This document shows, in pieces, positions 1 to 36,480 of a stretch of 36,480 nucleotides of DNA (the first letter of the stretch is position 1; each line of letters starts with the position of its first letter). The notes beneath the pieces are model-generated. The model did not search any database. It worked only from the letters and a program-made list of their open reading frames with translations, and was not told where the DNA came from. A program made the position numbers and the translations under genes. Source of the DNA: Methanolobus sp. (GTDB lineage Archaea > Halobacteriota > Methanosarcinia > Methanosarcinales > Methanosarcinaceae); contig NZ_JADQBY010000021.1 in assembly GCF_016278385.1 (NCBI RefSeq), positions 1 through 36,480 of the forward strand, read 5' to 3'.

Positions 1-41
1 ATGTGCAGTCTAACTGTACATGTTTTTAAGGAGGATGTATT

Positions 42-827
42 ATGAAAGCAAACAAGAAAATATCCCTGCAGAGGGATACGCATGCTCAGGTGGGTATTGG
101 TACTCTTATAATCTTTATTGCCATGGTCCTGGTCGCTGCTGTCGCAGCTGCTGTACTTATTCAGACCTCTGGCGTACTACAACAGAAAGCACAGGCAACA
201 GGTAAGCAATCAACCCAGGAAGTATCGTCTAATCTAATGATTAAAAGCATTGAGGGCGTCCGTGCAAAGGATAATGCTACTAGCATAGCAGGAAATGTGT
301 CTCTGCTGAAACTCAACGTAGGTCTGAACGTTGGCAGTTCTCCTGTAGATATCAATCAGGTTGTCATTTCTATAACCGATGGCACTACAACTAATAATCT
401 GGTTTATGGTAATAATGCTAAAACCCATGATGTTATCATGAAAGATTTCCTTACTACAAATAGTGCAGCTCTTAACCTAAAAGCTTTGTTAACAGCTACA
501 CAGGGAACACCTGGTGATAATGCAAAGTACTTCTTCACTGTAGAAAAGATACGCGATGAAGATGGTTCTTTTACTCAGGCAAAACCGATTATGAACACGG
601 GTGACCTTGTAACTCTCTACATCTCTACTGCTGCTGCTGGTGATGCTGGGTTTGACTTGGTAGGTGCAATAGATACGAGTGCCGGATTGGGTGGCAGTGG
701 TCTGGTCATCTCGCCAAGGACTTCAGTGAATATTGTTCTGACTCCTGAGGCTGGTGCTACGACAGTTGCAGCATTTGTAACTCCGTCTTCATACGGTATC
801 AGAGAGAACGTGCAACTTTATCCATAA
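42..827 (+). CDS. flaB: Archaellin (archaeal flagellin) FlaB, first copy
   Basis: This is the structural subunit of the archaellum filament, 261 aa. It starts with a short charged leader followed by the class III (type IV pilin-like) signal: cleavage is expected before QVGIGTL near residue 17, followed by the hydrophobic helix IIFIAMVLVAAVAAAV that forms the filament core. The rest is the surface-exposed beta domain, and the C-terminus (SSYGIRENVQLYP) is almost identical in all three copies here. The start is fixed by an AAGGAGG site 8 bases upstream. It stands apart from the other two copies, with a terminator directly after it. Its promoter lies outside the window. Family assignment is very secure; which copy dominates the filament cannot be told. 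Confidence 0.96.
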   Translation: MKANKKISLQRDTHAQVGIGTLIIFIAMVLVAAVAAAVLIQTSGVLQQKAQATGKQSTQEVSSNLMIKSIEGVRAKDNATSIAGNVSLLKLNVGLNVGSSPVDINQVVISITDGTTTNNLVYGNNAKTHDVIMKDFLTTNSAALNLKALLTATQGTPGDNAKYFFTVEKIRDEDGSFTQAKPIMNTGDLVTLYISTAAAGDAGFDLVGAIDTSAGLGGSGLVISPRTSVNIVLTPEAGATTVAAFVTPSSYGIRENVQLYP

Positions 828-858
828 GGTAATTTTCGCCTTATCTTTTCTTTTTTTT
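824..858 (+). terminator. Intrinsic-type terminator after the first archaellin gene
   Basis: ATAAGG pairs with CCTTAT (824-829 and 839-844), followed within two bases by a T-rich tract that contains eight consecutive T (851-858). The hairpin begins on the stop codon, so flaB1 appears to be transcribed alone. Confidence 0.65.
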
Positions 859-869
859 AATCAATTATT

Positions 870-1300
870 AGATTGAAGTATTCTGTCAGAGGCAATTTTG
901 TTGTAAGATATCTTGCAGTTTAGCTTTTCAAAGGCCAATACAATTCCATAAAAAACTGAAATAAACACTTGATTTTTTGAATTATTTTTGAATTCTGTTT
1001 CTTGCAGGATAGGACATGAATATTTGTTCCATGGGTTAGCATTTTTGGTATCAGGTACAGATTTGCCTAATAGCTTAAAACCAGTATCAATAGACTTTAA
1101 ATATCAATAGAAACCTAGCTTTCAGGAATTATTTTCACTTCTTCCTTATTTTTCCAGGACTACTATTGCTACAATGGGTATTTGAAACCTATTTGAATCA
1201 ATAGCAGTGACATCTATCTGTTTTTCATGCAATAAAACAGTTTTAGTGTTTGTTATACGATCTGCTAAAATAGTAGGATTTTAATCTGGAACAAATGCAT
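870..1300 (-). pseudogene. Decayed DDE transposase remnant
   Basis: The 710-base gap between flaB1 and the next gene has no open frame on either strand. The minus strand, read in several frames, gives pieces that look like an IS4/IS5-type transposase: DVTAIDSNRF near 1215 resembles the first catalytic Asp region, a following piece reads SNSSPGKIRKK, and another reads TGFKLLGKSVPDTKNA, as in the second Asp region. Multiple stops and frameshifts interrupt them. I see nothing recognisable in 1300-1537. The assignment rests on short motifs remembered from the family and is tentative. Confidence 0.35.
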
Positions 1301-1537
1301 TCACTTTCTTTTTGTTTTCTGTGATGGGCAAAACTCAGGGAGTAATGCACTTTAAACGATTAGGTTAAAATAAAATCAAACGTAGGTTTTTCCAAGGGCC
1401 ACTTTCACAGATTATCCATATGGGAAATAGTGCCTGTATATTTTCTATTTGAATATTAACTTTAAAGTCACCTCTGGTACATCTAAAAGGAGGCTATACA
1501 AAACAGAAGCATGTGACTAAAAAGATTGGATAGGGTT

Positions 1538-1900
1538 TTAGGGCATTCTTTCTATTATCTCGCCCATCCTCTTGTTCTTCTTATAGAATGCTGTCGTATC
1601 TTTGAGAAAATGAAATGCTGTCATCCCTTTGTCAGTAATGATATATCCGCCCCTTTTTACTTTCTCGGCCAAGCCTTCAAGCTGAAATATAGTTTTCATT
1701 TTGCTTCCAATACTCCCCTTGTCTGCGAACATGTCTGTGTACTCTCGTATCTCTGAGAACTCTGTAATCCTGCCTTCGTTCTTACCAAGGACTTTGAGTA
1801 TTAGTCTGTATTGTATATCTCCTGGTCCCTGATGTATCCCGAGTGATTGGTAAAATTCAGCAACTTTCTGCTCCAACTTGACATCGATATCTTCAGACAT
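1538..1900 (-). CDS. Small winged-helix DNA-binding protein
   Basis: The product is 120 aa from the ATG at 1900, which has a GAGGAG site upstream; longer in-frame starts exist but lie inside the preceding gene. The layout is a charged N-terminal helix, a central helical segment (FSEIREYTDMFADKGSIGSKMKTIFQLEGL) typical of a helix-turn-helix, and a wing-like stretch KRGGYIITDKGMTAF, the usual end of a winged helix. The start overlaps the end of the 7TM gene upstream by 8 bases (ATGTCTGA), so the two are co-transcribed and probably translationally coupled. It lies between archaellin genes on the opposite strand, so a role in archaellin control is possible but unproven. Confidence 0.75.
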   Translation of the reverse strand: MSEDIDVKLEQKVAEFYQSLGIHQGPGDIQYRLILKVLGKNEGRITEFSEIREYTDMFADKGSIGSKMKTIFQLEGLAEKVKRGGYIITDKGMTAFHFLKDTTAFYKKNKRMGEIIERMP

Positions 1901-2699
1901 TGATATCATTCTCCTCTGCATTACCCTCATCATAGTCTGCTTCTTCATCATTTTCATAGAGCGTATACTCGTATTCTTTTATCCCGAGTTTTTCCTGCAG
2001 AGTCATTGGAGGGAAGTAAGCAAGGAATGCCTGTACTGTGCCGATGAGTACAAAGATCCTGGCTGCAAGTTGCATAGTATCATCAAGCGTGATCATGTCG
2101 GTAAGTATGAAATCGAAGACAAATGAAATAGCTACCAGTGGCAATGCAGTTCTGTAGCGCAGCCTTTTTGGCATACGCTGCAGGAATATGAGGAAAAGCA
2201 GTCCTATTATCATCGCCGTAGGTATCACAAAAAGTCCTATCAGATAGATATTAATTGCGATATCACTATTGATTGTGAACATGGATGTAAGGGGTGTAGT
2301 AGTGGGGCCAATGACTCCGCTGGAATATAATAATATCAAATAGGCTGCACCAAAAAAGACGAAAAGTAACGAGATGTAGCTGCTAATCTTCTGGTCGCCT
2401 ACAATGACATACAGGATAAAAAAGACCAGTGGCACTGAAACGAAAGAGAATGGTAATGAGGCCATATAATACATAGCCAAGTCCAGTTGCTGGTTGCCTA
2501 TGTATGCTGCTATCATCCTTATTGTTGTAGGCAAGTATGTAAAGCCAACAAGCAACCATAAAGTTATGAGGGACCAGAGTGCAGGTCTGCTTTTTTTATT
2601 ATGTTGCGAATCGCTTTGGGAAAGTACCCATGCAAATGCGAATGAAGATATTGTTATTGCAAAACATATCGTTGCATTTAACAGTAATCCTGTGCTCAT
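1893..2699 (-). CDS. Seven-helix membrane protein of unknown function
   Basis: The product is 268 aa with about seven hydrophobic segments (roughly residues 5-27, 41-62, 75-100, 106-126, 148-175, 187-206 and 216-230), ending in a very acidic cytoplasmic tail (ENDEEADYDEGNAEEND). I do not recognise the family. The start has GAGGT upstream and an AT-rich TATA-like box at 2731-2740. It forms an operon with the overlapping winged-helix gene downstream, an arrangement that suggests a membrane sensor/receptor paired with a DNA-binding partner. It is transcribed away from flaB2, and the two promoters share the 165-base gap. Confidence 0.8.
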   Translation of the reverse strand: MSTGLLLNATICFAITISSFAFAWVLSQSDSQHNKKSRPALWSLITLWLLVGFTYLPTTIRMIAAYIGNQQLDLAMYYMASLPFSFVSVPLVFFILYVIVGDQKISSYISLLFVFFGAAYLILLYSSGVIGPTTTPLTSMFTINSDIAINIYLIGLFVIPTAMIIGLLFLIFLQRMPKRLRYRTALPLVAISFVFDFILTDMITLDDTMQLAARIFVLIGTVQAFLAYFPPMTLQEKLGIKEYEYTLYENDEEADYDEGNAEENDINV

Positions 2700-2730
2700 C
2701 TCTTAACCTCATATCTAATTATTTGTTATT

Positions 2731-2740
2731 ATATATTAAT
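2731..2740 (-). promoter_or_regulatory. TATA box of the 7TM/wHTH operon
   Basis: On the minus strand ATTAATATAT lies about 35 bases before the ATG at 2699, which places the expected transcript start about 10 bases upstream of the start codon, so the leader is short but contains GAGGT. Confidence 0.45.
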
Positions 2741-2794
2741 AATCTGATAGTACAAAAAGATGCTGTTTGGTGTTTGACATTTCCAACCAAATGG

Positions 2795-2804
2795 TATATA
2801 TATT
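2795..2804 (+). promoter_or_regulatory. TATA box of the flaB2 operon
   Basis: TATATATATT lies about 65 bases before the flaB2 start. An archaeal transcript would begin near 2825, giving a leader of about 40 bases that carries a strong GAGGAGG ribosome site before the ATG at 2864. Confidence 0.6.
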
Positions 2805-2863
2805 ATTCAATTCTATAATAGTAAAATATCCAAAAGTCGTAGGATATAAGAGGAGGATCGTAC

Positions 2864-3622
2864 ATGAAAGCAAACAAAGCATTTAATTTAAACAAAAATA
2901 CCAGGGCTCAGGTGGGTATTGGTACTCTTATCATATTCATTGCCATGGTACTCGTTGCAGCGGTAGCAGCTGCTGTATTAATTCAGACATCCGGTATACT
3001 GCAGCAGAAAGCGCAGTCCACTGGTAAACAGTCAACCCAGGAAGTATCATCCAATCTGATGATAAAAAATATTGAAGGCATACGTGCAAAAACCGGTTCA
3101 AATCTCTCTGCTACCATTGACCTGCTCAAACTACAGGTAGCCCTTAACGTGGGCAGTTCCCCAGTCGACGTGAATCAGGTAGTTATCTCCATTACAGATG
3201 GTACGATTGCACATAATCTGGTATATGCAGGTAACTCTAAATCATATAGTGCTGTCATGACTGGTTTTGCATCCGGTGGAACCGCTGCAGCTAATCTGAA
3301 CGCATTGCTTACTACTGCTGGTAACCCTGCTCAGTTCTATACCGTGGATAGGATACGTGATGAAGATACTTCGTTCTCCCAGGGTAATCCTGTGATGAAC
3401 ACTGGTGACCTTATAATAGTATATATATCAACAACATCATCCAGTGGGGCTGGTTTTACTACTCTTGGGGCAAGTACAACACCTGTAACCTCAGATATGA
3501 ATCTTGTTCCGAGGACTTTGGTGAACATTGTGCTCACTCCTGAATCAGGTGCGGCAACGGTTGCTGAATTTGTAACTCCATCCTCATACGGAGTTAAGGA
3601 AAACGTACAGTTGTATCCATAA
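2864..3622 (+). CDS. flaB: Archaellin FlaB, second copy
   Basis: This is an archaellum filament subunit of 252 aa. The N-terminal ~65 residues are nearly identical to the first copy (MKANKAFNLNKNTRAQ, then QVGIGTLIIFIAMVLVAA), with cleavage expected before QVGIG. The central domain is about ten residues shorter than in the other copies and differs most in the 140-200 region, which faces outward in filaments. A strong GAGGAGG site supports the start. It is the promoter-proximal gene of a long co-directional run, and a hairpin with a U-run follows it, which should make it the most highly expressed member. Confidence 0.96.
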   Translation: MKANKAFNLNKNTRAQVGIGTLIIFIAMVLVAAVAAAVLIQTSGILQQKAQSTGKQSTQEVSSNLMIKNIEGIRAKTGSNLSATIDLLKLQVALNVGSSPVDVNQVVISITDGTIAHNLVYAGNSKSYSAVMTGFASGGTAAANLNALLTTAGNPAQFYTVDRIRDEDTSFSQGNPVMNTGDLIIVYISTTSSSGAGFTTLGASTTPVTSDMNLVPRTLVNIVLTPESGAATVAEFVTPSSYGVKENVQLYP

Positions 3623-3633
3623 GATGACTTTTT

Positions 3634-3665
3634 GTGTGTAGGAATTCTACACACCATCCTTTTTT
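3634..3665 (+). terminator. Hairpin plus U-run between the second and third archaellin genes
   Basis: GTGTGTAG (3634-3641) and CTACACAC (3647-3654) form a perfect 8-bp stem around GAATT, and six T follow at 3660-3665. The next archaellin starts only 17 bases later without a visible promoter in between, so this is likely a partial terminator that lowers transcription of downstream genes, or an mRNA 3' end processing/stabilising structure. Confidence 0.7.
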
Positions 3666-3681
3666 CCCGGAGATGTTTTTC

Positions 3682-4470
3682 ATGAAGGCAAATAAAAAGA
3701 CCGGAATGTTCGCAGATGCACGGGCTCAGGTGGGTATCGGTACTCTTATCATTTTTATTGCTATGGTGCTTATTGCTACGGTAGCCGCTTCTGTGTTAAT
3801 ACAGACATCTGGTATTCTCCAGCAGCAGGCACAATCGACCGGTAAGCAGGCAACCCAGGAAGTTTCATCTAATCTTGTGATTAAAAATATTGAAGGTACT
3901 CGTGCAAAGAATAATGCTACTGATATGGCAGGCAATATCTCTCTGTTAAAGATACGGGTCGGCCTGAATGTAGGGAGTTCTCCTGTAGATCTTAATCAGT
4001 TAATAGTTACCATCACAGATGGGACTAACACCAACGACCTGCTTTATGCGAAAAATGACAAGACCCATGATTACGGGATGAGTAATTTTTCGTCGGATGC
4101 CACTGCTGCAACTGTTAATCTAGGAGCTTTGCTTAAGGACACGCAGACAACACCTGGTGATAATGCAAAGTATTTTTTCACGGTAAAGAAGATCAGGGAC
4201 GAGGACCTGTCATTTACCCAAAGTAACCCTATTATGAATACCGGGGATCTTGCGATTATCTATGTGTCCACGGTATCTGGTGATGATCTTTCATTTACTA
4301 CAATAGGTGAAGTAAATACTGCTGGTGGGCAGAAGGATTCTAACCTTGATATAGGGCCACGCGCAAGCGTTATTATAGTACTTACGCCTGAGTACGGTGC
4401 AACGACAATGGCAACCTTTTTAGCTCCGTCGTCGTATGGTACTAGGGAAACAGTCCAGCTCTATCCATGA
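3682..4470 (+). CDS. flaB: Archaellin FlaB, third copy
   Basis: This is an archaellum filament subunit of 262 aa. The true start is the ATG at 3682, preceded by GGAGATG; upstream in-frame codons run through the terminator hairpin and are not credible. Leader MKANKKTGMFADARAQ is followed by QVGIGTLIIFIAMVLIATVAA. The C-terminus is SSYGTRETVQLYP. Its insert around residues 115-165 resembles the first copy (TPGDNAKYFFTV) rather than the second. It lies only 33 bases before the next gene, so it links archaellin transcription to the surface-protein and deacetylase genes. Confidence 0.96.
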   Translation: MKANKKTGMFADARAQVGIGTLIIFIAMVLIATVAASVLIQTSGILQQQAQSTGKQATQEVSSNLVIKNIEGTRAKNNATDMAGNISLLKIRVGLNVGSSPVDLNQLIVTITDGTNTNDLLYAKNDKTHDYGMSNFSSDATAATVNLGALLKDTQTTPGDNAKYFFTVKKIRDEDLSFTQSNPIMNTGDLAIIYVSTVSGDDLSFTTIGEVNTAGGQKDSNLDIGPRASVIIVLTPEYGATTMATFLAPSSYGTRETVQLYP

Positions 4471-4503
4471 GTCGGATATTTCTTATATTTTATGAGGGAT
4501 GAT

Positions 4504-5265
4504 ATGAGCAAAAGAACTATCGTTTTACTGTTTATTTTATTATTCTGTTGTTTTGCTGTAAAAGCTTCAGCAGATGTTTCGTTTATCAATAATATTGAAC
4601 TGCATGATAAATCTATCACTTTTACAATACATGAAACATATACATTTGAGGATGCGGTGGGTTTCAGAGCGGATCTGGATGCAGACGACAGTGGAAATGT
4701 AAATGCTTCAGAGGTCGAAGTATACAGGGAAAGCTATCTACTAAATCACAAAGCCCAATTCTTAGAATATGTTCTAATCGATAATAGTTCACTTCCGTTG
4801 GAAATAGATTCTACTGATCTTCAGTTTGAAGGTGCAGAGGGTCTGGTTGATACTTCTCAGTTGAATGTAACAACAATAGTACAATATGGGGCAAATTCTA
4901 CAATTTCCGAAGGAAATCATAGTGTGTGGGTACTCGGTCATCCCCTCATTGACAATATGAGATTCGTTCTCCCTGCTGGTATGGAGTTGGTCTCATATGA
5001 TGGACTTGATAATGCATCACAGTCTGTGCAGGATGGACGTGTGGTACTTGAGGGTGTCAGTGGTATACGTTCCTTTATGTTAGAGGATAAGCCTGCATTC
5101 GAATACGCAGCATATATCACAATGCAGAAAAAGTCCATTTATAAAAACAGCTTTTTCCTACCCCTTCTGATTTTTATTGAGCTGATACTTGCATTAGCAG
5201 CATTATATATATATAGGATTAATAAAATAAACAAGATAAAAAAGCTCAATAATAGTATTCCCTAA
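4504..5265 (+). CDS. Exported membrane-anchored protein with a single EF-hand-like calcium loop
   Basis: The product is 253 aa from the ATG at 4504, chosen because GAGGG sits just upstream; an ATG four codons earlier overlaps that site. A signal peptide (TIVLLFILLFCCFAVKASA) leads into an extracellular domain. Around residues 53-64, DADDSGNVNASE fits the 12-residue EF-hand/dockerin calcium loop (D1, D3, S5, G6, V8, E12). A single helix (LPLLIFIELILALAALYIY) is followed by a Lys-rich cytoplasmic tail. I do not recognise the whole family. Its position directly after archaellins suggests a surface role linked to filament assembly or to sensing outside the cell; this is inference. Confidence 0.8.
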   Translation: MSKRTIVLLFILLFCCFAVKASADVSFINNIELHDKSITFTIHETYTFEDAVGFRADLDADDSGNVNASEVEVYRESYLLNHKAQFLEYVLIDNSSLPLEIDSTDLQFEGAEGLVDTSQLNVTTIVQYGANSTISEGNHSVWVLGHPLIDNMRFVLPAGMELVSYDGLDNASQSVQDGRVVLEGVSGIRSFMLEDKPAFEYAAYITMQKKSIYKNSFFLPLLIFIELILALAALYIYRINKINKIKKLNNSIP

Positions 5266-5290
5266 CCATCTATCTATTTACGGTGCTCAC

Positions 5291-6241
5291 ATGAAATACA
5301 GATCATCCTATATCATTTGTTTTCTTGTTCTTGCGGCTGCTATCTTTCACAGTGGTTGTATTGCCAAATCCCCCGAAGAATCAATCAACTCAACGGTTTT
5401 GGATTTTTTGAACGCTGTCAATGAAGATGATCCTGGTCTGGCTTATTCTCTATATGTCGGTAAGGATTTTCTTGCACCTGCAAGCATCACAATGATATTC
5501 AAGAATAAAGGTATAGGGCCGGGGACTATTACGGGAATCAATACTGTTTCCCAGGAAATAGTCGATAATATTGCTATAGTAAAAGTTGAATGTTCTGTAG
5601 CAACCCTTGACCTTTCCGGAAATGCAAAAACTACCACTGTAATTCCTATTTATTTCAGGTTGCAGGACAGTGAGCTAGGCTGGATCATAACAAGGGTTTC
5701 ATTTAATTCAGAGTTGACATTTGAAAACGTGGAGTTGGTCGACATTGAAGTGGAAAGTACCTCTATTGATCTAATTACTAATAATGCTCCTATCATAACT
5801 GTACTTGCTTTTAGTATGCTTGGTGCAGGACTTTATCTGGATAAGAAAGACAAGGCAAAGAAAAAAGAAAACAGCAGGGTAATGGATGTTTCAGGTGCAA
5901 CTCCCATACAGAAAGAATCCATAGCACAGTATGTGAGATTTGTTCCATCGCAGGATATAACTGTCGGAAAAGCTGCAAGTGTGGATGTATGGGTGAAGAA
6001 TTTTACACAAGAACCTTACGTGAATTTTGCAATCAAAGCTAAATTTGGGACTACACTTGAAGCGGAAAAGATCAATCTTTTCTTTGATACTATTGCTCCA
6101 GGTGAGACTATAAAAAGAACATGGATTGTAACAGCTAAAGTTTCTGGCTGGGCGTCTATTGAAGAGCCAACGGTTGTCTTTGATTTTATGAATACAAAGT
6201 ACATTGGTGTACTTGATCCTGTGTGGTTGCAGGTTCAATAA
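5291..6241 (+). CDS. Predicted lipoprotein with two domains split by a membrane helix
   Basis: The product is 316 aa. The N-terminus has a lipobox (FHSGC, Cys near residue 23). Residues ~30-150 (SPEESINSTVLDFLNAVNE, then alternating strands) look like an NTF2/DUF4878-type fold. A hydrophobic helix (ITVLAFSMLGAGLYL, about 172-186) is followed by a strongly basic stretch KKDKAKKKENSR and then a ~110-residue beta-rich domain with VWVKNF and APGETIKRTW, as in CARDB/Ig-like adhesion modules. By the positive-inside rule the last domain would be cytoplasmic, which is odd for that fold. It lies 25 bases after the calcium-loop protein and 18 before the deacetylase. Function unknown. Confidence 0.78.
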   Translation: MKYRSSYIICFLVLAAAIFHSGCIAKSPEESINSTVLDFLNAVNEDDPGLAYSLYVGKDFLAPASITMIFKNKGIGPGTITGINTVSQEIVDNIAIVKVECSVATLDLSGNAKTTTVIPIYFRLQDSELGWIITRVSFNSELTFENVELVDIEVESTSIDLITNNAPIITVLAFSMLGAGLYLDKKDKAKKKENSRVMDVSGATPIQKESIAQYVRFVPSQDITVGKAASVDVWVKNFTQEPYVNFAIKAKFGTTLEAEKINLFFDTIAPGETIKRTWIVTAKVSGWASIEEPTVVFDFMNTKYIGVLDPVWLQVQ

Positions 6242-6259
6242 GATTTGCAGGTGAAATTG

Positions 6260-8224
6260 GTGTCATCGGATAATAACGAGGTAGCGGAATCTTCTAAAAA
6301 GGAATCCTCAGATATAATGAAAAAGTTGAATGATGCTTTTTCATCTTATCTTGATGGAAAAGAAACAACAAGTACCGAAGGTGATTCATCTGAAGATGGT
6401 TCTCTTCTGGAACTGGTACGTTCTGGTATAATTGAAAAGCAAAAACAAGTTATGGAAGTTATTCCTGGGGTTGATGCCACAAATACTCCTGTTGAAGAGC
6501 TTAATGAAGATGAAGTTGAAACGTTGCTAGTTTCTGATGTGGATGAAACAGAAATCAATGCAATAATTCCAGATGTTTTATCAGGTGTTTTTGATGATTT
6601 CCAGTATCAGTCCGTTGAAATTGAAATAGCTGAAACAAAAGACGATGCAGGGGAAAAAGAAAGCATCTCTCATTATTCTACAAGTGTGACTGAGATTTTG
6701 AAAAAGAATCCAAACGTATCGGACAAGCCAGTTTCAACTGATAAAAAGGATAACTTGCTTGTCGCTTCGTTACATGCAAAGGATAACCTTTCTTTAAAAG
6801 ACTCTGTACCTAAGCTGAAGCCAAAGGACAGTTTGGATTCTGATTATATAGTTGTATCCAGGGCCTTTATAAAAAAGCCATTAGAACCTGCAAAACCAAA
6901 ACCTGAGCCTAAGGGACTGACAAACAGTCATGATACTGCGAAAAAAGAATCATCATCTTCTACTTTACTTTCTGAAGTGCCATCTGGAACTTCCGGGGTA
7001 AAGGAAGTAAAAAAGGTTGAAAGTACTAAACCTTTACAATCCAAAAGCACTCAAAAAGTTCCACAATCTCCTGTTATTTCAAAAAATGTAAAGAAACATA
7101 AGGTTCCAGAGAAGGCTGGCATCAATGATTCCGATAAACCTGTAAATATTGCATTTCTTTATAACAAAGATCATACAAGTCATGACGCTGCTTCTTTATC
7201 CTTAACTACTCATGAGAGACCTGAGCGTCTTATTAAAGCTATGTGGTATCTGGAGAAAAATAAGGTTTTTGAAGATGGTACATGCATTCTGACCGATAAA
7301 TTTGAGATGGCTGATGAAGCCGACCTTTTAAGAGTACATGAAGAATCATATATCTCATTTGTCCGTTCCTATGCTAGTGCAGGGGGAGGTTTTTTGGGCG
7401 ATAGTACTTATATGACCAAGACTTCCTTCGATATCGCAAAGATGGCGGCGGGAGCAGCCATAAGAGCAGGCGATATGGTTGTGGATAAGGAATTTTCACA
7501 TGCTTTTGTGCTTGCACGTCCTCCAGGTCATCATGCAAGTTCGCAGAAATATGGTGGCTTCTGTCTTTTCAACAATGCTGCTGTCCTTGCAAGACATCTG
7601 CAAAAACGCAGGAATGTGGGCAAAATACTGATACTTGATTGGGATGCACATGCAGGCGATGGTACAATGGAGATATTTTATGAAGATCCCACCGTTATGT
7701 TTATGTCTCTTCACAGAGATCCTCATGGTTTTTATCCTCGCAAGGGCTTCAGTACGCAGATAGGGGAAAAATCAGGTAAAGGGTATACTATAAACGTTGA
7801 AATGCCAGAGGGTGCAGGTAACGAAGAATATATGATGGCTTTCGATGAGGCTATTCTGCCTCTTATCCGTCATTTTGCCCCTGAGGTGATTATATTCAGT
7901 TGTGGATTTGATGCGTATTACCGGGAAAAAAATATAGGTTTGACTTTAGATTCTGATGGTTATCATCATATGACATCAAAAGTGCTCTCAGTATTTAACG
8001 GTCCAATGGTTTTCCTTATGGAAGGTGGTTATCATGATTTCAATGGGCAGTTATGTCATAGTGTGCTTAATGCTCTTCATGGAAAGCCAAATCCTGTAAG
8101 TGATCGCCAGGAAATCTCGAGTTATAAGCAGAATCTTAAAAAGCAAATATTCGCAGATACTCAGAAAAAAGTAGAGGAATCGAAAAAGACTAACCCGGTG
8201 CTTTCTTCACAGGTGTCCGGATGA
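6260..8224 (+). CDS. Histone-deacetylase-family hydrolase with a long disordered N-terminal region
   Basis: This is a zinc-dependent deacetylase of the HDAC/AcuC/acetylpolyamine amidohydrolase superfamily, which removes acetyl groups from lysine or small amines. The start GTG at 6260 is preferred because AGGTGA lies 5 bases upstream. Numbered from there, residues 1-290 are low-complexity and rich in Ser, Lys and Glu. The catalytic domain follows, with PPGHHA (H424, H425), zinc ligands in DWDAH (D462, H464), CGFDAY (D551) and the catalytic Tyr in EGGYH (Y591). All key residues are present. The tail is far longer than in usual archaeal homologues (~340-370 aa). It overlaps the next deacetylase by ATGA, so the pair is translationally coupled. 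Substrate unknown. Confidence 0.92.
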   Translation: MSSDNNEVAESSKKESSDIMKKLNDAFSSYLDGKETTSTEGDSSEDGSLLELVRSGIIEKQKQVMEVIPGVDATNTPVEELNEDEVETLLVSDVDETEINAIIPDVLSGVFDDFQYQSVEIEIAETKDDAGEKESISHYSTSVTEILKKNPNVSDKPVSTDKKDNLLVASLHAKDNLSLKDSVPKLKPKDSLDSDYIVVSRAFIKKPLEPAKPKPEPKGLTNSHDTAKKESSSSTLLSEVPSGTSGVKEVKKVESTKPLQSKSTQKVPQSPVISKNVKKHKVPEKAGINDSDKPVNIAFLYNKDHTSHDAASLSLTTHERPERLIKAMWYLEKNKVFEDGTCILTDKFEMADEADLLRVHEESYISFVRSYASAGGGFLGDSTYMTKTSFDIAKMAAGAAIRAGDMVVDKEFSHAFVLARPPGHHASSQKYGGFCLFNNAAVLARHLQKRRNVGKILILDWDAHAGDGTMEIFYEDPTVMFMSLHRDPHGFYPRKGFSTQIGEKSGKGYTINVEMPEGAGNEEYMMAFDEAILPLIRHFAPEVIIFSCGFDAYYREKNIGLTLDSDGYHHMTSKVLSVFNGPMVFLMEGGYHDFNGQLCHSVLNALHGKPNPVSDRQEISSYKQNLKKQIFADTQKKVEESKKTNPVLSSQVSG

Positions 8225-9297
8225 TACGTGTTGGTCTTACTTTTAATGTTAACCATCATCTTCATGATTCTATTTTGAATGGTTTTCCATGTCCTGAAAA
8301 TCCTTCCAGGCTAATCAAAATAATGGACTATCTGAAAGAAAAAAATCTGATTGATGGCTTCAAATGTCACATGTATGAATCAGAACCAGCTTCTGCAAGG
8401 GATATTTTACGCGTTCATTCTGCTAAGTATGTCAATTTAATCAGATCTTGTACAGGTAATTCTCAGTTGAACCCTGGTAACGATATTTTTGTATGTCCAT
8501 CTTCTTATGAAGTCGCTATGCATGCTCTGGGATGTGTTCTCAATGCCGGGGATCTGGTTGTTGATGGCAAATGTACGCATTCGTTAGCTCTGGTACGTCC
8601 CCCTGGTCATCATGCAGGGCCTGATGCGTCAAGTGGATTTTGTCTTTTTAACAACTCCGGCATACTTGTTAAGTATCTCCAGGAAATACATGGAATTGAT
8701 AGGATTGCGATACTGAATATTGATGCACATGCTTCTGATGGGACCTATGCTGTGTTTGAGGCAGATCCTAATGTGCTTTGTATATCTATACACCAGGACC
8801 AATCAACCTTATATCCGCACAAAGGTTTCATCAGAGAAATCGGTGCAATACCTGCACTTGGTTATTGTATTAACATGGAAATGCCTCCGGAGTCAAGCAA
8901 TCCCGAATATGGGATTTTCTATGATGAGGTTGCGGAAAAAGTTCTGGAAGAATTTGATCCGCAGTTAGTTATCCTTGAATGCGGATTTGATGCCTATTAC
9001 AAGGAACCTTTGACAAAATTGAACCTGACCATTGAAGGTTACTATAGAATAATATTTAAGCTTGCAAGTAAATGGAACGTTATAACTTTACTGGAAGGTG
9101 GATATCACGATGACCTCGGTCTTCTAACATCTGTTGTCCTGCGTGCATTGCTTGGTGAAGACAATGTTAAAGACGATGTGGACCTGGTCGATCTGCTTGC
9201 TTCAAGACATGTAAAGACAAGAAAAAATTTCAATGATAACTTGTTCCTTCTTAAAAACCGATTGAATCCTTACTGGGGATTATGGAACCGCGCTTAA
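8221..9297 (+). CDS. Histone-deacetylase-family hydrolase, second copy
   Basis: The product is 358 aa, the normal length for a stand-alone HDAC-superfamily deacetylase. The catalytic set is complete: PPGHHAGP, NIDAHASDGT (zinc ligands D and H), ECGFDAY (third zinc ligand) and LEGGYHDD (catalytic Tyr). It shares the fold and motif spacing of the preceding gene but is clearly diverged; for example, ASDG replaces AGDG after the metal site. The ATG overlaps the upstream TGA (ATGA). Two adjacent deacetylases followed by an acetyltransferase suggest a reversible acetylation system acting on a partner encoded nearby. Confidence 0.93.
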   Translation: MIRVGLTFNVNHHLHDSILNGFPCPENPSRLIKIMDYLKEKNLIDGFKCHMYESEPASARDILRVHSAKYVNLIRSCTGNSQLNPGNDIFVCPSSYEVAMHALGCVLNAGDLVVDGKCTHSLALVRPPGHHAGPDASSGFCLFNNSGILVKYLQEIHGIDRIAILNIDAHASDGTYAVFEADPNVLCISIHQDQSTLYPHKGFIREIGAIPALGYCINMEMPPESSNPEYGIFYDEVAEKVLEEFDPQLVILECGFDAYYKEPLTKLNLTIEGYYRIIFKLASKWNVITLLEGGYHDDLGLLTSVVLRALLGEDNVKDDVDLVDLLASRHVKTRKNFNDNLFLLKNRLNPYWGLWNRA

Positions 9298-9314
9298 ATT
9301 GATAGTTGGTAATA

Positions 9315-10220
9315 ATGTTTGAACTCGCAAAAACTGACGATGGAGTAACATTCTGTAAACTTGAGCATGCTTTTGAGCTGGACAAATTGAAGATTGGAGA
9401 ATTCAGTTATTTCAGGAAATATCTTGGTATGGCTGATTATCTCGCAAACTTCCGAAGCTGGCTTAAAAGACCTACAGTAGCTTTGGTGCTGGCAATATCT
9501 AATAATACTGTTGTCGGATGGGCTATGAATGAAAAGTGGAGCTCTCCTTCAAGCGATGGCAGGCCGGTATATGTGCTACGTGGAATCGAGATATCTCCTC
9601 AGCTTGCAAGAAGGGGTATGGGGAAAAATATGTTTTTCCTGATATCTAATATGCTTATGGGTCATGTTATTACAAAACCGGTGAATAAGACTGCAAAGCT
9701 GTTCTTTGAGTCCCTTAATTTTGAAGAACCTTCTCTAAAGTCTCCGGTGTATCTTAGTGATCATCCAGGTTATTTGATACTTGAGGAAGATCAGAAGGAA
9801 GCATTATCATTCAATGGGATTTCTTTGCTAGATGAAAATATAATGTCCTGCAAGCTTAAGATGTTCCCAAAAGAAATGTGTCTTGAAGCTACTAAAAAGT
9901 CGGCTAAGCCAGAGGCAATAGCCAGCTGTACGGTTATTGGAGATGATGCTGTTGATATTGTGGAAAATGAAGTGGATGTAACTCTCCAGCAGCAAGATTT
10001 AAAGCCAGAGCAACAAGAAGTAAAACCTGTTGATTCTCAGGAAGAGTTCATCTTCGATGGTAAGTTTATTGGTGAACAAAAAATGATGTCCCCCTGCAAA
10101 TGTGGGCATAATTTCGTGAACAAATATCAAGTTACAGGTAAAAGGACAGGCACTGCTTTTATTTGCACAAAATGTAATGGTGAAAGGTATTTCCTGCCTT
10201 TGAAGACGAAGTCAAAGTAA
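9315..10220 (+). CDS. GNAT N-acetyltransferase fused to a C-terminal zinc ribbon
   Basis: The product is 301 aa from the ATG at 9315 (a TTG nine bases earlier is possible). Residues ~60-145 form a GNAT acetyl-CoA-binding core: a strand VLRGIEIS followed by the pyrophosphate loop RRGMGK, then FFESLNFEE typical of motif B. A variable acidic, Gln-rich linker (residues ~200-250) leads to a zinc ribbon, CKCGHN and CTKCNGERYF, near residues 258-292. The ribbon suggests docking to a protein or nucleic acid. It closes the co-directional run begun by flaB2; a T-rich gap of ~220 bases with a new promoter follows. Confidence 0.85.
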   Translation: MFELAKTDDGVTFCKLEHAFELDKLKIGEFSYFRKYLGMADYLANFRSWLKRPTVALVLAISNNTVVGWAMNEKWSSPSSDGRPVYVLRGIEISPQLARRGMGKNMFFLISNMLMGHVITKPVNKTAKLFFESLNFEEPSLKSPVYLSDHPGYLILEEDQKEALSFNGISLLDENIMSCKLKMFPKEMCLEATKKSAKPEAIASCTVIGDDAVDIVENEVDVTLQQQDLKPEQQEVKPVDSQEEFIFDGKFIGEQKMMSPCKCGHNFVNKYQVTGKRTGTAFICTKCNGERYFLPLKTKSK

Positions 10221-10407
10221 ATTCATGAGATTCAATTACTTCTTTTTTATTTTCAGTTTTTCTTATTTAAATGTTTGATTTTGTATTTGTTTTCTGATTG
10301 TAAATGCAAAAAATGTATTTCATAAAAGCAGATGTTATTTATTTTAATTTTCAACAGAAGGTTATTAATACCGCCAATACAATATTAGTTATAATTATAA
10401 TACTACG

Positions 10408-10416
10408 TATATAATT
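10408..10416 (+). promoter_or_regulatory. TATA box of the CheF-like gene cluster; leaderless start likely
   Basis: TATATAATT lies with its centre about 27 bases before the ATG at 10439. Archaeal transcription begins about 25 bases downstream of the box, so the mRNA would start at or within a few bases of the start codon; no ribosome site is visible. The gap 10221-10400 is T-rich on its left side, compatible with termination of the upstream operon. Confidence 0.55.
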
Positions 10417-10438
10417 AAAGGATACGGGGTCTTTCCAT

Positions 10439-11026
10439 ATGGCTCAAGAGCAAGGTATAGCAAAAGTAGATCTTACTTATATTTATAAAGCAGTGATGAT
10501 GGGTAATTCCCTTTATTCCGAGAATTGGGAAAAAGGTGTTCTGTATCTTACCAATATGAACCTATGGTTCTCAGAGGGTGGGGGATGGTTGACAATACCT
10601 TTAAAAAGTGTAACCATGGTTGGTAGAGAGGTTACTGATCAGATTCGCATTAAGGCTCAGCGGACTATCGGTACTTCTCATGTACTTATGATCGATTATC
10701 TCCAGCCATCGTCTGTTGTAGAAGGGGCTACGGCTTCTGCTACTGCATTATTGGGTGGCAATGAAGCGATAATCAATACGCTAAAGACATATCTTCAACC
10801 GATGTGTGGTACTCCTCCGAAAAAACAATCGCTTTCTGATGTTGATAAAAAGCTTCTTTACATGCTTTCAACTGGTGTAAATGATTTGCAGAAACTTGGT
10901 TTTTTCATAGGTGTTGATAATGATACACTTGCTACCAGTTTCAAGAACCTGAGAGAACAAAATTTCTGCGATACTTCGGGAACACTTACCGAACACGGTC
11001 TAAAGCAAATCAGGGAGATGATGTGA
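10439..11026 (+). CDS. CheF-like (DUF439) taxis adaptor, single-repeat form
   Basis: The product is 195 aa. The N-terminal ~120 residues contain NWEKGVLYLTNMNLWFSEGG and WLTIPLKSVTMVGRE, the tryptophan- and strand-rich pattern of the DUF439 repeat. The C-terminal ~65 residues (LSDVDKKLLYMLSTGVNDLQKL) match the winged-helix-like end found in CheF. CheF links CheY to the archaellum switch in haloarchaea. Haloarchaeal CheF is longer, with two repeats; this copy has one. Placement downstream of archaellins fits a role in motility control. Assignment is by remembered motif pattern and is moderately sure. The leader is probably absent. Confidence 0.6.
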   Translation: MAQEQGIAKVDLTYIYKAVMMGNSLYSENWEKGVLYLTNMNLWFSEGGGWLTIPLKSVTMVGREVTDQIRIKAQRTIGTSHVLMIDYLQPSSVVEGATASATALLGGNEAIINTLKTYLQPMCGTPPKKQSLSDVDKKLLYMLSTGVNDLQKLGFFIGVDNDTLATSFKNLREQNFCDTSGTLTEHGLKQIREMM

Positions 11027-11060
11027 AATGAACTTAATCACCAAAAAGGAGGTGTTTTGA

Positions 11061-11972
11061 TTGGCTGACCCAGGTCTTCCTCCTTTCATGAGTGCCGGAG
11101 GGGCTCCTCCTACTATGTCCGATGGCAGTTTTGGACAGTCAATGGGTGCTTTTGGAGCAATGCTCAAATTACAGCAAAACATCAGTGATAGATTCCCAAA
11201 AGTTAAGGTTCCCTGGAGTGGAACCAGAGATTTCCTCAAAGCAAGTACTATTGAGATGATAAGATCTACTTCACTTTATCGTTTCCACATGGATTTCTTC
11301 CGGGAAATTGGTCTTGGTAACATGCAGTTGATATCATATGCTCCAATGCACTACATTTATGCAGTTCCCAATAATCCGGTGTGTAATTTCTACCCGGCAC
11401 TCAATAACCAGAAAGTGTGCGTAGCTACAACTGATGCTCTTCACAGGTTCTTCAGGGAGGATCTTGAACTTGAATGTACAGTTGAAGAGATCGAATGTAT
11501 CAAAAATGGCAATGATGTATGTAAGTTCAAAGTTGACCTCCAGCCTATATCTGCATACCAGGTAATGCTAGATGATCATGACAAGATGATACTATCAGGT
11601 ATCAGGCCACCTGTTGACGATAATGAATTAAAGGATAGAGTAAGGGCACTGACAGTGTATAAGTTACTGGAAAGTGGTCGTTTGTCAGAAATAGGCAATG
11701 CTTACATGCAATTTGCAAGCAGCATGAAAGTTGAGGAAAAGATATTCGATCCTCCCTGGAAACTCAAAGAAGAACTTTCTTCTATTGCTGATAGTCACAG
11801 TACGTTTGGTGGTGCATTTGGTGCAATGGCCAAAACAGTACAGGCACAGCAATCAGATAAGCCTGTAACTCCTGAACCAGTAGTCTCTGAGGAAACAAAA
11901 CAACTTCAGGAAGAAGCTAAAAAGACAGATAGTTTTGCCGAACTGCTTGCAAAAATGAAAAAAGGTCAGTAG
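11061..11972 (+). CDS. V4R-domain sensor protein
   Basis: The product is 303 aa, with a TTG start supported by a perfect GGAGGTG site six bases upstream. A Pro/Gly-rich N-terminus (to residue ~45) precedes a V4R (vinyl-4-reductase-like) domain at about 60-175, marked by SLYRFHMDFFREIG, a Cys in NNPVCNFYPALNN and the terminal motif ECIKNGNDVCKFKV. V4R domains bind small hydrophobic ligands or metals in signalling proteins. The C-terminal half is helical and charged and may bind partners. It ends in TAG and is 8 bases from the next gene. Ligand unknown. Confidence 0.72.
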   Translation: MADPGLPPFMSAGGAPPTMSDGSFGQSMGAFGAMLKLQQNISDRFPKVKVPWSGTRDFLKASTIEMIRSTSLYRFHMDFFREIGLGNMQLISYAPMHYIYAVPNNPVCNFYPALNNQKVCVATTDALHRFFREDLELECTVEEIECIKNGNDVCKFKVDLQPISAYQVMLDDHDKMILSGIRPPVDDNELKDRVRALTVYKLLESGRLSEIGNAYMQFASSMKVEEKIFDPPWKLKEELSSIADSHSTFGGAFGAMAKTVQAQQSDKPVTPEPVVSEETKQLQEEAKKTDSFAELLAKMKKGQ

Positions 11973-11980
11973 GGATATAA

Positions 11981-12346
11981 ATGTCAGGTTATAGATCAGT
12001 TTCAGCGAATAATCATCTGGGAGATTTCATAGGTGAATTTGTAAGGGTGATTACGGATAAATCCCATTACAGGGGCGAATGTGCAAGGATCGATCAAAAG
12101 AACAACAATATTCTCTTGATAAATGTTGTAATGAAAAACGACACCGGGTGGGTTGATATAAGTGGACGTATGCTGGTGATGGGACATTCCATCGAATCAG
12201 TCTATATAGAAAAAAGCTTTCCATTTGACAGCAATGAATCCCTGATACTTTCGATTGAGAATGGTTCATTGATGCCGGATTCAGGTCCTACATTTAAGGA
12301 CCTGACTAATTTAAATGAATCAGGATTCCCGGAGGACTATAAATGA
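11981..12346 (+). CDS. Small Sm-like/SH3-fold protein
   Basis: The product is 121 aa. Residues ~12-75 (LGDFIGEFVRVITDKSHYRG, then ARIDQKNNNILLINVV and GRMLVMGHSIESVYIE) follow the Sm1/Sm2 pattern of five strands with a G-x-x-V-R-V start and a D-x-x-x-N turn. An acidic tail of ~45 residues follows. It could be an RNA-binding LSm variant or a protein-interaction barrel. It overlaps the KaiC gene by ATGA, so the two are likely made in fixed proportion and may form a complex. The fold call is tentative. Confidence 0.5.
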   Translation: MSGYRSVSANNHLGDFIGEFVRVITDKSHYRGECARIDQKNNNILLINVVMKNDTGWVDISGRMLVMGHSIESVYIEKSFPFDSNESLILSIENGSLMPDSGPTFKDLTNLNESGFPEDYK

Positions 12347-13422
12347 GCGGTGAGAAAAGGATACCGACTGGTATCGCAGGTCTTGACAGGGTAATTGAAG
12401 GTGGAGTGCGTGATAACACAACTCTTCTGGTCGTTGGTTCAAGTGGTACTGGAAAATCTACCTTTGCTATGCAGTATCTTAACTATGGTCTTGAGCATGG
12501 CGAGAACGCTCTCTATATCAGTATGGAAGAACCTCCGGAGCAGATCATGCGTGAAGCAAAAATGCTAGGTTTTAATCTTGATGAGTATTATGAAAAGGAG
12601 CTTTTCTTCTTTCACTCAAAAGGTAAGGATTTCGTAAAGCTTGTAGATGAACAACTTCCTGCACTTGTAGCGGCTAATCAAAATTACGCCGTCAAAACCC
12701 GTGTTGTGATAGATCCTTTAACTCCTCTTACATGGGCTATACAGGATAAACAGGAGCAGCGTGAGGTCATCACAAAGTTGTTCTATACTTTAAAACAGCT
12801 TGGTCCTGTTCTCATCACAACTGAAGAGCACGCTTCCCCCGGAGAGACCATTGGTGAGGATGTGTTGATTCCTATTTATATGTCCGATGGTGCTGTACAC
12901 CTGAGTTACAGGCCAATCGGTGGTGCGTTTAACAGGGCTCTTGAAATCATCAAAATGCGTGCTACAAGGCATGGTGAAGAGGTATATCCATATATATTTG
13001 TTCGTGGTGTTGGAGTTGTTGTAAGAACCACTCCGCTAATGTCTGCAGAAGATGTGCGTAAGTATGACGATGTCTTTGATAAAGCTATAAGAACTGCTGC
13101 AGATCTGAGAGTCAATGAGAAAATACTTGAACGTCTTGTTTACGTGAAGGAGAACTGGTCATATCCGTTCTCTCCAAAGGAAACGCTGCAGATATTCTTC
13201 GAATCCCAAGGTCTAAATGATACATTGACCAAAGATGATCTTGCAAGAAGAAAAAAGGAAGAAGAACGCTCTCCAGAAGTCCCATTGGATATCGGTGAAT
13301 TATCCGGTGGAACCCTGCAGGTTGAAGATGCTGATCTTATGCCTGAGGATGTTCCAGATTCAAATGATGAAGGCCTTATAGAAATTGACAGCCTTAGTGA
13401 GCTGGAAGAATTGGTCCAATAA
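12343..13422 (+). CDS. KaiC-family RecA-like ATPase, single domain
   Basis: The product is 359 aa. It opens with the KaiC signature IPTGIAGLDRVIEGGV, then Walker A GSSGTGKST (residues 32-40), the paired catalytic glutamates in YISMEEPPEQI, and Walker B RVVIDPLTPL near residue 124. The domain ends near residue 240. A ~120-residue extension follows, with a helical segment and an acidic tail (EEERSPEVPLD, EIDSLSELEELVQ). Archaeal single-domain KaiCs act as phospho/ATP switches; ArlH of the archaellum motor is a relative. It is coupled to the Sm-like gene upstream and followed 19 bases later by the Roadblock gene. Confidence 0.9.
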   Translation: MSGEKRIPTGIAGLDRVIEGGVRDNTTLLVVGSSGTGKSTFAMQYLNYGLEHGENALYISMEEPPEQIMREAKMLGFNLDEYYEKELFFFHSKGKDFVKLVDEQLPALVAANQNYAVKTRVVIDPLTPLTWAIQDKQEQREVITKLFYTLKQLGPVLITTEEHASPGETIGEDVLIPIYMSDGAVHLSYRPIGGAFNRALEIIKMRATRHGEEVYPYIFVRGVGVVVRTTPLMSAEDVRKYDDVFDKAIRTAADLRVNEKILERLVYVKENWSYPFSPKETLQIFFESQGLNDTLTKDDLARRKKEEERSPEVPLDIGELSGGTLQVEDADLMPEDVPDSNDEGLIEIDSLSELEELVQ

Positions 13423-13441
13423 TTGCCTGAGGTGGGTTGAC

Positions 13442-14212
13442 GTGTCAGTAAAAAAATCAAAAGATGACCTTGAGGATGTCTCCCTTCTGAAGTTTGCTCT
13501 GGTCGCACAGTTAAAAAGGACATATCAATCCAGTGATGTGGATGTGCTTTTGTTTGCAGGGGCAGATGGAAAGATATATGCATCCTACATACCTGAAAGT
13601 ATCGGCCCTAAAATATTTGAGCTTACAAACCTTATCACCCATAACCTGTTACATGTGAGCCAGCAGCTTGCAATGGGACTTAAACAATCTGTCATTGAAT
13701 ATGAGTTTGGTACTGTTATTTTCTCTTCAGTTGGTCGTGGAGCTCTTTTAATCTCCCTGTTCACAGGAAAGGCTGATCTCTCAGAGAACATGCATAAGAT
13801 AGAGATTGCTAAACATGTGATGCAGCATATATTTGAACAGCGTCCAATGACTGCAGAGCAGTTGGCTACTTATCCGGAAGATGTGGCCGAAGAGTTACGT
13901 ATCCTGTCTAAAATAGTATTCAATGAAATGTATACTCAGTCTTCTGAATACAAAAAGAACATGCAGATACTTGCGGATATTAAAGAAAAGATTACAGGTG
14001 TTATGGGTAGGGGGGAAGTTGAGCAGGTACTTGCTATGGCTTTCAATGAGATTGCCTCCTCTCCAAAATGGATGACTGAAGATCTATGGCCTTTACTTGT
14101 TGAAATGATAATAAATGATCAAATAAGGCCGTTACATGGAGATTATGTTGCCGAGATATGTGAGGCTGAATGGATACCGGACATAAAACACAAACTTGAG
14201 TCTTTCGTGTGA
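13442..14212 (+). CDS. Roadblock/LC7-type regulatory protein
   Basis: The product is 256 aa from a GTG at 13442 with GAGGTGGG upstream; a longer frame reaches back into the KaiC gene and is rejected. Residues ~25-125 (VDVLLFAGADGKIYASYIPE, then VIEYEFGTVIFSSVG, GALLISLFTGKADL) have the strand-helix order of Roadblock/LC7, a fold that regulates small GTPases and NTPases. The remainder is all-helical and unrecognised. Being next to a KaiC ATPase, it may be that enzyme's regulator, as Roadblock proteins are for Mgl-type GTPases. This pairing is inference. Confidence 0.65.
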   Translation: MSVKKSKDDLEDVSLLKFALVAQLKRTYQSSDVDVLLFAGADGKIYASYIPESIGPKIFELTNLITHNLLHVSQQLAMGLKQSVIEYEFGTVIFSSVGRGALLISLFTGKADLSENMHKIEIAKHVMQHIFEQRPMTAEQLATYPEDVAEELRILSKIVFNEMYTQSSEYKKNMQILADIKEKITGVMGRGEVEQVLAMAFNEIASSPKWMTEDLWPLLVEMIINDQIRPLHGDYVAEICEAEWIPDIKHKLESFV

Positions 14213-14224
14213 TGGTGATCTGTA

Positions 14225-15973
14225 ATGGATGAGGAAATTTCGACCTTTAAAGCCAGTAATGCATATGTCCCTGTATATGAGGGTGAGGATGACAACACTA
14301 TGCTTACAGAAGATGTTATAGATACTGATAAGCTGATACTCGATAATGGAAGTATGGGTGAAAGTGAAGGTAGTTCTGCCATTGTTTATGAGCATGGGGT
14401 AGATGAAAGCCATGTCCGCGGTTCTGAACTTAGTCCTGAGATCATAAAATCTCTGGTTGTTTTCAATGAAGAGTCCCCAATATATGGTTCATGTGAAGAT
14501 ATAAGGGATACCTCTGATACTTCAGATGATACTTCATCTCTTGATATTGTTGATGATATAGGGACCTTTCAGAATGAAGATAAAGAATCATTCAATGAAC
14601 TTCAATCTCGTATAATTTTATTTGAGGACAGACTTGCAGATCTTCAGGCAAAGCTGGACAAAGCTCTTGAATCAAATGGTATTTTATTGTCTTCTTTAGG
14701 AAATGATCTTCAAAAAAGGGCTGATGGTTCAGAGCTAAATCAACTTAAAAAAGACTTTGATCAGTTTTCTAAGAAACTGAGGCGTGTAGTTCAGGCAGAG
14801 GATTCTGTAAATGCAGAAGCTCTTGACGCAACAAAGGTGCCTCCTGATGTTCTTGAGATTACTTATGCAAAGACTCTGAATGATCTTTATAGTGCTATGC
14901 TTGGGATATATGGTGACTGTGAATCTTCCGATATGGTGGAGAATGCCAGGGATAATGTACGTCAGTTCAGTGCTGGTGTTGATTTTTTCAGATTCGAGAA
15001 TGATACCTTCATAGTGAGGGGCCTGTCTGAAGCTATAGCTGCCAAAATAGTTTCTGTAAAGCAGATACATGGGACGTATATAGAGTTATTCAAAATGCTT
15101 TTCCAATATGTTCCTAACTATAACTCTCAGGATTTCCGGGCTTTTGTTGAAACCGGGAGCAGAGAATACACAATTGAAAAAGTAGTATCGCATGAGACTA
15201 GTATTGATAGGATGTTATCGGATATTAGTACATTCAGGGATGAGATTTCCAACATCACTGAAAATGTCAGTTTTATAGCTGAATTACAGAACAACCAGAT
15301 TGAGGAAATGGAAGGTAAGTACCAGGAATTTACTACTATGAGGAAGCAGATGAAGAGTATAGCCAAGGCTGTTAATCTGCATACTAAAGCTATAAACAAG
15401 CTGAATAAGACTCTTATAGACTTCCAGCATACATCCGGTTCAAAGCAGGATATTTCAAATATCATTGAAGCTCCTGATCTCACAAAAATAGAAGAGATGG
15501 TTGTTTCTAAAGCCAGCAAGGAAGAAATAACTATAATATCCGATGAGATGGAATCTTTCAAAACCAATGTAGAAAGTATGTTCGCCTCTATACAGCAACA
15601 GCTTGAAGAAAATATGCTCAGTTCCCGTGAACTTAAAGGCATTGAGGGTGAATTTTCAAGAGCCTCACAGATGACCGTCACATCAAATGGAATTGATGTA
15701 CAGGAAGATCTTCATCTTCTTCATGATGTTGAAAAGCCACAACCTGTTAGACTTGCTGATCTGCCCATAGAAGAAGTCATAACCAGTCAACTTTCAGTTC
15801 TTGGTTCTGCGACCCTCAAACAGCTTGAAAAACAGATAACAGAACAGGGTTTTTCAATAGATTTCGAAAAACTGTCCTTGGTAATGTCCTATCTTGAACA
15901 GGAAGAACTTGTCAATTCCACTAAAAAAGGCAGGTATACTTTTTATTTCGTGACAGACCCTGTGAATCTATGA
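14225..15973 (+). CDS. Long coiled-coil protein with a C-terminal winged helix
   Basis: The product is 582 aa. The first ~115 residues are acidic and Ser/Asp-rich. A first coiled coil (about 120-200), a globular segment with YAKTLNDLYSAMLGIYGDC (about 215-320) and a second long coiled coil (about 330-465) follow. The C-terminal ~75 residues (TSQLSVLGSATLKQLEKQI, then LSLVMSYLEQEELVNST) look like a winged helix. I do not recognise the family; the ArlD/E C-terminal motif is not visible. It could be a scaffold for the signalling proteins upstream. It starts 12 bases after the Roadblock gene. Confidence 0.75.
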   Translation: MDEEISTFKASNAYVPVYEGEDDNTMLTEDVIDTDKLILDNGSMGESEGSSAIVYEHGVDESHVRGSELSPEIIKSLVVFNEESPIYGSCEDIRDTSDTSDDTSSLDIVDDIGTFQNEDKESFNELQSRIILFEDRLADLQAKLDKALESNGILLSSLGNDLQKRADGSELNQLKKDFDQFSKKLRRVVQAEDSVNAEALDATKVPPDVLEITYAKTLNDLYSAMLGIYGDCESSDMVENARDNVRQFSAGVDFFRFENDTFIVRGLSEAIAAKIVSVKQIHGTYIELFKMLFQYVPNYNSQDFRAFVETGSREYTIEKVVSHETSIDRMLSDISTFRDEISNITENVSFIAELQNNQIEEMEGKYQEFTTMRKQMKSIAKAVNLHTKAINKLNKTLIDFQHTSGSKQDISNIIEAPDLTKIEEMVVSKASKEEITIISDEMESFKTNVESMFASIQQQLEENMLSSRELKGIEGEFSRASQMTVTSNGIDVQEDLHLLHDVEKPQPVRLADLPIEEVITSQLSVLGSATLKQLEKQITEQGFSIDFEKLSLVMSYLEQEELVNSTKKGRYTFYFVTDPVNL

Positions 15974-15991
15974 AATGCCAGATGATATAAA

Positions 15992-16753
15992 ATGTCAATT
16001 GAAGGTTTGAGTGTATTACATGTAGCTGGAAATATCAGTTATGGTGTATTAGAAACAGATTTATCAGTAGATCAACTTAATATTGATATTGGACAATCTA
16101 ATAATGTAGGTTTCAATTATTTCCATAACAAGTTTGGAATGCCATACGATTTCCTGCTTAAAAGTAGTATAAGTTCCGGACATTGTCTTTTTGTTGCTGT
16201 AAAGGGCTTAAAACTTCTTGGGTTTGCCCGGTTTGAAAAGATAGTGGAAGATACTGAAAAGACTTACAGGGGCAAAACAAGTATTGTTCATCATTCTGTT
16301 CACCTGCTCAGGAGTATAGAGGTACATCCTTCTAACAGGCATGTAGGCATAGGACGTTTGTTGTTTTCAATATCGGTGAATCATTTGAAGAGCAATGTTA
16401 TAACCATGCCTGATAACCTGGGGGCAGCCAGGTTCTTTAAGGAAAAACTAAAATTCACAAAGTTAAATCCTGCTAACAGTGGTCTGTCTTCAAGATACAA
16501 CAATTATCTTATACTTCCATATCCTCGGGCTAAGAACATGTTGAAGATCATGGCTGGTAATTATCCTCGCATGGTCATGCCTGAACTGATAGCTAGGTAC
16601 GAATCACTTAAGTTTAAGGTCAATATGGGTAAATCAATATCAGAGGGAGATGTTAGTGAGTTCCAATTGCTTTTTGAAAATTCACAGGAACTTCTGGATA
16701 GGAAATTGATGAATGAAATGAATTTATTCTTAAAAGGATTTGAAAATGAATAA
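15992..16753 (+). CDS. GNAT-like N-acetyltransferase, second copy
   Basis: The product is 253 aa. The core at about 65-165 contains LLRSIEVHPSNRHVGIGRLL, a GNAT motif A with the acetyl-CoA pyrophosphate loop RHVGIG, and AARFFKEKLKFTKL as motif B. The pattern is close to that of the zinc-ribbon GNAT at 9315 (LRGIEIS, RRGMGK, FFESLNF), so the two are probably paralogues, but this one lacks the ribbon and instead has a helical tail. It lies 18 bases after the coiled-coil gene. Substrate unknown. Confidence 0.8.
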   Translation: MSIEGLSVLHVAGNISYGVLETDLSVDQLNIDIGQSNNVGFNYFHNKFGMPYDFLLKSSISSGHCLFVAVKGLKLLGFARFEKIVEDTEKTYRGKTSIVHHSVHLLRSIEVHPSNRHVGIGRLLFSISVNHLKSNVITMPDNLGAARFFKEKLKFTKLNPANSGLSSRYNNYLILPYPRAKNMLKIMAGNYPRMVMPELIARYESLKFKVNMGKSISEGDVSEFQLLFENSQELLDRKLMNEMNLFLKGFENE

Positions 16754-16777
16754 TTGTATGATAGTCCAGGTGATATT

Positions 16778-17359
16778 TTGGCAAATTTAGATGTTCAGCG
16801 GTTGCGTAAAAATCTATTGAAATATTATAGTAAATATAATGTATTGCCAATAAGTACGTATGAATTGACAGGTAGCATGGATGCTGGCAGTTGTGCTGGT
16901 GTAATAGATGATATTACTAGTTATCTTCTCAGGCCTGTAGAAAGGAATATACGTCTTGAATTATCACAGATGTTTAAGGAGTGTGAGAATCCAGAGATTC
17001 CGTATTTTGAAGTTGTAATGGATATCATGCAATTCATGAATGAATTTGTGGGTGATTCTCATACGGTTGAACTTATTTTTGCCAGGGTAAATAATGATGT
17101 TGCAAGGAAGAAGCTGGAAGTAGAAGATAAGATCTATTATAAAAGCGATGAATGGAACTCGGGAATAGCTGAAGATGCAATGCAAAAGCTCAGGGATTCA
17201 GGGACAGAAAGGGATTATCAGCTTATGATCGATCTGCTTACAGAAGTACTTTCACACTTTACAAATGAGGAAGGAACAAAGAATGTGCGTATGAAATTGA
17301 ATAATATTATAAAAAATCACAGTCAGCGTGAACTGAATACTCTGGATCTGCATCTTTGA
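16778..17359 (+). CDS. Unrecognised helical protein
   Basis: The product is 193 aa from TTG at 16778, chosen because AGGTGA sits four bases upstream; an earlier in-frame TTG at 16754 directly follows the previous stop but has no such site. The protein is predicted helical and charged, with no Cys pair or nucleotide motif. It is the last gene of the CheF/KaiC/Roadblock run, and a small hairpin shared with the convergent gene follows. No family is recognised. Confidence 0.65.
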   Translation: MANLDVQRLRKNLLKYYSKYNVLPISTYELTGSMDAGSCAGVIDDITSYLLRPVERNIRLELSQMFKECENPEIPYFEVVMDIMQFMNEFVGDSHTVELIFARVNNDVARKKLEVEDKIYYKSDEWNSGIAEDAMQKLRDSGTERDYQLMIDLLTEVLSHFTNEEGTKNVRMKLNNIIKNHSQRELNTLDLHL

Positions 17360-17370
17360 AGAGGACACCA

Positions 17371-17386
17371 TATCCTTTTTTGGATA
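17371..17386. terminator. Hairpin between convergent genes
   Basis: TATCC and GGATA pair around six T, so on either strand a short stem is associated with a U- or A-tract. It lies exactly between two convergent stop codons and may end both transcripts. The stem is only 5 bp. Confidence 0.4.
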
Positions 17387-17396
17387 CAGTTTTAAT

Positions 17397-18074
17397 TCAG
17401 AAAACTATTCCATCATCTGTGATACTGAATTTATGCTTCCCCATGTCAAAGTCGCTTCCTTTTTCCTTTATTATTTCCATGTACCTGTGAGGGGTCTGGC
17501 CATCGTTTTCTATGCCAAGCTGAATTACGGTATCGAACATATAAGGCCATAAACTTGAATACATATCAGAAGCATTAGTTTCACAGGTTACCATTAGTAG
17601 TATGTTTTGTTCATCAAATTCCTGAAGAAGATTCTGAACAAAAGCCCTCAGTTCACACTTATAGAAAGGTCTTTCATCGAATGTACTTTCAATATCTTCT
17701 AATACATTAATAGTGTCTATTACAACTCTGGAAGGTTTATTTTTCAGTATATTTTCATTCAGGTATTCAAAAATTGCAAAGTCTCCTTTTGCCATAACAT
17801 CTGAACTGATGGAGTAAATACTCAGTTTTTCCATAATGTTTATTTCATCATAGAATGAGAATGAGGACAAAGTCCTGATTATTTTATTCGTTGACTCAGA
17901 GAGCATTGAAACATAAGCACATTTTTCTCCCTGCTTTGCGGCATTGAACAAAGACTCCATACATAAATTGGTCTTACCCGTTCCGCATGAACCCGTTACC
18001 AGGATTGAAGATGGCTTGATAAAACCTCCATGTAGAAAACTGTCAAATTTAGGAATATGGGATGGGCTTCTCAT
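17397..18074 (-). CDS. KaiC/ArlH-like ATPase without the catalytic Glu pair
   Basis: The product is 225 aa, about the size of ArlH. It keeps the start pattern IPKFDSFLHGGF, an intact Walker A GSCGTGKTN (about residues 28-36) and Walker B RVVIDTINVL (near 117), but where KaiC proteins have SMEE it reads VSMLSES, so the usual Glu pair is missing. It may bind rather than hydrolyse ATP. It is convergent with the KaiC/Roadblock cluster and divergent from the wHTH/MinD pair. A TATA-like stretch near 18105 implies a very short leader. It is a KaiC-like protein; equivalence to ArlH is not shown. Confidence 0.8.
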   Translation of the reverse strand: MRSPSHIPKFDSFLHGGFIKPSSILVTGSCGTGKTNLCMESLFNAAKQGEKCAYVSMLSESTNKIIRTLSSFSFYDEINIMEKLSIYSISSDVMAKGDFAIFEYLNENILKNKPSRVVIDTINVLEDIESTFDERPFYKCELRAFVQNLLQEFDEQNILLMVTCETNASDMYSSLWPYMFDTVIQLGIENDGQTPHRYMEIIKEKGSDFDMGKHKFSITDDGIVF

Positions 18075-18177
18075 GTGCTTCTATTATTCTCTATGCATTG
18101 ATATTTTATAAGTTTGTCGTAAATCTAAAAAGATTAAGACATTAATCTTCATACTACGGCAAATACATTTAAGCAAC

Positions 18178-18187
18178 TTTATATATT
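18178..18187 (+). promoter_or_regulatory. TATA box of the wHTH/MinD-like operon
   Basis: TTTATATATT lies about 63 bases before the ATG at 18245; transcription is expected near 18208, leaving a leader of about 36 bases. Confidence 0.5.
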
Positions 18188-18244
18188 ATCAGCCCAATTA
18201 AATTGCATATTAAATGCAAAACACTTTTCTGTATGTTGATAATC

Positions 18245-18652
18245 ATGTCTGACCTTCATAATAATAATGGAATTTTGGAATATATGCGTGATATAAACGA
18301 CCGTTTAAAATCACTGGAATTGCGTATGGCTGATCTTGAATCCCGTAATTCATCGCATGTCAATGATAAAATGGCTGCTTTTCTTACAGTTCCAGATTCT
18401 ATCCGTAAGTCTCTGTTTGCTGTTTCTAAACTTACTTCTTGCACAGCAGATGAGGTAAGTGAAATAACAGGAAGGCACCGTTCCATTGAAAATAAATATC
18501 TTAATGAGCTCTACAGGGCCGGATGGCTTGAAAGAGAAAGAAGAGGTAAAAAGATCTATTACTCTTTAAGCAAAAAAGCGGACAATAAGGGTAATGAATA
18601 CTGGTCTGCAGTGGAAGAGGTTGAAAATAAACTTAATCAATTACTTGGGTGA
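18245..18652 (+). CDS. Coiled-coil plus winged-helix DNA-binding protein
   Basis: The product is 135 aa from the ATG at 18245. Residues ~8-35 form a heptad-like helix (ILEYMRDINDRLKSLELR), probably a dimerisation coil. Residues ~50-115 form an ArsR/MarR-like winged helix: SKLTSCTADEVSEITGR, recognition helix IENKYLNELYRAGWL, wing ERERRGKKIYYSLS. It is followed 5 bases later by a MinD-like ATPase, a pairing typical of ParB/ParA-like or FlhG-type regulatory couples. Target unknown. Confidence 0.8.
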   Translation: MSDLHNNNGILEYMRDINDRLKSLELRMADLESRNSSHVNDKMAAFLTVPDSIRKSLFAVSKLTSCTADEVSEITGRHRSIENKYLNELYRAGWLERERRGKKIYYSLSKKADNKGNEYWSAVEEVENKLNQLLG

Positions 18653-18657
18653 ATAAA

Positions 18658-19383
18658 ATGCTTCTAAGTTTCCATTCTTATAAAGGCGGTACCGGGAAAA
18701 CAACATTTGTTGGAAACCTTGGTGTCATGCTTGCACAACAGGGTAAGAAAGTATGTATTATCGATACTGATGTGAATGGACCAGGTTTGCATTCATTGTT
18801 CGATATAAGGTATGGTATGACTTTGATTGATTTTCTACAGGGTCTTTGCAGTGCTGATGATGTTGTTTACAGGTACGATAATAGTGATGTTTACATAGTT
18901 CCTTCAAAAGCCTGTGAGGAAGATATATCTGCTATGTTCAGCACGCCGGGTGAAGCAAGAGAAAAAATGCTGACTCTCATTAAGAAAATAGGGAATAAAT
19001 TAGATATTGATTATTTTCTCTTTGACTGCAGCCCTGGTATTAATAAATCAAGTCTTTTAATTTTAAATATAGTTGATAAGGCAACGATTGTATCGACTAT
19101 TGATGTTCAGGATATAAGGGGTACCTATGTATTGTCAAGTATGTCTGCCAAACTTGGGACTCATGCTTCTCTCCTGTTCAACAGGATTCCCCTAGATAAA
19201 AAAGACGATATCAATGACATAATTATTGATTTCAGTAATAAGCTTGGTACAGAACTTCTGGGACTTGTATCCTATGATGAATCTGTAGCAAAAAACTGGT
19301 CGCGTAAAATAGCCATGAAGGATAATCCGGACTGTGGGTATTGTGACCAGCTGAAAAAGATAGCACAAAAATTGATTCGTTAG
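18658..19383 (+). CDS. MinD/ParA-family ATPase
   Basis: The product is 241 aa from the ATG at 18658, with GGGTGA five bases upstream overlapping the previous stop; a GTG at 18649 is also possible. The deviant Walker A YKGGTGKTTF is at the N-terminus, followed by VCIIDTDVNGPGLHSLF (switch I region) and the Walker B stretch YFLFDCSPGINKSS. Members of the family position cell structures, including flagella (FlhG), or segregate DNA. The C-terminal amphipathic MinD helix is not obvious. It ends in TAG. With the upstream wHTH it forms a two-gene operon near the motility-type genes. Confidence 0.88.
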   Translation: MLLSFHSYKGGTGKTTFVGNLGVMLAQQGKKVCIIDTDVNGPGLHSLFDIRYGMTLIDFLQGLCSADDVVYRYDNSDVYIVPSKACEEDISAMFSTPGEAREKMLTLIKKIGNKLDIDYFLFDCSPGINKSSLLILNIVDKATIVSTIDVQDIRGTYVLSSMSAKLGTHASLLFNRIPLDKKDDINDIIIDFSNKLGTELLGLVSYDESVAKNWSRKIAMKDNPDCGYCDQLKKIAQKLIR

Positions 19384-19408
19384 GACCTTATAGCTATATT
19401 GAGGTCCT
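19382..19408. terminator. Hairpin between convergent genes
   Basis: AGGACCT (19382-19388) pairs with AGGTCCT (19402-19408) across 13 bases that contain a further small palindrome. It covers the end of the MinD-like gene and the end of the convergent gene, consistent with a shared 3' end structure. No U-run is seen. Confidence 0.4.
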
Positions 19409-20065
19409 GTATTCTTCAAGACTTTGGCCGACTATTTTGTCGAGCTCTTCTTTTTCTTCAGGAGTCAGGCTGAAGATCTCTTTTATTTTATTCATGTCGC
19501 TTTGAAGGCAAGGTTCCAGATGTAAGACATTTTCTTTCAGTTTATATCTGAGATCAATTATTTCATCACCTATTTTTCTAATCCTTTTTCCATTAAGTAT
19601 GAATTTGTTGTTGAAAAAAGGAATAAGATCATTTTTAACCTTATTTTCAATTTTGTCTTCGTTTACAATAGTCAGCATAGTACTATCATATTCTCCGCAC
19701 TTGCGGAGCAGGACTGAAAGAAAATGTATATATGGTTTATTGTTTTTTTCTTGTTTAAGGGTGCTCAGGTCTGTAACAAGTATCAGGTGTTTTTTTGTGG
19801 AAAGCAATTTTTCTATTTTGATCATACTACTGGTGAAATTTTTAAATAAGTGAAATGAAGCAGTATTTTCTGCATCTTCATCGGATATTAGATTATTTTC
19901 ATTCCAGCATATTTTGATCAAAGGCAAATTATCTTTAATTATAAGTTCTTGTGCAAATAGGTATACAAGTTTTTCTGCTTCGGCGTTTTCACTATAGCAA
20001 AAAAGTGAACTTTTATCGCGAATTACATCACAAAAATCTATAATTGTTCTAGTCTGATTATTCAT
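19394..20065 (-). CDS. Unrecognised protein, possibly a degenerate KaiC-like domain
   Basis: The product is 223 aa and opens with MNNQTRTIIDFCDVIRDK. The order strand (SSLFCYSEN), helix (EKLVYLFAQELI), strand (LPLIKICW), and later HLILVTDLSTL resembles the secondary-structure order of RecA-like domains with the P-loop lost, but there is no Walker A motif and this is speculative. A coiled C-terminal end (TPEEKEELDKIVGQSLEEY) follows. It is convergent with the MinD-like gene, and the IS element lies upstream of its start, so its original promoter (20066-20220) seems intact. Confidence 0.6.
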   Translation of the reverse strand: MNNQTRTIIDFCDVIRDKSSLFCYSENAEAEKLVYLFAQELIIKDNLPLIKICWNENNLISDEDAENTASFHLFKNFTSSMIKIEKLLSTKKHLILVTDLSTLKQEKNNKPYIHFLSVLLRKCGEYDSTMLTIVNEDKIENKVKNDLIPFFNNKFILNGKRIRKIGDEIIDLRYKLKENVLHLEPCLQSDMNKIKEIFSLTPEEKEELDKIVGQSLEEYRTSI

Positions 20066-20220
20066 AGCTATTTATCTTGCCATTGGGATTTTTTTAATTG
20101 GATATGCATTATCATTATAAAAGGTAGGATTTATATTTTTCTAAATTATCGGTTACACATTATACATTTATCTGTATTTTTTACATATAGTCTCAGGTTC
20201 GTGTAATGTAATACACGTTT

Positions 20221-21367
20221 GAGGATTTCGATATTCCCTCATTTTTGATCATTTAATTATTCAAACTTAATTATATCCTCTCTTTTTTTATCATTTTGTG
20301 TATTTCTCTTCATTTATCCTGATTTTAAGGATAGCTCCCGCTATCCTAAATTGTTTTTTTCTTTTTTAGCGTCCTCAGTTGATCCAGATTAAAAGAAAAG
20401 GCTGTCATCAGCATCTTCACATTCACTCTTTCTACAGTTGTAACAAGAACCTTTCTGGTTTTGAATACTTCTTTTGTCACTGCATACACTCTTTCACAAG
20501 GAACTCTTTGCACACTTATGTTTTCATTTCTGGGGGTATCCATTATTCCTAAAGGGTGCCCTCTTACAGCTCGTTGCATTGTTGCTGCAAAACCTTTTGC
20601 TATTGCTCCAAAATATCCTTTATCTCTATACACCACTTCACCTTTTTCAGACAGATCAACCTGTGAATCGTGACGTGATGCAATTGTTGTCTCAAATCGT
20701 CTGATTAGTTCATAATCTTTATCAATAAGAATATGAAGTTTGTATCTAAAGCGAGATTTTCCATTTTTCTTAGTCTAGGTTCCATCTTTGCTTCTTCTTG
20801 TTTTCGCATTTTTTCCTCTGGGTACATCTGCTTTGGCATGTCCTGAATCTGAGTGAATAAAAGTTGCATCCTGAATCATTTCTTTTTTAATCTTCAAACC
20901 AAGAGCATCAAGCTGATTCTGCATTTCCCCCCATATCGCTTTTTCTTTACCGTTGTCAATAATTCTCTTTCTGAATGACCAGACAGTTGTACTGTCTGGT
21001 ACATATTCAGGAAATCCCAAGAATTTCCAAAAGGATATCCTGTCAATGCACTGCTTTTTAAGTTCAGCATCAGAAAGACTATGCCATGGTTGCAGGACAA
21101 GCATCTTGAACATTACAATAACATCAGCTTCAGGCCGTCCGCATGAAGCTGTTCTGTTTATGTACATTAATTCCAGAATAGGGCTAAAAGGCATCCAATC
21201 TACTAAATATTCAATTTCAGCAAGCTTATCCCCGACAGATTGGAGACGCTTATATTCTTCATTTAAGGCAAAGTCAGTAAAAGAGTTCATGATACTAAAC
21301 TTACTTTGCTAATATTTAATTTTTATTTAATAGTATAAGGTATCGATGGCAGTTTATCGAAATCCTC
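20221..21367 (-). mobile_element. Complete IS5-like insertion sequence
   Basis: The ends carry a perfect 13-bp inverted repeat: GAGGATTTCGATA at 20221-20233 and its complement at 21355-21367. The flanks show a 4-bp target duplication, GTTT, at 20217-20220 and 21368-21371. The element is 1147 bp with one transposase frame on the minus strand, interrupted by a single in-frame UAG. A perfect hairpin AGGATAGC-TCCC-GCTATCCT (20328-20347) sits at the end of the transposase gene and may stop transcription out of the element. Intact ends and duplication indicate a recent insertion. Confidence 0.85.
20346..21290 (-). CDS. IS5-family transposase with one in-frame UAG (possible pyrrolysine)
   Basis: The two halves (21290-20778 and 20774-20346) are in the same frame and separated only by TAG at 20777-20775 (context GGA-ACC-TAG-ACT-AAG). 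Read through, the protein is about 314 aa, the normal IS5 length. DDE features are present on both sides: QDATFIHSDS (first Asp), VVYRDKGYFG (second Asp) and R-x3-E-x6-K in RVPCERVYAVTK. In pyrrolysine-using methanogens UAG can be decoded, and transposases with internal UAG are known there. The frame also ends in UAG, with TAA seven codons later. Otherwise it is a simple nonsense mutant. Confidence 0.8.
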
Positions 21368-21426
21368 GTTTGTTTTTCCGAAAAGGTTAATACCTATTGC
21401 AGCAGACTTTATCCGAGGTGTTTTGT

Positions 21427-21552
21427 ATGTCAAATTTTCACAAAAGAGATTATGAACGTAAAGGTGATAAGAAACACGAAGAACTCGATGCAAAACTATT
21501 GCAGGAAAACCTCGATGACCTCAGGTCCACGGATGGTGAGATCGCAGATTGA
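21427..21552 (+). CDS. Small highly charged protein, 41 aa
   Basis: An ATG at 21427 is preceded by GAGGTG with ideal 6-base spacing. The 41-aa product is hydrophilic (MSNFHKRDYERKGDKKHEE, then an acidic end STDGEIAD) and probably helical. Its TGA overlaps the TTG start of the sulfur-carrier-like gene (TTGA), which argues that it is translated. No family recognised. The IS element lies only 60 bases upstream, so the native promoter may have been displaced. Confidence 0.65.
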   Translation: MSNFHKRDYERKGDKKHEELDAKLLQENLDDLRSTDGEIAD

Positions 21553-21758
21553 CTATAATCAATATTGAAATCATTAATTCGGATATCTCTAATAAACAAT
21601 TAGATGTTCCGGATGAAACAACTTATGAAAAAGTTCTGGACATTCTTGGTATAAACCAGGAAACTGTCCTAATTTTTAAAAAAAAACAGGTTGTCCCTAT
21701 TGATGGAATTGCGGTGCCCGGCAATTTGACTATCATGTGCATTGCTTCACAGGGATAA
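21549..21758 (+). CDS. Ubiquitin-like sulfur carrier (ThiS/MoaD type), ends in QG
   Basis: The product is 69 aa from a TTG that overlaps the previous stop, with GGTGAG nine bases upstream. The pattern of a first strand pair (NIEIINSDISNKQLDV), a helix (TTYEKVLDILGI), short strands (TVLIFKKKQVVPIDG) and the closing LTIMCIASQG fits the beta-grasp ThiS/MoaD/SAMP family. These carry sulfur as a C-terminal thiocarboxylate or become conjugated to proteins, which normally needs a terminal Gly-Gly. Here it is Gln-Gly, so activation by an E1-like enzyme may still occur but is uncertain. No E1-like gene is nearby. Confidence 0.78.
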   Translation: MTIINIEIINSDISNKQLDVPDETTYEKVLDILGINQETVLIFKKKQVVPIDGIAVPGNLTIMCIASQG

Positions 21759-21783
21759 TACTGACCGGACACACTCAAAAACG

Positions 21784-22164
21784 TTACATCTTTTTTGTAA
21801 TATCTTTAAGCTTAGTGATGGCATCCATCGTAGTCTTAGTGTCTTCTATGATCTTCTGTTCATAGTGTTTGATGATATCTTCAACAGGTGCAGAAAGCTT
21901 GTATATCTTTGTAGGTCTGCCCTTTCCGATTGCTTTTTTGTTGTGGATATCAATCCAGCTTCTTTCACGCATGTGCCTCATGGCAACACTAACTTCTGGC
22001 TGTCTCAGACCTGTGCTCATTTCGATCTCCTGGGAGGATGCTTCATTCACGTTTGAAAGGTATGTAAGCGTGGTTGCAACATTCCTTGACATTCCCAGGC
22101 TTTTCAACGCCTCAATGAACTTGTAGTCTGTATCGTCAAGTATCTTTACTTCAAAGTCTTTCAT
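21784..22164 (-). CDS. Winged-helix transcriptional regulator
   Basis: The product is 126 aa. Residues ~18-90 form a MarR/TrmB-like winged helix: NVATTLTYLSNVNEASSQEI, recognition helix LRQPEVSVAMRHMRERSW, wing AIGKGRPTKIYKLS. A C-terminal helix (VEDIIKHYEQKIIEDTKTT) probably dimerises it. It faces the sulfur-carrier gene convergently. Upstream, a TATA box with an adjacent 19-bp inverted repeat suggests autoregulation. Effector unknown. Confidence 0.85.
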   Translation of the reverse strand: MKDFEVKILDDTDYKFIEALKSLGMSRNVATTLTYLSNVNEASSQEIEMSTGLRQPEVSVAMRHMRERSWIDIHNKKAIGKGRPTKIYKLSAPVEDIIKHYEQKIIEDTKTTMDAITKLKDITKKM

Positions 22165-22235
22165 AATTAAATAACCCCTTGTTTAATAGGTGCTCTAATG
22201 AGCTACAGTACTTACTATGTTATTATTATATTTAA

Positions 22236-22263
22236 AGTTATATATGCGCAAATTTAAAGCGCA
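22236..22263 (-). promoter_or_regulatory. TATA box and palindromic operator of the regulator gene
   Basis: On the minus strand TATATAAC (22243-22236) is preceded directly by TGCGC-AAATTTAAA-GCGCA (22245-22263; the arms are perfect inverted repeats). A palindrome touching the BRE/TATA region is a typical archaeal repressor site; binding by the adjacent wHTH protein is inference. It could alternatively be a 3' hairpin of the upstream gene. Confidence 0.45.
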
Positions 22264-22269
22264 CAATAA

Positions 22270-23424
22270 TTAATAATCTGTGCTGAATACGAAATATTCT
22301 TTCGACATCATGCATATATTATTCCTGAGGATTTTAATAGAATCAAAATAAGCATAATTGTTTTCCTTGAACAGTGTCTTTCGTATATGTTTTCCAACGA
22401 TGTCATCACTATTTGGCTGCAATCTGATTACCGTCGATCCTGTGCATATGTGTTTCAGATGTGAAAGTCCATCAATATCTCCATCTGTAATACCAATGAT
22501 GGGTATTCTCAATCTGAATAGTATGTCTCCTGCAATATCAGTGGTATCATCCCCGATCGTTACAGCAACATTTGCATCTCTTATCAGTTCAAATGTCTTT
22601 TCAGCTTCATGGTCAATTAAAACGGCTTTAATTCTTTCATCAGGCTCATGATTCTTTTTTTCTTCACGAACTATATATTTGAACACATTATCTTTTTTGC
22701 GAACAGAAAATTTATTTCCTCTCAAAGGTCCACTTTTTACCCAGCAGCTACGAAGATCAACCGGTGTCCTCTTATTATATCCATGTAATTTTTCCAAACC
22801 GTGTTCTTTTATTCTGGCTCCTTTTATTTCTGTGATGAATCCGTCTTCACTTATTATCTGTATATCTTCAGATTGTGCAAATCCTACAATAATCCCATTG
22901 ATCATTATTTTTTCTCCAGGGTGCACACCGTATACTTTTCTAATGATGCGTTGTCCGTGATCATCGACACTTATGGGGGTCACCATTTCCGGAATAGCTG
23001 TCATTTCAAGTTGGAGGATATTGCTAAGTTTCCGGGCAAATTCCAGGGAATCTAAATTCCATGGCACAATTTTTCCATCGGGCATGCCCGGTCTTTCAAT
23101 ATGTATAAGAGGTCTCACTGTGCGACTTTCAAGCCTGGAGATTACGATATTAGAAAAAAAAAGGCCATTTTCGACTGTTTTTCCATGATTCAGCAAAACA
23201 ACAATATCTTTTGTTCTGAATAATTCTTCGATACAACGACTTGGTTTCAGACTCTTTCTTATATCAATGACGTCTTCAAGATTGGCATCAAGAACTGCTG
23301 TTTTACCAATTGTTCCTGCCATTATGGCAGAGCTATGTCCAAATTCTTTCAGTATTTTAAGGACTTCTTTTGCCATACCGGAATCAACAACATCAGGTCC
23401 GTGGATCACTATACCAATTTCCAT
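22270..23424 (-). CDS. DUF2117-type archaeal protein
   Basis: The product is 384 aa from the ATG at 23424 (MEIGIVIHGPDVVDSGMAKE). The frame is open 35 codons further upstream, but that would overlap the divergent gene, so the internal ATG is preferred. Residues ~1-130 contain HGPDVVDSG, AGTIGKTAVLDANLED and VVLLNHGKTVENG, typical of a family conserved in methanogens and of unknown function. Middle and C-terminal parts contain GVHPGEKIMINGIIVG and VTIGDDTTDIAGDIL, suggesting a ligand-binding second domain. Biochemical role unknown; the family name is recalled, not searched. Confidence 0.72.
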   Translation of the reverse strand: MEIGIVIHGPDVVDSGMAKEVLKILKEFGHSSAIMAGTIGKTAVLDANLEDVIDIRKSLKPSRCIEELFRTKDIVVLLNHGKTVENGLFFSNIVISRLESRTVRPLIHIERPGMPDGKIVPWNLDSLEFARKLSNILQLEMTAIPEMVTPISVDDHGQRIIRKVYGVHPGEKIMINGIIVGFAQSEDIQIISEDGFITEIKGARIKEHGLEKLHGYNKRTPVDLRSCWVKSGPLRGNKFSVRKKDNVFKYIVREEKKNHEPDERIKAVLIDHEAEKTFELIRDANVAVTIGDDTTDIAGDILFRLRIPIIGITDGDIDGLSHLKHICTGSTVIRLQPNSDDIVGKHIRKTLFKENNYAYFDSIKILRNNICMMSKEYFVFSTDY

Positions 23425-23496
23425 AAATAATTCTTTAGGGTCTTTTACAATTATACTTGCCGATAGACTATTATTTTGACAGATGTATTTGGCTAT

Positions 23497-24192
23497 ATGG
23501 GCAATACTCGATTGACATGGCTGGGACATTCGTGCTTTCAGATAGATGCTGGGGGAACGACTATACTTATTGATCCCTTTATTTCAGAAAATCCGAAGGC
23601 TTCGGTCCGGCTTGAAGAGCTGGAACCTGACATTATTGCAGTTACTCATGGTCATAGTGATCATTTTGGTGATACGGTCAGTATAGCACAGAAAACGGGT
23701 TGTACGGTTGTCTGCATCCATGAAATATCCCAGTACCTGAAATCAAAAAGGATAAAGACTTCAGGAATGAATATTGGTGGGAAAATTGAACTTGCTGGTA
23801 TTCATTTCATAATGACCGATGCAAGACATTCTTCTTCGATCGATGAATCTGGCTGGGGATTTGACGGTGGAAGGGCAGCAGGTTTTGTTATAAAGTTCGA
23901 CGATGTTTCAATTTATCATGCAGGTGATACAGCCGTTTTTGGAGATATGGATCTTATATCAAAGCTTTATCATCCTGATGTTGCTATTCTTCCTATTGGG
24001 GGACGCTATACTATGGATGCAAAAGATGCTGCATTTGCAGTTGAGATGTTGCGCCCTAAGATTGCCATTCCCATGCATTACAATACGTACGATGTTATCT
24101 CACAAGACCCAAACATTTTTGCTCAAAATGTAAAATCGTTATCTACTGCAGATGTCATTATTATGGAAATCGGCAGCTACATAATTTTATAA
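23497..24192 (+). CDS. Metallo-beta-lactamase-fold hydrolase, UPF0173 family
   Basis: The product is 231 aa from the ATG at 23497 (a TTG seven codons earlier is possible). It starts as family members do, LTWLGHSCFQID, and has the metal motif THGHSDHFGD, then DARHSSS, YHAGDTAVFGDM and IPMHYNTYD: the full set of His/Asp ligands for a dinuclear site. The length is normal. It is divergent from the DUF2117-type gene with a ~70-base gap. Substrate unknown. Confidence 0.9.
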   Translation: MGNTRLTWLGHSCFQIDAGGTTILIDPFISENPKASVRLEELEPDIIAVTHGHSDHFGDTVSIAQKTGCTVVCIHEISQYLKSKRIKTSGMNIGGKIELAGIHFIMTDARHSSSIDESGWGFDGGRAAGFVIKFDDVSIYHAGDTAVFGDMDLISKLYHPDVAILPIGGRYTMDAKDAAFAVEMLRPKIAIPMHYNTYDVISQDPNIFAQNVKSLSTADVIIMEIGSYIIL

Positions 24193-24269
24193 GGTAGTAT
24201 GTATAAATGATTGTATTTTAATATATATACTACAGATAGGTTTATATTTCATTATGTCAAAACTACCAT

Positions 24270-24336
24270 AGGCAAAAGTCGAGTTACATTTATAATATAA
24301 CTTATCCCCTCATTTCTCGTCATACGGCTTTTGCCT
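24270..24336. other. Long-range inverted repeat; possible structured RNA
   Basis: In the 400-base gap before the kinase remnant, AGGCAAAAGTCG (24270-24281) and CGGCTTTTGCCT (24325-24336) are complementary in 11 of 12 positions across 43 bases. Inside, GTTA...TAAC and CGAG...CTCG could form further helices. The rest of the gap (24193-24599) is extremely AT-rich, with several TATA-like runs and no open frame I can support. It could be a terminator for the hydrolase gene, a small RNA or a degenerate miniature element. Confidence 0.35.
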
Positions 24337-24599
24337 GATTTTATATTATTATTACTATTATTTTTCATGATATTGATTAGAAATATTTTGTCTATTATGC
24401 AGGTGGAAAAATTAATATATATCGTTTGATCGAATTTGACAGATGATCTATTTTTTAAAAATCATTCGTTTTATTATAATTATATATATGTATGTTTATT
24501 TATTATAAATATATATTAAAAAGTTATGCACCAAGCAAAATAATTTGGCTTGATCTTATTACTTTGTATTTGAAGCCTGCGTTTCCAAATAGGTTACAT

Positions 24600-25820
24600 A
24601 TGGAGTACAAATTCACCGATTTAGTAAATATTGATAAATTTCAGGAATTGATGGTCAGTTTTGATATTATTCCTGATATCTCCTTTTCTATTGTTGATTC
24701 AGATGTCTCTATTCTTGCCTCTTCCGGTCAGACTGTGATATGTTCCGGATTTCATGGTGTAAAACCAGTTAAAGGTAATAAATGTCCCAAAAGTAATGGG
24801 AGTATCGTCCATTTCGGGGAAACAAAAAGGGATTGTTATGAGTATAAATGCGATGGTGGGCTTGCAAGCATTGAACTTCCTATTTTTGTTGAAGATAATT
24901 ACCTTGCAACAGCAATATTTGGCCAATTATTTTTCAAGAAACCTTATATATAATTTTTCTGTAGACAGGTTGAATGCTCATGTTCTAATGTAGAATTAAA
25001 ATTTGTACATTTGGAATAATTATCTATATTATGTAAAGTATGGAGCCAAGTTCAATATTCAGGAAAAGGAACTTGCTGCCAACAAAGAAGAATTAAAATC
25101 CCTTGATAATATGAATAAAGAGTTCGTATCGATATTCAGCCATGAACTTAAAACTCCTTTGTCGATAGTCAAAGGCTATCATGAGAGCTTCTCTATGATG
25201 GCTTTCTGGGCTCGCTTGAGCCACGCCAGCAAAAGGCTCTTGATACCTCCTTTTTTAGTATTAATAAACTTGAGAAGGTCGTTGATTCTCTCTTATATCT
25301 TGGAATGGAGCATTCTAATGGCCATATTTATGATTGTTTTCCACTGAATATATTAGATGTTATTGAAGCAGCGGCCATGGATTCTAAAAGGGCTCTTACT
25401 GCCAAGGGCTTGAGCTTGAATATAAATATGCCTGAAAAGGTTTTGATGATCCATGGTGACCGTAAAAAACTGTTCCAGGCACTAAGCTATTTACTTGACA
25501 ATTCCATAAAATTCTCCCCATCGGGCAGTACTATCATCTTATCTGTAACTGAGACCGATGATCGCCTTTATGTAAGTATAGAGGACAAAGGGGTTGGTAT
25601 TATTGAGGAGCACTTATCTCGTATCTTTGAGAGTTTTAATCAGGGGGATTGTTCTATTACAAGGAAATATCCTGGCGTTGGTCTTGGACTCAATATCTGT
25701 CGGCGCATAATACAACATCATGAAGGAGATATTCGTGTTGAAAGCAAAGCCAATGAAGGTTCAACATTTCATATTGGGTTGCCTAAAAAGAAATTATTTG
25801 CAAATCATATGCCATTTTGA
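24600..25820 (+). pseudogene. Decayed PocR-type sensor histidine kinase
   Basis: The ATG at 24600 opens a PocR sensory domain (MEYKFTDLVNIDKFQELM, with Cys-rich VICSGFHGVKPVKGNKCPKS and DCYEYKCDGG, then IFGQLFF) that stops at 24953. After several stops the kinase resumes near 25040 with a coiled linker and the H-box FSHELKTPLS. It then breaks at 25183-25187, where an extra AG shifts the frame; removing it restores a run into ILDVIEAA. The N-box DNSIKFSPSG and the G-boxes EDKGVGI and GVGLGLNICRRI are intact to the stop at 25820. At least two lesions, so non-functional as one protein, although the ATPase half remains open from about 25305. Confidence 0.82.
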
Positions 25821-25844
25821 AGTCTTAATAATATAATTAATTTT

Positions 25845-25876
25845 AAAAAAGTGTTTCCGGACATTTATTGTCCGGA
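25845..25876 (-). terminator. Terminator of the first symporter operon
   Basis: TCCGGACA and TGTCCGGA (25856-25863 and 25869-25876) form a perfect 8-bp stem around TTTAT. On the minus strand a run of six T follows (25850-25845). It lies 22 bases after the symporter stop. Confidence 0.75.
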
Positions 25877-25897
25877 GTAAAATCTATGGTAAATTTA

Positions 25898-27484
25898 CTA
25901 TTTCTTAAAACAAACTTCCAGATGTTCTTGTGGCGTTGGTTTTGTCATAAGGCTTACGACAATTGCAATAACAATAGCAAGTGGGGTAGCAACGAGTATA
26001 GGATCCACAACTGTCCAGGTACCTGTCAGGATCGTGTCAACACCAAATATTGCTTTGCTTATTCCAAGAGGCACAGCTTCTGATTTGTGTACGAATGCAA
26101 GCCAGAACAGACTGGAGAATGTTCCTACCAGCAGACTGGCAATTGCACCTTCTTTGGTCATACGTTTCCAGAATAGAGCACCTGCGTACATTGGCAGGAA
26201 TGCTGCTGCACAAAGTCCAAAGAAGATTGCTGTTGCACGTGCAATTATACTGATTGGAAGTATGTATGCAAGAACAACACTTGCAAGGATGGTTCCTGCA
26301 ATTGCTATTTTGGTTATGTTGATGGTCTGACCGAGTTCTCCCTTCTTAAGGTACTCACGATAGAAATCGTGCCCGATGGATGTTCCCATTGTGTGGAACT
26401 GTGAGCTGAGGGTGGACATGGCTGCTGCGAGCAGGGTCAGCATGAACAGAACTACAAAGGTGTCCGGCATGGCGCTGTTGATGAACTCAGGCATAATAAG
26501 GTCGGTATTACCTCCTGCAACTACAACTGATATCTTACCAACTGTGTTATAGAAATATGCGTTTGAGAGCGCGCCGACCGTAAATGCGACACCTGTCATC
26601 ATGAGGATGAATGGTCCGCCAACAAGTACAGCCCTGTTAAGTGCTTTGTCATTCTTTACGGTCATGAACCTGACTGCAAGCTGTGGCTGTGCTATAACTC
26701 CTATTCCTACACCAAGTACAAGTGTTGACACGAGTGTCCACCAGATGGGTGATCCGAATGCCGGCATTGAAGTCCATCCAAGGTGTCCTCCGGCAGCAAG
26801 ACTTTCAGGCACAAGGTCATTCATGGCTGTAAGTGCAGAATGGGCTGCTGTAACTCCACCCATTTTGGCATAAGTGAATACCAGCAGGAAGACCATTCCG
26901 ATGAACATGAGTGTGCCCTGCAGGGCATCAGTATACATAACAGCAATAAGTCCGCCTGTGATAACATAAGCGGCAACGATAACAGTGAGAATAAGAACGG
27001 CAACATCATAATTTATACTGAGGGTGGATTCAAGGAATCTTGCTCCTCCGATAAGTACGATACCTGCATATAGTGGCATGAATACGCCTATAAGTGCTCC
27101 TGAAAATCCCTGGATGAATCTGGACTGGAAGCGTCTTCCAATTAGTTCAGGGAATGTAACTGCATTGAGGTTCACTCCCATACGGCGTGTTTTGGAACCG
27201 AATACCACGAATGCTATGAATATTCCTACAAAGATGTTCATAAATGCAAGCCATAACAGTCCCATACCAAGGGCACCGGCAGCTCCACCAAATCCGATTA
27301 TGGCTGAAGTACTGATAAAAGTCGCACCATAGGACAGTGCAAGAATATAAGGATGAATTTTCCTTCCTGCCACCATATAATCTTCAGTTTCTTTTGTATT
27401 CTTATATCCAAGCCATCCAAGGTAAAAGATTACCAGTAGATAGATCAGTATGATTATTCCAAGTACTGGTGTGCTCAATGTCAT
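25898..27484 (-). CDS. Sodium:solute symporter family (SSS) transporter, copy 1
   Basis: The product is 528 aa with about 13 transmembrane helices, the normal size for SSS proteins, which import organic solutes with Na+. Family signs include DYMVAGRKIHPYILALSYGA, FISTSAIIGFGG, AYVITGGLIAVMYTDALQG and LLAAAMSTLSSQFHTMG, the last carrying sodium-site Ser residues. The ATG overlaps the stop of the small accessory gene by ATGA. It ends in TAG followed directly by TAA. It is very similar to the second copy at 29454. The substrate cannot be read from the sequence. Confidence 0.93.
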   Translation of the reverse strand: MTLSTPVLGIIILIYLLVIFYLGWLGYKNTKETEDYMVAGRKIHPYILALSYGATFISTSAIIGFGGAAGALGMGLLWLAFMNIFVGIFIAFVVFGSKTRRMGVNLNAVTFPELIGRRFQSRFIQGFSGALIGVFMPLYAGIVLIGGARFLESTLSINYDVAVLILTVIVAAYVITGGLIAVMYTDALQGTLMFIGMVFLLVFTYAKMGGVTAAHSALTAMNDLVPESLAAGGHLGWTSMPAFGSPIWWTLVSTLVLGVGIGVIAQPQLAVRFMTVKNDKALNRAVLVGGPFILMMTGVAFTVGALSNAYFYNTVGKISVVVAGGNTDLIMPEFINSAMPDTFVVLFMLTLLAAAMSTLSSQFHTMGTSIGHDFYREYLKKGELGQTINITKIAIAGTILASVVLAYILPISIIARATAIFFGLCAAAFLPMYAGALFWKRMTKEGAIASLLVGTFSSLFWLAFVHKSEAVPLGISKAIFGVDTILTGTWTVVDPILVATPLAIVIAIVVSLMTKPTPQEHLEVCFKK

Positions 27485-27609
27485 TTGGCCACCTCTCCTT
27501 CACCAGAATCATCGTTCCATTTGAGGGCTCCATAGATTATGCAGCCGATGGCGCTTACAAAACAAAGTATGTAAGCCAGCCATATCTGTGGGTCATCTAT
27601 TCCAAGCAT
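27481..27609 (-). CDS. Symporter small accessory protein, copy 1
   Basis: The product is 42 aa (MLGIDDPQIWLAYILCFVS at the start, then one helix and KWNDDSGEGEVAK). GGAGAAA precedes the ATG, and its stop overlaps the symporter start by 4 bases. Such ~40-residue single-helix proteins accompany SSS transporters in methanogens and are presumed subunits or assembly partners. A nearly identical protein precedes the second symporter here, which confirms that it is a gene. Confidence 0.88.
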   Translation of the reverse strand: MLGIDDPQIWLAYILCFVSAIGCIIYGALKWNDDSGEGEVAK

Positions 27610-27682
27610 GTTTTCTCCTTCCTTTTAATGTTTATAAAAAATCATGATAATTATTACTGTGTCAATTGTTAGCATGACACTC

Positions 27683-27690
27683 TATTTAAA
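27683..27690 (-). promoter_or_regulatory. TATA box of the first symporter operon
   Basis: TTTAAATA on the minus strand lies about 75 bases before the accessory-protein ATG, giving an expected leader of about 50 bases. Immediately downstream, TGTCA and TGACA arms flank a short spacer and could form an operator over the start site. Confidence 0.45.
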
Positions 27691-27800
27691 GTTTAGTAAA
27701 TTAAATTGTATGCCCGTGGCTGATTAAAAAAGTTGTAATGACACAAAACGTGGTGATTTTAGCAGTAATAAAAAAAGTAAGGGTCAATCTAAATTTCCCT

Positions 27801-28287
27801 TTATTTAACTGGAATGCAAATATCCACAATATGATGATTTTGCGGATGCTCTTCAGGTGAGTTCAGATAGACCTCATAGCTTGCCCTTGACATATCAATT
27901 TCAAGCTTGTTCCGCATCAGCCATCAATTATCTTTTCCCATGCATGAGCATATTCTTCTGGTCCTGTCAGTTCTGCACGCATTACTACGTACTTTCCACC
28001 GGGAAGTTTTTTTTCTTAATCTCTCCTTCAACCGCAGTGTTGTCATCAATTGTCATGCACACTTCCAGTTTAAGTTCATCTGGTAGAGTAACAGCAGGAT
28101 CATCATAATAAGCGGACAGTAAAAGAGTATCCTGTCCCATTATTTGTTTTGGACCTGCCCAGTTGAAGAGTTTGCCAAATAATTCTGCAAAGACTTTGGC
28201 ATTTCCCAGATAGTTCCCGACAAATGAAACGTATGCTACATTTCTTTCTTCTATTTCTGTTACAACTGGTTCGTTTATAATTTCCAC
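27801..28287 (-). pseudogene. GyrI-like (effector-binding) domain gene with two single-base deletions
   Basis: A GTG at 28287 with AGGTGA upstream opens VEIINEPVVTEIEERNVAYVSF, the start of a GyrI/AraC-effector-binding fold, with later QDTLLLSAYYDDP and LPDELKLEVCM. The frame breaks in a run of eight A (minus strand) near 28010; a ninth A restores LPGGKYVVMRAELTGPEEYA. It breaks again at about 27922; one extra T restores DWLMRNKLEIDMS and the typical end HHIVDICIPVK. Total restored length is ~160 aa, normal for the family. Either a young pseudogene or sequence errors in homopolymers. Confidence 0.8.
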
Positions 28288-28476
28288 ACTTGTCACCTGT
28301 ATTGCGGAGTATAATATTTCATAGTGTGTTAGGTGAAAGTAATAACTATTTCTTACTGGGAAAAAAAGAACAAATCAGGTATCTGTGCATAATGATCTCC
28401 AAATCTCCATAATAAAGGAAGTGTGAACGATGGAATACATAAAATTAATTTCAGAGTATACAAAAGACGGAATGAG

Positions 28477-28650
28477 TCACAAATCTCTTTTTATTTTCTT
28501 TTTCCTGATAACGGTGGTAAATGCAAGCACAAAGATACAGACTATGTTCAGGATAAGGTGTTTTGTTGAATTACCGATTCCTATGTTCTTGATATTGAAC
28601 AATTGAATAATAATTGCCCATTCAAACCCAAGACTCCATAATATATTCAC
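28477..28650 (-). CDS. Possible 57-aa membrane protein and adjoining regulator tail
   Basis: From GTG at 28650 a frame of 57 codons encodes two hydrophobic stretches (NILWSLGFEWAIIIQLF and HLILNIVCIFVLAFTTVI) ending in a basic tail RKKKIKRDL, a plausible small membrane protein. Directly upstream (28715-28651) a frame ends GVTLDGLRTFSEYLDSK and stops with TAG overlapping this GTG (TAGTG). That tail looks like the end of a winged-helix regulator, but the rest of it is missing. Probably the residue of a regulator/membrane operon. Low certainty. Confidence 0.3.
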   Translation of the reverse strand: MNILWSLGFEWAIIIQLFNIKNIGIGNSTKHLILNIVCIFVLAFTTVIRKKKIKRDL

Positions 28651-28715
28651 TATTTTGAATCGAGGTATTCACTAAACGTCCTTAAACCATCCAATGTGAC
28701 TCCGAAAAACTTAAT

Positions 28716-29198
28716 TTATGAGCCTTCTCCCATATCTCTCTTAATGATTTCGGAGGATTCATCTAGGTCGCACATTGCATTTTGGGGAAGAGGTAGATTA
28801 AGTATCTCTGTTCTCGGTTCAAAAAAATCATTCAGGATATTTACACCCATTTTACATGGGTTGATCGTGAACATTTCGTTTTCCGAATTGAAATTAAACG
28901 GATATATTCTGCAAATGGTTGGTCTGTGCTTATAGGCATTACATTTATCGAACTCTGAAAAAAAAGGGCAAAGGTATTTTAATTTATAAATAGTAACTCC
29001 ATTGTATAATGTGGAATCAAGACTGTCTGTTATTGTTCTCAATACATTACACAATGCTTTTAAGTCTTTCATATCAATCTCAATTTCTTGTATCTTACAA
29101 CAATATGCTTGACAATCAGATGGACATTCATAATACGATAAAATATTCTTAAGAATGTCATAAATTAGTGTATCCCGTAATCGAAATTCTTATTTCAT
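28716..29198 (-). pseudogene. YkgJ-type Cys-cluster protein with a stop at codon 3
   Basis: The frame carries a Cys cluster typical of the YkgJ (zinc/iron-chelating) family: ECPSDCQAYCC near 29120, CPFFSEFDKCNAY and RPTICRIYPFNF. The first cluster lies upstream of the only internal ATG (29072). A minus-strand TATA-like box (29221-29229) predicts a transcript start near 29200, right at ATG 29198, but codon 3 of that frame is TAA. The remaining frame is open from 29189 to 28716. Either the gene was killed by one base change, or translation begins at a non-standard codon. Without the first Cys cluster the 118-aa product would be incomplete. Confidence 0.5.
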
Positions 29199-29392
29199 AG
29201 TATTAGATTTTAGTGTAAATGCTATAAAAATGTTTTCAAATATGTTGGATGAGGCAATTATGCCAAATAAAATAAAATGCTTCCAACACCTTCCCGAAAA
29301 ACTCCTTTTTGCTTATATACAAAATCTGATTTTCTGATACCCTGCAAAGTCGAAGGAAGAATTTTTCCTACTAGTTTGCATAATGGGGAAAA

Positions 29393-29431
29393 ACAAGAAG
29401 CAGGTCGATCAACCAACCTCGTTAATTGACC
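29393..29431 (-). terminator. Terminator of the second symporter operon
   Basis: GGTCGATCAAC (29403-29413) and GTTAATTGACC (29421-29431) are complementary in 9 of 11 positions around 7 bases. On the minus strand five T follow a few bases later (29397-29393). It is 22 bases beyond the symporter stop. The remaining gap 29199-29392 shows no supported gene. Confidence 0.55.
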
Positions 29432-29453
29432 GCCTCTACAAAAAAGAAAAGTA

Positions 29454-31043
29454 TTATTCTTTCTTAAAGCACAGTTCAATATGTTCTTTTGACGTAGGTT
29501 CTGTCATCAGGCTCACTACGATGGCAACAAGTATTGCGAGTGGTGTAGCCACAAGTATCGGATCTACGAGGGTCCATGTACCTGTAAGCAAGGTGACTTT
29601 CCCGAACAATGCCTGACATATGCCAAGTGCACTCGCTTCCTTTGCATGGACAAAAGTGAGCCAGAACAGACTGCTGAATGTTCCTACAAGAAGACTTGCA
29701 ATTGCACCTTCCTTTGTCATGCGTTTCCAGAAGATAGCTCCCGAATACATTGGAAGGAATGCTGCTGCACAGAGTCCAAAAAAGATTGCTGTAGCCCTTG
29801 CTATGATTCCAGGTGGAAGGATGTATGCGAGTATTACACTGACAAAGATCGTTATTGCAATACCCACCCTTGTGACATTGATAGTATTTCCTATCTTTCC
29901 CTTCATGATACCTTCACGGTAGAAGTCATGGCCGAAGGCTGTACCCATGGCATGGAACTGGGAACTTAAGGTTGACATGGCTGCCGCCAGCAGGGTAAGC
30001 AAGAAAAAGATAACAAAATAATCAGGCATTGCACTGTTGATGTATTCAGGCATAATTTTATCAATGTTGCCGCCTGCAACATCAAGTGATATCATTCCTT
30101 TTGTGTTTAAGAAGTATACATTTGAAAGAGCACCGACAATATAGGCAACACCTGCCATCATAAAGATGAAAGGACCACCTGAAAGAACTGCCCTTTTCAG
30201 TGAACGTGTGTTCCTAACAGTCATGAAACGGACTGCAAGCTGTGGCTGTGCAAGTACTCCGATGCCTACTCCAAGTATTATAGTTGACACAAGTGTCCAC
30301 CAGGTAGGTGAACCGAATACAGGCATAGTTGTCCATCCGGTGTGACCGGTGGCTGCAAGATTTTCAGGAACCAGATATGCCATATTTGTGAGTGCTTGGT
30401 GTGCTTCGGTAATGCCGCCAAGCTTTGAATATGTCAGCACAAGCAGTATGCCCATTCCAATGAACATCAATACTCCCTGCAGTGCGTCTGTATACATGAC
30501 AGCAATAAGTCCACCTGTAATGACATAGGCTGCAACGATTATGGCAAGTATGAGGATAGCTATGTTGTAATTGACATTAAGGGCAGTTTCCATAAAACGC
30601 GCTCCTCCTATCAGGACACTGCCTGCATACAACGGCATGAAAATAGTGATCAACGCTCCTGAGAATCCCTGGATGAATCTTGACTGGAATCTTTTTCCAA
30701 TCAGTTCAGGGAAAGTAACAGCCTTAAGATTTGCACCCACGCGTCTTGTCCGTGAACCAAATACCACAAAGGCAATAAAAATGCCAACAAAAATATTCAT
30801 GACAACAAGCCACAATATGCCAAGCCCAAAGGCTCCTGCATACCCTCCGAATCCTATGATTGCTGATGTACTGATAAACGCAGCTCCATAGGAGAACGCA
30901 AGTACGAAAGGATTGACCTTCCTTCCGGCCAGCATGTAATCGTCGTTGTCTTTAGTTTGTTTGTATCCGACCCATCCGAGGTAGAAAACTACCATCATAT
31001 AGGCAAGTACTGCGAGTCCAAGAATTGGTGTACTGACTGCCAT
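29454..31043 (-). CDS. Sodium:solute symporter family (SSS) transporter, copy 2
   Basis: The product is 529 aa and strongly similar along its whole length to copy 1 (for example GAAFISTSAIIGFGGYAGAF, TGGLIAVMYTDALQGVL, LLAAAMSTLSSQFHAMGTAF). About 13 membrane helices are expected. The differences cluster in loops and the C-terminal tail (SKEHIELCFKKE). The ATG shares one base with the upstream stop (TGATG), so it is coupled to its accessory gene. The two operons lie 2 kb apart in the same direction and probably arose by duplication. The substrate may be the same or may have diverged. Confidence 0.93.
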   Translation of the reverse strand: MAVSTPILGLAVLAYMMVVFYLGWVGYKQTKDNDDYMLAGRKVNPFVLAFSYGAAFISTSAIIGFGGYAGAFGLGILWLVVMNIFVGIFIAFVVFGSRTRRVGANLKAVTFPELIGKRFQSRFIQGFSGALITIFMPLYAGSVLIGGARFMETALNVNYNIAILILAIIVAAYVITGGLIAVMYTDALQGVLMFIGMGILLVLTYSKLGGITEAHQALTNMAYLVPENLAATGHTGWTTMPVFGSPTWWTLVSTIILGVGIGVLAQPQLAVRFMTVRNTRSLKRAVLSGGPFIFMMAGVAYIVGALSNVYFLNTKGMISLDVAGGNIDKIMPEYINSAMPDYFVIFFLLTLLAAAMSTLSSQFHAMGTAFGHDFYREGIMKGKIGNTINVTRVGIAITIFVSVILAYILPPGIIARATAIFFGLCAAAFLPMYSGAIFWKRMTKEGAIASLLVGTFSSLFWLTFVHAKEASALGICQALFGKVTLLTGTWTLVDPILVATPLAILVAIVVSLMTEPTSKEHIELCFKKE

Positions 31044-31162
31044 CAGTTATCATCCTTTTCATCGTCGTTCCAGTGTATAAGGCCATAGATGACACATCCA
31101 ATGGCACTTACAAAGCATAATACATAAGCAACCCATATTTGCGGATCATTAATTCCTAACAT
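31043..31162 (-). CDS. Symporter small accessory protein, copy 2
   Basis: The product is 39 aa: MLGINDPQIWVAYVLCFVSA, one helix, then HWNDDEKDDN. GGAGAGG precedes the ATG. About 75% of positions match copy 1 over the first 34 residues, while the acidic tail varies. It is coupled to the symporter by a TGATG junction. Presumed single-pass membrane partner of the transporter. Confidence 0.88.
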   Translation of the reverse strand: MLGINDPQIWVAYVLCFVSAIGCVIYGLIHWNDDEKDDN

Positions 31163-31264
31163 TTTTTCCTCTCCAGTAAGTAGTAATGCTATCCGTTAAC
31201 ATGGCACGTACTTTAATTTTTCGATATGATGCGGGAATTTGATACCATTTCTTTCTGGCATAAG

Positions 31265-31310
31265 TTATAAATATGAATGAATCACACTAGAATTAGTGTT
31301 AAAAACACTA
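31265..31310 (-). promoter_or_regulatory. Promoter of the second symporter operon with three ACACTA repeats
   Basis: The minus-strand TATA box ATATTTATAA (31274-31265) lies about 105 bases before the accessory ATG. Directly behind it three alternating copies of ACACTA/TAGTGT occur: ACACTA-GAAT-TAGTGT (31284-31299) and TAGTGTT-AAA-AACACTA (31294-31310), the middle copy being shared. The position, 10-35 bases upstream of TATA, fits an activator or a repressor that blocks TBP/TFB. No such repeat is seen before copy 1. Confidence 0.5.
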
Positions 31311-31399
31311 TACGTTTGTAACACTCAGGTGCAATCAAAAAAGATTAATCCAGACAGTTTACCTCTCTTTGGAAGAGGCATTGCACATCTTTTTTTACC

Positions 31400-31418
31400 G
31401 CGGGTGTGGTACACCCGC
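31400..31418 (-). terminator. Strong GC-rich hairpin after the methyltransferase gene
   Basis: GCGGGTGT (31400-31407) and ACACCCGC (31411-31418) form a perfect 8-bp stem with loop GGT, the most GC-rich spot in this AT-rich gap. It lies 17 bases beyond the methyltransferase stop. No U-run follows on that strand (an A-run does), so it is either an RNA-stabilising 3' hairpin or a non-classical terminator. Confidence 0.5.
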
Positions 31419-31435
31419 TCCTCCCTTGTTATTCT

Positions 31436-32299
31436 CTATTTCAATTTTGCAATGACAAAAACTGCCCTGTTTATCTGCTGTGTCTCAACAGCAAAACCTG
31501 CATTCTCAAAATAGTCTACCCAATCCTGTATGCCTCTTTCTGTGCCATGATTGTGGTCCAGTGGCTCAACAGCCAACACCTTTCCGCCATTGGCAACCAC
31601 TCTTTTTACTTCAGAAAGGGCTTTTGGTATGTCCTCAAGATGGTGAATCATGAAGAAGCAGGTCACTGTTTCAAATGCTCCGTCATCAAACGGAAGTTCG
31701 TAAACACTTGCAGCTTTAAACTCTGCATTTTCAATGTCATAAGCAGTAGCATTCAGGTAGCATTGTTTCATTGTATCTTCAAGAAGATCGATACCTGTTA
31801 CCTTCGATTGCGGATTCATCTTCGCCATCTGAAGCGTTAAGCTGCCTACTCCGCACCCTACATCAAGTATTGTCTTGCCGGTTGCCTGGGGAAGTGCAAC
31901 TTCCATTGTCTGTTTTTTTAGTATTTCCATTCCGGCAGCAGGGAAGTCAGCTTCGTTATAATCAAATGATGTATAAGGAACTATGCCATAAACTGAAGAC
32001 ATGTTTTCAGCAAAAAGACCTTTGAAGTAGATCTTGTTTTCGTTAACCTTAATAAGTTCAACAACTGAAATACCTGCATGCCCGCAGAATCTTTTATTCC
32101 ATTCCTCCCTTTTTTCAGGAAATTTCATGTTAAGAGGTTCATGGACAACAATGTAGTGTGAATACTCCTCAAAGATAAGTTCCTCTGAACTTACTTTTTC
32201 CAGTTTCACAATACTTACACTCTCTTTCCAGAGTGCAAGGAGCTGCATTGTTTCTCTATCCGCAAAATTTGTCACTTTTCCTAAGGCTTTGAAAGGCAT
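31436..32299 (-). CDS. SAM-dependent class I methyltransferase
   Basis: The product is 287 aa. The N-terminal ~140 residues are unrecognised (SHYIVVHEPLNMKFPEKREEW, KRFCGHAGISVVELIKV). The methyltransferase core follows: motif I ILDVGCGVGSL (about 144-154), the acidic end of strand 2 VTGIDLLEDTM, and motif IV FFMIHHLEDIPKALSEVKRV. It resembles the UbiE/ArsM-like group, but no clear arsenite-binding Cys trio is visible. The ATG appears leaderless (TATA-like box at 32317-32326, minus strand). It is divergent from an ArsP-like permease, so a shared function in metalloid or thiol chemistry is possible. Confidence 0.85.
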   Translation of the reverse strand: MPFKALGKVTNFADRETMQLLALWKESVSIVKLEKVSSEELIFEEYSHYIVVHEPLNMKFPEKREEWNKRFCGHAGISVVELIKVNENKIYFKGLFAENMSSVYGIVPYTSFDYNEADFPAAGMEILKKQTMEVALPQATGKTILDVGCGVGSLTLQMAKMNPQSKVTGIDLLEDTMKQCYLNATAYDIENAEFKAASVYELPFDDGAFETVTCFFMIHHLEDIPKALSEVKRVVANGGKVLAVEPLDHNHGTERGIQDWVDYFENAGFAVETQQINRAVFVIAKLK

Positions 32300-32316
32300 A
32301 TGTTGAAATTGTACTG

Positions 32317-32326
32317 TTTAGATATA
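32317..32326 (-). promoter_or_regulatory. TATA-like box of the methyltransferase gene
   Basis: TATATCTAAA on the minus strand is about 23 bases before the ATG at 32299, predicting a leaderless mRNA. TTTCAACAT lies between box and start codon, the same sequence that occurs between box and start codon of the divergent permease gene. Confidence 0.45.
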
Positions 32327-32372
32327 CTTCTAATGGTTTACTGCTGTAATCCTGTTTGTTTCGGAGCAAGTA

Positions 32373-32427
32373 TTTCAAAAGTATTTGAAACCATAATCTA
32401 TATATAGTGTTTCAACATATTTTGAAA
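32373..32427 (+). promoter_or_regulatory. Permease promoter with two TTTCAA-N6-TTGAAA operators
   Basis: Two perfect 18-bp inverted repeats with equal spacing occur: TTTCAA-AAGTAT-TTGAAA (32373-32390) and TTTCAA-CATATT-TTGAAA (32410-32427). Between them lies the TATA box TATATATA (about 32399-32406). The ATG at 32429 is about 26 bases after the box, so the transcript should be leaderless and the second operator covers the start-site region. This is a classic repressor layout; the regulator is not in the window. Confidence 0.7.
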
Positions 32428-32428
32428 T

Positions 32429-33466
32429 ATGGCATCGTCTTTTATTGATCTGGCTTACGTAGGTATTGCATCTATACAGGAGTACCTTGCTTTGCATGTA
32501 CTTCTGTGTCTGATACCTGCCTTTTTCCTGGCAGGTGCAATAGCATCACTCTTCTCCAAAGAATCCGTTTTGAAATTCTTCGGGGCTGACGCACCAAAAT
32601 ATGTATCCTATACCGTTGCTGCTGCTTCCGGTTGTCTTCTCGCGGTTTGTAGTTGTACCGTACTGCCACTTTTTGCAGGTATCTACAAAAGAGGAGCAGG
32701 CATCGGTCCTGCAACAACGTTCCTGTTCTCAGCCCCGGCTATTAATGTCCTGGCTATTGTTTACACCGCAAAGATACTGGGCTATGATCTTGGTGTCGCA
32801 AGGGCGGTCATTGCTATTCTCCTCTCAGTGTTCATAGGTATCATGATGGCTTTCATATACGAAAAGGACAATGGTGAAAGAAAGAGCATTAAGACATTTG
32901 GAGAAGAAAAGCACGCCCACACAGTATGGCTTTTCCTGTTGCTTCTTGCTATCCTTGTAACACCTGAGATATTTCCAACCTGGAATCCAATGTTGTTCGT
33001 AGAAATTCCATTGATACTTATTACAGTATATGTTTCTCTTAAGTGGTTCAGCAAAGAAGAACTTGAAAGCTGGATGAGTGAAACATGGTTTCTCACAAAG
33101 CAGATAACACCCCTTCTTCTGATAGGTGTGTTCTTTGCAGGTATCATTGTTGAGCTTCTCCCGGCTGAATATGTTGTAGAATATGTGGGAGGAAGCACTG
33201 CAACGTCATACATTATTGCATCTGTGGCAGCAGCCCTCATGTATTTCTCAACATTGACAGAAGTACCTATCATAAGTGCGCTCACACTTCTTGGTATGGG
33301 TAAGGGTCCTGCACTCTCCATGCTTCTGGCAGGTCCTGCACTGAGTTTGCCGAATATGATAGTCATAAATCGAATAATGGGTGTAAAGAAAGGTCTTACA
33401 TATATCTCAATGGTTGTCGTTATTTCAGCAATATCAGGATACATATTCGGAATGTTTCTTATATGA
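32429..33466 (+). CDS. ArsP-like (DUF318) permease
   Basis: The product is 345 aa with 8-10 membrane helices. The signature SGCLLAVCSCTVLPLFAGIYKRGAG is split by conserved Cys residues, and the mirrored motif STLTEVPIISALTLLGMGKG is in the second half, with SAPAIN and AGPALSLPNM loops. ArsP-type members export trivalent organoarsenicals and related compounds; substrates of archaeal forms are unknown. It starts at a leaderless ATG and leads a co-directional run of five genes. The conserved CSC motif suggests soft-metal or thiol contact. Confidence 0.88.
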   Translation: MASSFIDLAYVGIASIQEYLALHVLLCLIPAFFLAGAIASLFSKESVLKFFGADAPKYVSYTVAAASGCLLAVCSCTVLPLFAGIYKRGAGIGPATTFLFSAPAINVLAIVYTAKILGYDLGVARAVIAILLSVFIGIMMAFIYEKDNGERKSIKTFGEEKHAHTVWLFLLLLAILVTPEIFPTWNPMLFVEIPLILITVYVSLKWFSKEELESWMSETWFLTKQITPLLLIGVFFAGIIVELLPAEYVVEYVGGSTATSYIIASVAAALMYFSTLTEVPIISALTLLGMGKGPALSMLLAGPALSLPNMIVINRIMGVKKGLTYISMVVVISAISGYIFGMFLI

Positions 33467-33491
33467 GTAGAACAAAAGTTCCGGTGAAAAT

Positions 33492-34181
33492 ATGAACATA
33501 CTGCTGATATCTGATATTCACGGCAATAAGGAAGCTCTGGATGCAGTGCTTGAAGTCCCGCATGACATGGTCATCTGTCTTGGTGATCTTGCTGATTATG
33601 GTCCTTCACCCTCTGAATGCATTAATCTGGTCATGCAGCAGGGAATTGAAACAGTTCTTGGAAACCATGATGCTGCTCTTGGCTCAGGTATTGAATGCGG
33701 ATGCGGGTACAAGTACAAGCACCTGTCCGAAGCCACAAGAGAATATACGTGGAAAAACACCACTGAGGAACAGATGTCTTTCCTTCGTCAGCTTCCTTTT
33801 AGTATCACAAAGAAAATAGACGGTCTGAAACTCTATTTCACCCACGGAAGCCCACGTTCCAATTATGAGTACATAAAACCTGAGACATCGGAGTCAGAAC
33901 TTGAGGAGATGCTAGCAGGAATCGATGCAGATGTGATATTTATTGGTCATTCACATGTGTCTTTTGTGAGGACGCACAAAAAGATGCTCATCATAAATCC
34001 GGGTTCAGCAGGTCAGCCCAGGGATGGGAATCGGCATGCCAGTTGTGCTGTATTTGATACCACAATTCAGGAAACCGAACTCCTACGCCTTGAATACGAT
34101 ATAGGGACCACGTGCAAAAAGATCGAAGAGAACATGCCTAACGCAGATGAACTGACAGCTATATTAAAGAAAGGGTACTGA
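33492..34181 (+). CDS. Calcineurin-like metallophosphoesterase, YfcE/MJ0936-like
   Basis: The product is 229 aa. All metal-site motifs are present in order: ISDIHGN (N-terminus), LGDLADYGP, LGNHDAAL, FTHGSPR and IGHSHVSF. It carries an unusual Cys pair (IECGCGYKYK, residues ~74-83) inside the domain. A weak GGTGAAAAT site precedes the ATG. It is 25 bases after the permease and 34 before the ferredoxin gene, so probably in the same operon. Substrate unknown; the family hydrolyses phosphodiesters such as cyclic nucleotides. Confidence 0.9.
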   Translation: MNILLISDIHGNKEALDAVLEVPHDMVICLGDLADYGPSPSECINLVMQQGIETVLGNHDAALGSGIECGCGYKYKHLSEATREYTWKNTTEEQMSFLRQLPFSITKKIDGLKLYFTHGSPRSNYEYIKPETSESELEEMLAGIDADVIFIGHSHVSFVRTHKKMLIINPGSAGQPRDGNRHASCAVFDTTIQETELLRLEYDIGTTCKKIEENMPNADELTAILKKGY

Positions 34182-34215
34182 CATTCCCTTTAACAAAAAA
34201 GGAAGTGTTCACAAA

Positions 34216-34398
34216 ATGGTGCTTATTACAGTTTCCGATGACAACTGTACCGGTTGTGGTTCATGCGTGGATGCGTGTCAGAATGATGTGCTTGAGCTGA
34301 AAAACGGTATATGTTTTCCGGCAAGAATGAGTTTGTGCAAGTACTGCATTGATTGTATAAGATCCTGCGATTTTTATGCTATAAAAGTGATTATTTAG
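34216..34398 (+). CDS. Small ferredoxin with two [4Fe-4S] motifs
   Basis: The product is 60 aa with CTGCGSCVDAC and CKYCIDCIRSC, each a full C-x2-C-x2-C-x3-C binding motif, so two [4Fe-4S] clusters are expected. GGAAGTG lies nine bases before the ATG. It ends in TAG. Its place between phosphoesterase and thioredoxin suggests that it supplies electrons to a redox step of this operon. Confidence 0.92.
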   Translation: MVLITVSDDNCTGCGSCVDACQNDVLELKNGICFPARMSLCKYCIDCIRSCDFYAIKVII

Positions 34399-34421
34399 TT
34401 TAAACTTAAAGAGATGAAAAT

Positions 34422-34655
34422 ATGAAAATAGAAATACTAGGTACTGGTTGCCCTAAATGCAACAAGACAAAGAAGTTCGTTGAAGAGGCAGTTGCACAAG
34501 CAGGTGTTGATGCTGAGATAGTAAAAGTAGAGGATATGGACGGTATACTTGCATATGGAGTATTGATAACTCCTGCTGTTGTTGTTGACGGTGAGGTAAA
34601 GATCGTTGGCAGAGTGCCAAAGGTAGATGAGGTTATTGAATGGATAACAAAATAA
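34422..34655 (+). CDS. Thioredoxin-like small redox-active disulfide protein
   Basis: The product is 77 aa with active site CPKC near residues 10-13 (LGTGCPKCNKT), a cis-Pro in VLITPAVVVDG and the closing helix KVDEVIEWI: a minimal thioredoxin fold of the type common in methanogens. GAGATG precedes the ATG. The last 16 bases overlap the next gene, so both are made together. A likely role is thiol-disulfide exchange with the neighbouring Cys-rich DGC protein. Confidence 0.92.
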   Translation: MKIEILGTGCPKCNKTKKFVEEAVAQAGVDAEIVKVEDMDGILAYGVLITPAVVVDGEVKIVGRVPKVDEVIEWITK

Positions 34656-35035
34656 TACCTATGTCTGAGAATGCAAAATGTTCATGTGGCGCTTCCATTA
34701 TAGGAGTCTTCCCATGTGCCGGTGCATCCAATGTAGGTCAGTTAAGCAATGCTATTGCAGTTGAATTGCACAAGCAGGGCATTGGTAATATGATGTGCAC
34801 TGTAGGTATTGGTGGCAAAATAAATGGTCTTCTTAAGTCTGCAGAAGGCTGCGATTCCATCATTGTCATTGATGGTTGCCCTCTAAAATGTGCTCAAGCA
34901 ACAATGGAAGAAGCAGGTATTCCAATTGGAAAACACATACTTCTAACTGACATGGACATAAAAAAGAACAAGGATCTTGATATTGACCCTGCACAGGTTA
35001 AGGAAGTCCTTTCAAAGGTCACGGAGCTGCTCTAA
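34640..35035 (+). CDS. DGC-domain (putative zinc-binding) protein
   Basis: The product is 131 aa from the ATG at 34640, supported by GAGGT six bases before it inside the thioredoxin gene; a second ATG at 34661 has no such site. Conserved Cys residues appear in CSCGASII, FPCAGASNVGQLSN, MMCTVGIGGKINGLL and IDGCPLKCA, as in the DGC family, named for its Asp-Gly-Cys motif and predicted to bind zinc. DGC proteins often occur with thioredoxin and DUF318 permeases, as here. Function unknown; metal or thiol handling is likely. Confidence 0.85.
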   Translation: MDNKIIPMSENAKCSCGASIIGVFPCAGASNVGQLSNAIAVELHKQGIGNMMCTVGIGGKINGLLKSAEGCDSIIVIDGCPLKCAQATMEEAGIPIGKHILLTDMDIKKNKDLDIDPAQVKEVLSKVTELL

Positions 35036-35052
35036 AGCAGCCGCCAGTTTTT
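35024..35052 (+). terminator. Terminator of the permease-DGC operon
   Basis: GCTGCT and AGCAGC (35026-35031 and 35036-35041) pair around CTAA, which includes the stop codon of the DGC gene. Five T follow at 35048-35052. It lies just before the convergent phosphoesterase. Confidence 0.6.
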
Positions 35053-35054
35053 GC

Positions 35055-35543
35055 TTATATTTCTATTATTTCTACACCAAGTTCTGGATCAAGAAGTGCA
35101 ACAGTACGTTTGCCCGTGAGCACTCCTGCGGTTTCCCCTGGATTAATCAGCAGTGTCTCATTTATTTTTGTGACACCAGCATGATGTGTATGTCCCCTGA
35201 CAACTATGTCAAAATCTCCCGATTCTGCCATAGCAATAACCGGCGGCTCATATATTCCATGAATGAGTGCAATTCTTTTTCCATCGATTTCAAGGTCACC
35301 AAAGTCACCACAACATACAGCTTCAATCTCCTCGAACTTTTCCTTAAGAAGCAACCTGTCACCATCATTGTTCCCGAAAACAAAATAAAGGTCAGCTTTA
35401 AGTTGCTTAAAAGGTACTGCCGTGAAAGGAGAAATTATATCTCCTGCATGAAGGACAGTTTTCACTTTCTTCTTATTAAACAGTTCTACGGCTGCTCTGA
35501 TAGCATCCATATTATCATGCGAATCACTCATAATTCCTATCAT
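35055..35543 (-). CDS. Metallophosphoesterase, YfcE/MJ0936 family
   Basis: The product is 162 aa, the usual length. Motifs: MSDSHDNMDAI, LHAGDIISPF, FGNNDGD, LIHGIYEPP and RGHTHHAG, a full dinuclear metal site with the family-typical Asn-Asn-Asp triad. MJ0936-type enzymes hydrolyse phosphodiesters. It is a separate single gene on the minus strand, convergent with the permease operon. The following gap (35544-35800) is AT-rich and holds no gene I can support. Confidence 0.92.
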   Translation of the reverse strand: MIGIMSDSHDNMDAIRAAVELFNKKKVKTVLHAGDIISPFTAVPFKQLKADLYFVFGNNDGDRLLLKEKFEEIEAVCCGDFGDLEIDGKRIALIHGIYEPPVIAMAESGDFDIVVRGHTHHAGVTKINETLLINPGETAGVLTGKRTVALLDPELGVEIIEI

Positions 35544-35800
35544 TTTTCCATCTCTCTTCTTTAAAGATAGTTCGGACAGGATTTATTCTTTTTCAGAAGA
35601 TTGGATTGTTACTAAAATAAAAATTACCATCTGTTTTTGCAGATTTTATATTTTATAAAAAACCCAGATAAGGAAAATAGATTGGTTGATGGCAAGTTAT
35701 TATCACCATTATCCGCTATATAATATTATTTTTAGGTTTTATAAATTAATGCGGAGTCGTGTTAGATTAAATCCAACACGAAAACCGCTATATTAAAGTT

Positions 35801-36480
35801 TTAACTCACCTTAATCCAATCAACTAGAAGATACTGATCGGATGCAGTTTTTGTGCCTTGTAACCACTGTGGGAACCAGGTATTTACCATTAAGTACATA
35901 GAATTCGTAGTCATCCCATCTGTCCAAGTTTGTAGCAGTTTGTCGTCAACATAGAAGTTTAGAACACCTTGTTCAAATTCAAACTTATAGTCATGGTAAC
36001 CAGCTGTTGGATCAAATCCCATATTCTTAGTTACTGAATGCTGCATTTTACCATTTGCATATGTTGTGAAGTCTACATTACCAGATTTATCATTGTATAC
36101 CTCTATATCTACTTCATTGTAAAAGTCAGGACCCAAGTACATAAAAAAACCTGTAATTGATGATGGTGCGTTTGGAAGTTTCATCCTTGCGCTGTATGTA
36201 CCATACTTGTAAAAATCTACAGATTGAATCTCTCCGCCATTGAGTGTGTTTGCAGGGATTTTAATCCTCATGTTTCCATCTTTTACATCAACATTAGCTG
36301 GGTCTAATGTACTACGTTCTAACTTAAATGAAGATTTCATCCAGTAATTTGAATTAAAATTATCAAAATTATCTATAAAACTATATTCTACAGGTGTATC
36401 GTCTACAGGTGTATCATCTACAGGTGTATCATCTACAGGTGTATCATCTACAGGTGTATCATCTACAGGTGTATCATCTA
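35801..36480 (-). CDS. GH16-family glycoside hydrolase, N-terminus beyond the window
   Basis: The C-terminal ~226 codons are visible. The GH16 catalytic signature is in NEVDIEVYN (the E-x-D-x-E pattern), with aromatic substrate-cleft residues in FFMYLGPDFYN and the closing strand LLVDWIKVS. The domain starts near VEYSFIDNFDNFNSNYW at about 36375. An internal ATG at 36340 is not the real start, because the frame continues upstream through DDTPV repeats to the window edge. GH16 enzymes cut beta-1,3/1,4-glucans or related polymers. The repeat linker implies an exported, multi-domain enzyme. Its origin by transfer is possible. Confidence 0.88.
   Translation of the reverse strand, partial: DDTPVDDTPVDDTPVDDTPVDDTPVDDTPVEYSFIDNFDNFNSNYWMKSSFKLERSTLDPANVDVKDGNMRIKIPANTLNGGEIQSVDFYKYGTYSARMKLPNAPSSITGFFMYLGPDFYNEVDIEVYNDKSGNVDFTTYANGKMQHSVTKNMGFDPTAGYHDYKFEFEQGVLNFYVDDKLLQTWTDGMTTNSMYLMVNTWFPQWLQGTKTASDQYLLVDWIKVS
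36393..36480 (-). repeat. 15-bp tandem repeats encoding DDTPV
   Basis: Six units (five full, one cut by the window end) of GGTGTATCATCTACA at exact 15-base steps from 36393; only the first differs, with G for A. On the coding (minus) strand each gives Asp-Asp-Thr-Pro-Val, an acidic Pro/Thr linker. Near-perfect identity points to recent expansion by slippage, so copy number probably varies between strains. Confidence 0.92.

Follow-up and report, generated by a model that had tools for sequence, protein, structure and literature searches.

An archaeal gene block of deacetylases, acetyltransferases, KaiC and a CheF-like protein tracks a CheF-less chemotaxis system and may relay its signals to the archaellum

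What are two deacetylases and two acetyltransferases doing in a run of genes that begins with archaellins and continues into KaiC and Roadblock signalling genes? The locus belongs to a Methanolobus sp. contig (NZ_JADQBY010000021.1), of which we analysed a stretch of 36,480 nucleotides, hereafter the window. An initial annotation made from the letters alone had marked positions 6260-16753 as one co-directional stretch and suggested an acetylation switch on the archaellum or on the signalling ATPase. The co-directional run stands, since every gene from 2864 to 17359 lies on the + strand and neighbouring genes are spaced by -4 to 34 bp, apart from an interval of 218 bp that separates GNAT1 from the CheF-like gene, but its end point does not, as the block reaches about 17359 rather than 16753. 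We therefore refer to 6245-17359 as the module. Downstream (3') of the archaellins it comprises HDAC1, HDAC2, GNAT1, the CheF-like gene, V4R, Sm-like, KaiC, Roadblock, coiled-coil and GNAT2 genes, and its last gene (16778..17359, +) encodes a protein of 193 aa with no Pfam match that is kept beside the module in Methanolobus, Methanosalsum, the genus g3 and some Methanomethylovorans.

The archaellins themselves were correctly recognised at the outset: two of them (2864-3622 and 3634-4470, both +) open the co-directional run, a third lies at 42-827, and their matches to PF01917 have E values of 2e-28 to 2.5e-33. They are followed by genes for two conserved, predicted membrane-anchored proteins of 257 and 316 aa (u4492 and u5291; 4492..6241, +), the latter with a lipoprotein-like signal; a Pfam search of both gave no match above cut-off. 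These two genes occur in the archaellin locus of module-bearing genomes, and among five sampled genomes lacking the module the 316-aa gene was found in four and the 257-aa gene in one. They are part of the archaellin locus rather than of the module.

The gene order of the block is common to five genera (Methanolobus, Methanomethylovorans, Methanohalobium, Methanosalsum and g3), so that the linkage, for which a neighbourhood comparison had been suggested, is kept well beyond close relatives and is not an artefact of close relationship. HDAC and KaiC orthologues were found in an identical set of genomes, 38 of the 112 in the family, which indicates that the block behaves as a unit; chance proximity is ruled out by this 38/38 co-occurrence together with the order in five genera. 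In all family loci with enough upstream sequence, HDAC1 and GNAT1 precede the genes from the CheF-like to the coiled-coil protein. The earlier idea that writers and erasers of acetylation lie beside signalling genes as one functional unit is supported by this conserved order. Some variation exists: Methanosalsum has no GNAT2, and its genome G147 has HDAC1 split over two frames, while in M. natronophilum (G145) the CheF-like gene lies away from the module. A Thermoplasmata contig carries the core of CheF-like, V4R, KaiC, Roadblock and coiled-coil genes with no HDAC, GNAT or archaellin nearby, from which the acetylation arm appears to be an add-on.

Both deacetylases are intact by sequence. HDAC1 (6245..8224, +), predicted to be a class II-type zinc deacetylase, and HDAC2 (8221..9297, +), a second predicted zinc deacetylase overlapping it by 4 bp, match the Pfam family Hist_deacetyl (PF00850; E 1.4e-85 and 4.8e-76, respectively), as had been annotated, and are the only HDACs of the genome. 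The zinc ligands Asp-His-Asp, the His-His dyad and the catalytic Tyr do not vary among the orthologues compared, six of HDAC1 and seven of HDAC2, although the first dyad Asp is replaced by Asn in all HDAC2 orthologues (N166). HDAC1 also has a low-complexity N-terminal extension of about 300 aa with two conserved patches (approximately residues 21-35 and 111-125). The paired acetyltransferases, described initially as a GNAT-zinc ribbon and a second GNAT with a similar core, are genuine paralogues, aligning with an hhalign probability of 99.5 (E 2.8e-22). GNAT2 (15992..16753, +) scores above the PF00583 cut-off and has a canonical RxxGIG acetyl-CoA motif in which R116, G119 and G121 are invariant. 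GNAT1 (9306..10220, +) alone falls below the Pfam cut-off, yet 11 of 11 orthologues match PF00583 (best 2e-6), and its C-terminal CxC...CxxC zinc ribbon is invariant (C264, C266, C287 and C290). That description thus holds, with the reservation that acetyl-CoA motif A of GNAT1 is partly degenerate; both proteins are putative acetyltransferases.

Could these enzymes act on small molecules such as acetylpolyamines, and be co-transcribed with their neighbours for metabolic coupling only? Many prokaryotic HDAC homologues deacetylate polyamines (PMC11532494). The PEG motif and Glu gatekeeper of the HDAC10 type are absent here, where HDAC1 has N, D or T and HDAC2 has Leu at the gatekeeper position, which argues against an HDAC10-type polyamine enzyme; however, the gatekeeper Glu is also missing from bacterial polyamine deacetylases, for example ApaH (PMC11532494), so that its absence is not decisive against polyamine activity. 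A small-molecule role fits less well with the closest solved relatives, which are HDAC6 and the bacterial HDAH for HDAC1 and HDAC6 for HDAC2, with the conserved motifs in the disordered tail of HDAC1, which suggest protein recruitment, and with the strict co-inheritance of the enzymes with the signalling core. We regard it as distinctly unlikely.

Within that core, the KaiC-type ATPase (12343..13422, +) is the clearest member, a single-domain protein matching PF06745 (E 1.3e-45) with Walker A and B motifs intact and invariant in 10 orthologues. Its C-terminal tail, ending (E)GLIEID.LSELEELV, is kept in the Methanosarcinaceae members and absent from the Thermoplasmata relative. Distant KaiC relatives of about 35% identity also occur in other families of the order. 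The annotated Roadblock gene (13442..14212, +) was not recognised as such by Pfam, either in the window or in orthologues, but its fold was borne out by an AlphaFold2 model (pLDDT 83) whose top Foldseek matches were Asgard Roadblock (Roadblock3) and MglB (E ~3e-6); a helical C-terminal domain follows the Roadblock/LC7 domain. In a phylum-wide search this family was found in 27 of 393 genomes, essentially only within the Methanosarcinaceae, with one other weak match. The V4R protein (11061..11972, +), which ends in a conserved FAEL..KMKK tail, was confirmed by a weak match (PF02830, E 1.2e-6) and also matches the MsvR model (E 2.4e-7); cysteines C108, C120, C146 and C154 are invariant. The Sm-like call (11981..12346, +) remains weak, with both LSM14 (E 0.0037) and Gemin6 (E 0.014) below cut-off. 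The coiled-coil protein (14225..15973, +) is conserved as far as the Thermoplasmata relative and has a helical core (about residues 165-335, modelled at pLDDT 82) for which Foldseek returned no match under E 0.3. An NCBIfam search was uninformative for most module proteins.

The remaining member of the core is related to a chemotaxis protein. CheF is described as the adaptor that links archaeal chemotaxis to the archaellum (PF04283; Schlesner 2009; PMC9126983); its C-terminal domain binds CheY-P and its PH domains have been proposed to dock on ArlCDE (PMC9126983). The product of the gene at 10439..11026 (+) had been called CheF-like, rightly, but the depth of the homology was missed: it matches CheF residues 91-242, that is PH2 and the C-terminal domain (hhalign probability 97.4, E 1.1e-11). 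Since it has one PH-like domain only, lacking the first of CheF, and scores 19.7 bits against a PF04283 gathering threshold of 25, we class it as CheF-like (CheFl) and not as CheF.

When genomes were compared, a type-B (co-linear) CheA was present in 38 of 38 module-bearing genomes and in 0 of 74 without the module (Fisher 9e-31, a value confounded by shared ancestry). Among 67 archaellated genomes, the module occurs in 37 and CheF in at least 14, and no genome has both; 14 of the 16 that have neither by HMM scan are without a substantial CheA match, and the other two (G095 and G099) have a CheF-type CheA. Canonical CheF was found solely in genomes without the module, 14 by HMM and G093 by BLAST, and went undetected by HMM scan in all 38 genomes with the block, although the scan missed the CheF of G093 and its absences are therefore not proof. 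We read che operons gene by gene in four module-bearing genomes (in G145 the CheA gene falls outside the stretch that we read). Directly 3' of its module, Methanosalsum G147 has a complete operon without CheF, MCP-CheW-CheY-CheB-CheA-CheC-CheR-CheC-CheD-CheC, and the genome of the window has the same CheF-less type. The initial annotation had remarked neither on the absence of canonical CheF nor on the che operon that lies next to the block in Methanosalsum.

These data bear on the archaellum filament as a target of acetylation, through archaellin lysines or amino sugars of an archaellin glycan. HDAC1 starts just 3 bp after the archaellin, u4492 and u5291 genes in the window and is similarly close in relatives. 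GNATs serve flagellin sugar modification in some bacteria. Both points speak for such a target. Against this, the archaellin locus is kept without the HDAC/GNAT module in G128, G091, G094, G106 and G184, no archaellin adjoins the module of M. natronophilum, the block holds no glycan genes, and the enzymes look cytoplasmic. Several such genomes keeping the archaellin locus have either no CheA or a CheF-containing Che system, and they also lack the CheA type of the block; G128, of the same genus as the window, retains archaellins, u4492, u5291 and ArlH while both module and CheA are absent. About three independent losses are suggested, some branches being weakly supported (49-65%) and G128 being placed by one protein. 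It is the chemotaxis system, not the filament, that the presence of the block tracks, and the existence of archaellin loci without it, together with its perfect co-occurrence with one che system, shifts the reading from filament to chemotaxis. The archaellum filament, to which the initial annotation had pointed beside the signalling ATPase, is thus not supported as target or main theme, and we set filament or glycan acetylation aside as very improbable. The module was likewise rejected as a general archaellum component, since 30 of the 67 archaellated genomes lack it.

Our preferred reading, to which we assign a probability of roughly 55%, is that the module is a signalling relay that replaces CheF, connecting a CheF-less chemotaxis system to the archaellum, with a putative lysine-acetylation arm. 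We infer this role from comparative genomics, and the protein contacts, the redox input, and protein acetylation with its targets are likewise inferred. CheFl would use its CheF-type C-terminal domain to receive CheY-P and its PH-like domain to dock on ArlCDE, the motor switch. The gating core would consist of the KaiC ATPase and the Roadblock protein, mounted on the coiled-coil protein, and the V4R protein may supply a redox-type input via its MsvR-like cysteines. The GNATs and HDACs would reversibly acetylate lysines of at least one relay component, candidates being CheY, CheFl, the KMKK tail of the V4R protein and KaiC, and this putative acetylation could adjust swimming according to acetyl-CoA or redox state.

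The same proteins might instead form a KaiC hub regulating transcription or expression of archaellum and chemotaxis genes, like CirA in Haloferax, with winged-helix (wHTH) ends binding DNA or regulators and the acetylation enzymes tuning it. CheFl and the coiled-coil protein do have wHTH-like C-termini, the V4R protein resembles the transcription factor MsvR, and the portions of the literature consulted describe an influence of the KaiC-like CirA on Haloferax volcanii motility (PMC13286277) and Roadblock and KaiC genes neighbouring archaellum and T4P loci (PMC4858521). Yet the wHTH-like end of CheFl corresponds to the domain that in CheF is a CheY-P binder (PMC9126983), the module is missing from CheA-less archaellated genomes, which would still need control of archaellum expression, and the missing CheF would be left unexplained. 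We consider such a regulator unlikely.

Under the relay reading, archaellated, chemotactic methanogens apparently manage without CheF and have a multi-protein module with a CheF-derived part, a KaiC ATPase and acetylation enzymes. If this is true, it provides a KaiC hub with a concrete partner in signalling and places HDAC and GNAT enzymes of archaea in a defined local pathway, and the coupling of swimming to redox state and acetyl-CoA in strictly anaerobic methanogens becomes directly testable. Whether the system amounts to a new class of coupling, in which a KaiC-Roadblock-V4R-CheF-like complex replaces CheF and lysine acetylation by dedicated GNAT/HDAC enzymes adds to CheY phosphorylation a second, built-in signal that couples swimming with acetyl-CoA and redox state, is a more tentative proposal that we hold as possible but somewhat doubtful. 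The annotation had known of no described system of this composition, and in agreement with it no published description of such a relay turned up in the literature searched, a 2017 mBio KaiC survey being outside that search.

Compared with known systems, CheFl shares with CheF the PH2 domain and a C-terminal domain of the CheY-P-binding type, is tied to che and archaellum genes, and has a complementary phyletic distribution, but it lacks the first PH domain, stays under the Pfam cut-off and has a gene that shares its operon with those for KaiC, Roadblock, V4R, Sm-like, coiled-coil and HDAC/GNAT proteins. The archaeal KaiC hubs around ArlH and CirA (Makarova 2016/2017; PMC4858521, PMC13286277) likewise place a KaiC ATPase beside archaellum genes, whereas the parts of these reports consulted mention no HDAC or GNAT associated with them, nor any homologue of CheF. 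The redox regulator MsvR (PMC3729527) has a V4R domain and three cysteines (C206, C232 and C240) with the same spacing of 26 and 8 residues as C120, C146 and C154, while Pfam recognises no DNA-binding domain at the N-terminus of the V4R protein described here, which belongs to a multi-protein module. MglB-type proteins of bacterial motility polarity resemble the Roadblock protein in fold and in motility-related signalling, but the module has no MglA-like GTPase, and its Roadblock protein has an extra helical C-terminal domain and a KaiC partner. Finally, E. coli, where reversible acetylation of CheY, with CobB, tunes chemotaxis, class II HDACs and the HdaI and Pat enzymes of Haloferax (PMC2946573) offer a precedent for acetylation in chemotaxis and for HDAC and GNAT enzymes in archaea; in E. 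coli general enzymes and a sirtuin are used, whereas the motility-signalling operon described here contains dedicated HDAC and GNAT paralogues of its own.

Archaellin genes open a co-directional run on the plus strand (2864-17359) of the 2.88-Mb Methanolobus genome (contig C52:1-36480), which continues with two membrane-anchored proteins, HDAC1, HDAC2, GNAT1 with a zinc ribbon, a CheF-like protein (CheFl), V4R, Sm-like, KaiC, Roadblock and coiled-coil (CC) proteins, GNAT2 and a 193-aa protein. The initial annotation had read the gene content correctly, with the HDAC pair, both GNATs, archaellins and KaiC/Roadblock genes all on this strand. The HDAC pair is the only one in the genome. Intergenic gaps range from -4 to 34 bp, with the sole exception of 218 bp 5′ of CheFl, which likely divides the run into two transcripts. 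Contig C52 starts within the archaellin locus (42-827), and since contig C5 of the same genome (G000; L137) ends with matching trp, FtsY and 268-aa-protein genes, the two are probably adjacent.

Neighbourhood comparison revealed that the linkage of HDAC, GNAT and KaiC genes, whose conservation would favour an acetylation switch as first proposed, extends to five genera (Methanolobus, Methanomethylovorans, Methanohalobium, Methanosalsum and one other). The shared order is archaellin-u4492-u5291-HDAC1-(HDAC2)-GNAT1-CheFl-V4R-Sm-KaiC-Roadblock-CC-(GNAT2)-(193-aa), u4492 and u5291 being the membrane-anchored proteins, with individual parts lost in places. Orthologues of the HDACs and of the block KaiC occur in an identical set of 38 of the 112 Methanosarcinaceae genomes. 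Outside the family, the sole occurrence is a Thermoplasmata-labelled contig (L105, JAEHCK010000110) with a CheFl-V4R-KaiC-Roadblock-CC core at 19-57% identity and no HDAC, GNAT or archaellin genes, indicating that the core can exist apart from the acetylation arm. The conserved C-terminal tail is missing from the KaiC on this contig. Between its CheFl and V4R genes lies an additional small ORF, PH-like by eye, which might be CheF's missing first PH domain.

The switch had been proposed to act on the archaellum or on the signalling ATPase. However, presence of the block does not track that of the filament: trp-archaellin loci without it were found in G128 (same genus as the window), G091, G094, G184 and G106 (the last also lacking u5291), and in G128 the genes flanking the block position directly abut, while in Methanosalsum natronophilum (G145) the block occupies the equivalent site with no adjoining archaellin. 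Upstream of the archaellins, a divergent pair (1538-2699, minus strand) of a predicted multi-pass membrane protein (268 aa) and a wHTH-like ORF (120-139 aa) is conserved irrespective of the module (L137, L132-L136), is doubled in several species, one before each archaellin pair, and may be an archaellin-specific regulator. Next to the block (17397-20065) are a second KaiC (minus strand), a TrmB-like HTH, a ParA/MinD-like ATPase and a 223-aa protein, a group that is separable, as it follows the archaellins in G184 (L135) without the HDAC-KaiC module. Transposase remnants (DUF772 domain) lie downstream (20346-21290, minus strand).

In contrast, block presence follows one chemotaxis system; the proposed switch survives in part, with its focus moved from the filament to a putative chemotaxis relay. 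All 38 block genomes have a strong CheW and a co-linear CheA (56-85% identity; cut by contig ends in G144 and G146), and full-length CheA of this type was found in 0 of the 74 remaining family genomes. In Methanosalsum G147 the block is followed directly by a complete che operon without CheF, and in G145 by most of one, with CheA elsewhere; the same operon type, with no CheF, is on contig C6 of the window genome. HMM scanning detected canonical CheF in 14 family genomes, and BLAST added G093, a miss showing that absence by HMM is imperfect; none of these genomes carries the block. Where CheF loci were read (G091, G093, G107, G148), CheF sits in a separate, CheF-containing che operon; these genomes carry an archaellum of a second type and a dedicated arl cluster for it (L183-L189). 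Among 67 archaellated genomes the block occurs in 37, CheF in at least 14 and both in none, counts that are not independent, as the flanking-gene tree points to roughly three losses (some of its nodes are weak, and a single protein gives the position of G128). The two chemotaxis types look mutually exclusive with respect to the module. By HMM scan, 16 archaellated genomes have neither. Of these, G095 and G099 encode a CheA like that of the CheF-containing systems and probably a CheF that escaped detection; the incomplete genome G175 yielded a CheA fragment, and the others gave no CheA match. G128 lacks both block and CheA and retains archaellins and ArlH.

Both deacetylases had been described as intact, and the zinc ligands, His-His pair and catalytic Tyr are indeed kept in every aligned HDAC1 and HDAC2 orthologue, save that one dyad Asp, the first of DxDxH, is Asn in every aligned HDAC2 (codon 166, 8716-8718), whose activity or specificity may differ from that of HDAC1. 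The nearest solved structures to both are HDAC6 and bacterial HDAH. At the polyamine gatekeeper position of HDAC10, a Glu (PMC11532494), HDAC1 has N/D/T and HDAC2 Leu, which leans against HDAC10-like specificity without being decisive. The disordered HDAC1 N-terminus carries two conserved patches, as expected of a recruited enzyme. In G147 (2,138,444 bp), HDAC1 (L077:16412-17904) is divided between two overlapping frames, by frameshift, sequencing error or decay. The two GNATs, noted for their similar core, are paralogues; the acetyl-CoA motif is canonical in GNAT2 and partly degenerate in GNAT1.

CheF binds CheY-P through its C-terminal domain, and ArlCDE is the proposed docking site of its PH domains (PMC9126983). 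CheFl is alignable to CheF across the second PH domain and the C-terminal domain, and the simplest reading is that the block would stand in for CheF between a CheF-less chemotaxis system and the archaellum, with this shortened relative as the putative link. KaiC and Roadblock (a fold confirmed by structure and unseen by Pfam) could gate the relay. Redox state may enter through the V4R protein, which has the three MsvR redox cysteines at identical spacing; no recognised fold was found in the CC core. The HDAC/GNAT arm would set the acetylation level of relay proteins; E. coli, where CheY is acetylated, offers a precedent (PMC2946573). Parts of the neighbourhood might already be noted in a 2017 survey of archaeal KaiC neighbourhoods; the single components are of known kinds, and their assembly and CheF-replacing role appear to be new.
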